From Stropharia rugosoannulata (taxonomy: Eukaryota; Basidiomycota; Agaricomycetes; Agaricales; Strophariaceae), in the NCBI GenBank assembly GCA_028532985.1, contig JANCIK010000002.1:1860001-1924000 (forward strand): DNA of 64,000 bases. Reading direction: 5' to 3'. A program made the translations under genes and the position numbers. The notes under the pieces were generated by a model. The model did not search any database and was not told where the DNA came from. It worked only from the letters and a program-made list of their open reading frames with translations. The first letter of the stretch is position 1; every line of letters begins with the position of its first letter. This document shows, in pieces, positions 1 through 64,000 of the stretch.

Positions 1-715
1 AACTGTTGCGCCTGAAGTTTCTTCCAATCCAGGAATTGATAACATTATATCTACCGTAGCTTCTTCAACATCCGATCTCAATGGGAAGGGAAAGAATAAA
101 GTTGCGGAGGAACCCAGTCAAGCAACCGTATCCTCTCAAGGAGACCACAGCGGTACCGCGTCAGACATCAATGTTACTGTGGGTAGGATCGACCCTATTG
201 GTAATAACGACATGGGGCCTATTCCTGTGGCATCTGGATCTGCTTTACCAAAGGATAGCAAGTCTAAACCTCGACCACGCCCGCGTCCGAAACGACCTAC
301 AAAGGGCGCGTCATCTGATTTACCTGCACCAACTATCACACCGGAGAATAATATCGATCTCAATACATCGCCAGGTACATCAGGGACTCCGGAAACACAA
401 GAAACTGCACTTATTCCTCCCTTAGGTGGAACCAAAATTTCCACAGGAGTTAAAAGAACAGCTCCTGAGGTCCCGGACAGCGTGGAAGCGTCGAAGGCAA
501 AACGAAATAAAAGATCGAAGACTATAAATGATAGTAGCAACACGGAGTCACAACAGGACTCATTGCAACCCAAAGGGCGAGGTCGACATCGCAAATATGA
601 ATCGTCGCACTCAACGGAGCTAGATCAACCTGTTATGCCCACAGGAGGCACAGATGTACCTGTGGCACCAATACGGCGACAGTCAAGCAGATTGTTGGCT
701 TCTGGGAAACAGTAG
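1..715 (+). CDS. C-terminal part of an AT-hook-like, low-complexity protein
   Basis: The frame is open from base 2 to the stop at 713-715, so the 5' end lies outside the window. The visible tail of about 237 residues is rich in Ser, Thr, Pro and charged residues and has no globular domain I can name. Two basic patches look like AT-hooks or nuclear signals: RPRPRPKRPTKG in the middle, and KGRGRHRKY nearer the end, which carries a GRGR core. That suggests a nuclear, chromatin-associated protein, but the function rests on the missing N-terminus. It is convergent with TAF8, about 105 bases away. Confidence 0.55.
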   Translation, partial: TVAPEVSSNPGIDNIISTVASSTSDLNGKGKNKVAEEPSQATVSSQGDHSGTASDINVTVGRIDPIGNNDMGPIPVASGSALPKDSKSKPRPRPRPKRPTKGASSDLPAPTITPENNIDLNTSPGTSGTPETQETALIPPLGGTKISTGVKRTAPEVPDSVEASKAKRNKRSKTINDSSNTESQQDSLQPKGRGRHRKYESSHSTELDQPVMPTGGTDVPVAPIRRQSSRLLASGKQ

Positions 716-821
716 TCTTGAATGTCAGCTTGTATATATTGCATTAACACGATTAATATAAATTCAAGTGGAGCGGATGCTTTCATTCAGACAAAATTAC
801 CCATAATGAACAGCGAGTGTG

Positions 822-1850
822 TTAATACTTCGCCCCGACTCTCCATCGTTTCCTAGGTTGGATGTTTGTTTCCCAATTGACTACATGACCTAAAAGTTCC
901 CCTTCTTCATGATTCATGTTGTCTTCCGTCGCAAGCAATAGATGCTGCAGCGATTCCTGGACGAGTGCGGCAGTTTTAAGCTTTTTCTCTAGTGATGGCA
1001 GTGCAGCCTTCTTTGGAGGTGAGGCCTAGAAGTTTGACATGTTATTATTTAAATAAGATTAGAGTCACAACGTTATACTCACAGGAGTCTGCAAGTAAGT
1101 ATGTTTGGGTGGTAAGTCAGGGAAGTATGTCGGCAGATTTCTCAATGTGGCAGGAACTGTTGAGGGTATATCATCTTCATCATCTGACGCTAATAGCTCT
1201 GGCGAAGGTGATCTCGACGGGACCGGTATGAGGATTACAGGACCTGCTTGTTCGGACGATATTGATTGTCCTAGTCCAAATGAGTGTGAGAATACAGGTG
1301 AAAAGCAACAAGAGACCTGAGGGGCATCGTACCACGCTTCCTCTTATGGGTGCCTTTCTTCACTTGATACAGTTCTTGGGGCGTTATATCGAACTCGCCA
1401 CACGCAAGCAACACATCTGATGCGATCGCACTTGCGCGATTCGCAAGGTTCGCATACTCATGTGCCCGCTGGAATAGCTGCTGGACAACTGAACACAGGT
1501 GAGTGAGGGGGCAACACGCTGTGCAGGCTGGGCTACTTACAAGTGGCGACTTCCTGCTCCAGGCGCTGTACCGCAGGCTGTACCGCCCGTTGGAATCCTG
1601 CATTCTGTAACTCCGCGGTTACTAGCCGCTGCATTGCGCGCGACGCAATTTGTGGAGTCACAGACGGCTCAGTCGGGTCCGGGCGTTGCACTTCTGGCGC
1701 CGGAGTCGGTTTGACGGCCTGCTGGGGTTGGTAGGGCGGAAAATAAGGGATGGGGGCCGGTATTGAGGCATTGGCAGCCGGATATTGGTTAGGATAGTGA
1801 CCCGTGTACAGAGGGGTATAAGGATTTGGAGCAGACTCTGGCTGGTACAT
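822..1850 (-). CDS. TAF8: Transcription initiation factor TFIID subunit 8 (TAF8)
   Basis: Histone-fold subunit of TFIID that pairs with TAF10 and helps assemble the general transcription factor in the nucleus. Four exons can be joined in frame: 1850-1541, 1488-1333, 1270-1083 and 1025-822, all with GT-AG introns. A Pro/Tyr/Gln-rich N-terminus (about 80 residues) precedes the histone fold, where FQRAHEYANLANRASA and FDITPQELYQVKK are seen. After an acidic linker comes the TAF8 C-terminal signature FPDLPPKHTYLQTP, which settles the assignment. The tail ends in a basic patch (PRKRWR). The ATG at 1850 is the first in the open frame. Exon 3 uses a donor directly after the signature. Confidence 0.85.
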
Positions 1851-2004
1851 GACGGGAGGGTGAGAGTTTGGAAATTCCGATCAGCATGGCAGAGATAGCT
1901 GACCCGTTAGCCTATCATGTCACTCAACTTTACCTCTCTCCACTGTGGATTCCTGCATAGCTGCTGTGTCTAATATTGTCCTTTCTTCTCTTTTTCCTAC
2001 TACC

Positions 2005-2779
2005 ATGGCACCTACCGCCGCAGAATTCGCTGCTAAAGACGAAATACCAAAGCCAGAACTCCGAACGGATAAGGGTCGTGCGGCCCGTCCTCTCATTGTT
2101 GGTCCTGATACCCCCGAGTCACCTTTCCCTGTAACATTGGTTGGGAGCGTTCAGAAAGGATTCGGACGTGGTGGTAAAGATCTAGGCTGCCCAACTGGTT
2201 CTTACTTTTAACTGTAAATCAAGTTCGTAGCTGACAATATCTGATCTAGCAAATCTACCTGATGAATCTATCTCACCTCTCAGCTCTGTTGCAAAAACAG
2301 GGGTATATTATGGTTATGCTCAAGTAGTTCCACCCGCAGAGAATGAAGGCGACTATAGGCCAGAAGATCTCAAAGTATTACCTATGGTAATGAGTCTGGG
2401 GTGGAATCCTTTCTACAAGAACAAGAGCCTGACTGCCGTACGTCTTTCAACCTACGCATACCTCCGAATTATAACACAGACCTAGGAAATACACATAATG
2501 CACGAGTTTCAAACAGACTTCTACGGCCGAGAAATGAGAGCTGTTGTGCTGGGCTACATTCGACCCGAACTTGATTATATTTCTCGCGGTACGTTGCTGA
2601 GTGCTTGGCCCAAGTCGTACAACTCCATGAGCTGAAATCACTTTCCAGAGGCTCTAATAGAGGATATTGAGACTGATAAGAAAGTGGCTTTGAACTGCTT
2701 GCAAAGAGCAGGTTACCAGAAGTATGAGAAGGATCCCGCATTCAAACTGCCGGAGCCCGAGGTTAAGGCGAGCATGTGA
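2005..2779 (+). CDS. FMN1: Riboflavin kinase (FMN1)
   Basis: ATP-dependent phosphorylation of riboflavin to FMN (EC 2.7.1.26), the first step of flavin cofactor synthesis. The order of family motifs is clear across four exons: [15 protein letters not shown], then [18 protein letters not shown], the joined A-N-L-P-D start of exon 2, [21 protein letters not shown], then EIHIMHEF and [14 protein letters not shown], and finally the helix around [17 protein letters not shown]. Length is about 200 residues, normal for fungal Fmn1. I chose ATG 2005 because it has a good context (ACCATGG) and fits the family start; an in-frame ATG at 1945 is also open. It diverges from TAF8 with a spacer of about 150 bases. 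Confidence 0.93.
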
Positions 2780-2938
2780 GAATGTTGTATTACATAGACT
2801 GAACAGGACTAGACGACGACTGGGATTATATATGTGCAATTGGGAATGGGGAGCCTGGAAGGTGTATTATCCACCATAAATCTATGTTGTACAATTCTTA
2901 GAGGGTAATATTACACACATGAATGGGTAGTACCCACA

Positions 2939-3562
2939 TTATACGCGTCTTGTCTTCTTCGATCGTGTTCCTCCTATTTTTATTGGTGTTCTATCCGTTA
3001 CGCGAGTAACAAGACCACGTATCGCTTCCCCTTCGGCGCCAAGTAACGCGGCCTTCATAGCATCCCTGCCTTCCCCAAAGCCCTTGAAAAACAGTTCCAA
3101 TGACATGTCTACTTTGTTTTCTGTGTATTCTTTGTGAATGGCAGCGAACATAGCAACTGCGCATTTATAACCAGCTTCATAACCAGCACGGTTGGCTTTT
3201 TTGAACCCACAGCTCCCTCCAGAGGCCCACGCAACAGTATTACCATTGGGTTTCGTGAGGGTTACAATGGTGTTATTCCTGCTGGAGTGACAGTGCAGGC
3301 GATAGCAAGGCTTGTCGCGACTAGGGACCAGAGGTGACTTGGGGGATCTTGCAAACGCGCTCGAGCCTCCTGCCCTTGGTGGTCCGTCTGCATCGTCCAT
3401 TTTGAAGGGTGCAGGTTCAGAATCTGCCGCGGTTTCATTGTCCATGTAAGCAAATGCACTGTCGGTGCTGTTATATGAGGACATGTGCCGTCGGATCAGT
3501 GACGACCGTCCCGCAGCCAACGCTGGTCGGGTGAAGGAGCAGGACGCCCGTAGCGCGAACAT
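2939..3562 (-). CDS. MRPS11: Mitochondrial small ribosomal subunit protein uS11m
   Basis: Single-exon gene for the S11-family protein of the mitochondrial small subunit, placed near the platform that holds the mRNA 3' side. The family core is visible: CHSSRNNTIVTLTKPNG, AWASGGSCGFKKANR, then AGYEAGYKCAV, and the end TDRTPIKIGGTRSKKTRRV, the conserved uS11 tail. The open frame runs up to 3730, but the Met at 3562 starts MFALRASCSFTRPAL, an Arg/Ser-rich targeting peptide, so I prefer it. This leaves about 150 bases to the divergent QCR9 start, another nuclear gene for a mitochondrial protein. Confidence 0.9.
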   Translation of the reverse strand: MFALRASCSFTRPALAAGRSSLIRRHMSSYNSTDSAFAYMDNETAADSEPAPFKMDDADGPPRAGGSSAFARSPKSPLVPSRDKPCYRLHCHSSRNNTIVTLTKPNGNTVAWASGGSCGFKKANRAGYEAGYKCAVAMFAAIHKEYTENKVDMSLELFFKGFGEGRDAMKAALLGAEGEAIRGLVTRVTDRTPIKIGGTRSKKTRRV

Positions 3563-3713
3563 TGAATGGGAGTGCTTTAGTATTACTTCTCGACATTGAA
3601 TAGGCCCAACTTTTTGCTTCAAACTCCGATGTGTGAAGGCGGAAGTCGCCGGAAACAAGGGCCGCTTCCACCAACTTGACCCACTATTCACGTCTTCCTC
3701 CTCGTCCAGCGCG

Positions 3714-4067
3714 ATGTCGGCGAGTAACATATATTCATATTCCCTCAGAGATGCTGAATGTTGTCCTCTATAGTTCTCTAACGCGGTCTACAATACCATC
3801 TTCAAGCGCAACAGTAAGCACCGAACAGTTTCGTTTCGGAAACCGCTTCTAAAGGCCTCTGAATTCTACTAGGCATCTTCGTTGGAACTGTCTTCGCTGG
3901 CGCATTCGCTTTCGGGATTGGCTTTGATATTGGTGTTACAAAGTTCTACGACTCTTGGAACAAGGGGGTACGTCGCATCTACCTAACACCTTGTAATATT
4001 AATTGATCCTCTGCCTTCTTAGAAACAATGGAAGGATATCCGTGGCAAATATGTCACCGCCGAGTAG
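3714..4067 (+). CDS. QCR9: Ubiquinol-cytochrome c reductase subunit 9 (QCR9)
   Basis: Small single-span subunit of respiratory complex III in the mitochondrial inner membrane. Four short exons: 3714-3719, 3774-3813, 3873-3967 and 4023-4067. The joined protein has VYNTIFKRNSIFVG, a membrane segment around TVFAGAFAFGIGFDIG, YDSWNKGKQWKDIRGKY and a short acidic end. About 61 residues, normal for Qcr9. The first exon would hold only Met-Ser and needs a GC-AG intron (3720-3773), because the frame before VYNT meets a TAG at 3771-3773 that then serves as the acceptor. Exons 2-4 are solid; the start is inference. Confidence 0.85.
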
Positions 4068-4648
4068 AAGAGTCCCAGAATACATGATACCTTACCACCC
4101 TTTATAAAACACCTAGACGTCTGACATATCACAAATTCGAAAGTACCGGAAGATGCGCATGAAATGGTATTACCCCCCTTAAGTTATACATGACAGTATG
4201 CTTTCCAACCCAATATCATTGTGATTGAGGCAGAAACGAGCATTGGTGAAAAATGCTCCTGTTTCCGAATGATGTACCACAAAATACAAACTTCATGGTG
4301 TCGCATTTAAAGCAAGTTCATGCGATCTCTTCTCCCTGACGCATGAAGTTTGCATTGCATTAGCCTCTGTGACTGTTTTAAAGAGTCAGAAGCCTTTGAA
4401 TTTTATCATTACAAATCTTTGGCTATTATCAAACCTGGGCTCAGAAAAGCCGTAGACAGCCTGTTACTTTCATAGAAATATTACCATTACCTGTTCTGTA
4501 ATCCGACTCAGAAGTGGTGACTTATTCGTGATGATGAAGGTGAATGTGTGACGAAACTCGTGACCTCGTACAGTGGTCACTTGAATTTGAACGGCTTCAA
4601 CTTTTGGTGTTGTACATTTAGCTACCACGTACTAACCTTCGGTCAAAC
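4068..4648 (+). other. Intergenic: QCR9 3' flank and RNPS1-like promoter
   Basis: No coding frame with recognisable content. It holds an 11 bp inverted repeat, CAAACTTCATG at 4287-4297 and CATGAAGTTTG at 4342-4352, which could fold with a 44 base loop in the QCR9 3' flank. No tRNA signature was seen. Confidence 0.5.
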
Positions 4649-5585
4649 ATGTCGAGAGGAAGGTCCCTGTCCCCCCGCGACTCATCCAAAGATGTCACCA
4701 TGGATATCGACGACCACTCACCAACCGAGAAGTCCGACGCCAAAGTAATTATTGTGAACAATCTGACACGCAATGTGGTGGAATCGCATCTCAGGACCAT
4801 ATTCAGCTTTTATGGACCAATTTCAAAAATCGACCTGCCACTGTTCGGTAAATGTAAGTATATCCACTCGCCAACAAGGCATGTCCGTACTGTGCTAATG
4901 CGCTCTAAACCTAGCTGGCCAAAATCGAGGAAAAGCTGCGCTCGAGTTCAAGGAGGCCACATCTGCCCGCAAGGCAGTATCGCACATGGACGGCGGCCAG
5001 CTCGACGGCGCCGTCGTCAAAGTAGAACTGTCGGACCTGCCCATACGATCCACCTCTCGGTCGCCTGTCCGCGTACCCCCTCGCGGGCCCAGGAATGCGC
5101 GCGACCGACCCCGCTCCTTCTCTCGTTCCCGCTCTCGCACACGCTCTCGTTCACCACCGCCACACTTCAGGCGTCGTAGCGGGCCTGATATGTATGCGCC
5201 CCGCGACTCGTACCGTGGAAGGCCTTATGGGCGGCGGGGCCCACCTGGCAGGGACAGCTACCGCCCAGGTCGATCGCGCTCTCGCACACGCTCGCGCTCG
5301 CCGCCACGTCGTGTTGGCAGCAGACCTCTGCCTCCGCGCAGGCGGTCGCCCAGCTATACACGCGGGGGATACAGCCGTCGCCGCAGTCGCTCGCGAAGCT
5401 ACTCTGTCAGATCCAGCCGTTCTCGTACCAGGTCCTTGTCGATCTCGCGATCACGCTCTAGGTCTTATTCCAGTGACTCTCGCTATAGTCGCAGCCGGAG
5501 CCGCTCTCGCTCACTTAGTAAAGGAAGGAGGAGCCATAGTAGGGACGACATTCGGGATAGCAGGTCCAGATCTCCGGCACCATAA
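4649..5585 (+). CDS. RNPS1: RNPS1-like SR protein with one RRM
   Basis: RNA-binding protein of the exon-junction/ASAP type, acting in splicing and mRNA quality control in the nucleus. Exon 1 is 4649-4853, intron 4854-4914, exon 2 4915-5585, splicing inside a Ser codon (GK-S-GQ). The RRM starts at about residue 30: RNP2-like VIIVNNLTRNV, loop FSFYGPISKIDLP and RNP1-like GKAALEFKEA. After the RRM the protein is a long RS domain with dozens of Arg-Ser dipeptides and a few RRRS blocks up to the end (SRSRSPAP). Order (short acidic N-terminus, RRM, RS tail) fits RNPS1/Srp1-like proteins. Symbol is by domain order, so an SR protein of another subfamily remains possible. Confidence 0.8.
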
Positions 5586-5791
5586 CTGTTAGACGTTGGT
5601 AGTGTTTAATGTAAACGAAGGACATAGTCTAACAAGTGCTACAGCTGATAGTTAATGTATACCTCTTTTTCTGAGATGCCATCATTCCATCCAATATGAT
5701 CCATTTGTGTTTCTACACAGTAAATAGGTGGTATATTTACTAGTTTAATGATAATCCAAGAATTGTATGGTTCCTTTGCACAAGATTAACA

Positions 5792-8700
5792 TTAATCGCT
5801 TGCAACAGACTCATCGTCCGCCAAGAATGGTCTACGTGATAAGTGAGAAAGCAACGTTGTCCAATTCAGTAAAAGCACTTACGCGTATTCATAATCATTG
5901 CGGATTGCATTGGACATCCATTCCTCGTCAGCTTCTTGCAGCGGGAAGCCGGAGCCACCGGCCAAACTGAGGATGACAGGTAGGAGAACCAGTCCATGTA
6001 AAGCTCCAGAGATAATAAGAGTTAACCACATGCGGAAATAATAAATCTGAACAGAAATGGTTCATAAAAATAGGAGAACAAACTAAAACTAAAAACGAAC
6101 CTCGAGGAGCTTGGATCGAGTTAGCGCGAGGACGCTCATGCCAATGAGCTTGGTAAATGTGATGCCAGATAGAACCTATGAACATAATATTAGAGACTGT
6201 CGCAAGTAAATACGATGACACTTACAGAAGGTCCAACGTCCACTAATGCCGTCCACATACGCTCATCGCGCTCTTTCTGGCCCGCCGGATGATCTACTGG
6301 AAGACCACTACCGGCACTCATGAACGCTCTAGCCACATGAGCGCAGAACTCCACAGCAATACCGAGAGAAATAACAAGGTTGACGAGACTGATAGCATTC
6401 AGACTGATACCAAGAAGAGGCATCATTCCCATAACAGTAACAACGGTCAGGGCGACAACCCCGGCCACGATACTGCCCGTCCTCCAGGAGCCCAGCATAA
6501 GAGCGGTAACAAGCAACACTGCAGCTAGCCCTAGGCCCAGTATTTCCTGCGTGATTGCTATGATATGCGCGTATTGGTCGAAGAACACATAGAATAACGA
6601 ATAAGGGAATACTTCCGTGCCAGTATCAGCAGATATTTCGTCTGCAATACGGTGTGCGGCGGCGAAAGCATTAATAAAGTCTTCTTGGTTCTTCAGCGGA
6701 GAGTGGAAAGTGCGGAAGTGCGAGGCTTCAATCTTGCTGCCATCCTCAGTGAGAGCAATCGCCGCGCCAAAGGAGGTTGCCCCAGCAATCGGACAGTCTT
6801 CATTGGTTGGAGAGCTCCACCACTGGTTGAAGTACCGCATGAATTCTTCGTCTTCGGGCAAACCGTCCATGGTGATGTTCCAAGCGGGTTCTGCACCCTC
6901 GTAGCACGGCCGACAGAGACGCTCTCTGTCTCGAGGACGACAGAACACTGAGGGGTTGGCTTTGCGAACACGGCAACATTGATAGTTCTGTGGGTTCAGC
7001 CAGCGCAGGAAGTCGTCTATCCAAGACGCTGTTGGCTCTGCGATGAAGGATGACTCCGTTCGTTTTCTTTCAGCTTCCAGCCTGTTAGCCAATGACAGCT
7101 CGTCACAAGTTGAGAATCGACCGCAAAGTGCTTGTTGACCAGCACGGCGAGTCACATCTACGTCTTTAGAGACAAAGTAGACAGGAGGGCCAATATCAAG
7201 GTATGCGTCCACGTTATTGAAGTAATCAACAAGGTAAGACTCTGATGGCAAAGCGAGACGTTGATCTGCAGAATAATTAGTAGTGCGCTGTGCTTAGGTA
7301 TCCTCAATTGCTTACCAAGACCAAGTTGAATATGCTGCATAGATATAATTGATGCTACAAAACCTCCAGAGAATGCAATGATTACGAGCGCTTTCACAAT
7401 TGGTTTAAGCAATAAAGGAGCATAATAGCGACGGATGAAGCGACCAATTCTACCGACACCGCTATTTCCACCAGGTCCATCAGCGAGAGCTATCCTTGAT
7501 GGCAAGCGAATGCACGGGAAGCAGTCCATGCGGTTCGCCTGTCCATGATAATTTAATCAGGAAAGGTAAATATGAATACATCGAAACGTACCTCATAACG
7601 CTTGAGATCAAGCAAAAGGGCACTCATGAACACAGTGACTTGGAGAGTAGCATTCAGTAGGACGCTTCCCGCAGCGTACAGTGCGAAGTTTCGAACTGCA
7701 GGCATAGGTACGAGAGCTCCAAGACCAAATGCTACTGTTTCTGTTATTGTGCTTAAAAGAATAGATGGTCCCATCTTCGCCAACGTTCGAGCCACACGTT
7801 CTTCGGCAGGTAGATACAACGGCAATGAGGAGGCATCCACATCTCCATGATTTGAATCAAAAGGAGACCTGTGAGATGCAGTGGGTGACATGGGGGCAGC
7901 AAATCCTGGGCCTTGATAGTTATGGGTGTCGGCATTTGGTCCATGGAGGAAGTTCTGTCTGTCGAGCTCATGGACAAGAATAAAGACATTATCGACTCCA
8001 ACAGCAAGCACAAGGAACGGAATAACCTCTGCTATGATCAAGGTGACTTTGACGTTCAGGAAAGAGAAAAGACCAACAGAGGACGAAACAGAGAGAATGA
8101 CAAGGATGATACCGAAGAGTCCTAGATTGAATTTGGATCCAACAAAAATAGATCGTGGAAGTCGAGGGAAGAATGCCGGCGCGTCTCGCGAGTCTATCGA
8201 TAGGGTTGAAGAAGCTAGGCTGTTTCGGCTGAAAATTTTTGGGAAGTTGCGTATCCATTCGGCCAAAGAGGCGACAACACCATCTCCCTCACGAGATGCT
8301 GAACCACTTCCAAGAGTAAGGGAAACGTAGAAAAACATAGCAAGATATGAAAGAACAACGATTTTGACATCGGTATTCGTGCTTTTGTTGATTTCTTCTT
8401 CCAATGAAACACCAGTAGAAAAGGCAATTTCGAGACCGGCTTCGGGTATGGACCGCTGACTGAGGTTGTGGAGGAAGTCTTTCACGACTTCCTCCCACTC
8501 TGATATTCTATTTCGCTCGGCGACATCCAACGAATCAGACACAACATATGTCACGACGATCGCTTCAGCATCAAGGTACGTCTTCGAGTCTTCCCCGGTC
8601 ACCGGCACACCTCCGAGTACGTACTGGGGACTGAGTGGCTGCTGGAAGTCAGGTAAACACTCCGAAGGAGTAGCAGCACATTGCTTGATGTGGTCTGCCC

Positions 8701-10274
8701 ATGTATTTTCGTCGTAACCTTCGAGACTGTTGCTAAACCACCCTGCTATTGACTGCACAACACAGGCACCTTCAGGTCCAGCAGGCTTGAAGCAAACATC
8801 ATTCAGTGTAACGCCACTGGGAGATGTCAGACTTTGAATTTCCCCCTCGACCTTGAACCAGTATTTTAGGTGTTCCCAGGACAATACTGGGGCCTTATTT
8901 CCCACTTCAATAGCTTGATTGTATATCAGGGAATCGTTGTTAGATTCTTGGTTACTGGGTGCAGACGTTATAAATATTTGCTCCGTTCTGTAGAAGGGCC
9001 CAAACTTCTCATCGAAGTATTCCTTCTGCTGCTTGCTCTCGGAGTCTGGTGCAACCCATAAGCGGACCGGGTCTGTTTCTACCTCGAACTTCTTCCAGCC
9101 AACATTTAACAGTCCAATAAACAAGAATACAACGGCGAATGTCAGGAAAGGCGACGTTGCTGAAAACAGACCAAGCTTGTAAAACGACCGACGAAGGAAA
9201 CTGTTAAGAGGGTATTGTCTTGGTTGAACGGTGTCGATGGGGTCAAGGAGGGATGCTCCCCGTCCAAGGTGCCGAGACTCAGATTGGTTAATTAGTTCGT
9301 CATCTTGGTGGGAGAGCGAAGCAGCGCCAACGAGACCACGGGAATTTGACCTAGGCGACGCTGCGTCTGCGGCAAGCGCAACGCGTTCATACACCTTTTC
9401 GCGGCGCTTGCGAATTGTGGTTTGGACGATGTATCCTACGAGGAAACCAAGGACAGCAAGAGAGTACGTGAGAGTCAGAGTAAAAGATAAACAGGATATA
9501 TGGCCAATGCGACAGGTTGGGCCTTCATTTGGAGGTGGTACTGGGGGAATAGAGGGGCAGACGTCTGGACAATCAATACATGTGCAGCGGCTTAGAAGGT
9601 CGTCATCAGCGCAGTTCCTAGGAACCATGGTAAGGGGATGGAGGGTCGAATCTACTGGAGAGGGGAAATCGATTTGGAAAGGGCTTCCTATAGGTTTTTT
9701 GTCGCCCATATATTTCAAGAATGAAGATGCATTCCGTGCGCCGCCTCCAATAAACGTCATGGCGTAGCCGTTTGTCACCCCATACTGTACCTTCTTACAG
9801 CTGTCGTAGAAACCTTCCGCGTACTTGTTATCGACCACGAAGTCTACGGACTCAACAGCTGTCCTCTCCACTCCTTCATGATTGACCATCTGCGTCGAAG
9901 TGACGTTGAGAAACGTGCCTTGATCCGGAGAACAAGTAAATTGACAAAAGAACGAGCGGAAGTTGTTTCGACATGCAGGACATGCTCCTATGAATGCTTC
10001 AACTTGCTCAAAATTGCTGCGAAGTGCTGATAATTGGTCTGAGGAGCAACATATAGGCTCGTCAAGGAGCTCTTCCCCACAAATATCTAGCAGTAGCTGT
10101 TTAGTTGTATCGTCGGGCTATACTTATTCTGATCAATATACGAGCGGAGCTACGCGTTTCGAAGATGCGAACCTGACTTGGTGGACCGTTGTACGGGCAT
10201 GGTAGTGGTTTATCCCCCACCACACCACAGGATCCGCGCATAGCGCACTTGCGCTCTCCATGCGCGTCTGTCAT
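5792..10274 (-). CDS. NCR1: NPC intracellular sterol transporter 1 (NPC1/Ncr1)
   Basis: Multi-span vacuolar/lysosomal membrane protein that takes sterol from its luminal N-terminal domain into the membrane. About six exons; the largest is 7,6xx-about 10,100. Seen in order: Cys-rich N-terminal domain (CAMRGSCG, PLPCPYNGPPSQ, CCSSDQLSALRSNF, CPACRNNFRSFFCQFTC), luminal domain, sterol-sensing domain (FLVLAVGVDNVFILVHELDR), Cys-rich luminal loop (YQCCRVRKANPSVFC), and the C-terminal patched-type bundle (SLGIAVEFCAHVARAF). The last exon joins at 5,8xx and ends FLADDESVASD. The Met at 10274 opens the Cys-rich domain directly, so the exon for the expected signal peptide was not found; an upstream exon ending at an acceptor near 10,338 is likely. 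Confidence 0.9.
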
Positions 10275-10628
10275 AGTGCTGAGCCTTTGGCTAGCGCGGC
10301 TCGGATTGAAGAAGGGTGCCCGAAGGGGAGCCGGATTAATGCCTAGTCGTTAGACACGCAAGATAGCAAATCCTATGCCAGCTAGAGCAGAGTGTAGACG
10401 GAGTGAGGGGTTCGTCAGCCAAAAAGAAGGCTGGGTCAGGCGTAATGGCCGAATTACTTATGCCACACTGACTCTAGAGTTGCCAGAGTGGGACCATCAC
10501 CGGTGCAGTGACGCGCAGCACGTGCTCATTCGAGCTCCGAATACCGACTCCGAAACGATTAGATTTTGCTCATTCGTTAGTCGTCCATTGACAATAATTT
10601 TGGTTTGGCTATTCATCGTAATACAGAC
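10275..10628. promoter_or_regulatory. Divergent NPC1/DPH1 promoter region
   Basis: About 350 bases between the NPC1 N-terminal exon and the DPH1 start. It probably also contains the missing first NPC1 exon with the signal peptide, which I could not place. No TATA box was evident. Confidence 0.4.
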
Positions 10629-12378
10629 ATGGCTGACGCCATTGAACCTTCTCAGAACCAGAAGACCACAGCAAGCGCGTCAAAACCGCGTAAACGTTTT
10701 GTTGGGACCAAGTCTTCCAAACCATCCAAACCTGGAGTTCAATCCTCCGTCAATAACCAAATACCGTCGGACATCCTCAATGACGCTCAGCTGAACGCTG
10801 CTATAAAGCAAATCCCCGCGAATTATACTTTCGAAATTCACAAAACTATACATCATGTTCGGAAAAATAACGCGACTATGGTTGCTCTGCAAATGCCAGA
10901 GGGACTGCAAATGTTTGCATGTACTATCGCTGATATCATCGAGCGGTGCGCAACGTCTTAGCGGCATGGATTGCCATTATTGAAGGGATCCCATAGTTTC
11001 ACGAATGCCTTGACAGTGATCATGGGAGATGTGACGTACGGAGCATGCTGCATCGATGACTACACCGCTGTAGCCTTGGGCTGTGATATGCTCATACATT
11101 ATGGCCATAGCTGTCTTGGTATGCCCCATATCTTCGATTATATTCCGATACTTATGACTGTCTGTCTTAAGTACCGATGGATCAAACGACGATTAAGACT
11201 CTATATGTATTTGTTGAAATCGGAATTGACTCTGTACATCTTGCACAGACAATACGGGCGAATTTTCCAGACGACCGCGAGATTTTCCACCAAAATCTAC
11301 TGGATAACGAAGAAGCTAACGCAAAAATACCTATCGGTAGCCAAATAGGCACTGGCCGTAATCTGGTTATTGAAAATGTGCCTTCCTCTGAAGAGACAAC
11401 GCAACCCACTGCGTCAAGTTCAAAGCATTCCACAAGACTAGCGTTGGTCTCGACTATTCAATTTGTCGCTGCGTTACAGAAATTGAAAGAAGATCTTTCC
11501 TGGGATGTCTCAGAATCTCCTGAGTCCAGTTCAACAGTGTCAGGATGGACAGGAAAATACGATACTGTCATACCCAGATCCAAACCTCTTTCTCCGGGAG
11601 AGATACTCGGATGCACTGCGCCTCGAGTGAACGATGTTGATGCTCTGATGTAATCAATTTCTCAAAGTCAAACTGTATCACTCTGCTAACGAAATTGTCA
11701 TGCAGATATCTAGGCGACGGACGCTTCCATCTAGAGTCTATTATGATTGCAAACCCGGATGTGCCAGCTTTCCGCTATGATCCATATTCAAAAAAGCTCA
11801 CTCGAGAGCGGTACAATCATGAAGAAATGCAGACCTTCAGAGATAATGCAGTGCAGGCAGCGCGAAAAACCATCAAACCTGCATCAGATACCGTGAGGTC
11901 GTCAGAAGATCCAACACCTCTGTGGGGTGTAATCCTGGGGACGTTGGGAAGACAAGGCAATGTCAAACAAATGCAAGTACGTGCTGCTTATATAAATCCA
12001 GTGGCTGTCGTTTTGATTATATCCAAGGCAATAACGCACCAACTGCAAGCATCTGCATCGCCGATCCCATACATACAAATCCTCTTGTCAGAATTGTCAC
12101 CAGCGAAGTTGGCACTGTTCAATCCCCACATCTCAACATTCATACAGACTTCTTGCCCGCGCTTATCCATCGACTGGGGTTATGCCTTTGAAAAGCCTTT
12201 GCTGAGCCCTTACGAGACTGCAGTTGCCGTAGGAAAGACCCGCAGCTGGATGGACAAGCGCGATTCCCTTGACAAGGACGGCAAACCTGACGACTTGGCG
12301 GGTATTTATCCCATGGATTTCTACTCAGCAGGTAGCCCTTGGGCAGTTTCGAGGGTCAAGGGTGTCTTTGACCTATAG
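10629..12378 (+). CDS. DPH1: 2-(3-amino-3-carboxypropyl)histidine synthase subunit 1 (DPH1)
   Basis: With Dph2 it forms the 4Fe-4S radical-SAM enzyme that starts diphthamide synthesis on elongation factor 2 in the cytosol. Five exons join in frame. Visible blocks are [20 protein letters not shown], then [20 protein letters not shown] with the first Fe-S Cys, [15 protein letters not shown] with the second Cys region, [10 protein letters not shown]... linker, [13 protein letters not shown] with the third-Cys region, [43 protein letters not shown], and SIDWGYAF near the end. The ATG at 10629 follows a pyrimidine-poor leader; length about 440 residues is normal. Confidence 0.94.
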
Positions 12379-13050
12379 TGCAACTTGTGCGTACATACAT
12401 GAAGTACGAGCCTTGACGCCTTGCTAACAACGTTGTGTTAATAGAGTGTGGAGTGTTGAACTAAAACTGTATACATTCTTGACATATAAGCTCACGAGCC
12501 CGAATCTGGGTCCCAGATCATCAGTTGCAAGAATAGAAAGTATCCAATGACTCGGAGTGCCGTTTTACCTATGACGAAAGAGAATCGAAGTAAGAACGGT
12601 TCGTCACTACATACCTTGTTCTGTTGAATATGTTGCTGCCGAATTTTATATCGTAGTGTCGGTTAGACAGATTCAACGATACTCATGGCGCTCAGGTAAT
12701 CAATGAGACAACATTCGCAGCATTGAATACCTATGACCAGTGATGGGTTCAACCAATACATGGGCGTTGATTCTGAACTAAGAAATGTCGATCTATCTGC
12801 AAGACAATGAAAAACAGTGCAACAAAGCAAATCTTCCCCGTGTCTTGACACTGACAGTGACTTTGGGCGGCCATTTTGAATACGATAATAATCAGCCTTA
12901 CCAATCATCGCGTCTCGGTCGCACAATCGCATAGATAAACTGCACACCGAGAAACACACGTTTTCGGCAGCCTATCTGCCATACGCTGCATATATAAAGA
13001 ATGAACCATTCTTGTACTTCAGAGACACCGTACAACAGTAAGGAAGAAAA
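12379..13050 (+). other. Intergenic between DPH1 and the hydrolase
   Basis: No supported gene. The right end is the hydrolase promoter with a clear TATA box. Short minus-strand frames here have no recognisable protein features. Confidence 0.5.
12991..12998 (+). promoter_or_regulatory. TATA box of the alpha/beta hydrolase gene
   Basis: TATATAAA lies 53 bases before the ATG at 13051, a normal spacing for a fungal TATA promoter. It points to a regulated rather than housekeeping gene. Confidence 0.65.
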
Positions 13051-14243
13051 ATGACGACCGTTTCCAACCCCACGACTGTGACCTACAAGCACACCGAGGA
13101 TGGCGCGTCGGTGCTGTTCGACCTGTACCTCCCTCCATCAGTCTCGGAGGGCGTACAGGGCGAGCGCACGCCCACAGTTATCTTTTTCCACGGCGGTGGG
13201 CTGCATGTCGGGAACAAAGAGGCCATCCCCGCCTGGCTGATAAGTGAGCACACCCGTCTCCTACACTGCAACCGCTTCTAGTAGACTTATTTACACTATG
13301 TAATGCGGGGCAGAGCGCATCCTTGAGCGCGGGTACGCGTTAGTGTCGCCGAACTACCAGCTCCTCCCGCCCGCGACGGGGCACGACATAGTGCAGGACA
13401 TCAAAGACCTCTTCGCGTACATCGCAAAGCACGAGGTCGCTGTGGGTGCGCACGCTTTCCGCGCGGATCCAGACAGGCTCGCCGTAGCGGGCGCGAGCTC
13501 AGGCGGGCATTGCGCGTATCTCGCCGCGGCGCACGCCGTGCCCAAACCCAAGGCTGTCCTGGCCGTCTACTCGCCGGGCGGCAACCTTCTCGTAAGTTCT
13601 CTCCGCTCACTCCGCAAAAAGAAATCAAACGACAGCACTTACACACAAACGGCGCGCACAGATCCCGCAATACATCAAGCAGAAGCGCGCCCCGTTCTTC
13701 ATGGGTCGGCCGCTGCTCAACACAGACGACTTCGCCGACTTCCTCTACCCGTTTCCAAACGGACCGCTTGAGCCGGCAACCGACGTGCCGGTGGTGTTCG
13801 GGAGCGCGGCGGTCGCGCGGCGCACGGCCATGGCACCGCTCTACCTGCAGCTGGGGATATACCTCGACTACTACACGGGGATGCACGCGCCGAGCCTCAG
13901 CGCGTACCTCGACCGTTACCTCGATGACGACGGGACAGTGGGCGGGCCCGCGCTCGAGTACAGCATCCCGGATAAGCAGCGCCCGTTGTTCCCGCAGCTC
14001 CTCGTCGATGAGCACTGGCCGCCGACGGTGTTCCTGCACAGTCCCGCGGACACCGCCGTGCTCGTAGCCGAGTCGGAGCATATGCATGGGCTACTCGTCG
14101 CGGCCAAGGTAGACACTGAGTTTATCCGGGCGCACGACATGGAGCACCTAGCTGACAACGGCCCCGACGCTGAAGAAAAGTGGGGCACGGCGTTTGATTC
14201 GTGTGTCGCCTTTGTGACTAAACATCTCGCTCTGGCCGATTGA
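13051..14243 (+). CDS. Alpha/beta hydrolase fold-3 type esterase/lipase
   Basis: Probable carboxylesterase of the hormone-sensitive-lipase-like group, substrate unknown and cytosolic (no signal peptide). Three exons, with donors after WLI and after GGNLL. The oxyanion-hole motif HGGG is in TVIFFHGGGLHVGN; the nucleophile elbow is GASSG (in LAVAGASSGGHCAY); the acid and base are likely Asp in HSPADTAVL and His in HDMEHL. YALVSPNYQLLPP is the typical strand after the oxyanion loop. Codon use is strongly GC-ending compared with the neighbours, especially in exon 3. A cap segment of about 80 residues (LYLQLGIYLDYYTG) differs from bacterial members and may set specificity. Confidence 0.82.
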
Positions 14244-14409
14244 ATACAACGACGACGAGTTGCTTTCGTAATGCACGGCCGCGGGAGGACTGGACGGTCC
14301 CACCGTTAAGTTAAATCCAAAAATGTATTTGTAGTAGCCCATATTCGATGATTTCAAAACGGCCATGCCGCATCTAATCCAGTCGGATGCACAGACCAGC
14401 ATCGTACTA

Positions 14410-14659
14410 CTGTACCATTTCGAATGGTTCGTCCAGGGGGGGGGGACATGGGACACCGTGGACGAAAATCTTGCCCCGCCACTTTTGGCATGACCCGGGA
14501 CAATCCAAAAATTTCGTCCAAAAAATTTCGTCCAGCCAGTTTTTGGAGGTATGGTCTCAGCCATTTTCAAAAATTTCTCCGTCCACTGGGCTTGGGACAC
14601 GGGACAAAGCATCGATTTCGTCCACGTATGGGACGGACGAACCATTTAAAATGGTACAG
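14410..14659. mobile_element. 250 bp MITE-like element with terminal inverted repeats
   Basis: The left end CTGTACCATTT..AATGGTTCGTCC (14410-14434) and the right end (14635-14659) are inverted copies over 25 bases with two mismatches in the centre of the palindromic arm. Both ends abut TA (14408-14409 and 14660-14661), consistent with a TA target-site duplication as left by Tc1/mariner- or PIF-like transposases. No transposase is coded; the interior is rich in TTTCGTCC words on both strands. Confidence 0.75.
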
Positions 14660-16091
14660 TATGGTACGTATTTGTGACTCGCCGTTCACGGGATAAGAGA
14701 TAAATACCTGAAAGGAGAAAATTTGAGGCCATTTCTTGAAAAAGAAAGAGACTTCTGCAGAGCATCGAACCACAACGGCACAGAAGTCTGTATGCGCGGC
14801 CTGGAGGCCCAGTCATCGGGGGCGCGCGTGCAAACAGGCAGCACCCGCCCGGGCGCACGAACGGCGCAGCGCACCTGGTCAAGGTAATCGTGGCAGAAAG
14901 AGCATACGGTCACAATACACGCGCATCCATGGGCTGCGGCTTCGATCAATTAGGATGATTCGCGCTTCGTAGACTCGTCGCACTCAGGCGGAATGAGATA
15001 TTCCTATACCTATTCCATATCTACCCTACTACCAGCCGTCCACACCGCGTCCGCGTCCGATAAGCAGGCGTTTGAAGCGGGTATGCACTGAACACAGCTG
15101 ACAGGGGTGAATGGGGGACTCGGAGGGGCGCCCAATGGATACTATAACGGATAATGGATAATTGACCGTGAGATGAAATGAAGTCAAAGCTTATACCAAA
15201 ACAAATTGAAAGAAGCTCCTACTTATAAATTCCAATGGACATATCGTATCTGCCTCTCCCTGTCTCTCCTCTGGACCACTGGCTCAGATAGAGTGCGTCC
15301 AGGAATAGTAGCCGCAGCGCAAGAATAGCCAGCTGTCGTATTTTTATGCACAGCTAATGACCGCGAGAAGATGCCCACAAGTGTAATACATGGTCTGCTT
15401 CACGCTGCATACTCTACATACACACGTAGTCAGCCAACCCTCTGCGTAAACCTGCTCGAAAACGTCTCGAAGCAGCCGAGTCGGGGATCACCAATCATCA
15501 ATCACCCCCCTCGGCCCTCGATCACTTTCACCAAGTGCTTAATAGGCGTGCGCATTGTCTTTTAAGCTTCAAGTGAGGACTTCGAACTGATTAAGAACCA
15601 CGATATGATTGTCGTCGTTGTGCGCTATTTATCTGCGTCTACGTATATGCGGCGAGCGGCGATGGTCGATGTCTGTCGATTCCGCGCGAAGCGAGGACGG
15701 GATGACCAGTGAGCACGCGCATGCTTACTGTCCTGGAAGACCGTTGCAGGTTCTGAATCCGAACGGGCAAGTACGTGTCCTAGATTGATTCAGCCAGAGA
15801 TAGCCTGGGTTGCAGTGCGCCGTCACCCTAAATATGTACTACGATACTACGTCCAAGATTCCGAGGAAGTGGAGTTGAGCGTCGCCGTTCCTGCGGCGTG
15901 CGTGGGCGAGCATATCGAGCAGCAACGACAGACAGACAGACTCAGGAGATGCGATACCACTAGCGCAGGATCCAGATGAACGAACATCCCAGCTCAGCAA
16001 CATAGGAGACGAACGAATATCCCCGAACGCCGGACGCGCACACCCGAGATGAAATGAATTCCGTAGCGATAAGATACCAGTGCATACCAGT

Positions 16092-16122
16092 ACGAGTCCG
16101 AGTCCGAGTCCGAGTCCGAGTC
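16092..16122 (+). repeat. GAGTCC microsatellite
   Basis: About five tandem copies of a 6-base unit (CGAGTC/GAGTCC). It is intergenic and explains spurious repeat-protein frames on both strands. Confidence 0.8.
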
Positions 16123-17983
16123 GACAGTCACAGCCCACTGACAGTCATAGCCCACCTAGCGGCCTACCTGGCCGTGCAGTGGCAAGCGCCTCCGTCTCCT
16201 CCGTCAGTGCGCACTGATACCCGCGGCGGCGCCTCAAGAGTTTGATCAACAGCAATCAGCGGTTCTGATACGACGCGGGCGGGCTCCGTGAGTCCCTATC
16301 TCGGAGAGTTGCCATCGCGTCCTGTCTCGCAAAGTTGCATTAAGCACAGTATGCGCCCGAAAGTTGACCGTCAAGCAGACTATACCCGACGGTCAAGCAG
16401 GCTATACCGCCGAAATGAAGCGACTGTGGTCAAAAGGCCGCTGCGATAAGATAGCGGGCATAGGAGGCCCGCCCGACCTAAGCTACCTATGTAAGTCTTC
16501 AATCGGCCAACACCCAGCGTTCCGCGCTGCTGGCGGCTGTCGGGGCGCTGATAGCCACGCTGATCCAGATACTGCGCCGCGGTGCTCTGACTCTGAGGTG
16601 ATGAAAATTTTGGAGGTAAACGAAAGTTCTGGCTGATGAAAGGTCCTCTGGTAATGAAGTGCCAACGCCCGCCCGCGCCGATATCAGCGCAGTGCATTAT
16701 GCAGTGGCATCACCCACCATTGTGCACTATCTCCCATTATTATGGACTGGTCAAGCATCTGGCTGGCTGCTGGCTGCATTTCGGTGGGGCGTTGGGGCAC
16801 TCGGGGCGCTGCCATAGCATACTTAGTGCGGCAGAATTAGCACCAGCACCAGCACCAGCGCGCGGAAGATCGCAACAACATACACCTCCGACCGGGGTCC
16901 GTGGCTTTTTCTGTATTCTGTCTTCTGTCAGCGCACTGAAGGCCAGAGCTGACGGTGGCAAAAACTGTAACACTTGACGCTTGACGCGTCACGGAAAAAA
17001 GGCGCACCAGCAGCAATTAAGCTACTTATGCATGTCGAGGACTAGAGGAGGTCGGTCCGACCGCGTCAAGTAAACAAGCGCCTCGGTGTGGGACGCAGTT
17101 AGGTTCCTAGGCTGCCCTGGCCCGTGCTCCGAGTGCACTGTGAAGCAGTTAAGTCTCGGGGCGAGACCGCCGCCGCACAGGAACCGCGCCTCTTCGTCCG
17201 AGTCGCAATCATTGCGTTCTGCTATGTATGTTTTGTGTGTGTGTGGGCCATGCCAAGGACCCGCGTTGGGTTCGTTACCCACGCAAGTGAGGGATTAAAA
17301 GAGGCAATAGAGCTGTGTGCGTAGATAGATAGCTTCGCTGTACTGAAGCGTAGCGATTATGGACTGAATGATGACGAAAGACTGAGTGCCAGATGTCCGC
17401 CATGCATTGAGTTGCGCAACGCGCGTTCCCATCGTATCGCAGTAGAACGCAAGACGCTTTAAAGTCCACTTTCTGGCTGAGTGGCCGGCAGCATATAGCT
17501 TTAATCGCGCAGGGCGGTGCAGTGCAGGGCTGGGAAGTGAGTGGATGCGCTTGTCACGGTGGAGCAGTGCAGGAATGAAAGTAGGAAAACATAGCAATAG
17601 GAGACGCCCGTGCGTCTCGATTTGCGTTCCCAATGTTGAGAATGGGGCGTTGGGCGGCCAGAGGGGGTCTTGAATGGTGGTGTGGGCGGATAACAATAGA
17701 CGGTTCTGACCGCGGGCGTCGCGACGCACGTGGAAGGCCCAAGCAGGAAGGTGAAAGAAAGGATAACGGACAAGGGGCGCCTCTTTGCCGCAGCGAAATG
17801 GGGCAGCGCGCTTTTCGCGTCCGGATGATGTGACGTCAGTGGCGAAGGCGCGAAGGCGATAGCGGACATGAGCTGGCGCTAATTCTGCGTGTGGACGGGG
17901 CGGCGCGCTAAGCGACGGCCGGGTCCCGGGAGCGGCGGGAGGTGGCCGGGGTCACGTGTTCGGAATAAAAGTTCGGGAATGGG

Positions 17984-18538
17984 ATGGGCCAAGCAAGCAA
18001 CAGCATGGCGAGCGACGGCGACGACAAGCGGCGCATTGAGCTGAAGATTCCGCGGCGGGTGATGGTGGTGCCGGCGACGGCGTTCGTGGTGGGGGCGGCG
18101 ATAGGGATGATGCGCGGGGGGCGCACGGCGTCGCTGCGGTTTTTGGCAGAGAACGCGCACCGCCCGCCGACGACGGTGCAGGGCTGGTACTTTTACAAGA
18201 AGACGAAGAACTACCGGGTGATGCTGGGGGGGCTGAGGGGGGCGGGGGCGGAGGCGGCGCGACTGAGCGCGCTGGGGCTGACGTATGTGGGGCTCGAGGA
18301 GGGGCTGGTGCGGGCGGGGTGGGGGGAGGCGAAGCACCTGGGGGCGGCGGTGGGGACGGCGGCGGTGTTCGCGGCAGTGTGTAAGTGGGTTGCTCTTCGT
18401 GGAGGACGCTGCTGACGGCGCACAGACCGGCTTCCGGTACGGCTGGGACAGCGGGCAGGGGTGGTGGGGGTACTGGTGGGGGGCCTGATGACCGGAGTGG
18501 ACTATGTGGCCGGGCTTCGGCCGGGGGAGGATAGATAG
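17984..18538 (+). CDS. Small membrane protein of unknown function (two exons)
   Basis: Not recognised with certainty. Exon 1 runs from ATG 17984 (second Met at 18005), and a GT-AG intron joins VFAAV to YRLPVRLGQ so that the frame ends at TAG 18536-18538. The protein of about 165 residues has a basic N-terminus (KIPRRVMVVP), a hydrophobic segment ATAFVVGAAIGMMRGG, a conserved-looking soluble stretch HRPPTTVQGWYFYKKTKNYR, and further Gly/Ala-rich hydrophobic segments (GLRGAGAEAARLSALGLTYVG; VGVLVGGLMTGVDYVAG). Four Gly-rich helices with GxxxG spacing recall Tim17/Tim22-type proteins, which is inference only. Sch9 starts about 100 bases downstream. Confidence 0.6.
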
Positions 18539-18645
18539 TATAAGTGTAGACAGTGACCAACGAAATTCCCGCTCCACGGGCGGGGCAAGCTTGTGCCATG
18601 GCCCATGTCTTTCTTTCCTTCTCTTTCTCCAACCTCCACGTCGTC

Positions 18646-21369
18646 ATGCTGCGTCTCTGGCCGTCGTCCCCCAACGACCACGACCTCCTCACCCCCCGCG
18701 CAGAGAAGCTCAACAACCCCTTCAACGATGCCCGCCACCCCTCCACCCCCGGCCCACAGACTCCCACCGGCGTCCATCCCCTGCTTGCTGCGGGCCCCGT
18801 GTCGCCTTTCCTGCCCCCATCGGCCTATGGCGGTTCGGCAGCCTCGGATCTCACGCCTCCTTTTCCCTCTGCTCAGCCCACCACTCACCTCTCCATTCAT
18901 GCACCCGTCTTCAAAATGCAGCAGCCCCCTCTAGGAAAAAAGCCAGCAGCAGTCCCCACAACTTCCCCCCAGGCTGCCGTCTCCCGCGGCCAGCTCCACG
19001 TAAAGCTCATCCAGGCCCGCGCCCTCAACGTCCGCAGCATACACGCAAAGCCCTACGTCGTCGTCCAGTTCGAGCAGAACGAGTTCGTCTCCCGCGACCC
19101 CATCGCAGAGACTGACAAGGAGGTCAAGGGCACACCCACCACCCTCTCCCGCCAGACCTCCTCAAATGCAATCTCCGCCCTCGGCGCGATAGGCTCAAAG
19201 GCAGCCGCCCTCGACGCCCGCCGAAAGAACAGCAAGGGCAGCAAGGACTCATCCCCCTCATCGTCCCTCATCTCCGCCGCCTCCAAGGCCCTCCTCCCCC
19301 CCACCACTTCCAACGGCCATGGCCTCCTCGGCGGCCGCCTCTCCGCCCATAATCCTGTATGGAAGCACGAGGTCACTTTGTGAGTCCCGTCCACCCTCTT
19401 CTCTCGAATGTTCTAACCGCCCCCGCAGCGACGTCACCTCAGAGGACTCCCTCATCACTTTCAATGTCTACGACCGCGCAGTCTCCGATCCAGGCTTCCT
19501 GGGCACCGTCCAGATCAAGCCCGTCCTCATCCACGACCACACCGTCGACCAATGGTACAAGTCTGTATCTTTGTCCTTATCTCCCCGAGGCCAGAGTACT
19601 GACCCGTCTATTTTCACACCAGGCTCCGCCCGTTCGAAGACGAGATCGTCAGTGGCGAGATGCGTGTCCAAGTCACATATGAACAGTTCAAGGTGTGTTT
19701 CCCATCGCTAACCACTTTTAATTACGCTCAACCCGGGGCCCCACTAGACCAAGCGCGCACTCACCCCCCGCGATTTCGAGTTCCTCAAGCTCATCGGCCG
19801 AGGCACCTTTGGCAAGGTTTTCCAAGTCCGCAAAAAGGACACAAAGCGGATATACGCTATGAAGGTCCTCTCCAAAAAGGAGATCGTCGCAAAAAAGGAG
19901 GTCGCACACACAATCGGCGAGCGCAAGATCCTCCAGCGCTCACTCGAGTCCCCCTTCCTCGTCGGCCTCAAGTTTTCCTTCCAGACAGACACTGATCTCT
20001 ACCTCGTCACCGACTTCAAGAGCGGCGGCGAGCTCTTTTGGCATCTCCAGCGCGAGACCCGCTTTTCAGAGGAGCGCGCCAAGTTTTACATTGCGGAGCT
20101 CATCCTTGCGCTGGAGCACCTACACAAATACAATATCGTCTACCGGTGCGTCGCTTATTGTCTTATCGCCAAGCCACATCTGTACTCACGCCACACGACA
20201 CAGCGATCTCAAACCGGAGAATATTCTGCTCGACGCCACGGGCCACGTCGCGCTGTGTGACTTTGGCCTGTCAAAAGCCGATCTACGCCCGGACGAGCTC
20301 ACCACTACCTTCTGCGGCACCACCGAGTACCTCGCGCCCGAGATCCTTCTCGACGAGCAGGGCTACTCCAAGATCGTCGACTTTTGGTCGCTTGGCGTGC
20401 TGCTTTTTGAGATGTGCTGTGGCTGGAGCCCGTTCTATGCGGAAGATACACAACAGATGTACAAGAACATCTGCTTTGGCAAGATCCGGTTCCCGAAAGG
20501 GGTCATCAATGACGAAGGCAAGCAGTTCGTCAAGGGCGTGCGTACCTCTTCTTTAGACTGGCGCGCGAGTCTAGGCACTGATGTCATCCCGTCTCTATAT
20601 TTAGCTGCTCAACCGCAACCCGAAGCACCGCCTGGGCGCTCAGCGTGACGCTGCCGAGCTCAAGGAGCACCCGTTCCTCAAGAACATCGACTGGGCCGCG
20701 CTCGCGCTCAAGCAGGTCACACCACCGTTCAAACCTGAGGTCGAGTCGGACGAGTCGACAAACAACTTTGACCCCGAGTTCACGACGGCTGACCTCCGCG
20801 AAGTCGGCGGCGACATGATGATGGACCTCGACAGCGATGCGGAGCTCGACGACAACGACCCGTCCGAGGCGTGGGTCTCGCAGAGCATCGGCACGCCCGC
20901 GCACACGCCGAACGGGCCTTTGGGGAGCGAGCGGCCAAAGTCGTCCAGTCCGCTCAGCCCAATCACGAACGGCGCGATGATGACGACGACGTCTGCGACA
21001 GGTGGTGGTGGGACACAGCGCATGGGCATCCAGATTAAGGGGAGCAATGGCCAGAAGAAGAACGGCGGAGGGAGCGGCGGCAAGCGGTCACGCGCTGGCG
21101 CGGGCAGCCCGCTGACGAGCAGTGTGCAGGAGAACTTTATCGGGTTCACTTACCACGGCGGCGAGAGCGTTGGTGCACCGCGGCGGGAGTACTTCCAACA
21201 GCGGCGGCGCGCCGCGGGTGGGGCGGACTCGGACACGGAGGAGGCAGTCGAAGATGCGGACCTCGCGGACGATGTGTGCGGGACGACGACGGAGGACGAG
21301 TTGGAAGATGTCGGGCGCAGTGCGGGCCGCTACGCGCGCGCGCGGTTCGACGACGACATCATGTCATGA
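18646..21369 (+). CDS. SCH9: Sch9-like AGC protein kinase with N-terminal C2 domain
   Basis: Ser/Thr kinase of the TORC1/nutrient pathway. The ATG at 18646 (MLRLWPSSPNDHD) is preferred to upstream in-frame Mets. Seen in order: Pro-rich linker; C2 domain (HVKLIQARALNVRS, YVVVQFEQNEFVS, FNVYDRAVSDPGFLGTV); kinase domain with the Gly loop LIGRGTFGKVFQV, Lys in YAMKVLSKKE, HLHKYNIVYRDLKPENILLD split by an intron, CDFGLSKAD, activation-loop Thr in TTTFCGTTEYLAPE; AGC tail ending with the hydrophobic motif QENFIGFTYHG. The motif after the activation loop reads VDFWSLGVLLFEM where most AGC kinases have DWW. A long acidic tail follows the hydrophobic motif. Six or more exons. Confidence 0.92.
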
Positions 21370-22590
21370 GCCCAGCTTCCGTCCGTCCGTCTGTCCTTCC
21401 TTCCTTCAATTCCCTGCTTCGTCTTTCCCTCTACCTTTCACGCTGTCTTTATGCGCCCCGCGCTTCTTCCCCTTGGTTCTTTGTTTTTTTATCTTATTCT
21501 GGGCCCAATCAATGTACGAACGAGCAAACGATCACTCGACGAATACACAACGACCGAACGAATCAACCACTCTTGACTCAACTGACAAACACAACATACT
21601 CATCACTCGCACGCAACGCAACGCATCGTATCCATCGACCCGACGCACATCCACCGCTCCCGCACCATCCATCGTTCCCCTTCTGCTCTCTCAGTCCAAT
21701 TTTCAATTTCCTTTCTCTTTCCCGTTCCAACGCATATGCACACCTCGTGCCCGCTACAGGTAGATGGTGGCAGTTAGCCGCCCTGCTCACTCCGCGCGTC
21801 CTCACATGTTATTTGCTCGTGCTTTTTCTTCTCGTTATTGTATGCACCCGCCGCCGCAATGCAACTCAGCATCTATCTCCGCCTCTAGTACGATAGGTTT
21901 TATTCCACACACTACTACCCCTGACGCCGCGGACGTCTTCCGCATGTACGCGCGCGTGCATTCCCCATACGCAAGTCGAGCCGCAGACGCCACCCGCCCG
22001 GCCCCGTCTGGCTCCTCATGGACATACTTTTTTCTCTCTTATTTTTCCTTTCTTCAAGCTGCTGTGAACTGTTGTACGCATACCATCGGTGGTAGTAGTA
22101 AAAGAGTAGTATTTACGACTGTAACTGAACAGGTACTCTTATCCTATATACACTATATATACTTTATAATCAAAAGGCATAAAGCAATATTTATCGTGTG
22201 CGAGGCTGCTTCCCCAAGGAGGTAGAGCAACGGAGAAACGTGGACTTGAAGGAGCTTCTAGGAGCTTTGACTATGGTATGTAGTACAGATAAATAAATAA
22301 AAATATGTTAATATGTAGGTAGACCCACTGCGATGTCCGGGTAAAAGCAACGGCACCGCACGGGGCATGGGAAGGCGTGGGTCGCCCCGCGCCCTCTACT
22401 AAGGTATGATGATTATGTTTATAGGGATAGCTGGATGAATGAGAAAAGAGGAAACGTCTACAGATAATGTGGGGCGAGAAAAAAAACCCAAGTCAGAAAA
22501 GATGCTACAATGCTAGTAAGTCGTGCACAGGACAGATCGAGAAAAAATAACCAAAAGAGGAAGAGGAACCGTAATACATGCCGCAGACCG
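21370..22590. other. Convergent intergenic region, SCH9 and APD1-like 3' ends
   Basis: Pyrimidine-rich then AT-rich sequence with no supported gene. The first 500 bases are probably the SCH9 3' UTR. No tRNA or rRNA pattern was seen. Confidence 0.5.
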
Positions 22591-24045
22591 TTACCAGTCA
22601 TTAAGCGTTGCACAATGAGGCCGCGAGAGGTTAAGTCCCCCACGGAGCAGCGGCGGCAGCACGAGTCCATTGATGATAGTGTTCATCACTATCGAGTCGA
22701 CGTCGTGCGGTGTAACACGGCCGTACCAGATGGCGGAGCCAGCCGGCGTGTATATCTGAATAACACCCCAAAAGAAAAGGGCGAGGGAGAAAAGAGAACA
22801 TGTGTAAGCGCAACGTTTTTCACCAGGGTATCAATGCGGTGAGGAGCTAAACCGGGGCTGTGTTCTGGGAAGGATACTCACGATGCAGTTGCCGGCATAC
22901 TTGTGCCCTCCGACGTGTGAGACTTTGACGATCAGTGCGCGTTTTGATTCCGCACTTTGCTTCAGCTGCTCGCTGATCGTGTCGGAGCGTTCTTCCGGCG
23001 TTACATTGAGGTCTTCAAGAGGCTGTCCCATGGTCAGTGAAGGGTACTCCACCTGAGTGTCTGCGTCCCAGCCCTGCGCCTCTAGCTGTTTTATGAACGC
23101 TGTGAATTATCTGATAAGAAAGGTTCAAATTCGTAGCAACGGAAATAGACGCACCGTGTTCAAGTTTAGGCGCGGCAATGCCACACCGGTTATCCCGCTT
23201 TTTATGAGAGCCTAGACGCGCAAATAGAATTAGGCACCGAGGAATGGAGAAAAGATGGGGAAGTCGTGTGCTCACACAGCAGAATTACACAGGCATACGG
23301 CAATATCCATGTCTTTAGAATACTTTTTTCGAGGTATGCTCCGTCGCGCCCTATTGATGGGTCGACCGCGCTTTCCCAGAGTTCTTGTGCTCCCTGCATG
23401 GATCGGTGGACCTCTGTGACCACCTTGTAATCTGGGAAGACCAGAACAGTTTCATGATCGTATTCGTGACAAACGGTTTTATGACTCCCGTTGAGGACCG
23501 ACGTCCGGGTGGAGTCTGCGGTGTTGAATAGCCCTGTGACGGGTCTCACGCCTTTGCCGGAAGGAGGCGGGGAGGCTGGTTTTGGGGATGCGGGCGTTGT
23601 TGGAGAGGCATGACGCGCTGTTTTGGAGGTGGATATTTCGCAGACGGCAGCGGCGAGCGAGTCCTTGTCGTCAGTGATGTCACGCTCCCAGTCTGATTTA
23701 CCCGTGGAAATTACAATCTGGCCGGAGTAGAAAAAAATGGTCGGCGTCGGGAAGGTTTAGAAGGAGAGGAGAGCGGCAGACCTGGCGGTGGTAGGGCTTC
23801 ACGGAGCCCAGCATATTGGTGTCCATGTCGATGTCGAAACGGCGAGGATATGCCTCATGACCTATATGCGGGTCAGCGTCCCGTTGCAGTTATCTGATAA
23901 GTCGGCGCCTACCCAGGTCACAAGGGTCTGCACAGGCTCTGCAATCGGCGGTGGAGACGGGGACGTCTGAGGCGCGCAGGGAGCGACAGAGAGGATCCTC
24001 CGGACGCCCGAAGACGAGCGACTGGAGACTCTTGAAACCGTACAT
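22591..24045 (-). CDS. Apd1-like sucrase/ferredoxin-like [2Fe-2S] protein
   Basis: Thioredoxin-fold Fe-S protein of the Apd1/Aim32 family; the yeast relatives bind a 2Fe-2S cluster with two Cys and two His. The ATG at 24045 begins MYGFKSLQSLVFGRPED; the early Cys-rich stretch is DCRACADPCD. Further in are YDHETVLVFPDYK, the CSHKKRDNRCG segment created by splicing (Cys ligands), and HVGGHKYAGN (His ligands). The last exon holds WYGRVTPHDVD and ends HCATLNDW before TAA at 22591-22593. About six exons. It is divergent from the sirtuin, 141 bases apart. The Ser/Pro-rich insert between the two halves is normal for the family. Confidence 0.85.
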
Positions 24046-24186
24046 GGTGGTGGTGTGAGGATGGCTTGGGGCGGTAAAGAGCCAGACCCGACCGCCTGGA
24101 CTCTAATATCAGATTAGATGCGGCCATTACGTAACTAACTGCCATTTATTACTTATGAATGCCTCCTTCGTCAACTCATTCACATT

Positions 24187-25264
24187 ATGACACCATCAAC
24201 AGACATCAATGCTTTTCAGGAGCTCCTCCGGTCGTCCAAGAATATAATTGCCATAGCAGGCGCTGGTTTATCAGCGGCGTCCGGTGCGTATGTCATTCGC
24301 AAAGCTGCTAGTTAGTAAAGTAGACATGTATTACAAGGCATCCCCACGTTCAGAGGGGCAGGCGGTTTGTGGCGGAAATACGATGCCGTCTCTCTCGCTA
24401 CACCTCAAGGCTTTGCCAAATCCCCATCACTAGTTTGGCAATTTTATCATGCCCGTAGAGAAGCGTCAGTTTATTATGCCCATTTATCCACTGTAATATC
24501 ATCAAATTGACCCGGGCTAGCGCACTCCAAGCAAAGCCTAACAAGGCTCACCTGGCGCTGTCAGCCTTCGGCCTCTCTGCATTTCGTCATCAGGTCGCCC
24601 CAGACTCTACATTTACTCTTGTCACCCAGAACGTCGATGGGCTCAGCCCCAAAGCAGATGAAGAGGTAGCCATCAAGAATGCAGATGCCTACAATGCGTC
24701 AGTCAAGTCGCAGCCCATCGAAATGCACGGACGGGTCTTCGATGTGATGTGCACCAGTCACTGGTGCGGACACGTTGAATTCAATACAACTTCACCCGTC
24801 TGCGAAGCTTTAGGCGGCACAGAGCAACTGGTGGACCATGGTACCGTCGATCCTGAGATTGACGAGAATCAGTTACCGCGTTGCGCAACCTGTGGGAATC
24901 TGGCTCGTCCAGGCGTCGTTTGGTTCGGAGAAATGCCACAACAGTTAGATGACATAGACAAACTGGTTGAGAAAGCAGACCTGTGCATCGTCGTTGGTAC
25001 ATCGTCGACTGTAAGCAGATCTATCTTCATTTGCAATGTTATCTTAAAGACAAAATATTATAGGTATACCCGGCGGCTGGATATTCGGTTGAAGTGCAAG
25101 ACCAAGGTGGCAAGGTTGCGGTCTTCAATCTGGAACGCAGCAATGGAGACGATAAAGCAGACTTCCTCTTCTTGGGCCCATGTGAAGAAGTGCTGCCAAC
25201 AGCGCTTGGACTGAGAATAACGGACGACGGCAGGGTATCGGCGCTTACTGACACCCAACAGTAA
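24187..25264 (+). CDS. SIRT5-type class III NAD-dependent protein deacylase
   Basis: Sir2-family enzyme using NAD+ to remove acyl groups from lysine. Exons read: [14 protein letters not shown] (NAD site), [25 protein letters not shown], then a long exon with [11 protein letters not shown], catalytic His in [12 protein letters not shown], zinc Cys pairs (CTSHWCGH and CATCG, the first pair widened), [11 protein letters not shown] and CIVVGTSST, and a last exon with [12 protein letters not shown]. The Tyr-x-x-Arg in FYHARR matches the Tyr/Arg pair by which SIRT5 binds succinyl- and malonyl-lysine, so desuccinylase activity is likely. No clear mitochondrial presequence ([14 protein letters not shown]). 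Confidence 0.9.
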
Positions 25265-25352
25265 ACAGATTCCGGGCACGTAGACACCTAACTTGTATCT
25301 GTACAAAAGTATCAAAAAAGAATAGTATTAGGATATTATATGGCATTGGGCT

Positions 25353-26059
25353 CTAGTTAGCTTTCGAGTGCTCCTGCGCAAAAGTCTCCTGAAAAACAGT
25401 GTCAGAAAGAAAATAGCATGTATACATCAACAAATGCGCACCTCTTTATCTGCCTCAGCAGCTTTCGCCATCCACTCCTGCGCCTCCTTGACAACTTCAA
25501 AGCCAGGCATAATTTTCTTTTCGTCGGGAACCGCCACCACGCCGTAGAGTGCCTCAATCACTCTGCGCTCCCTGACTGCACGGTTATTAACCCAGGAGCC
25601 AGACGAAGCATTATTCTCGGTTCTGATACCCAACGCCGCACCCGCCGAAATGTCCCATTTCGACATCTTGGGAGCTTCCAGTATCGCCCGCTTCGTGTTG
25701 TTAATCTCGTCCATTGTTATTGCACGCGTAGTATTAGAGCCCGTCGTCAGAGTGTGCTGGTGAGCGAACTTGTCGATAAACGTCTCGTCGATACGGGCGA
25801 GCAGCGTTTCCGGGGTCACCCACGTGTCGGCTTGGTGGTACAGGGCAATGAGAGCACGCATTTTCGCAGGGGGGAGGGTGGTGTGTGACAGGACTTTCGA
25901 GGAGTAGAGGGGTTCCGAGGCTGCCGACTCAGCTTCAGGTGGTGGAGAGACAGCTTTCTTTTTATGACGCGGTTTTCTTGACGCTTTGGAGGCCATCCCA
26001 CGTATATGAGGGCACCGTAGGACCTGCATTCTCAGACTGGAGCATGCTGTAGCGTTCAT
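25353..26059 (-). CDS. Conserved-looking unknown protein, probably mitochondrial
   Basis: Not recognised. Two exons: the long one begins at ATG 26059, and a donor after EADKE joins ETFAQEHSKAN and TAG 25353-25355. The N-terminus (MNATACSSLRMQVLRCPHI) and the following Lys/Arg/Ser stretch (SKASRKPRHKKKAV) look like a mitochondrial presequence. The middle (LPPAKMRALIALYHQADTWV, then TLLARIDETFIDKF) reads as a globular helical domain. No membrane span. It is convergent with the sirtuin and borders the mobile block. Confidence 0.65.
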
Positions 26060-26329
26060 TATCTCAACGGCGCAATGAACGGAATGCGAAGCAAAGCGCG
26101 AGTCTGCGACGCGAAAGCCGGAAATTCCATAAATTGATGGCGATCACATGGACAAACAACGCTCTCCGACCGAGTAGGCTGTACTTGAAACTCGCTGTTG
26201 ATGAAAGGGTCGCCGTTCCGTCGCCTCAGACCGTACTGAAAGGCTATGTCATGCACGGCGAAGGCCGTTAAATTACGTGCTTCCTTTACAAAGCGGGTTA
26301 TTACTATGCAATATTAATTATTGAACTAT

Positions 26330-27158
26330 TTATTCGTTTGCTAGAATTTGTATGTGCCTAATATCCGGTAATAATCCTTCTTTGAAGTCATAGGTTAGCT
26401 CGAATTCGACTTTTAATAAACTTCCTTCCAGTTTCTCTGTGATGTCCCAGAAATTAACTTCGTCTGCTTTGTCGAAGGTGGGTATGGTGTTGATTTTGTA
26501 GGTGCTATACAAAGGTTTCAAGTATTCTTTGTATTCTTCCTTTATTGTCCAGTTTTCGGTGTCGTTGTTCGCATCTGTAAGTCTGTTATTAACTGTCGTA
26601 CTTGATGTATATTTGTCTTACCGTCATATGTACCGTACTGTGTGCAATGATTTAGTATTATATTGTTGCTATGCCACGCTGATATTAACGTACTTTTAAT
26701 CTAAGTAAAGATTGTTCGAAGTTTATGTGAACTTTGTCTTTAATTTTTGTTATGAACTTTGTTGTTTTCAGGTTGTCGTATATCGATGTTGTTAATAAGT
26801 CGATGGTGTTAATTGAGTTTTGGAAGTCTTTTTGATAATTTTTGAATTGATTTGTTGGTTCCTCGATGGAGAATCTGGTTGCAGCTTTTCTGAGGTCTCC
26901 TGGCGGGCTGAAGTCGCTGTGATGATTGATGAATAGATTATTTTGGCTGACTTTGCCTACTATAACGCAAACTTGTGCCAGAAACCCGTTCTTATCGTGG
27001 AGTTTGTCTGCGGTGTGAATGTAGCGCCAGGCGCTTTCTTTGAGAAATGTTGATGTATTTCCCATGTAACCTTGGTTGGATGAAATTTCTTCGTATGTTT
27101 CGATGTGATAGGGAGTCATGATTTCTTTAAATGCAAAGAGTTTCTTTTGTCTGTTCAT
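26330..27158 (-). CDS. Unknown AT-rich-island protein, family member 1
   Basis: Not recognised. Two exon blocks on the minus strand: 27158-about 26690 (MNRQKKLFAFKEIM...) and about 26570-26330 (NDTENWTIKEEYKEYL... to ILANE). An intron of about 110 bases lies between; the exact donor (GTACGT or GTTAAT) is unclear. The second block carries LEGSLLKVEFELTYDF and IRHIQIL, which lines up with LSGSLVEITFTLKHFY and LLQQITIL in the minus-strand gene at 46-47 kb; the first blocks also align around a hydrophobic strand and a Trp. I take them as diverged relatives of one beta-rich family. Codon use is AT-rich like the rest of the island. Confidence 0.5.
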
Positions 27159-27188
27159 AAATGTATTTATTCGGTTTTCCTTTATGTC

Positions 27189-28051
27189 TCATCGATGTAT
27201 GTATTGTTCTAAGTCTAGTCCTCTCCCGTAGTACTGACATGCCTTATTCGTACATTCACCTCGAACTTTCCAAGCGTAAGGTGAATCCCTCACTGTCTCT
27301 TTGGTTGGTTCGTTGTCGCCTCGATCGTATTGTGCATTAGGTCCACCCCATCTACATGTTCGTACACCGTCTTGCGCTTTTGCCATTCGCCAAAGAGCGG
27401 GACAGTTGAATTTACATTGTTTGTTTTGTGCGCTCCAGAGTTTGTTATCCGTTAAAAGACGTAGTCCGATGTTGAATACGGTGAACGTGTTGTCGCCTCC
27501 AATATGTTCAGGAATGCTGTTCGGTATCATAGCCATCGTTTCGCTGCAGTCGAGTAAGTCAGGATATAAACAGTGGATATGTGTTGATGTTAATATGTCC
27601 ATTCCTGACGAGTGAGTCGCTGACAAAATGATGGGCATTATGTCTGCTGTCGTCGACTGAATTATGCATATTTTGTGTAATGGGTTGGTCTGTTTAAAGG
27701 GTTAGTCTGTATCGATTCATGTCTTGTTATTTGCTTACCCTGTGCTTCAATATTATCGTTTCTTTCGCTAGCTGTTGGTTGTTCGTCATGTCATTTTTCG
27801 AGTATAACTTGTATCCCAAACGGTTGAAAAATCGTATCCACACCGTGAACCCACCGCCAGATGCATAAGGAATGGCGATGTCCAGTTGATCCGGAAAGAT
27901 TGAAAGGAAAAACGGGTTCGCAAATGATGCCATAATTGTATGAATGAGGGGTCCCGTAATCGCGCCGTTGACCGAGCATAAGATGCGGAATAAAGTTTCA
28001 AACGTCTTTTTGTCGTCGTTTAAGAAGGGGTTAATAAATAGTTGAATGCGT
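27189..28051 (-). pseudogene. 3' part of an F-box/nucleotidyltransferase-like gene, cut by the LTR element
   Basis: The minus-strand frame starting at the left edge of the LTR element (RIQLFINPFLNDD...) continues without a stop through GAITGPLIHTIMASF, LDIAIPYASGGGFTVWIRFF and, after an intron, through LYPDLLDCSETM and the Cys-containing block FNCPALWRMAKAQDGV to the stop at 27189. G-[S/P] followed by D-x-D-like residues recalls the nucleotidyltransferase fold, here degenerate. The 5' half is at 43,939-44,150. The gene is split by 15.9 kb and cannot give a normal product unless the element is removed. Confidence 0.6.
28048..28051. repeat. Target-site duplication GCGT, left
   Basis: GCGT immediately before the TG of the 5' LTR; the same four bases follow the CA of the 3' LTR at 43935-43938. 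Four bases is short for a Ty3-type integrase, which more often gives five. Confidence 0.65.
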
Positions 28052-29262
28052 TGACAGGGCTGCTTTTTGGCTACGGGTGTAAACAGTCAGAAGGTCCGTT
28101 AGTGGAATAGCTGCGCGCGGGAAAACACAGAGGGACTAGAGTGAAGCCTGACTCGTAGTCTATAGCTATCAGCGCGCTTTATGACTACAAGCGCCTGCGC
28201 GCACCGTATTGCGAGAGGGATCGGTCAGCGAGCTGCACAGTCTAAAGTGCATAGTCTGGTCATCCGTGCGAGCGATAGAAGAGGCGTAGAACGGTTAAGC
28301 ACCAGCGAAGTGCGGTGTGAGTACAGCTGAGCGAGTACCAAGGGCGGTGTGAAGGGCTGTGCGCGCATCTCATGTGCGCGCATCGCGAAGGCAGAATTTG
28401 CCTAAGTCCACACATCATGTGACCGTGGCGGCGCGCATCAAAAGACGCGCAAAAGCCCGAGGGAACGAACGACATGCACGCAGCGAATGCCAAGGGGCTG
28501 GAACACTAGAGGGAAGCCCGGATGCGATGCGCGGACCTTTGGTCGCGCGTTGCTAGTATTTACTTCACCATATCATTAGTACACATGCGCGCATCGCATA
28601 TAAACCTGTATCCTTGTCTATAGTAATCTAAGCAATTGTCTACCCACTAGATCTGTGTGCTGGGTTCCGTCCCAGGCCGTCAGCGGGCTGTGTTTAGCTT
28701 TTGTTAGGGTCTTAACTGTGAAGTGTTTGTGAATCATAGGAGTTTTGGATAGCTTCTGGCCACCGGGTCATTTGGAGAGCTCAGTGAGGAGTCAGTACAA
28801 CCGTGTACGGAAACTCGCACTGTAGTGTTTAGACTGTGAGACTGCACCGCCGGGTGAAAGACTTTGGAGAGTCTTGGGATTGTTGGACTTTGGAGAGTCC
28901 GTGCATCGCACGAGGTCACCGGACCCGGAAGTGCGCGCAGCGAAGCCGTTCGCTAAAAACAATTTATTTCATTCATCATTTTGCCTAGCGTACGCCGCTA
29001 GCAACCGGGCTCTATCCGAGATTTACTAGAATTAAACCCCTCCTTACAAATGAACTTGCAGGCACTACTTGCTATTACAAAGACTAGAGGACACGAGGTG
29101 CGCGCATCGCACGTCCAGAACGGGAACCAGAGCAGAGCATAGATTATACTACCATTTAGTTGAGGGCGTTCGCTCGATCTAAGGGATAGGATCTCGCTCC
29201 GCTGGGTGTGTGTGTGTGTTGTGTTTCGCGATTTCGAGTCTAGCTACGCAGTAGACCTCTCA
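28052..29262 (+). repeat. 5' long terminal repeat
   Basis: Begins TGACAGGGC and ends GACCTCTCA. Aligns without gaps to 42724-43934 (offset 14,672). Three differences seen: G/A near 28120, G/A near 28158 and T/C near 28901, all at CpG. Contains a TATA-like ATATAAA at 28598-28604, so U3 is about 570 bases, and several TGCGCGCATC motifs (28360, 28376, 28432, 28586, 29099). Open frames inside it are identical in both LTRs and have no protein features. Confidence 0.95.
28598..28604 (+). promoter_or_regulatory. TATA-like element of the LTR promoter
   Basis: ATATAAA directly after a GCGCGCATCGC motif; the likely transcription start (R) is about 30 bases downstream. The 3' LTR has the same sequence at offset 14,672. 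Confidence 0.5.
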
Positions 29263-29264
29263 TC

Positions 29265-29281
29265 TGGAGCCCACCGCGAGG
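29265..29281 (+). other. tRNA primer binding site
   Basis: TGGAGCCCACCGCGAGG, starting with TGG (complement of CCA) two bases after the LTR. The matching tRNA 3' end would be CCTCGCGGTGGGCTCCA; which tRNA this is cannot be told from the window. Confidence 0.7.
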
Positions 29282-29447
29282 GGAAGGTTCAGAAATCTCA
29301 TTTAGTGTTTCGGGAACTACGGCTTGCGCCTATTACAAATAAATTACAAAAATTTCAAACAAAACGGGGACGAGTAATAAGCGAGGCAAATTTCCTGCGC
29401 CTTCATCGCTCGCCGAGCCAGAAGAAGCCAGACCATCCTTTGGAACG

Positions 29448-31307
29448 GTGCCTTCACGTGAGAGAACCACGAGGAGCAAGAAAGACGCTGAGCTGGTAGA
29501 GCCGTTGGTAATTACACCGACGCGAGACAGAAAAGCAAAGAAAAGAGCGAGGGAGGAAGCGCAGTTACAGATCGAGACTCAGGGATTAGCGCAGCGCATC
29601 CCAGGTGCGCTCACCGAAAGCGACTCGGAATTAAGAGTAGGGACTAGTGGATTTTGGGGACCACCATCTGGCATTGAATCAGAAGACCAATTAGTGGACG
29701 GTGATATTACACTTGAAACCGCACCATTCGGTACTTCTGATAGCCAAGCTACCCAAGACACCCCTCCTCCATTCTCGGAAGTATTTGGAACTGCTAAGAC
29801 ATCCGCGCAGCGCACGGTGGAAAATAGCGAAAGTGAAGCAGAGCGCGTAGCGAGAGATATATTTGAAGGAGACTTGTCAGATCTTTCAGGAAGCGAACGA
29901 AATTCACCCCCACGAGAACCAGAAACTATGCCTAAGGATATGTCCATGCCAGTACGCGGTGCGCGCGGCGCGCCGAGCTTCGATCCTGCTGCAGAGCGCG
30001 ATGAGCTGCCGCGGTACTTCGAGGACCTGGAGGATTGGTTTAAGCGCGTGGAGGTGACGGAGGACGATGAGAAGAGAGGATATGTAATCAAATATGTACC
30101 CATGCAGACGGCAGAGGAGTGGAAGAATTTACCAGGTTATGATACCAAGGGGTACGCGGAGCTCAAGAAAATGATTCTCAACGAGTACCCGGAGGTGATC
30201 AGCATTCAGACAGGGTCCATTGCACGGCTCAAGAAGCTTTGCAAGGAGAATCAGCGCATCTCGGAGGAAGACCTCCAGGTGTTGCTGGACTTCAAGCGCG
30301 CGTTCTTGGCCGAGGCCGCTAAGCTCACGAAAGCACCTACCCTGCTCGCGAATCATACCTTGGTGACTTACTTCACCAATAGTCTCACTGCGGGGTTCAG
30401 GGATCGTCTGTTTAATAAACTGGACATTGATTACACGACGCGCGCATCATTCGACAAGTTCTTGACTGAGCGCAATATACAGTTCACCGCACCTACTGGG
30501 GTGACGGTAGAAGCGCGCACCGAGGACATGTACCCTCTCAAACAAGTAGCCGAGATGGCGGAACAAATGGCCCGCACCAAGAACCCAAGCACTACGCTGA
30601 GCCTAGGGCGCGATAGCACTGATGGACTTATGCCGGTGCCCGCCATCAAGACTGAGGCTGCGGATGTTAGTTCGCTGCGCGGAGAGATTGAGGACCTGAA
30701 AGGGTTCGTTGCCTCCTTCAAGGATACCTTATCGTTAGTAGAGAAGACGGTGGCGAAGTCGAAGGAGTCAAGTAAGAAGGAATTAGAGGACATTATTCGC
30801 AATGTCATGGCTGTGCGCGCCGCACCGATGTCGGTGCCTGTACAACCAGTAGCCCCCATGATGCCCATGAGTGCACCAGGTTTCGGTGGACCACCGCCTA
30901 GGCCTTTCCAATACCAACAACGCCCGGAGCCCCGTTGCTTCTACTGCAAGCAGACGGGACATGTGGTTGCTGAGTGCATCGTACAGCAGCAAGACTTGTC
31001 AGCTGGAAGGATTGTCATCACAGAGGCGGGGCGCTTACAGCTACCTGACGGGTCGTCGATACCCTGGGACCCTTCGCGCGCGATTAAAGAGCGCGTCGAT
31101 GAATGGCATAAGAAGAACGGGCAGCCCGCGCAGCAAGCGTATATGGCACCTGTCCATCCCTCATACATGGGTATGCCTCCTAGCATGGTATATTCACAGA
31201 TGTACCAACCGGCCAGTTCCTTGGATGAGACCTATGAGGAGCAGATACGCGCACTTCAGCAAGAGCTGGAGAGTAAGAAGGCGTTTCTGAAGGAGCGCAT
31301 CTGCTAA
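29448..31307 (+). CDS. Gag polyprotein with CCHC zinc knuckle
   Basis: Nucleocapsid/capsid precursor of the retroelement. The open frame of about 619 codons has no ATG at its start (GTG at 29448); the first in-frame ATG is 29928 (MPKDMSMPVRGARG). The capsid-like region contains ELPRYFEDLEDWFKRVEV, LKKMILNEYPEV and NHTLVTYFTNSLTAGFRDRL. The zinc knuckle CFYCKQTGHVVAEC (C-x2-C-x4-H-x4-C) lies near residue 500, followed by a linker and a coiled-coil-like ALQQELESKK. It ends KERIC-stop at a GCGC site, and the continuation (AKTPEEVIEEQRQL) is in the next frame. Confidence 0.88.
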   Translation: MPSRERTTRSKKDAELVEPLVITPTRDRKAKKRAREEAQLQIETQGLAQRIPGALTESDSELRVGTSGFWGPPSGIESEDQLVDGDITLETAPFGTSDSQATQDTPPPFSEVFGTAKTSAQRTVENSESEAERVARDIFEGDLSDLSGSERNSPPREPETMPKDMSMPVRGARGAPSFDPAAERDELPRYFEDLEDWFKRVEVTEDDEKRGYVIKYVPMQTAEEWKNLPGYDTKGYAELKKMILNEYPEVISIQTGSIARLKKLCKENQRISEEDLQVLLDFKRAFLAEAAKLTKAPTLLANHTLVTYFTNSLTAGFRDRLFNKLDIDYTTRASFDKFLTERNIQFTAPTGVTVEARTEDMYPLKQVAEMAEQMARTKNPSTTLSLGRDSTDGLMPVPAIKTEAADVSSLRGEIEDLKGFVASFKDTLSLVEKTVAKSKESSKKELEDIIRNVMAVRAAPMSVPVQPVAPMMPMSAPGFGGPPPRPFQYQQRPEPRCFYCKQTGHVVAECIVQQQDLSAGRIVITEAGRLQLPDGSSIPWDPSRAIKERVDEWHKKNGQPAQQAYMAPVHPSYMGMPPSMVYSQMYQPASSLDETYEEQIRALQQELESKKAFLKERIC

Positions 31308-33084
31308 GACGCCTGAGGAAGTGATAGAGGAACAGCGTCAGTTAATAGCGACTATGAAAGCGAGCGTGGCGCTGCGCTCAGTCAGGGTTTCGATTGAGTC
31401 TGATGAAGGGAAGCGCGGCAGAGTTATGCGTAGCGGCTCTGATAAACCCAAGAACCCGGAGGGCGCAAACAAGAAGTTACCAATCAAGAATATACCCAGA
31501 GCATCAGTTGAGGACGCGAGTGATGATGAGGAAGATGAGTTGCGAGAAGTAGTGGAGGAGCAAGGTGCGCGCGCAGCTCAGTAAAGAAAGTAGTGTTCGA
31601 GGTTCCTGCAAAGGCTGGGCCTAGTGCACGACCAGCAGCAGTGCCATATGTAATGGTACCTCCTGCTGCGTTCGGAGAAAGTAAAACCTAAGGTTAGGGA
31701 AGAGCCCATACCTGTAGTAGAGAAGAGGAAGCCGGCCTATAAGCTGCGCACCTATCGAAGATGAGGTGCAGGCTGACGCAGTCCTCAAACACTTAGAAAA
31801 CCAGAAAATTGAGATCACGCAGGGTCAATTGTTAGGCATATCAACTGCAGGTTTCAGAAGAAAGTTCGTTGAGCGCATAGTACCAAGAAAGGTACCATTG
31901 GATTTGAACACGATGCACGTACTACAATTAGACTACGATGAAGAAGAGCGCGAGGTAGATGAAGCTATCGCGCGGTTAGCAGAAGAAGAAGAGGAAGAGG
32001 AGTTTATGCAGATGGATGAGTTACCAGTGGCCACTTTCCTTACTTGCTCAGATGAGCGCAGCGGACTGCAACCGGGGACCATCATCATGGAAGACCCGTA
32101 CGAGCAGTACGTCTCGACTCTGCAGCCAGGCGAAAAGCCTAAGGGACTTATTGTGGCGCGCGAATCGCACCATCTGAAGGCGGTATTTCCTCTCATCAAC
32201 GGCAAGGGACACGCAGAGACGTTGCTCGACAGTGGGTCGCAGATTGTGTCAATGGCACAGGACACCGCTGAGCGCTTAGGACTTAGTTGGGACCCGGACT
32301 TCACTATACGGATGCAGAGCGCGAATAAGCAGATGGAATCCACCAAGGGTTTAGCGCGCAACGTACCGTTTGTGTTTAACGGGCTGACAGTGTATTTACA
32401 AGTACATGTCATCAGCGCAGCAGCTTATGAGGTACTCTTGGGCCGGCCGTTCGAGATCCTCACGGAGAGCAATGTGAAGACGCGCGGCGATGGGACGGTT
32501 GAGCTTACGCTCACCGACCCCAACACACAGCACAAATTGGTCGTACCCACCTATAACCGAGGGTGTGGTCCCAAGATAGTGCAGCGCGAACCTAAGTTGC
32601 AGGACCCTGGCACGACGGAAAACCCTAACGCAGATCAGGATTTTCAATCCTCGATGATTTGATGCGTCAAGGAGAGGTTGCGTTGATGTTTGACAGAGAT
32701 GATCGCACGGGGAAAATAGAAATAGCGGGCAGCTACCAAAGAATAAGAAGCGGTTTGGGAGCGCTGAGCTCAGGGATGTATACATGGCTCAAGCAGTACA
32801 CGAGGCAAAGATGGAGGATGATGAGAAAGAAAGAATATACAAGTATTTTCAGCAGCGCGAATGGCGCAAGGAAGAAGTAGTCAAAGGAGAGCCTAGAGGG
32901 CAGTTCCGCATCGCACGAGGAACAGGTCCCTAGTAAAAGACAAGGAGTAACGCGTAAGCGCTTGACTGGCAAGAATGCCACCACCGTTACGGTGCTCGCA
33001 GGAAAGAAGTATAAGCCAGTGGCTGAGAAAGTCAGGCCCGTCTATCAAGATTTACCAGAGAAGTTTAGAATAGTGAGGAGATAA
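31308..33084 (+). pseudogene. Gag-pro linker and aspartic protease, frame broken
   Basis: Contiguous coding potential in five or more successive frame segments: 31308-31580, 31581-31670, 31671-31749, 31751-32630, then short segments to 33084. The long segment 31766-32662 carries the retroviral-type protease: LLDSGSQIVSM holds the catalytic Asp-Ser-Gly, VPFVFNGLTVYLQVHV and YEVLLGRPFEIL follow as expected. Later segments (DDLMRQGEVALMFDRDD, then VYMAQAVHEAKM, then KRQGVTRKRLTGK) are Lys-rich linkers before pol. The frame changes sit at GCGC runs and are treated in the findings. As written, no continuous gag-pol product is possible without frameshifting. Confidence 0.75.
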
Positions 33085-33104
33085 AAGGAGACCCACTAAA
33101 GGAC

Positions 33105-36100
33105 ATGCCGCAATTGTCACCACATCCGCCAGACTTCGTACCTACAGGTCGGTACACTGCTGAGCGCATGGAAGGGATTGACAAGGCGCATGAAGGGGAT
33201 TTCCTGTGGTCCGAGGAGCGCAAGTTGGTACATCAAGTTTTCATGCAGCAGAACGAGGCGTTCGCGTGGGATGACACAGAGAAGGGTAGATTCCGTACGG
33301 ACTTCTTCCCTCCAGTAGACATTCCCACTGTAGAGCACACGCCTTGGGTATTGAAGAACATTCCGATACCACCTGGGATGTATGAGCGCGTATGTGAATT
33401 CATCGCCACCAAGATTCGCGCAGGCACGTATGAGCCATCAAGCTCATCGTACCGATCGCGCTGGTTTACAGTGACCAAGAAAGATGGGGTCTCGTTCAGA
33501 ATTGTGCACAGTCTCGAACCGTTAAATGCGGTAACCATTGCACATTCAGGACTACCTCCAGCAGCGGAGAGTCTAGCGGAACACTTTGCGGGGCGCGCAT
33601 GTGGCGGCATCCTGGATTTGTATGTTGGGTACGATGAGCGGCTGTTAGCTGAGTCCTCTAGAGACTTGACTACATTCCAGACGCCGTTCGGTGCGCTGCG
33701 CTTAGTAACCCTACCTATGGGATGGACGAACTCCGTGCCCATCTTTCATGAGGATGTCGCATATATACTACGCGATGAAATACCTGAAGTTACAGAGCCC
33801 TATATAGATGATGTACCTATTAGGGGACCTAAAACGCGCTACGAGTTAGAAGGAGGAGGATATGAGACGATACCAGAGAATAAGGGAATAAGGAGATTTG
33901 TATGGGAACACGTGTTGAATGTCAACAGAATCGTGCAGCGCATGAAGTACTCAGGAGGAACATTTAGTGGAAAGAAGTCCATACTGTGCGCGGCTGAGAT
34001 AGTAGTGGTGGGGCACTTGTGCACGTACGAAGGGCGCAAGCCAGCACCTGATAAAGTGCATGCGATTCTCAATTGGGGACCATGCAAGAATATCAGTGAT
34101 GTGCGCGCATTCATGGGTACAATGGGTCTGCTACGGATTTACATCTCGGATTACGCGAAGCGCGCAGAGCACATACAGCGGCTATTGCGTGGGAAAGAGC
34201 CCTTTGAGTGGGGGCCCGCCCAGCAAGCTAGCATGGACTCGTTGAAAGACGGTGCGCGCAACGCACATTGCGTGAAACCACTGGACTACACCCTACCAGG
34301 ACCGATTACTTTGGCTGTAGACACATCATGGCGAGCGGTAGGGTTCTATATTTATCAACAAGACCCACAAAATTCGAAGAAGAGGGTATATGCGCGCTTC
34401 GGATCAATACTGTTAACGGAACGCGAGCAGCGCTTCTCACAGCCCAAACGGGAGTTGTATGGACTCCTACGTGCGCTACAAGCCTGTTATTATTGGCTCA
34501 TCGGTGCGCGCAAGCTGGTGGTGGAAACGGATGCCAAATACTTGAAGGGCATGTTGGATAATCCGGGCATGGGCCCTAACGCGACTATTAATCGCTGGAT
34601 AGATAAAATACTTATGTATCACTTCCAGTTGAAACATGTTGCGGGCAAAACCTTTGGTGCGGATGGTTTATCGCGTAGGGAAGGGCAACCTGGAGATGAG
34701 GTGTACGTGCACTCCGAAGAAGATGATGATCAGGAGGTGGGACCGCTCGAATATGAGAAAGTCTATGAAGATGACCCAGATCCCCTGGACTTTGAAGAAT
34801 TCAAAGAACAGATCGATGATCGTGGTGGGTATCTATACACCGGACTCCTCAACGAGTTGTTTGAAGGTCCCACTGCGCGCAAGTTACCAGAAGCACGCTC
34901 TATAGGCTGTTTCCAGCAGGAGCTCGAGCGCGCACGGAAAGAGACGGAAGCGGAAAAGCGGGCCGTGCGGGACTTCATACAGAAAGAGAGTGTGCCGCTC
35001 GCGCAGCGCGAGTACTTAGAGAAATTCATACTAGCGCACGCAATACCCGACTCCAGAATAGAGGATCTGGAGGATGAAGAGTACGATGAGCGCAACAGGA
35101 CGTCTGCAGGAAAAGACATGGACGAGAAATTGCCGATGATACGCTACTGGTTGCAGAATCCAACCACTAGGCCTAAAGGCATGACAGAGCGAGAATATCA
35201 GAATTTTACGAGGAATGCTCGTAACTTCTTCTTAGACAAGGATGGGCGGATGTACCGGAGATCCATAGACGCGCATAAGTTGGTGATAGATCAGGCGCAG
35301 CGGACACGCATGCTGCGCTCAGCGCATGACAGCTTGGGGCACAGAGGAGCGTACGCTACGCGCAAATTGCTAGCTGAGCGTTTCTGGTGGCCTGAGTTGG
35401 AAAGGGATGTCTACTGGTATGTGAAAACATGTCATGTCTGTCAGTTAAGGCAGAAGACGATCATCCAGATCCCGCGCACCGAGACACACACGCCGTCTAT
35501 CTTCCAGCAACTACACGCGGACACTATGCACATGTCCCCGGCCTCCAATGGGTATAATTACATAGTGCACGGAAGATGTGCGCTGAGCTCATGGGCAGAA
35601 GGGCGGCCGTTAAAGAAAGAGAATGCCCGTGCAATAGCGCAGTGGATATTCGAGGACATTATCTGCCGTTGGGGCTGTCTACAAGAAATCATCACAGATA
35701 ACGGTGGACCGTTCCGCGCAGCGCTCAAGTATTTAGAGAAGAAGTATGGGATTACAGGGATTACTATCTCCGCGTACAACTCGCAAGCGAATGGAAAAAT
35801 AGAGCGTCCTCATTGGGACATAAGACAGATGTTGTGGAAAGCGTGTGGAGGGACAGAAGGCGCGCATAAGCGTTGGAGTAGATTCTTCTACCATGTGTTG
35901 TGGGCGGATCGTATCACTGTGCGACGAGGGTTCGGGTGTTCCCCATTCTTCATGGTAACGGGCGCGCACCCCATACTACCATTCGACATAGCAGAAGCGA
36001 CTTGGCTGGTGAAACTACCAGATCGCGTACTGACTACGGAGGAGTTAGTAGGGTATCGCGCGCGCGCACTAGCCAAACATCGCGACACAGTAGAGGAGAT

Positions 36101-36587
36101 GCGCGCACGAGTATCAAAGACGAAAAGAGATGCGATCAGGGCATTTGAAAAGAAGCACTCGGCTAAAATCCGTGACTATGTGTTTAAGCCAGGAGATGTA
36201 GTGCTAATGAGGAACTCGGGCATAGAATCCAGTCTGAACCGTAAGATGCTCGCACGATGGAACGGGCCTTACATCGTTATCGCACGAAAAGACGGTGGAG
36301 CATACTTAGTGGCAGAGATGGATGGCTCTGTGTTGAAGGATAAGGTGGCGGCGTTCCGCCTCATTCCTTACTTTGCACGGAGGCAGCTGCGCTTACCAGA
36401 CGGTTTGGATGATATAATTGATCAGACCAAGGAGAACCTAGCTAAAATGTTAGAGGCACCGGACTATGAGCCAGCTATTCCCAAAGATTATATCTTTGAT
36501 GAGCCCGGTGTACCCTCGGGTAGCGGTGCGCTTACAGTGGAAGAAGATGAAGAAGACGATGATGACTGGGGCGAAGAAGACACTTAG
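33105..36587 (+). CDS. Pol: reverse transcriptase, RNase H and integrase
   Basis: Intact 1,160-codon frame. RT: WFTVTKKDGVSFRIVHSL, GILDLYVGYDE, LTTFQTPFGALRLVTLPMGW and the active site YIDDVP. RNase H: VDTSWRAVGFY, the Glu in KRELYGL and VETDAKYLKGML. Integrase: HHCC finger (HDSLGHRG ... CHVCQLRQ), then D-D-E in LHADTMHM, EIITDNGGPF and NGKIERPHW. The C-terminus contains WNGPYIVIARKDGGAYLV, a GPY/F-like module, and an acidic end; no chromodomain is seen. The order RT-RH-IN makes it Ty3/Metaviridae-like. It opens with its own ATG 20 bases after the last stop of the linker segment. Confidence 0.95.
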   Translation: MPQLSPHPPDFVPTGRYTAERMEGIDKAHEGDFLWSEERKLVHQVFMQQNEAFAWDDTEKGRFRTDFFPPVDIPTVEHTPWVLKNIPIPPGMYERVCEFIATKIRAGTYEPSSSSYRSRWFTVTKKDGVSFRIVHSLEPLNAVTIAHSGLPPAAESLAEHFAGRACGGILDLYVGYDERLLAESSRDLTTFQTPFGALRLVTLPMGWTNSVPIFHEDVAYILRDEIPEVTEPYIDDVPIRGPKTRYELEGGGYETIPENKGIRRFVWEHVLNVNRIVQRMKYSGGTFSGKKSILCAAEIVVVGHLCTYEGRKPAPDKVHAILNWGPCKNISDVRAFMGTMGLLRIYISDYAKRAEHIQRLLRGKEPFEWGPAQQASMDSLKDGARNAHCVKPLDYTLPGPITLAVDTSWRAVGFYIYQQDPQNSKKRVYARFGSILLTEREQRFSQPKRELYGLLRALQACYYWLIGARKLVVETDAKYLKGMLDNPGMGPNATINRWIDKILMYHFQLKHVAGKTFGADGLSRREGQPGDEVYVHSEEDDDQEVGPLEYEKVYEDDPDPLDFEEFKEQIDDRGGYLYTGLLNELFEGPTARKLPEARSIGCFQQELERARKETEAEKRAVRDFIQKESVPLAQREYLEKFILAHAIPDSRIEDLEDEEYDERNRTSAGKDMDEKLPMIRYWLQNPTTRPKGMTEREYQNFTRNARNFFLDKDGRMYRRSIDAHKLVIDQAQRTRMLRSAHDSLGHRGAYATRKLLAERFWWPELERDVYWYVKTCHVCQLRQKTIIQIPRTETHTPSIFQQLHADTMHMSPASNGYNYIVHGRCALSSWAEGRPLKKENARAIAQWIFEDIICRWGCLQEIITDNGGPFRAALKYLEKKYGITGITISAYNSQANGKIERPHWDIRQMLWKACGGTEGAHKRWSRFFYHVLWADRITVRRGFGCSPFFMVTGAHPILPFDIAEATWLVKLPDRVLTTEELVGYRARALAKHRDTVEEMRARVSKTKRDAIRAFEKKHSAKIRDYVFKPGDVVLMRNSGIESSLNRKMLARWNGPYIVIARKDGGAYLVAEMDGSVLKDKVAAFRLIPYFARRQLRLPDGLDDIIDQTKENLAKMLEAPDYEPAIPKDYIFDEPGVPSGSGALTVEEDEEDDDDWGEEDT

Positions 36588-36712
36588 GGATGCGAGCATC
36601 ATAGGAAGAAAGCGACCACAATATAATATATTGGGTAAAGAAGATGGGAATACAAAGAGAGCTAGCTACAGACGCCCCTTTAAGGCGTGCAGCGCACATT
36701 GAGCCAGGCTAT

Positions 36713-38021
36713 CTACTGGGCTGGTTTGTCCTCGGTGGCAGTAACGCCAGTAACGTCGAGGCTGCGCTGCAAGATGACAAGCTGCTCGACGAGGAGCGCG
36801 CGGCGCTTGAGGATGAAGTCGACCTTGTGGAGATCACAAATGATCTCTGCTTGTAAATCACCAATGAGGCGGCGCATCACCAACTCGGAGGGGTTACCCG
36901 TATTAAGGGGCTCCTTAAGGAGGATAGCGGCGGCATCAAGACAAGCATTGACCTTGTCATTGTCCAAAACGAGAGAAGTGCCTGAGGGAGAAGGGTTAGA
37001 AAAGATTAGCAAGAGAGTGGTGCGGTGCACGCACCTTGCATAATAAAAGGAGAGTCGGGGAACGTAGGAACGCCCTCTGAGCTCAGCCTGGCTTTCTTAG
37101 GAGAGGCTTCACCTGCGGCGGCGTCACGGAATGAGCGACGAAGCTCGGTCTGATGATAAGTCATGCCTCGACCAAGGGGACGAGAGCGGTAACCAGGAGT
37201 GTCTCCGCGCTCGCGCTGGTATTTCTATAAGAATCTAAGTGCGCGCAGCGGAGACGGGTCAAACACACACCTGTTTAGGAGTATCAGGAGGCGCGGCGCG
37301 CTTCTTGTTAGGGCTCGGCTCGGGTGTATGCTGCCTGCTGGGAGGACCTCCCTCAGTCGCGGCTTCAACTTTATCATCAAGGGCCATCTTTTTGAGGAGC
37401 ATGTAAAGTTGCATGTTAGTGATGTCTGGTAAAGAAGCTAAGGTTAGCCACACCGTCAGAGTCAGGAGATGTAGTACCTCCAGGCGCGGAGGCGGTCTCA
37501 AGGTCCGCAGTTGCGGAACGCGTAAGAACGCGAACGTTGCGCTGCGCGCACCAAAAAGGAGCTTGAGTATAAAAAGGTTTAGGAGAGGAAGATAAGCGCA
37601 CAGGTCCAGTAGGGGTATGGGTGCGCTGACGAGAAGCGGCAGCCTTGGCCTTGAGGACTTGTTCATGCAAGTTGATAAATGCGTTGGCGGCAGGGGAAAA
37701 GGAGCGAATGTGGTGGTCAGCCTCGAGCGACGTATAGATGGCGCGAGTCTCATTAAGGATCTCGATAGCTTCATTGTTGTTTATAACGCGAGTGATACCG
37801 CCGTGTGTGTCGCGCCAGCGGTTCTGCAATTGTGCCAGACAAAGTCAGTAACATACAACAAGGGAACCACGCGATGCGCGCACCAAATCGACAGCAAGCA
37901 GCTCCAGGCTGCCGGTGTAATTCGCAGGAGTGGCAGAGGCCAACCCACGAATGTCCTGGATCAGTGAGAGTTGATGCTTGACATTGGTGAAGTTAAACAG
38001 AGGAGCATGAGTAGTAGCCAT
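36713..38021 (-). CDS. Antisense gene B3 in the retroelement (unknown, spliced)
   Basis: Not recognised. ATG 38021 is 60 bases after a TATATAA. Exons join in frame: MATTHAPLFNFTNVKHQLSL... to LLAVDL; intron 37824-37883 (donor GTGCGCGCATC); NRWRDTHGGITRVINNNEA... to SAPG; a 54-base intron; DITNMQLYMLLKKMAL... to APPDTPKQ; an intron ending ...TTATAG; KYQRERGDTPGYRSRPLGRG... to PFIMQ; intron 36982-37034 (donor GTGCGTGCAC); GTSLVLDNDKVNACLDAAA... to TAG 36713-36715. About 330 residues, helical and charged, with Lys/Arg patches that could be nuclear signals. Five exons that all stay in frame over 1.3 kb argue for a real gene. Confidence 0.7.
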
Positions 38022-38080
38022 AGTGGTGGTTGAGAAAGTAGGAATAAAATGCGATGCGCTCATACAGAAACGGCGAGCGC

Positions 38081-38087
38081 TTATATA
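38081..38087 (-). promoter_or_regulatory. TATA box of antisense gene B3
   Basis: TATATAA on the minus strand, 60 bases before ATG 38021. Spacing is normal for a TATA promoter and it is independent of the LTR. Confidence 0.6.
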
Positions 38088-38550
38088 GCATTCACTGGGA
38101 TGATCAGCGCTGTGCGCAGCTGGTGACCGACCGAACAGCAGGCCCAAGGAGTTAAGGAAGGAGGGACTTTACAAAGGTCCAGATGGGTCATAGCACAGGG
38201 CTACACCTGTCCGACGTTACATTCACGGAGATTGAGTGGGATGGAAGGGACCTGAATACAAGAGCCCATATAGCAACGAGAAGAAGGGGGGAAGATCGTG
38301 CGCGCATCGCAGCAAAAGAGTGCGCGCATCAGAGGAGATGCAGGTCTTTCCCCGTTTGGCAAAATGATGTCTGTTTTGGGATTGATGCCGAAAATGCATA
38401 ACAATGTTACCCGACAGTCTTATTTCAAATACAGGGTCATGACACATGTACCAAGGAATAGATGCTAGCTATGACTATAGATAGTTATCAATGGAAAGAC
38501 AGCAAAATGTCAGTTCGGGAATTAAACATCCTAAGAAGTGATTGTCAGGG

Positions 38551-39123
38551 TCAGCGCAGCGCACGAGGAGAAAGACCCACAGGAAAGAATTCCTCCTGGT
38601 AAAAGACCTGGGCGGCATAGTGGAGTTGTTGGAAGTGTTCAGAGTGAGGGAGGGTGCCGTAGCGCTCAGCATCAGTAGTACCACACAAGCGCAGGACGAG
38701 CTCGCTATAGTGAAGTTGAGTGCACAAGTGCGAGATGCGAGGCGAATGACTGGTAGCTTCGGTTAGCGCCAGTGCCCGCTACAAGGATGTCAGAACTGTG
38801 CACGAGAAGGCTGGAAAAAGGGGACATGCGCGCACCGCATGGTCTTGAACATGACGCATCATGTCTAGGCAGACGGTCATGGGGAGCAGCGGTTCAGTCG
38901 CGGCCTCAAGAATAAAATGAAGGGCGCCTATGTAGATGCGGCAGACGCGCTCATGGTCATCAAGCGGAATATCAGCTAGCGCCCGCTTGGGTAGAGCAGC
39001 TAAGCGCAAGAAGGAAGGATCGGACCTTGCGCGTTGAAGGAGATTACTTTCGGTATCGAAGGAGGGCATGACGATAAAAGACATGTTCATTTGAAGGATC
39101 ATATATAGCACTAAACGATCCAT
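38551..39123 (-). CDS. Antisense gene B2 in the retroelement (unknown, spliced)
   Basis: Not recognised. Exon 1 from one of several Mets (39123, 39102 or 39084) includes FIVMPSFDTESNLLQRARSD and LDDHERVCRIYIGALHFIL, ending QDHA. Intron 38779-38835 starts GTGCGCGCATG and joins RALALTEATSHSPRISHL, then YSELVLRLCGTTDAERYG, ending GLSPRALR and TGA at 38551-38553. About 175 residues, helical, no membrane span. It begins where gene B1 ends (39141), so B1 and B2 may share a transcript or be one gene with an unseen intron. Confidence 0.55.
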
Positions 39124-39140
39124 CAGAGCCGCGCACGGGC

Positions 39141-39621
39141 TCAATCGTAGCTAATATCATCTACTACAAGGGCAGCGTCGGGATCTGTGTCTAGAATGGC
39201 GGTCCCTGTTGGTTCCGAGGGTGGGAGATTGTGAAAAGGCATGCCAAGATGGCTGTACCGATCGAGAATGTGAAGAGCGGCGTTGCTGAGCATGCGCGCA
39301 TCGAAATGATCATCGCTGAATCTGCGCTGAGCGCGGCCTTCGTAAAACACGATCGTCATGACTAAAGACAGGAATTGGCGATTGAAATCGATAAAGCGCA
39401 AAGGCAGTGTAATGCGATCCTGGAGGAAAACGTCAGCAGAAGAAGCGCTTGCATGAACATAAGGACTTTACCAGTGCGCGCACGAGGGATTGAGCAGACT
39501 GTAGAGGAAAGTGAAAAGGGCCGTTGTCGCAGTCCCCTGCGAGCTCCGCATGAACGGCGAGTTGTCTCAGTAAAACAGTGAATTGGCGAGCAACAGCGGT
39601 GCGCTGATATCGGAGAGCCAT
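39141..39621 (-). CDS. Antisense gene B1 in the retroelement (unknown, spliced)
   Basis: Not recognised. ATG 39621 (MALRYQRTAVARQFTVLLRQ), exon 1 to 39472, intron 39420-39471 (GTAAAG...CCAG), exon 2 DRITLPLRFIDFNRQFLSL ... ending VVDDISYD and TGA 39141-39143. About 142 residues with amphipathic helices. A TATAAAT at 39660-39666 lies 39 bases upstream and overlaps the internal PPT-like module, so promoter and PPT copy share sequence. Confidence 0.62.
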
Positions 39622-39641
39622 AACAGAGAGTAAAGAAGCTC

Positions 39642-39678
39642 TCAACTGGGGACAGTTGAATTTATAGTGGGGGGGAGA
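39642..39678. repeat. Internal copy of the PPT with hairpin
   Basis: TCAACT-GGGGAC-AGTTGA hairpin (39642-39659), an AT spacer, then AGTGGGGGGGAGA at 39666-39678. The same arrangement precedes the 3' LTR (42687-42723) with a hairpin TTGACT-GAGGAC-AGTCAA. The last 13 bases are identical in both copies. Confidence 0.75.
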
Positions 39679-40015
39679 GATGGCCTAGCCAAGCAGAGAT
39701 AAACCTAGGTGCTTAAGGAGATACTGCAGAGAGATCAGGAACTCAGGACAGGAGCAGAAGGTGATGGGCACATACAAGCAAGGGCGGATCATTCATGTGC
39801 GCGCATCGCACTTGTACTCGCTCAGGGAATATTACAGAAAATAAAGCACTTAGGATCACACAGGAAGGAGGCAAAAGATAAATAATTCCAAAGCATATTT
39901 AGGCTAGACAATAGCTATTCTACATATGCTAGATAGAATAGTAAGGGAGAGCACAAGAAAAGGGAAAGATAAGAGGAGAAAACAAGCGCCAAAAATGCGC
40001 GCCCCGCAGCAAGAC

Positions 40016-42113
40016 TTAGGCCTCCATGTGAACGACATCTTCTTCCTCAGCGGAGGCCTCAGGGCTCGAGTCGTTAACAACAACGGGAGAGGACTTGTAG
40101 GAACGGATGGGAGCTTTGCCTTTTCCTTTGCCTTTACCCTTGCCTTTGGACGTCGACTTCGGGACTTTGGAAGCCTTAGAAGGCTGGGGGGCAGGGACAA
40201 AGGAAGAAGGATCTTGACGCGGATGGTCGGGACGGTAGAAAGAAGAGGACAGCGGCGCGGACTCGATAGGGTGATCGGGATCCAATGGTTGGCAGAGCGC
40301 ATCATAGGAAGCGCAGAGCTGTTCGAGGTCCATGGATCGAAGGGCGTCGAATGTCTCGCAGTCAGTGAAGCGAGAACCAATAATAACATTAGTTGGCAGA
40401 GTCACTGCCATAGCCTGCGCGAGCTGCACAAGCTGGATGAGTTCGGCGAAGTAGAGGCGCTGAAGGCCTCGACGGGACTCTTCCGCGGCGCGCGCCTGCT
40501 GACCATAGGCCTCGAGACGGGCAAAGGAAGCTTGAAGCTCTGAAAAGAAGAGAAAGTCAGTAAAGTAGAAAGAAAAGATAAAAGATGCGCGCACCACGGG
40601 GGGAGGTGCGATACCAGCCAGAAGTCCCTTCTAGTGCGCTGTCAAGCTCAGCGCCGGTCATGGTATGGAGACAGGGACCTTGGCCCCCTAGGCGGCAACT
40701 CGCGCATTTCCGACCAGGACCGCGAAGGATACAAAAGTGTTTGAGGGAAGGAGTGGAAGAGGATTCGCCCTGAGGGCGCCCGCAAAGCGAGCAAGTAAAC
40801 CCGGGCTAAAGAAAGAAGTAATTAAACAAAATTTCGAAAGAGGAGAAAATAAAATGAAAAGACGAACGATGATGGCTTCGCGCAGCGCCTCCTCAGGTGG
40901 GAGTTGGGCCATGCTTATGGCGTCGGGTAAAGGGGCGCCAGCCAGTGCCAGGGACGCATGGTAGACGCCAGGCAGGAGATTGTAAATGGGGTAGGTTGAG
41001 CGGTACTGGGATTTGGAAGCATCGACACCCTTCAGGCGTGGAAGCTCCTCGAGGCCGCTGGGAATGGCCTCTACGGGGATGACCTTGGTATGCGATGCGC
41101 GCACCTTAGGAACGGCCGGAGAGGCGCGTACGGTGGAAGGCCCCGCTACAGCCTCCTGGGTCGCTAAATAAAATAAAAATAATAAGGGCGTCAAACAAAT
41201 GGTATAAGCTGGTAAAAGCAGAATGCCTTACCAGTACTAGCGGCCTTGCGCGTGCGTTTAACAAGGGGGATCACCGGGACTGGCAAAGTCGAGATAGGGA
41301 CGAGCGCGGCGCGCTTGCGCTTGGAGGGCGCAGCAGGCGCGGAATCGTCAAGGCGAGGAGATACGGGGTCTGGGGATGGAGGAGGAGGAGTCGGTGAAGG
41401 CGAGGCGCGCTTGCGTTTTGCAGGCACGGCGGGAGTGGGCTCGGTGGGCGCAGGGTCTGGAGAAGGAGGGGGCGGAGTTGACGAAGGTGAGGCGCGCCTC
41501 TCTTCGACGGGAGGCGCAGGGATGGTCTCCATAACTGTCCCGCTTCCAGAGGGCTCGCCCATCGCTACGTCGGGCCCAGTCGACGCCAAGGGCACGCATT
41601 GAAGACGAGGCTCAGGCTCGTCTCCAGGAACCCAGAGCGGAAGGAAGGCGGTGGCGAAAGCCCCCTGGTACGAGAGAAGCTAGGGAACGAGAAGCGCGCA
41701 TCGAATGTAAGCAGGGTGAAGAAGAAAAATGAAGAAAGAAAAAGGGGGCACCGGTTCGTGAGTGGGCTCTGAGTACCACACTGCTCGCCTAGGGGGGTCC
41801 TGTGAGTCCCAACCGAAGGAGGCGTTGCTATCGTTCAGGCTCAGAATAGAAAGAATAAGGGCAAGTTCCCGAATGCCAGCATGATGGGAAAGGTCCTGAG
41901 GAAAAGCTAGGACATGCGCTGTGAGACCCGCGCCCAGGGCGTCCCGATAGCTGTTGGCCGGCAGGCAGCGTCAAGAGAGTCAAGGTCGCCTAAGTCTTCG
42001 AGCGCGGCGAAATTGGTAAGGGCTGGGCGCAGGCGGTGGAAACGGTCCACGCCATCGCATTCGCGATCCTCGGTGCGCTGCGCGATAAACGAAAAAGCCT
42101 TTCTGAAGCCCAT
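40016..42113 (-). CDS. Antisense gene A in the retroelement: Cys-rich, five exons, one frameshift
   Basis: Not recognised. ATG 42113 (MGFRKAFSFIAQRTEDREC) lies 100 bases after TATATAAC. Exon 1 needs one base added or two removed near 41958 to continue into LTAHVLAFPQDLSHHAG and SQDPPRRAVWYSEP. Exon 2 (LLSYQGAFATAF...) carries Pro/Ser-rich repeats with two PAKRKRASPS-like basic blocks (nuclear signals). Exon 3 has IYNLLPGVYHASLALAG. Exon 4 is Cys-rich: TCSLCGRPQG ... HFCIL ... KCASCRLGGQGPC, six Cys in CxxC-x17-C-x9-CxxC-x7-C-like spacing. Intron 40540-40594 starts GTGCGCGCATC. Exon 5 has a coiled helix (LQASFARLEAYGQQARAAEE) and a Lys-Gly-Lys repeat, ending DVVHMEA. A nuclear DNA- or RNA-binding role is inference. 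Confidence 0.68.
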
Positions 42114-42211
42114 GAACGTCTTGTGGTCCAGTTTTGGAGAAGTGTGGAAAAACAATAGGGATTTGGAGAAGGAAGCGAGAGAAAGAAAGGACGGGAAGGG
42201 CAGAGGAACTT

Positions 42212-42219
42212 GTTATATA
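42212..42219 (-). promoter_or_regulatory. TATA box of antisense gene A
   Basis: TATATAAC on the minus strand about 100 bases before ATG 42113, followed by a pyrimidine-rich leader typical of fungal transcription starts. Confidence 0.6.
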
Positions 42220-42686
42220 CCCAGGAGAGAATAGTGAAGGAAAATTCTGGAGCATGAGAGAAGCTGAACGGCGATGAGCGCATGTCGAATAAACTTACCA
42301 GCGACATACTAGAATAGCGTGTAGTAAAAAGGAAGAACTAGCAGGGCCCAGAAAAGGAAAGGGCAAGGCTTGATCAGGAAGGTGACTCGAGAAGGGATGT
42401 AGGCTGGCCCGAAATAGTAATAATGGGACCATTAGGAGTAAGAGATTAGAAAACAAGCAATAGGCGCGGTGCGCGCGGACGAAGGGTTGGTCTAAAACAA
42501 GTCTAGTTCGGTAGAGGCCCAGTAAGGAGTGTCCGAGGGGGGGAAATCAGGGCGCCGAATAGAGATAGGATGTAGGAAGAAGGGGGGGGCACTGGGTAAG
42601 CCACAGACGGCAGTAACTAAGCCAGGACACAGTAGGATGGGGAAAATAGTGGACTGCTACTATAGAAGCGATGCGCGCATCTGAAG

Positions 42687-42723
42687 TTGACTGAGGACAG
42701 TCAAGATTTTAGTGGGGGGGAGA
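42687..42723 (+). other. 3' polypurine tract with upstream hairpin
   Basis: AGTGGGGGGGAGA (42711-42723) abuts the TG of the 3' LTR, as required for plus-strand priming. It is preceded by the inverted repeat TTGACT/AGTCAA with loop GAGGAC. Confidence 0.85.
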
Positions 42724-43934
42724 TGACAGGGCTGCTTTTTGGCTACGGGTGTAAACAGTCAGAAGGTCCGTTAGTGGAATAGCTGCGCGCAGGAAAACAC
42801 AGAGGGACTAGAGTGAAGCCTGACTCATAGTCTATAGCTATCAGCGCGCTTTATGACTACAAGCGCCTGCGCGCACCGTATTGCGAGAGGGATCGGTCAG
42901 CGAGCTGCACAGTCTAAAGTGCATAGTCTGGTCATCCGTGCGAGCGATAGAAGAGGCGTAGAACGGTTAAGCACCAGCGAAGTGCGGTGTGAGTACAGCT
43001 GAGCGAGTACCAAGGGCGGTGTGAAGGGCTGTGCGCGCATCTCATGTGCGCGCATCGCGAAGGCAGAATTTGCCTAAGTCCACACATCATGTGACCGTGG
43101 CGGCGCGCATCAAAAGACGCGCAAAAGCCCGAGGGAACGAACGACATGCACGCAGCGAATGCCAAGGGGCTGGAACACTAGAGGGAAGCCCGGATGCGAT
43201 GCGCGGACCTTTGGTCGCGCGTTGCTAGTATTTACTTCACCATATCATTAGTACACATGCGCGCATCGCATATAAACCTGTATCCTTGTCTATAGTAATC
43301 TAAGCAATTGTCTACCCACTAGATCTGTGTGCTGGGTTCCGTCCCAGGCCGTCAGCGGGCTGTGTTTAGCTTTTGTTAGGGTCTTAACTGTGAAGTGTTT
43401 GTGAATCATAGGAGTTTTGGATAGCTTCTGGCCACCGGGTCATTTGGAGAGCTCAGTGAGGAGTCAGTACAACCGTGTACGGAAACTCGCACTGTAGTGT
43501 TTAGACTGTGAGACTGCACCGCCGGGTGAAAGACTTTGGAGAGTCTTGGGATTGTTGGACTTTGGAGAGTCCGCGCATCGCACGAGGTCACCGGACCCGG
43601 AAGTGCGCGCAGCGAAGCCGTTCGCTAAAAACAATTTATTTCATTCATCATTTTGCCTAGCGTACGCCGCTAGCAACCGGGCTCTATCCGAGATTTACTA
43701 GAATTAAACCCCTCCTTACAAATGAACTTGCAGGCACTACTTGCTATTACAAAGACTAGAGGACACGAGGTGCGCGCATCGCACGTCCAGAACGGGAACC
43801 AGAGCAGAGCATAGATTATACTACCATTTAGTTGAGGGCGTTCGCTCGATCTAAGGGATAGGATCTCGCTCCGCTGGGTGTGTGTGTGTGTTGTGTTTCG
43901 CGATTTCGAGTCTAGCTACGCAGTAGACCTCTCA
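42724..43934 (+). repeat. 3' long terminal repeat
   Basis: Full-length copy of the 5' LTR, same length, TG...CA ends, differing at three seen CpG sites. Followed by GCGT. Confidence 0.95.
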
Positions 43935-44150
43935 GCGTGAAGATATTATGTTCTGGCATATTGCTCGAAACTTCAGATTTGTGTTACTTAAGTTACACAG
44001 TGTTCGCCAGTCACATTGTTCGGCAACAATATGTGCTATCTCCGTTATTTCGGACAACCTCTCGCCGCTACTGCATTGCGCGGTTGAATATCTTATTGAT
44101 GGGTCAAAACTGATGTGCGTATCTTTTTCATAGTGAGTTTTCCCTGTTAG
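43935..44150 (-). pseudogene. 5' part of the interrupted F-box/nucleotidyltransferase-like gene
   Basis: Minus-strand frame open from an acceptor-like TAACAG near 44150 to the LTR edge: SGERLSEITEIAHIVAEQC, then DWRTLCNLSNTNLKFRAIC and QNIISSR, which meets RIQLFINPFL on the other side once the LTR element and one GCGT copy are removed. The L-P/S-E-I ... D-W-x-x-L-x-N-L-S pattern resembles an F-box helix pair. First exon with Met not found. Confidence 0.55.
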
Positions 44151-44341
44151 ATGTTTTTATTTTACTTTATTTTGCACTCGAGCTTACCAATTGTTCTGTC
44201 AATGTATGATTTATATACATTTTTGCTTGGAATGTTGATGCGTTGCATGGTAAAGATTCTCGACGTTGTGTAGTTACGGTACAAAGTCAGGGTGGTAGTT
44301 GATACTCAATAACGTTCTGGCTTTATTTTTGTTTTGTTTCA

Positions 44342-45134
44342 TCATCCATTGAGATGGTCTTCCGCAATCAACCTGTTCAGTCATTAGTTCTAATTTTCTT
44401 TCGCATTGCTATTTTTTGGTCAAACTTACGTGATCAAAATGTTATGGATCAAAGGTATTTCTCGCAATGTAATATTGTCTATGTCACCAATTTTGGACGT
44501 TTTAATGACCAAAATGTCCCCGTACCATCGGTGGATGTTCAAATCATCGACTATTGAACCAACCAAGAAGTTCAGTTTGATATATGTCTCTAATCCCATT
44601 TCCTGTGTAATCGCTTAAGTATTGCAAATATAGTTTGACATGTTATTACTTACTTGATTACAATAAAAGAAAGTGTATTTTCCATCTAGTTCGTCGCCAT
44701 TCGTCATAGGAAATTTTGTTACTGTCTTTTGGTTTTCGTTCATGTTTATCACAGGTGTTAAATTTTCCGGAATTATTGGGAGCCACATGTGAATGTCTAA
44801 ATCAGATGGTTGTTTCGCTTCTTTGACTCCGGCTCTCAAGGGAACATGAACTATAACTGGCTCTTCCGCATCACATTCAAAAAGGACGCCTGTCCATAAT
44901 GGCGTAGTCTGGTGCGGTTGTGCGTTAATGTCAGTCAGAACGATTTCGAGCTCGGTAGCTTCTTACATTGTTTTTGAGTATTATTGCTTGTGCTATGTAT
45001 TTTTCTTCGAGAGGCGATGGGCTTTTGTTGTCCATTGGAATTGGTGTTGGATGAGTATGGTGTAGGGATAAATAGCCATAGTATTCTTCGACTTTTGTTT
45101 CTGTATGAATGATGATTATGTCACAGTATGTCAT
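44342..45134 (-). CDS. Unknown AT-rich-island protein, three exons, one frame problem
   Basis: Not recognised. Starts MTYCDIIIIHTETKVEEYYG at 45134. The frame must change near 44955, where 16 bases (GTAAGAAGCTACCGAG) look like a donor-acceptor pair but are too short for a normal intron; otherwise it is a one-base shift. It continues LEIVLTDINAQPHQTTPLW and GVKEAKQPSDLDIHMWLP, a donor after FFYCNQ, exon EMGLETYIKLNFLVGSIVDD ... IPLIHNILIT, and a last exon LIAEDHLNG with TGA at 44342-44344. Beta-strand-rich, no signal peptide. Possibly related to the other island genes by its strand pattern only. Confidence 0.45.
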
Positions 45135-45324
45135 GCCGAGTTTTATATATTATCATGTGAAAACGATGGCATGATGACGTATGTTGTCTATTACTATGCA
45201 GTCATCGCCAATGGTTTATCTGTTCGACGTCGGTTTTTAAAAATTCTATATCTTCGCTTCTTTAATTTGTTCATGTTCATTTTTTTATTCCAGAAAAAAG
45301 TAGTATTATAAGTAAGTTATGTGT

Positions 45325-45896
45325 TTACAAATATTCTTGTTCTGGGTCTTCAGTATTCGTTATAATGTCGTGAATGGATAGGGTCCTTTGATTTTGTCTG
45401 ATTGCATACTGAACTATATAAAAGATTATTTGGTGGCATGAAACTGGTTGAGGTTGTATGCCATAGCATAACGCAGATTGCATCACAGTTGATAAGTGTA
45501 TACGGCGTACGGTTTCCGGAGGTAAACTTATCATTAGTTCACCGTGGTCTGGTAGCGCGTACAACATTTGATGTCTATTTGCCGCTGTTACGGAATCGTT
45601 GGCATAAATTATGCATATTCGAAGGTCTTGATAAAGTTTTTTGTTTTTTGTTTTTTAGGTTGGTGGTCTTAAACAATCACAACGTACTAGCGTTGATATT
45701 CAATGGCAATCGTATTGAATATTGGATGATAATCCCAATGAAAATTGTTGTGTTGTCGGCTATGAAACAAATGCGCATGCTGACGGTGACTATGATAGTT
45801 CAAATTAGTAAGGAAGTGGTGATTGTGAGTGGCTTGTTTTTTTATATATACCTGAGCTGGAATTGTAGCGTACAATAGCGCCTGGACGTGATTCAT
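45325..45896 (-). CDS. Unknown AT-rich-island gene (two coding blocks)
   Basis: Not recognised. One block at 45896-45687 ends NFHWDYHPIFNTIAIEYQR; a second runs about 45640-45325 (IIYANDSVTAANRHQMLYAL, LMISLPPETVRRIHLSTVM) and ends DPEQEYL. They are in different frames, so an intron around 45,650-45,690 is needed; its ends were not fixed. Treat the joined gene as tentative. Confidence 0.35.
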
Positions 45897-46070
45897 TCAT
45901 TGTATGAAGTCTGGTGCGGCGTTAGATAGTGGGAGCAGTAAATTTATTAGCGTTCACATTCTACTCAGGTTTAAATACAGATCTGGGACGAGTTTTCAAG
46001 GCATATACATTACTAGCGTCCTAACACAGAAACAAGTACATATTCATTCCAGATCATATATCATCCAGCG

Positions 46071-47168
46071 CTATTTCGTCTTCTTGGAACGTTTCGCAGT
46101 GGAGCTTTCCGCATCGTGAGGAAGGCTCTGTTGGTTGTCCTTGAATTTCATTAGTTTTCAGTTTTCAAACGTTGAGATAACATACCTCGATGTTCGAAGG
46201 TTCTTGTGGACCTGGTTGAGGATTTGCCTTCGGGCCGAAGTGAGTTACTGCTGCTTCTTCTTCTCGTTCGCTCGCTTTTCTCTTCTTCGGTGACGTTTGA
46301 GAAATCCTGAGTGGTCCCGATCAGTTGGAGAATGGATTCTTCACGTTACATCCAAGTTCGAGAATGGTAATCTGCTGCAATAACGCGCTGTAAGTGTTAG
46401 AGTCTGCTTTCTTTGCATTGTCCGATTTTGAAGGCATGTAAAAGTGTTTGAGTGTGAATGTGATTTCAACTAGTGATCCAGATAAGAATGATTGTAGGTT
46501 ATTCGTTGGTACCGGTTTGCCTTCATACCAAACAGGTAAGAAGTCTGTGCGAATTTGATGAGTTCCTTTGGCTAAAAACCTATCGAACTCTTGTTGGTGA
46601 TCGTCCGTCACTTGGTACTTTCGCAAGGTTGGCTTGTTTAGTTTGTTCACCGCTGTAGTTAATGGGTTAAATAGTATAATGATGTTAGTTAACATGTTCA
46701 CACCTTCGTCATTGGAAGGAGCGCACTGTAAAATTATTATGTGAGAGATAATATTTACAAAGGTAATGAGTAACGTACACGTTCAAACAGGAACCAAGAT
46801 AATCGTAAAGCATCTTCCAGGTTGTCGTCATTGATAATGAAATGCTGCTCGGGACCATCCTTCATCTTAATCGCACTTTGAATTTCTTTTAACTCCTTCA
46901 ATGCTTTCTTGAAGTCTTCTTCGAATATGGTGTCAGTAGGTGCTATCAAAGTTAGCTGGAATTTGGTCTTTTCGATCTTGGTTTGAAACTTTTCCGAGCT
47001 AATATGGTTGCCATGCAGTTCGAAGAATAACCTTGAGGGCGATACAAGTCCAACTAGTGTTATGAGTAGATTTTCATTGGAATTGGCGACGTTGAGGATG
47101 TGTCCTGGTGCCGAAGTCTTCCACTGCCACATGGTAGCGAATTCATTTGAGGCCGCGTAGTTGTCCAT
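46071..47168 (-). pseudogene. Unknown AT-rich-island protein, family member 2, with in-frame stop
   Basis: Not recognised. Exon 1 from ATG 47168 (MDNYAASNEFATMWQWKTSA) to FLFER; intron of 56 bases; exon 2 CAPSNDEGVNMLTNIIILF ... LSGSLVEITFTLKHFYMP ... LLQQITILELGCNVKNPFSN, then TGA at 46321-46323. The same frame goes on beyond the TGA as SGPLRISQTSPKKRKASE, a basic nuclear-signal-like tail, splices after PSNIE to DNQQSLPHDAE and ends SKKTK at TAG 46071-46073. The tail with its own intron suggests the TGA is a recent nonsense change. Related to the 26-27 kb gene. Confidence 0.5.
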
Positions 47169-47311
47169 GGTAAGTAATTGGCTTCGATGCCATATCGCAT
47201 TGAACGATGACGCGGATTGATCGTTGCTTTATTGAATAATATCAGTTCGTATTTTAAAATATATGAAGAAAGTGATAGCGCTCAACTTGTCAGATCGTTC
47301 GTTGGACATTG

Positions 47312-47515
47312 TTAATGATTGTGATGAAAGTTTGTATGAGATTGAGTTGTCGGTGGTGATTGATTGTGGATATCAAGCGTATATGGGACTTTGTCTGGAA
47401 TGACGCTTTCTCGTTCTGCAGCTCTGCATGACGTATTGGACGGATTCATGGTCACCTTGTTTTCTGGAATGAAAAGGTCGCCAGACATGAATGTCACCTT
47501 GTTTTTTGGAATCAC
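47312..47515 (-). CDS. Short frame with two copies of a 20-base repeat (doubtful)
   Basis: MIPKNKVTFMSGDLFIPENK... ends TNFHHNH. The IP(K/E)NKVT unit occurs twice because of a direct DNA repeat at about 47449-47515. No further evidence of coding. Confidence 0.15.
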   Translation of the reverse strand: MIPKNKVTFMSGDLFIPENKVTMNPSNTSCRAAERESVIPDKVPYTLDIHNQSPPTTQSHTNFHHNH

Positions 47516-47882
47516 TGTTCATTGTTAATCGATATGCCGATGAATTTTATGTCTTACATAGTATGCGCTCTATGCATGGATTGTCGTTCTTTATTGTATA
47601 GGCGGTTCGGAGCATTTCCGCGTCGTCTTGGCTAAGACTTGGCTAAAACATTTGTTTTTTGCGGTTGTGCGCAATTGAGAGCGATGTATGATATGTATAA
47701 TACTTCAGCGTACCGTCGGCACAATTTTGAGATTGTTGCTCACCTTCTTTTTGGTGCATATTAACTTCATCATCGACCTGAAGTTGAACCAATGCCGAAC
47801 TCAGTGTATGTCTACAACACTGTTTTTCAACAGTCTCTTTGAGAGTATTTTTGCTTACGTATCTTTAGTGATCTGATTGATC
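47516..47882. other. AT-rich spacer before the second nucleotidyltransferase-like gene
   Basis: No supported gene, though an upstream exon of the following plus-strand gene may lie here, since its frame is entered through an acceptor-like CTTTAG at 47865-47870. Confidence 0.4.
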
Positions 47883-48664
47883 CGTCCTCTGTGTTGCTTA
47901 ACATAGCGCAGCAGTACCAACTGGGTCCGGTAGTTCACTTGGTCTCTGTCCTTCGATCCTCAAACACAGTCATTTCCGGATCTTGGGCTCTTCATCACTT
48001 TTTCCCTGGATCTTTCGAACCTCAGGACCTGGATTTATACACCGCAGGCAGTCAAGATATTACCAATAACCCCATCATCACTTTTCTGTTGTCCCGTGGT
48101 TTTTTTGTGCATACTTGGAATGACATGGCCTATATCCAAAGAATTTCTGGACAAAGTCCTTCAATTCGACTTATTATCAAACTCACCCGTTCAGCAAGTG
48201 AAGAAGATCTATCCATTCATGTTGTGGTTTCTTCGACACCGGAGCCGTTCTATCCTATCATCAAGTTTCATAGTACTTTGCTTATGAACTTCATTGCATG
48301 GTATGGTGTCGTATGCTTGTATCCACGGTTAACACTTCAATGCAGAGGTATCATCAATCACATCATTGTTTCCAATTGCATATTACGGTGTTTGGAAAAG
48401 TATTGCGAACGCGGTTTTGATCTCGCCTATTCCCTTGGTGCATGGCCCGACATTGATCATGTGTGTGGTCTGTCTTCTTTTTGTCCTGATACCGTTCGTA
48501 CTTTACCTACTCATGATATTTTATTTATTCCGTTTGATGGATGTGATGGTGATATATCTGTTTATATTTCAACACATTCACAATTTACTTGGACCTTACG
48601 AGTTCCTTGTTGGCTCAGTACTACCCAGTCCATAGCCAACGATGAGTATTTATTAAGCATGTAA
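47883..48664 (+). CDS. Nucleotidyltransferase-fold-like protein of the AT-rich island
   Basis: The frame holds VVHLVSVLRSSNTVISGSWA, then HHFFPGSFEPQDLDLYTAG: a hydrophobic-G-S motif followed about 14 residues later by D-L-D-L, the metal-binding pattern of nucleotidyltransferase-fold proteins. Downstream are FHSTLLMNFIAWYGVVCLYP (typical of an agaricomycete family, as I remember it), CLEKYCERGFDLAY and a Cys-rich end before TAA/stop at 48662-48664. The first visible Met-like start is 47891; an upstream exon is likely. The interrupted gene at 27-28/44 kb is a second, more degenerate member. Enzyme activity is unproven. Confidence 0.55.
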
Positions 48665-49008
48665 TTTGTTATATGCGCCTTTTTAAAAAAAAAGTATTCG
48701 TTATAACTGTTTTACGTTCTATTGGATATTTATAGACGATTTTGAATAACATGTTGTACATTTGCTCGCTATCGATATGCTTGGCATTAGCATAAGTGAA
48801 AATGCATTGTAGATTTTGATCGAATGAAGGAGTCATGATGTTAGCTTAATATTTATTGCCAAATAAAGTATCTATTACCAAAATGGGCTGTTTTCATGTC
48901 ATTGTTATGTTCAAGGATGGTATCCGTCTATTAACCTCGTCTTCGCAATCATCTCTCAAGTTTTAACCATGTCAGTTTTGTTGTTATACACGTTCAAGAC
49001 AATGTTAA
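48665..49008 (+). other. AT-rich spacer before the Helitron transposase
   Basis: No coding evidence apart from a possible first exon of the transposase; ATG at 48968 followed by GTTTTG may be such an exon but is not supported further. Confidence 0.4.
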
Positions 49009-52000
49009 TCTTTTAAACAAAGGGATGACAATCGCTTACTTGCTAACAGCGTAGCTATTTCCGAAGAATTTCGCTGCATAACAAGCGGCAATTTACGCAA
49101 GATATGCACGAAACGCACCAACATACCTTTGAAGTCATTACCATCTCGTGTTACAGCATACAACACAATTTTGAAAATGCCTGGCAACATTCAAAAAGAA
49201 ATTATCGAAGACGTTCGCAATGACATAAGAAATAATAGCACTCAATATATGCAAAATAAACGACCGCAAAGTGCGTTTCAAGGAGCAGAAACTTCAAACA
49301 ATGAAGGAACCAATGCAGATGTTATCGAAGAAGATGTTATGCATATATCGGAATGTGTAGAACCAGATGTAAGTAATTTCATATGCGCTTTCGTTTTATC
49401 CTGATATCGTTTTCACTTTCAGCCTACTGATTCTGAAGCTATCAAGAACTTGATTGCAAGTGATTTTTTGAATTTTCCGTCGAAGGAGCATGTTGATAGG
49501 CTTGTTGCGTCCTTCATTGACAAGACTGGTAACGATGCTTTGGCTTTGGTGGTATGTGCAGCTTGTGCTCGAGAAATCTATAGGAAAGAAGCGTCAATCA
49601 TCCCGCTGAACGAGATCCCTAACCGCCGCCTTTTGGTTCCAAAGAAATCGCACGAGATGCATGATATATTTCTGAATATGTTACTCTGCCCTTCTGGTCT
49701 TTTAGAAGATAACACGAAGGCAGTCATCTGCAAAGAATGTCTTAATCGGTTAAAGAAGGATGAACTGCCTAAATTTGCTCTTGCTAACGACATGTGGATT
49801 GGTGTGATCCCAAAGGAACTGTCGATTCTTTCCTTGGTGGAACGCCTGTTGATCGCAAAGTATTTCCCAGTGGCGTACATTTTGAAGTTGTATCCGAAAT
49901 CGGGCTTTGGAAACAAGAAAATGTTATATTCCGGATTGAAGGGCAATGTATCGACGTACAAATTGGATCAGCGAAAGATAGCATCAAAAATCAGCAATAA
50001 CACAATGCCTCGGCATGCATCCATTTTAGCATCGACTATCGCTGTCACTTTCTTAACGCCAGCCGGTGTTCCAGAAAAATGTTTGCCAAAGGCGGTCTAT
50101 GTTCAACGAGAGCGTATTAGGGCGGCTTTACAGTTCCTGCAGGCAAACAATCCCCTATATAACGATATCACAATTTCTGAAGACCGACTCAATGAATTAC
50201 CAGAGAACAGTGTACCTGAAGAAATATTACTTACAGTTAAACACACTTCAGATACCTCTCAACTCGATATCGAACATGACGGATATGTACCTGTAGAAGA
50301 AGAAAATGAAGGAATTTATACCGAAGGTGCAGTTTTTAAACTTACTTTAATTAAGAAATGATAGACTTGACCTTCATTTGAAGATCAATTTGAATATTCA
50401 AACATGGATGAATTTGGCTCTGACGACGAAGAAGACGATGAAAATGAACAAGACAATGTTAATGAAGAGATTAGCAGTGCGTTCCACTTTTGGCTGTAAA
50501 TTCAATACTTCAATTTTAAACATAGATATCGGTGCCGACATTTCTTTGCAAGCCAATGGAGTTGTAGATGTCGATGGCTTCGACGTTCCTGCTGATGATA
50601 TCATGGCACACGCCCTAACCAATAGCGTCAAATTCCAAAAAATCGAAGATTTCCAAATCAGACGAAGCAGTGCGTTTGTAAACGAGTATGCAAGAAAGGA
50701 TGAATTTGGTCAAAGATTTGATGGAGGACCAAGCAATGCTAATCACCTTCTTGGTTCTTTTCCAGTCCTCTTTCCATATGGAATGGGTGGTTTCGAGATC
50801 GAAAGATCAGTCAATGTGCCTTATGAACTACATGTTCGTTGGGCTCTTCAGTATTTCGACAAACGGTTCAGGAATGATCCTCATTTCCCTTTTCAAGTAT
50901 TCGGTGTATGCCAAAAACGCCAAGTTTGCCGCTCAGCTGTTCTGCAGATGAAAAAAACCAGTTTTATGGAGCAACAATCGAGAATTCTGAACCTTACCGA
51001 ACAAGATTTAATCGCTGCTAGTCAAGAAGAAACCCGAAAGGTTCCATTCTCAAATGAAGGTGTTCGAGCACTGCAGAAACAACTCATGGCCGTACGAACT
51101 CGGGTGGTTGGTTCTGACGAATCTCGACAAAGTATGCGTTCAAAAATCTGGTCAAATAATCTTTGCTTTAATCCGGCAAATGCGTGGGTGACATTCAACT
51201 CACCAGACTATCAAGATCCTATAGCTCAAGTATTAACCGGCGCTGATATTGATATGGACAAATTCATCAATACATTAGGCCCTTCCTGTGAAGAACGTGC
51301 GACCAATATTGCTGCTGATCCTTATGCTTCAGCAAAGTACTTCCATTTGATGATGAACTTGATAATCGAAGAGTTGATTGGCATCAAGCGCGACAACAAT
51401 GGGCGCATATCTAGAAAGATGGGAGTTCTTGGGCATGTTCAAAGTTACATAGGGACTGTCGAAACCCAAGGCCGAGGTTCATTGCATCTGCATATGTTGC
51501 TATGGCTGAAGGACGCGCCCTCCTCGACCGAAATTCAGACTGCTCTTCAATCTGTACGGTTTCGCGCAAAAGCTAAGAAATACATCGAAAACGTCATTCG
51601 TGCTGATATAAAGGGTTTAACAACAAAAGAAGTTCTCCAAAAGATTCCACGCACCAAAAGTGTATCTTATTCTCGGCCTCCAGACCCTAGAATCATGAGT
51701 AACGATGAACAAGAAGAATTTGAGATCCAAGTTGCTAGATCATTACAACTGCATCAATGTTCTAAACGAACATGTCTAAAACTTGTGCGAGGTGAGTGCT
51801 ACGTCTTTGAATTACGTAAAATTAAATAAACAAACCATTATAATAGGGACGTACAAATGTAAACGTTGTGTGCCTTTCACAAGGGCAGACGCAGCTTGGA
51901 TTAAAAATAGCGGTGAATGGGGACCCAAACGACTTGCTGGCTATCTCAACAACTGGGTTCTGTCGATTGCGCGTTGCCTCAGGGGAAATCATGACATGAA

Positions 52001-55000
52001 GTTAATCATGAACGGAGCAGAGACGAATGCTATAACGTGGTATATCACCAACTACGCAACTAAAAAACAAGAAAAGAGCTCAAATATAAGTGCATTACTC
52101 GCAAAGAATTATGCTTTCTTTACACAAAGAAAACGTACCAAAGAAATCGAGCTTGCCAGCAAAAAATTGATACAAGGAGCTGCAAACATGCTTACGAGGA
52201 ACAGGGAATTTAGTGGTCCTGAGATAATGGCATATTTGATGGGTTGGGGCGATACATTCAAGTCGCACACATACGTCAACATATATTGGACGCCTATTTT
52301 GAGGATGTTGAAGAACCACTTTCCGGATTTGAAACCAACACTAGGGCAAGTTAAATTCCAAGTAAGCGGTGATAATTTCGCTTAGAAAGAACATATCGCT
52401 CACCAATACACATAATCTTGTTAGAATGTGAGACAGAAGAAACTGTGATCTTTGTTGATGGGAAGCTTGAACTAAAAGATCAATTACGTGACTACCAATA
52501 CAGGGGCGATAGATTAGCGATGATGAATCTTCGGGAATTTGTGGAAAACACATACGAAGGTTCACTTACTTCAGTTGACACGGACGCAACAGAGGCCTTT
52601 ACTTTTGTTAACAGTGACTTTCAAGAAACCCCTAAATTAGGCAGGCCTCGTAACAAACGTGTTCCATACCTACCTGCAGCAAACAAGCCAAAACGCTGCA
52701 GAGTGATATGCACCGACGGTCATGAAACTGTAGCGCGATTCATTGGACCATGGTTCGAAAGAAGCGACGACGTTAGGCATCGAGAACTTTACTGTGCTTC
52801 TATGTTGATTGTCCTAAAACCATGGCGCACTTTAGAAGATCTGAAAGGAACATTTGACAGCTTCCATACCAGTTGGATGTCTTATTCCAACACACTCGAT
52901 GCATCTTCCATGAGGTTTGTAACCAACATGGATTACTACTACGAGTGTATGGACAGCGCCAGGGCTCGTAGGGAAGAAACCGAGTGTGATCTGCCAACAA
53001 CTTATGGCGACATTGCAGAAGAGGAATATGACGCCCTAGAACACATTAAAATCGCGAACGACATGCTTGATGAAGATATGGAACTCACGCTGGGCGAAAT
53101 TGATGTACAAAATGCGACAAGATATGACACGAAGGATGAACTAGCAGCTGAGGCTGCAATTGATATAGCTTCTGAATTCAAGATTTTCGAAGACGAGACA
53201 ATTAATTCTTGTCCAACTATGTCGCACCTAGCGAAACCCGCTACAGAGGACATGATAAACATCATTAACAAATGGGATGCTCAATTGAAAGAAACAAAAA
53301 GGAAAGATACTCACATAGAAGTCGAAGAAAATTTGGAGAGTACATTTGTACGGCCCATTTTGAAAGATCCTAAAGTAACGATTGGAACCGACAACATTCG
53401 CCCAAGTTCTGCAGCAAATAGGCCAATTTACAATAGCTTGAATAGTGAACAAAGAATTGCACATGATATAGTATACAAAGTCTTACTTCAACACATAAAT
53501 GGTATCAGTAGCCTGCATTAATTAAACGATTAATATATACTAACGAGTTGAAATAGGCGAAGTAGACATACCTCAGCTGCGCATGCTTCTCCTAGGAGAG
53601 GGAGGTACAGGCAAATCACTGGATATTGATGCCATAACTGAAACCTTTGTCCATCACAACCAAAGTCATCTATTGGCGAAATGTGGAACTTCAGGTATCT
53701 CTGGAAGCAATATCAAAGGTCAAACAATCCACTCATGGGCAGGAATTGGAGTACGGACCCAAAAAGGCGAAGATTGGTACGATAAGTCTTCTCCAGCCAT
53801 CAAAAACAAACGTGTGGTCAACATTTTCGGCGTTAAATTCCTGATACTAGACGAAATTTCAATGCTTACAAAAGAAATCCTATCCCTTGCTTCTGGAGTT
53901 GCAGCGATTGCAACTGGTTCCGAAGGAAGAGGGGACGCCACAGATCCCTTCGGGGGCATGCACGTCATACTTTGTGGCGACTTTTATCAACTTCCACCTG
54001 TTGCAAAAAATGGCACATTGTATAAAACTTCACCGAATGATGACGATAGATCCAAGTTAGGACGTCAAATCTTTGAACAGTTCGACACTGTCGTCATCCT
54101 TACAGAGCAAATGAGGGTAACTGATCCAAGCTGGATGAACATTCTCCATCGCCTACGAGAAGGTGAATGCACAGCCGAAGACTTGGATGAAATTCATAGG
54201 CTGGTACTCACTGATAGTCGATGTGATATTCCTGACTTTTCCAAGCCGCCATGGGACGAATGTATCCTCATTACACCAAGACACGCTGTGCGAGAGAAAT
54301 GGAACAAGTTGTCGGTTCGACGGCACTGCAGACGATCCAGTCAGTTGCTATACAAGGCGCCAGCTGAAGACACGATAGGAAGGTCGAATGCATGTGTTCC
54401 ACTCAAAGCACGTGTCAAATTAGCCGAAACACCTGAAAAGCAAACAGGAGATCTATCGGAAATGATAGAACTCGCAATAGGGATGAAAGTCATGATCACA
54501 CATAACATTTCAACAGAAGCGGACATAGCGAACAGCACCCAAGGAACAATTGAAGACATTGTCCTAGATTACCGTGAACCTCCAACGACAATAGTCGACG
54601 GAGAAGTTCAACTACAATTTCCGCCAGCGATGGTATTATTCAAACCGTACAAAGGCACCAACGTAAGGTTTGATGGAATTCCAGCTGGGTTAGTTCCCAT
54701 AACTCCTGCGACAGCAAAATTTACAATAACTACGAGTAAAAAATATGGCAAGCCCGAAAAATATTCGATTACACAGCGCCAACTGCAACTAACAGCAGCG
54801 TATGCTTTTACGGATTACAAAAGCCAAGGTCAAACATTAGGCGCTATAATTGTAGACATTGGCAAGATGTTTCCTTTAACATCTTTTCAAGTATACGTGG
54901 CGCTATCCAGGAGCAGAGGAAGACAAAATATACGCTTACTTCGCGATTTCAACGAACACTTGTTTATCGAGCATCCAAGCGAAGAACTGAGACAAGAAAT

Positions 55001-55061
55001 GATGCGTTTGGAAGAACTTAGTGTAAAGACGAAGGGAAGGATTCTTCGAGGAGAATTGTAA
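49009..55061 (+). CDS. Helitron transposase: Rep HUH endonuclease plus Pif1-type helicase
   Basis: Rolling-circle transposase, apparently intact across about seven exons. N-terminal Cys-rich DUF6570-like region (VVCAACAREIY, CKECLNRLKK, FALANDMWIG). Helitron_like_N region: FRNDPHFPFQVFGVCQKR and INTLGPSCEERATNIAADPY. HUH motif in TQGRGSLHLHMLLWL and the tyrosine pair in WYITNYATKKQ. Joins: A-AT after EEIS, LVRG to TYKCKRC, VS-E to CETEET, GIS to EVDIPQLRML. Helicase: Walker A GEGGTGKS, Walker B FLILDEISML, GDFYQLPPVAKNG, LTEQMRV, and late motifs YAFTDYKSQGQTLGAII and YVALSRSRG. Ends RILRGEL. First exon not found, so the start is the limit of the open frame. Confidence 0.88.
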
Positions 55062-55537
55062 ATTAAGATATAGGCTTGTAGCGATCCATTGTTTCTTATC
55101 TTATCATAATCTTATCAATATCAAATCAGCTGAGAGATTCATTGGTATCGTTACAACATTACCCAATTGGGTGTACTTCCGACATGGTGGGACCTTAGCT
55201 TTCAGCACGGTGACTCTCTGCTGCGTTCCATTCCATCAACATTCATAAGCACGGGAATAAGAAAGGAATAAACTATTTTCTGCTACCAAACTGTACAATG
55301 ATAAACCTACAGGGCGGAGAAGATGAAATGGGCGGCCCGGGGCTTTGTCTCAACCAAGTCCCAACCAAATCCCAACCCGATATTTTTCTTTAATATACAA
55401 CGAGCAATCGACTCTGCACAAAATTGTACCATAAACCGGTACAGTTCCATAAGCTGAAATGTTTTGTATGTTAATTTTGCACTTTGCCGGAGGTATATAC
55501 AGCACTGTTAATTGCGAATTGCGTCAGGTTATTGAAC
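55062..55537. other. Spacer between Helitron and acyl-CoA dehydrogenase
   Basis: Holds the palindrome ACCCAATTGGGT (55161-55172), near-repeats of CCCAACCAA (55356-55378) and the inverted repeat TGTACC-N7-GGTACA (55425-55443), which matches the tips of the MITE at 14.4 kb. No gene. Confidence 0.5.
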
Positions 55538-57462
55538 TCAGAGATGGGATGCAAATCCATGCTTCTTCAGCAATGCATTCTGCTTCCTCTTGATTTCTTG
55601 AGACTTCCGGACCAGCTCTGGTGCGCGTTTGAGCTCCCTCTGTCCAACTTGCTGAATATGAACTGCATCGGGGCCCTAAATTTCCAGTATATGTTAATGG
55701 TCCATCTTGGAATAAAATAAAGAATTGTAAACTTACATCGGCGATTCGTAAAGTCCGCAGACCAGCCCAGCGCTGTGCAAGCTCCGTATCTTGCGAGACA
55801 CCTTCTGCACCGAAGGATTGAATCGCGCGGTCAATAACAGTGAGTGCCATAGAAGGGACAACGAACTGCACAGATGTGAGTACATGTAATAAGCTGGAAA
55901 AATATGGTCTTACTTTGGCAATTCCAATTTCCTTGAGAGCACCCTTAGCCTTGTACTTGTCAATCTGCAAGGCGGCACTGAGAACAAGAAGACGGGCTGC
56001 TTCTATTTCTGCACGAGACTTCGCGATGTCAGCAACGACAGTGCCTGATGAAAATATTAAGCAAGCAAAATCTCGGTGAGATACTAACATTGAGTACATA
56101 CCATGTTCATAGAGGTATTTCCCAAATGTCTTTCGACCAGGGTCAGTAACGCGTTCTAGCAGTAGGTTCAAAGATGCTTGGGCAGCACCGATCGACCTCA
56201 TGCAATGGTGAATACGTCCAGGCCTAAGAAGTGTCATATACAGTCAAGGCTCTGAGAAGCAGGATAAACTTACCCTAAGCGCCCTTGGATAATTTCAAAG
56301 CCTTTGCCCCAGCCCAACACGAGGTTGCTAAGTGGAACGCGAACATTATCATATATAATCTCGCAATGGCCCTCGGGAGCGTCATCGTATCCGAAGACTT
56401 TCATCGGCCTAATAATTTTAACGCCAGGAGCATCTGCGGGAACGATAACCACGCTCTGCTGGTTATAGGCATCTTTGTTATTGGGGTCGCTCTTCCCCAT
56501 TACGAGGTGCAACTTTGTGCGAGGGTCGCCAGCGCCGCTGATCCACCTGGTCGCAATAAATATCAGAGTTGAGTGCAGTATATTATACTAAAGAAATGCA
56601 AACCATTTGTGGCCCTTAATCACAATTTCGTTCCCTTCTTGGCGGATGGAAGTGCGAATATTTTTAGCGTCGGACGAGGCGACTATTACAATACGTTTCA
56701 GAACACATAGGCGACTGTAAATTGAAGGGAACTAGCCTACCATTCTTTTCTGTCATAGCGAAGGCAGAACGGATTTCACCGTTGAGAAGAGGAACCAGCC
56801 ACTTCTTCTGTTGTTCTGGGCTTCCATAGCGCGCCAAAACCTCTGTTGCAGAACATTTCAGTCAAAATGAAATAACAGACCGAATACTCAAGAACGCATA
56901 CCCATATTACCCGTGTCTGGTGCTGAGCAATTCATAATTTCAGGACCAATATGGCCTGCATGGGCAAGCACCTCGGCCATGACGGCATACTACATCATCC
57001 GGACACACTCAGAAACCAGTTAGGCACCCCTAATCGCGTAGCTTCTCACCTCCAGGTTGGTAAGAGGGACACCAAACTCGGGATAGTGCGCCTTGCTCAG
57101 GAAGAGGTTCCACAAACCCTGCTTCTTCGCCTTCTCCTTGAGTTCTGAGATGATGGGGATAATGGTGTTCCAGCGCGCGACGGGGTCGTTGGGTAGCTGA
57201 GCATGTGCGAGCTTCGTAGCCGGCAGGATCTCTTCCTATACGAAAACCTCGTCTCATGGCTCTCATTGACGAAAAAAGGTAAAAGCACCTCAAGAAACTT
57301 AATCACTTTCGCCAAGGTCTCCTTTGCATATGGTGAGAACTTGTCCTCGATCTGGAGAGCAGGACTCGTTCGTAAGCTGCCCGAAATGTCCTCGACTCAA
57401 ATAGCACTCACCATAGACCATGAGGCCTCTGAGGTGTACGCGATGACAGGATGGGGAGCCAT
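55538..57462 (-). CDS. Acyl-CoA dehydrogenase (ACAD10/11-like)
   Basis: FAD-dependent dehydrogenase of fatty-acid beta-oxidation, in mitochondria or peroxisomes. ATG 57462 ([17 protein letters not shown]), then exon [16 protein letters not shown]. In order: N-terminal helical domain ([21 protein letters not shown]), [125 protein letters not shown], then the helical C-terminal domain ending [14 protein letters not shown] at the extreme C-terminus resembles a peroxisomal PTS1 (SKL-like), so peroxisomal targeting is likely. About ten short exons. Confidence 0.9.
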
Positions 57463-57953
57463 AATAAATGAAGTAAGAATGCAAAGCAGACCTGGGTTCT
57501 CCTTTGCGAAAGCACTTATAGCAGTTGTGGGGAAACGGCAACCTGAATAACCGGTAACGGACGGCAAACATGCATCTCCTGAGTTGCTCAATATCTTATG
57601 ACCTGCATTGTGCATTCAAGGCACTCGCAGCACAGACCAAATTGCAGGGTTATGTGAGTGTATAATGTCTTGCTTAATGGGCCTTTGTATCCTATGCTCA
57701 GTCAAGTGTCTATAAGTGAAGGTATAACATGTCTTCATTGCATATTGTGCTACGCGTACAATCGTGATTGGATATAAGAAGCTTCTGGAAATTACGTTCA
57801 TGAGAGCAGAGAAGGTAGGATATGCAGTTATAAGTCAAGAGAAGCATATATGTAGGGCTACAAGAAGATTTACAATGGTAAGGATGGAACAAACAGTCCG
57901 AATAAATAGCGCACAAAAAAGCGACATGAATGAAATGCAAATACGTACCACAA
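57463..57953. other. Spacer: promoter of acyl-CoA dehydrogenase and 3' flank of the Zn2Cys6 gene
   Basis: AT-richer, no supported gene. The dehydrogenase frame is also open upstream to 57615, but that part reads unlike the family. Confidence 0.5.
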
Positions 57954-60900
57954 CTAATGATGTCCATGGTCATTTGGGTCGTGATGATGAATGTCACCAA
58001 GAGTGAATGGGAGGTCTGGGTCAATACCAAACGCACTTGGATCATAGTAGCTTTGCCAAAGGTCTTGGTCTCCCGATCCATACCCACTATTATAATTCTT
58101 TAGATAATCAAGCCCGCGGAATGGAAGACCGTTCGCGGCAAATGATGCTGAAGGCGGGGTCGTGGACAAACCAGTCATCGGGGTGGCCAAGTCAGAGGTG
58201 TCGTAGTTTCCATAATTGTCGAAGCCATTGAAATTATTGAAGTTGTTTGAGTAGATACTAGGATCGGTCTGGAAGAGTTGCTGGTCGTTGTTATTGTTAC
58301 TGTTGCCTTCCCATTGCTGTAGACTGGACGGGTTCAATGTGGATTGTACACCGTACTCAAAGTCGTAACGATGAGGTGAGGGGAGGTGGGCAGGTGATAG
58401 AGGAGAAGTAAAATTATAGGCACTCGTTGAAGCCATTCGGGGGCTAGGGTCTTGGCTGGAGTCCGGGGATAGAACGGGTGCCATGGGAGGAGACGGTAGG
58501 TTGACGGATCCTGGTGAGCTGTGCGTGCTGGAACCACCGCGCGGAGCGCTCGTCGGAGTGGAAAACGACTGATAAAACGATGCGCTTGTGGGCCGATCAT
58601 GGTTGTCCGCATCATCCGGTCCACGCCTGCGCGATGTCGATCTTGCTCTTTGACCTACATATGAATAAGCTTTCTGTCTGCCACGTACTGAATATAACTA
58701 TACATACCACTGTCGACACGATATGGGGATACAGCAGCCAGACGTCTACTTGAGGAGCCTGGTTCCCGTGACAGAGTTCTTCGTGATCGCCCTGATTTAG
58801 GTAGTCGACTTGACGAGGCAATACCTCCCGAACCAGGGGCAATCGTCACTGATTTTCTGCGTTCATGACTTGGCGGAGCCGACGTCGGGGTAGGCACATT
58901 TGACGTTTGTGTAGGGGTGACGTTGGAATTCTTCTCGCGAGGCCCATGGACGATAGCATCGTTGGCAGTGTTGATCAGATCTATGAGAAGTTCCTTGCAT
59001 TTACGAGCTCCAGGCCATTGTCCTTCCCAAGATTCCAATGCAGTTAATGTACTTTTTGCTTCTTCCATTGCTGCCGATGCAGCTCGGGGGTCTGACGCAT
59101 GCATTGCGTAGAGCAAGACGATGACAGCAGAGCTGAAGAGATGCTGGATGAAGAAGGCCAGGTGATGCGATGGGGGTACGACGTGTTTCATGGAGGGAGC
59201 GAGTCGGATGCATGAACGTGCAGACGATACGGCCTTGACAGTTGATTTGGCAGTCACGGGTTGGTCGCGTTTGACAGGTAATAAATTGCGATGGAGAGTC
59301 GTAAGTATAGAATAATAATGACTGCATAGAACAGCTCCCATAGATACTTGTTCATCTGTTTCTGACAGATTTTTGAAAACCGAAGGTAGCTCGTCGCACC
59401 ATTTCGTCAGTTCAGTGTCTAGAGACTCCACAGTTCGTTGAAGTTCAGCTTTGCGTTCCGGCTCTAAGTGGTCTTTGCAGTTGTCGAGAGCATACACCTG
59501 TCTGAGCACGCGACCGCCAATTTCGTAAAGCTTGATCAAGGCCACTGTTCCGGACATCAGCGAGAGTTGCTTCTGAGGCACCTGAGCGCCCTTGAAGTAT
59601 TCTGGCAGATTTACATCGTCGACTTCAACGGGCAACTCGGCATCACAATCGGAATCATTGACGCCTAGGGGTCGACCTAAAGCGAGGGCAAGCATGCGGT
59701 CGAGAGTGTACACGCCCCACCAAATCTTTCGACGAGTTTCCTTCTCCACCGGGGTAATGGCAAGTCGCCTTGGAGAACGCTAGACAAAAGGAGGTTAGAA
59801 CAATGCCACCACAGAAATGAAAGTTCTCTAACGTGAAGCCCCAAGTCCTGGCCGGCACGGACAGCTTGCCCTATGAGTATCCATGCTTGAGGGAGGCAGT
59901 TGACAGAGCACAAAAACGAAGACATCAGGATGAAGCATTGTACGTGAGCAACCTGGATATTCGGGTGACTGATGTATTGCAACACGAGCGCTCTTGAAGG
60001 TCGTTGAATAAAATACGTGCGCACAAGGAAACCAAAAGCGTACCTTTCGTAATAAGCCATTCCCATTCCTCCATCATCATGCCGTTCAGTGTTTAAACGA
60101 GGATCATCGACCAGATTAGCGGCGCAAGCAAACAAGGCGAACATAAGGGATAAGAACGCCGTCTCCGATCGAACTAAGTCAAGATCATTTGTGTTGTCCA
60201 TGATATTAGTGTATATCCGCATAAAGTCAGGTTTATCAATGACAGGCATGAGGAAGTGGAATCGTGCAAAGTACGCAGCAACCTAAAGGCGACAAATTAA
60301 GTCAATTGCATGACAAAATGGGGCTAAACCACTCACGAGTTTATCGGCCAGATCACGTTCAGGAAATTCAACTTCCTCCGGACCAGGGAGAGCATGTATT
60401 TTCCCAAAAAATACAGACGCGGGAAAATAGAGTTTGTTGACGCTGGGTCCCGGGGCCTGCGGGTCCTCTTCCATAGGTGAGATGCGATGGAGTGGGGAAG
60501 ATGTCAGGGCACGGAATGACTGGATGAGTGACATGGTCGACGAGCCACCAATCCAGCGCATATGGCCATATTCATCAAGCGCTAACTGGCCAAACAACTC
60601 GCTGACATCATCTTCTGTCTTGATCGGAGGTGAAGGACTGGAAGTTATGGGTGTAGCAGTGGCGGCAGGTTGAACTTTGGGAGCTATGGAGCGCAGTATG
60701 GATGCTGCTGGTGCCAAGGTCTCTGGATTAACGGCTTCAGGGGGATTCCCATTCGAAGTTGCGCCGTTGGCAGGAGGTACCATGTGCTCGAGAGCTGGTG
60801 CAATTTGAGAGAATAGAGATTCCATGTGGAGCAGCCTAGCTTCAAGCTCTTGAACGTAGCTAGATTTTGGAAATCAGATTATCCATGATGCACCGCAGCG

Positions 60901-61250
60901 GAAGATGGGAGGGCGGACGCACTGTCTGCTGAGCGCGGCTCTGTCCTTGGTCTGCAGCCAGGTGCACTGGGAGCCAGACATGGAACATTGGGAGCAGGTG
61001 GGCTCACATCCATCACACTTGATTTTCTTCCGCCTGAGGAGGACGAGATGGGGGGAGAGATAAGGGTTAGGGCGCGGAGATGACTCGGGAGAGACGGGAC
61101 GCACCTGCAGCTCTCGCAAGCCCGCCAGACCCGTCTGCGCTGCAGCTGGAGGGGTTTCCCGGGCGCTTCTTCCAGCATTGGCTCGTCGTCGTCGGCGCGC
61201 TTCTTCTTGGGTTGTTGTGGCATGGAGGAGGAGTCCTCGCCCTTGGCCAT
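57954..61250 (-). CDS. Zn2Cys6 fungal-specific transcription factor
   Basis: Nuclear DNA-binding regulator. ATG 61250 (MAKGEDSSSMPQQPKKKR). The zinc cluster is split by an intron: WRACESC joined to RRKIKCDGCEPTCSQC and SGSQCTW, giving the C-x2-C-x6-C-x5-C-x2-C-x6-C pattern of six Cys. A coiled-coil linker (YVQELEARLLHMESLFSQI) follows, then the Fungal_trans domain: YFARFHFLMPVIDKPDFMR, GQAVRAGQDLGLHRSPRR, EKETRRKIWWGVYTLDRMLA, ALGRPLGVNDSDCDAELP. The Ser/Pro- and Asn/Gln-rich C-terminus ends LGDIHHHDPNDHGHH. The organisation resembles XlnR/Gal4-type regulators of carbon use; the target genes cannot be told. Divergent from PAB2. Confidence 0.9.
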
Positions 61251-62070
61251 TTGTATGTATATGTGAGTGCTTGAGACAAACGAGAGCAAATGACTAAAAG
61301 GGTCAAAGGAGCTATCGCCACGTGAGACTCGTCGATGAAATCGGACCGCACTCCTTTCCAACCACGACCTGAGGCGAAAGCAAAATCGTGGCAGCTCCTC
61401 CTGCGATCTCTTATATGTAAGGCAATAATAATTTCATTGGCGATCAACAACCTCCGTGTGCCCCCGGACCCTGTCAGCCACGGTTATCTGCATGAGGCTG
61501 TGGTCAGTGGTAACGCCGCCCGCACTTGGAAGTTGGTAGAACGCTCGGCATCTGGAATTTGGACTAATCGATAACATCCCTTCTCACATTGGGTTGCAAC
61601 CATACCATACATCCATCGCTGGGGCATTATACAACTGCGCGGCTGGTGGGAGGGGGTACACCCAAGGTGCTAATTTTGTCAAGCATGTTCTTCGGAGATT
61701 CATTCTCTACCAATGTTATTGTATTTTGTCTAAAAACAAACGGAACAGATCTCGCATGCATCACTCATTTTCCGGCTGCGGAAGCTAAGCATATATGTAT
61801 GTACACAGTATTTTTGCCTGGCAGACAACTGTGCAGAGCGGGCGAAGACAAAAACCGACGACGAGTATATGACGTATGGCGGCTGGCTGTGCCAAGGGGC
61901 GTTCCGGCTTTCATTTGCTTGCTTACTGCCGGTTTACTTTTTTAATAACTGTGTTAACAAGCTTGTCTAGTCAGCTTATTAGATAAGCATCCTATCACGT
62001 GTGGGCAGTGTTTGCTAAACCTTTGCTCGACGCTCGAGGTGTGAACACCATTATACAACACTGAACAGCT
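61251..62070. promoter_or_regulatory. Divergent promoter region, Zn2Cys6 factor and PAB2
   Basis: About 820 bases without supported coding sequence. Not specially structured by eye; no TATA box at a normal distance from either start. Confidence 0.4.
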
Positions 62071-62932
62071 ATGACGGACGTTGAATCCACTCAGCCCGCT
62101 ACCGAGGAACATGTAGGAACACCCGTCGAGGATGGCGATGATGCTGAATCTAATGTTGGCTTCTAACTTGATCAATATCCAGCGCGTTGACTCATTGTAA
62201 TTACTGCAGGAAATCCTATTAATGAAGCAGAGGGTTGCCGAAATGGAGAGGGAGGCAAACAAGCTGCGAGAACTGCAAGCGGCCGCTGAACAGGAACACT
62301 CGGCCGAAGACAATGGTGGATCAATGGAAACTGACGATGATAAGGCCAACACTGACAGCAGAAGTGTATACGTCGGCAATGTGGGTCGTGTACACGTTAT
62401 TGGCAAGGCTCTATGTTGACACTCGACATGTAACAGGTCGATTATGGGGCCACCCCAGAAGAAATTCAAGGCCACTTCCAAGCTTGCGGCACGATTAACA
62501 GAGTAACAATTCTTTGCGATAAGTTCACAGGTCATCCAAAAGGGTCAGTTTCACATACCGCAGCGTCGCTGTCTTCTGATCATTTGTTTCAGTTATGCAT
62601 ATGTTGAATTTTCAGAACCTGAGCACATTGATGCCGCTCTTGCCCTTGACAATTCTCTTTTCCGTGGTAGGCTGATTAAGGTAAGCCATCTGCCTTTCAG
62701 TCTTTCGTGTTTTTTTTAAGCTCATCACCCTTTAATCAGGTCACCGCGAAACGCACGAATGTGCCCGGCTTTAACCGCGGGCGAGGCAGGGGCAGGCCAG
62801 GTTATAGAGGTGGTTATCGTGGCTATGCGGGCTATAGCCCATATCGTGGCAGCCGCGGAAGGTGAGTTGCTTTTAGAACCGCTGTTTCTATTTTTCTTAT
62901 CCATCTGTAGGGGCCGAGGTCGCGGATACTGA
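62071..62932 (+). CDS. PAB2: Nuclear poly(A)-binding protein 2 (PABPN1/Pab2-like)
   Basis: Binds poly(A) tails in the nucleus and acts in polyadenylation and RNA surveillance. Short acidic N-terminus ([20 protein letters not shown]), coiled coil ([20 protein letters not shown]), then a single [22 protein letters not shown] (RNP2, spliced within), [37 protein letters not shown] (RNP1) and [17 protein letters not shown]. Arg/Gly/Tyr-rich C-terminus ([24 protein letters not shown]), likely methylated. Six exons. Acidic-coiled coil-RRM-RGG order is diagnostic for PABPN1. Confidence 0.93.
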
Positions 62933-63284
62933 ATAATAGTCAATTAAATAATTGATCCACACATTTTCAGGCGCCTTTCGTATCGAGATTATACCTCTTA
63001 ACGAAAGATCGATATTCTTCCACTCAGTTATTTCATCTGCTTTTCTACTGTACGATACCAAAATTCGCAGGCCTGAGTACACTACCATAAACTGCTGGTT
63101 CTGACCTTGTTGTCCTTTAACTTACAACAGTAATATTTATTGCACCTTCAATTTGCGGAATTGCTGTTCAGACTACTTTTTTTCACTGGTTGATGTAACA
63201 AAAATTGGACGTTTACGTAAGCGACTTTGGGAGAGTAAGTGGCCGTGCCAACTTTGCTTGTAAGTGTCTACCACGTCGGACGCG
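62933..63284 (+). other. Spacer between PAB2 and MRPL19
   Basis: No supported gene. A frame from a GTG at 63264 runs into the next gene but the ATG at 63285 fits better. Confidence 0.5.
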
Positions 63285-63812
63285 ATGCTCTCCAACGTAT
63301 GCCGGGCGTCTGCCCGTCTTATGTCGACAACTACTCAGGCCTCTACTAAGGCTGCAACTGCGCCATACCCATTCTCGAAAACTGCTTTAACACCTCCCCC
63401 AATGCCAGGAAGCACCACCCCCGCTCTACAAAAAGGCAAGGGCCTCATGCAGCACCTGCACCAGAACCTCTTTACGCCGGAGAAGAAAGCCATGATGAAC
63501 GAGCTCTTCTCAAGAAAGTCGCCGAAGCAACTGCGCGTCGGAAGCATCGTATCTGTCGTATCAGAGCAGGCGCCTACGCTGTTCAACGGCGTGCTTATTG
63601 CTGTCCGCCGACGCGGGCCCGACTCGTCCATCCGCGTCCGCAATATCCTTAACCGGACAGGGATCGAAATGCAGTTCTTCGTCAACTCACCTGGCTTGAA
63701 AGAGATCAAGGTGCTGCGCCCGCCACCAGGTGGCCGCATGAAGAGGGCCAAGCTGTTCTACCTGCGTGATTCGCCGGACAAGATGAGCATGCTTGCTGGG
63801 GGCAAGCACTAG
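63285..63812 (+). CDS. IMG1: Mitochondrial large ribosomal subunit protein bL19m
   Basis: Single-exon gene. ATG 63285 begins MLSNVCRASARLMSTTTQAS, an Arg/Ser presequence. The L19 domain is visible: LRVGSIVSVVSEQAPTLFNG, VLIAVRRRGPDSSIRVRNIL, NRTGIEMQFFVNSPGLKEIK and a basic C-terminus RMKRAKLFYLRDSPDKMS. About 175 residues. It is the fungal Img1 orthologue. Confidence 0.92.
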   Translation: MLSNVCRASARLMSTTTQASTKAATAPYPFSKTALTPPPMPGSTTPALQKGKGLMQHLHQNLFTPEKKAMMNELFSRKSPKQLRVGSIVSVVSEQAPTLFNGVLIAVRRRGPDSSIRVRNILNRTGIEMQFFVNSPGLKEIKVLRPPPGGRMKRAKLFYLRDSPDKMSMLAGGKH

Positions 63813-64000
63813 CCGGTGAGCAACAACTTTACATGTACCTGCCGTCCATCCTAGACTCATCTTTTCGGTTCGCGGACACAGTAATTATCTACCCTATAAA
63901 CTATATGCATAATACAAACGCCTTGTCCCGGATGAATGAATGAATGAATGGATGCAGGGCTCTTGAAAATTGAAATGGGAGATGAACTTTGCCGCCCATT
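63813..64000 (+). other. 3' flank of bL19m gene
   Basis: No gene. A four-base GAAT microsatellite (about 63934-63951) is present. Confidence 0.5.

Follow-up and report, generated by a model that had tools for sequence, protein, structure and literature searches.

Between its pol and 3' LTR, a recent 15.9-kb Ty3-type LTR retrotransposon of Stropharia rugosoannulata carries four protein-coding genes, g1 to g4, on the minus strand. It lies in a stretch of 64,000 nucleotides that was analysed as a whole (hereafter the window). The four genes hold eleven short GT-AG introns in total, each has its own conserved TATA box, and they behave as resident accessory genes, not as occasional cargo. We regard the anatomy of the element and the selection on its antisense genes as practically certain. 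The novelty is a multi-gene antisense set, predicted to be spliced and separately promoted, antisense genes at such a position being already known. An earlier sequence-only reading had proposed four minus-strand units here; all are present, with exons that join via GT-AG introns, but g4 is frame-broken in the window copy and the start of g2 is most likely downstream of the one proposed (39123).

The element has TG...CA LTR ends, a short target duplication and gag, protease and pol, and is a Ty3-type LTR retrotransposon (Table 1). The two LTRs differ by 3 mismatches over 1211 bp. Pfam matches follow the order protease, RNase H and integrase zinc domain, which is the Ty3-type layout; the gag match to PF00098 (E 0.003, 18 bits) falls under the cut-off of that model (20.8). 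No reverse transcriptase (RT) model was matched in the window copy at E 0.01 with Pfam, and RT was assigned by position. The pol frame encodes 1172 aa in the window copy, and many of the other listed copies have one of 1322 aa.

Table 1. Coordinates of the element and of its antisense genes within the window
Feature	Position	Strand	Remarks
5' LTR	28052..29262	+	1211 bp, TG...CA ends, target duplication GCGT on flanks
Probable tRNA primer-binding site	29265..29283	+	2 bp past 5' LTR; assigned by position alone
gag open frame with CCHC zinc knuckle	29343..31307	+	ORF; PF00098 weak
Aspartic protease open frame	31721..32662	+	PF13975, E 2e-8
pol (RT, RNase H, integrase)	33069..36587	+	PF17917, PF17919, PF17921
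g1	36713..38021	-	six exons, 345 aa; intact in 25/28 copies
g1 exons (model)	38021-37884, 37823-37602, 37541-37478, 37425-37271, 37224-37035, 36981-36713	-	
g1 TATA box	38082..38087	-	28/28 copies
g2	38551..39069	-	two exons, 39069-38836 and 38778-38551; 153 aa from conserved ATG
g2 TATA box	39102..39107	-	28/28 copies
g3	39141..39621	-	two exons, 39621-39484 and 39419-39141; 138 aa; intact in 22/28 copies
g3 TATA box	39661..39666	-	27/28 copies; stretch deleted in the remaining copy
Internal copy of terminal polypurine-tract segment	39645..39678	+	minus-strand reading contains g3 TATA box
g4	40016..42113	-	five exons; frame-broken in window copy
g4 exons (model)	42113-41752, 41679-41232, 41163-40868, 40805-40598, 40539-40016	-	
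g4 TATA box	42214..42219	-	8/8 copies
Terminal polypurine-tract segment	42690..42723	+	adjoins 3' LTR; read directly; also in L002-L006, L008, L009
3' LTR	42724..43934	+	LTR comparison
Palindrome TGCGCGCA	28052..43934	.	30 dispersed copies

Retroelements are normally without introns, which they cannot keep because their genome is copied from RNA. The packaged, reverse-transcribed RNA of an LTR retrotransposon is the plus strand, and introns on the minus strand survive each cycle because this RNA does not splice them out. As was expected of such introns, the five of g1 (46-60 nt) are present, with GT-AG at all of them, in 28/28 copies. A branch-point-like word, CTRAY, was found in 25-28 of the 28 copies for 6/7 introns of g1-g3 (shuffles 0.09-0.19); it is absent from g1 intron 4 (0/28 copies) and from g4 introns 1 and 3 (0/8 copies), and occurs in g4 intron 2 in 2/8 copies. 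The three TATA boxes proposed earlier (g1, g3 and g4) are kept among the copies, as is that of g2, whose spacing to the ATG is short (38 nt only). Two upstream starts of g2 were rejected: in 20/28 copies, deletions of 1-2 bp disrupt the frame that opens at 39123 ahead of 39069, and 39084 is not an ATG in 11/28 copies. The ATG at 39069 is present in all 28 copies, and g2 is intact from there in 19.

The antisense region has at least 53 matches in the host genome (48 Mb). dN/dS of g1-g3 was computed on 231 pairs among 22 of 28 copies (L012, L017, L019, L028, L029 and L030, i.e. near-duplicates, partial or interrupted copies, were left out), with the g2 alignment trimmed at both ends; columns absent in the reference copy were dropped before counting and frameshifted copies were compared as aligned. 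Values were 0.10 for g1 (mean dS 0.138), 0.14 for g2 (0.151) and 0.17 for g3 (0.176), versus 0.07 for the end of pol, for which L005, L012, L023, L025, L029 and L030 (6/28) were left out. As the dS of g1-g3 matches that of pol (mean 0.140 in its C-terminal part), the genes travel with the element. Other copies thus bear out the sequence-only reading, with conserved frames and introns and dN/dS well below 1. These genes are aORF-3R, additional ORFs antisense to gag-pol that lie between it and the 3' LTR, are present in most copies (as scored for g1) and are conserved like the other element proteins.

Variable sites at codon positions 1/2/3 number 65/34/162 in g1, 44/27/67 in g2 and 45/20/65 in g3, and indels among copies lie mostly in introns and gaps. 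Chance frames were ruled out for g1, the one gene examined in this way, by wrong-frame readings, which gave dN/dS of 0.98-3.44 with one exception. This exception is the sense frame whose third positions coincide with those of g1 (dN/dS 0.15); its median of 8 stops rules out coding in that mirrored frame. In this layout any minus-strand transcript would be complementary to the genomic RNA, and convergent transcription could yield double-stranded RNA by which the element is limited or tuned; transcripts and not proteins would then matter, a view raised for plant antisense ORFs in PMC7264820. The third-position excess, the low dN/dS of g1-g3 and the placement of indels argue against it, since a function at the RNA level would not preserve codons; we hold it very improbable that antisense RNA is the sole role, though it could act additionally.

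The genes had been described as cargo, and they are indeed carried antisense. They are nevertheless resident: of 39 pol copies that were scored, out of 461 candidates, 38 have g1 antisense within the next 2.5 kb, and in 30 of those 38 it lies 130-139 bp after pol. Introns and TATA promoters also resemble those of ordinary host genes, as would be the case for host genes that had been transduced a single time and had since become passengers of no use to the element, but the purifying selection across copies, the conservation in subfamily B (see below) and the constancy of g1 after pol leave such an origin with very little credit. No g1 locus away from pol was found among the 93 of 348 g1 matches typed (80 loci), a check for which the 39 pol copies were the sole starting point.

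The fourth gene has a history of its own. In the window copy, a 7-bp deficit in exon 1 breaks its frame; it reads through in 6/8 complete copies and encodes 613-614 aa in the three intact copies read. Its dN/dS is about 0.2 (diverged pairs), and some copies differ from each other far more in g4 than in the rest of their sequence, exon 1 showing a dN of 0.15-0.53 and a dS of at least 1.7 in 4/5 pairs within family A, that of the window element. The g4 segment sits between the terminal polypurine-tract segment and an internal copy of it, which match at 28/34 positions without gaps (alignment score 44; mean 20 and maximum 36 in 300 shuffles). This internal copy is conserved and also present in subfamily B, and the segment that it delimits differs between lineages, between which g4 has apparently been exchanged, as judged from these patterns of divergence. 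Such a flanked, lineage-variable segment might also be expected if an independent mobile element, with genes of its own, had landed between pol and the LTR and were hitchhiking there. We consider this highly unlikely: no inverted repeats of at least 60 nt were found in 20000-55000, Pfam recognised no transposase domain in the four products, and the repeat on either side is the polypurine tract of the element itself, a sign of template switching inside the retroelement.

The antisense genes extend to related elements. A copy of subfamily B (L031) has all four, in unchanged order and strand and with most exon boundaries matching; per aligned stretch, g1 matches at 55-85 %, g2 at 63-76 %, g3 at 60-72 % and g4 at 31-56 %. 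The most diverged pol relative fetched in this group (L039) has a match to g1 only, split by about 1 kb, with no match to g2-g4 in the 3.8 kb beyond g1, and L040 has only the end of g1, followed by another Ty3-like element. A more distant family (C) carries different antisense genes, apparently spliced, with no recognisable similarity to g1-g4 in tblastn (best E 0.24). For family D, represented by one stretch (L033, integrase 46 %), nothing better than E 1 was obtained against g1-g4; as its element ends are not established, it was not counted as being without the genes.

Three families each have their own dispersed palindromic word, rare or absent in the other two: TGCGCGCA in A, CTCMGCKG in B and ACCSGGT in C. 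These words were discovered and counted in the same sequences. The A word occurs 23 times in 14.7 kb (dinucleotide shuffles: mean 0.48, maximum 4 in 100) and has no occurrence in the tested B and C copies or in the remaining 48 kb of the window; the 13-mer TGCGCGCATCGCA occurs 337 times in the genome and its reversed control not once. The B word occurs 42 times in 6.6 kb of L031 (shuffle mean 1.7, maximum 7) and is weaker in L039 (10 in 6.3 kb). For the C word the count is small (6 in 3.3 kb; shuffle mean 0.4, maximum 3) and both C copies are near-identical. In both the window element and L031 the sites are isolated and spread out, not in tandem repeats. With an exonic fraction of about 0.61 in both, 10 of the 12 A sites of the antisense region are non-exonic, against 20/36 for B, where 16/36 sites lie in approximate exons and no clear avoidance of exons is seen.

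As to what the products do, Pfam returned for the four only a sub-threshold match to Stm1_N (E 1.3). With 8000 candidates scored per query, homologues of g1 and g4 were not found at E 0.001 in a collection of some 5.8 billion proteins, but this collection returned no proteins of the present genome either, so the result says little about fungi. Viral contigs scanned with g1 and part of pol gave no relative, and a PDB sequence search with g4 gave nothing at E 1. Predicted structures are of low confidence (pLDDT 52 for g3 exon 2 and 57 for g4 exon 1). In the absence of a domain or homologue in the products tested, a nuclear role rests on basic stretches, i.e. those of the g1 linker (KKR, PKKAR) and two KRKR stretches in g4, and on a putative Cys/His cluster in g4, which also has GK repeats. 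We lean towards the products being nuclear regulators with a regulatory role in general.

Our preferred model runs as follows. After integration, g1-g4 would be transcribed by host RNA polymerase II, starting at their internal TATA boxes; the mRNAs would be spliced, and the products would work in trans within the nucleus, targeting DNA or RNA of the element itself, with transcription control or anti-silencing as the effect. The family-specific palindromes would be likely recognition sites for an element protein; g4 exon 1 varies strongly among A copies while the A word is constant, which argues against g4 as its reader. Sequence-specific anti-silencing by element products through the palindromes is possible, though on balance we doubt it. 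The full proposition is about as doubtful: a fungal Ty3 clade would own an antisense accessory module of intron-bearing nuclear regulators that read, as self-recognition (anti-silencing), a palindrome spread by each family over its introns, gaps and LTRs, with g4 passing between lineages by exchange at the duplicated polypurine tract. Equally tentative is that g1-g4 serve the replication cycle (RNA export, packaging or the preintegration complex), the palindromes being RNA dimerisation or packaging signals or having another RNA role. The palindromes do lie within the genomic RNA, LTRs included, the divergence of g1-g3 keeps step with that of pol and their dN/dS is close to the pol value, and a comparison with retroviral accessory proteins such as Rev and Tat is drawn in PMC7264820; on the other side, a gene on the opposite strand is no part of the genomic transcript and requires a promoter of its own.

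Among known systems, the closest in position are plant Ty3 elements with additional antisense ORFs, i.e. Grande (gene23), RIRE2, Retand (TRP28) and PvRetro13; these ORFs lie between pol and the 3' LTR in most copies, as here, and the Grande product, with a promoter of its own, is nuclear (PMC7264820, PMC11963269). The fungal element differs by four intron-bearing genes with four separate conserved TATA boxes, and the TRP28 domain of Retand (PF04195) is absent from its products. No word starting with "intron" occurs in the main text of PMC11963269, and family-specific words are not described for the plant elements in the available parts of these two papers. Boty of Botrytis cinerea, another fungal LTR element, is reported to have one additional antisense gene, brtn, where four are found here (named in PMC7264820; title cited in PMC8365987). 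The claim that no such fungal element is known holds for a multi-gene spliced cluster, none having been found in the open-access papers searched, but must be narrowed, given the single antisense gene of Boty.

The HTLV-1 HBZ transcript is spliced, and VANDAL is a DNA transposon. HBZ is likewise a retroelement antisense gene with a nuclear product, but a single one in an animal retrovirus (PMC11963269), and no homology is claimed. VANC/VANDAL of Arabidopsis combines an anti-silencing gene with family-specific short words in intron, intergenic and terminal regions (PMC5735166); an accessory gene and an enriched family-specific word may be shared by analogy, without homology being claimed, but the words form tandem arrays there and are dispersed palindromes here. 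Terminons and bdelloid LTR elements also have extra ORFs, captured with recognisable domains (GDSL, DEDDy, others), but an antisense spliced cluster is not described in the parts of PMC6431247 and PMC5408684 available.

Here, introns are retained by placing the genes on the non-packaged strand, and a retroelement can thereby maintain a set of accessory genes, with introns and putative promoters of their own, through many rounds of copying. The module may help the element to control its own activity in the nucleus; if so, the antisense strand would be what permits regulatory genes that are spliced and have separate promoters. No function has been assigned to plant antisense ORFs in the years since they became known. 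The fungal set offers a regulator hypothesis that binding assays can test directly, since one 48-Mb genome contains dozens of copies along with a sister subfamily and a distant family with other antisense genes, each with a different palindrome.

The four minus-strand genes located between pol and the 3' LTR of the window element (g1 to g4) were rebuilt as gene models from the sequence, and their intactness was counted in 28 copies spanning g1-g3. All splice sites of the models are GT-AG, and the four genes together contain eleven introns, with lengths of 46-72 nt in the window. Gene g1 is open throughout in 25/28 copies (L030 was scored as intact despite an in-frame deletion of 117 bp), and its five introns have kept GT-AG in all 28 although their lengths shift (43-61 nt). 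For g3, 22 of the 28 copies are open throughout and 26 have a GT-AG intron, the two others starting with GC and AT, respectively; the start of g3 is missing from L028. Read from the ATG at 39069, which is common to all 28 copies, g2 is open throughout in 19; seven others carry a one-base insertion near the end, which alters the C-terminus, and two a late stop. A model starting at ATG 39084 was rejected (only 10/28 copies intact). Finally, g4 is open throughout in six of eight complete copies, the exceptions being the window copy, whose exon 1 is 7 bp short and therefore out of frame, and L009, with a frameshift and two altered donor sites.

Features of the window element and its surroundings (window coordinates)
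Feature	Position	Strand	Remark
LTR retrotransposon	28052-43934	+	gag, protease and pol on + strand
g1	36713-38021	-	
g2	38551-39069	-	
g3	39141-39621	-	
g4	40016-42113	-	
TATA box g1	38087	-	66 nt before start codon; kept in 28/28 copies
TATA box g2	39107	-	38 nt before start codon; kept in 28/28 copies
TATA box g3	39666	-	45 nt before start codon; kept in 27/28 copies
TATA box g4	42219	-	106 nt before start codon; kept in 8/8 copies
Internal copy of polypurine-tract segment	39645-39678		between g3 and g4
Terminal polypurine-tract segment	42690-42723		partner of internal copy
DUF6570, Helitron_like_N and PIF1 helicase genes	49405-55061		Pfam; Helitron-like, low-GC DNA

Selection was assessed on 231 pairs from 22 of the 28 copies, giving dN/dS values of 0.10, 0.14 and 0.17 for g1, g2 and g3; the last 1.4 kb of pol gave 0.07 (22 copies). 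dS was similar across g1, g2, g3 and pol (0.138, 0.151, 0.176 and 0.140). Most variable sites of g1-g3 fall at third codon positions, and indels lie mainly in introns and gaps. Four control frames of g1 yielded dN/dS of 1.55, 3.44, 0.98 and 3.19. In the one sense frame left, the value was 0.15, a low figure that arises because its third positions coincide with those of g1, and this frame contained a median of 8 stops. For g4, dN/dS was 0.18-0.22 in diverged pairs and, based on few changes, 0.08-0.61 in near-identical ones.

Each gene is preceded by a TATA box, and the spacing in g2 leaves space for a very short leader only. The word CTRAY was found in g1 introns 1-5 of 28, 25, 28, 0 and 28 of the 28 copies, in the g2 and g3 introns of all 28, and in g4 introns 1-4 of 0, 2, 0 and 6 of eight copies, so that part of the introns lack this simple word. 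By established biology, introns on the minus strand are untouched in plus-strand genomic RNA.

The window copy itself, from an assembly of 48.0 Mb in 20 contigs, has LTRs of 1211 bp that end in TG..CA and show 3 mismatches between the pair (0.25%), with GCGT duplicated at the target site, which indicates a recent insertion. It lies in low-GC DNA adjoining Helitron-like genes. Pfam matches to protease, RNase H and the integrase zinc domain follow the Ty3 order; no Pfam model matched its RT at E 0.01.

The distribution of the cluster was surveyed through pol (39 copies scored among 461 candidates). Of these, 38/39 have g1 in antisense orientation no more than 2.5 kb from pol, and in 30 of them it lies 130-139 bp after pol; the sole exception is a pol cut short (C13:1490768), with no g1 within 2.5 kb among the matches listed. 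Eight scored copies belong to B (pol amino acid identity 90-91%), the sister subfamily of the window element's family A, and in five of them the nearest typed g1 match is an upstream exon about 1.0 kb away. L031, which represents B, has all four genes in unchanged order and strand, with diverged proteins and exon breaks matching those of A within tblastn resolution. Exon 1 of g4 in L031 (~4960-5457, - strand) reads on where A has its first g4 intron, which was either gained in A or lost in B. In L039, whose integrase is more diverged (86%), only g1 was matched, with about 1 kb inserted, and g2-g4 had no match in the next 3.8 kb; L040 has the end of g1, followed by another element.

The more distant family C (L032, L034-L038; integrase 62%) carries other minus-strand frames in the 3.2 kb after pol, with TATA words ~55-70 nt before likely starts. 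Third-position bias is present in parts (1680-1561: 7, 1, 0; 1440-1321: 9, 3, 2; 960-841: 13, 4, 5) and absent from the remaining stretches. These candidate antisense genes differ from g1-g4 and are apparently spliced. Family D (46%), represented by one stretch in which element ends are not established, showed no such antisense genes.

Some copies of A differ far more in g4 than in the rest of the element. Its identity is 67-99% over alignable parts in copies whose g1-g3 are at 92-96%; between L002 and L006, dS is 0.095-0.144 in pol and g1-g3 and 0.72 in g4, with g4 exon 1 saturated, and L003 and L004 have similar g4 (dS 0.028). The best reading of these comparisons is that diverged lineages have exchanged g4 as a module, with template switching as the probable route. 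The internal polypurine segment, close to the edge of the exchanged stretch, is identical to the terminal one at 28/34 ungapped positions. It follows the strict pattern in 25/28 copies (two are one base off and L028 lacks the stretch), and L031 carries the same pair, at 3070 and 5864, placing it in both subfamilies. Ty1 and HIV possess a second, internal start of plus-strand synthesis, and by analogy the internal segment may serve as such a start.

A further trait is a family-specific word. The palindrome TGCGCGCA occurs 30 times in the window element versus ~0.5 expected, and is absent from the remaining 48 kb of the window. Three families each have a dispersed, palindromic, CpG-containing word, rare or absent in other families. 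These words were discovered and counted in the same sequences (14.7 kb of A; 6.6 kb of L031, B resting mainly on this copy; 3.3 kb of C, with two near-identical copies): the A word, TGCGCGCA, numbers 23 in A, 0 in B, 0 in both C copies, 1 in L033 (D) and 0 in the window outside the element; the B word, CTCMGCKG, 7, 42 (36 sites), 0, 3 and 7; and the C word, ACCSGGT, 1, 0, 6 per copy, 1 and 2. Shuffling within the own family gave means of 0.48, 1.7 and 0.4 for the A, B and C words (maxima 4, 7 and 3). L039 has 10 B words in 6.3 kb, weaker than L031. Genome-wide, the 13-mer TGCGCGCATCGCA was found 337 times, not all assigned to elements, and its reversed control 0 times. Beyond position 750 (oriented), L040 contains GTTTCCGA 10 times versus 0.26 expected. 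The stretch lies within or close to a different Ty3-like pol and may represent a further family that has a word of its own.

The A word exactly opens three of the eleven window introns (GTGCGCGCA), i.e. g1 intron 1 and those of g2 and g3, and 10/12 A words of the antisense region lie outside exons. Diverged A-type g4 segments bear it at differing positions, suggesting that individual sites come and go and the word itself persists. TGCGCGCA is scarcer in L026, L029 and L030 (4 each). L030 also has GTGTGT at one site in place of the GTGCGC of most copies, as if CpG had been lost by deamination.

Searches of open-access PMC papers found no fungal element described as carrying a cluster of spliced antisense genes. 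They did bring up plant antisense ORFs and the brtn gene of Boty. In anatomy the window element resembles these plant elements, among which Grande has an antisense product that is nuclear and has its own promoter (PMC7264820). The VANC system of VANDAL transposons likewise pairs a gene with family-specific short words, the protein binding a nine-base word in VANDAL introns, intergenic regions and ends (PMC5735166). Because the word persists within A despite the variation of g4, it could be read by one of g1-g3, by a product of gag-pol or by a protein of the host. We infer that the g1-g4 products are candidate nuclear regulators, which might act against silencing, in transcriptional control or in the handling of RNA.
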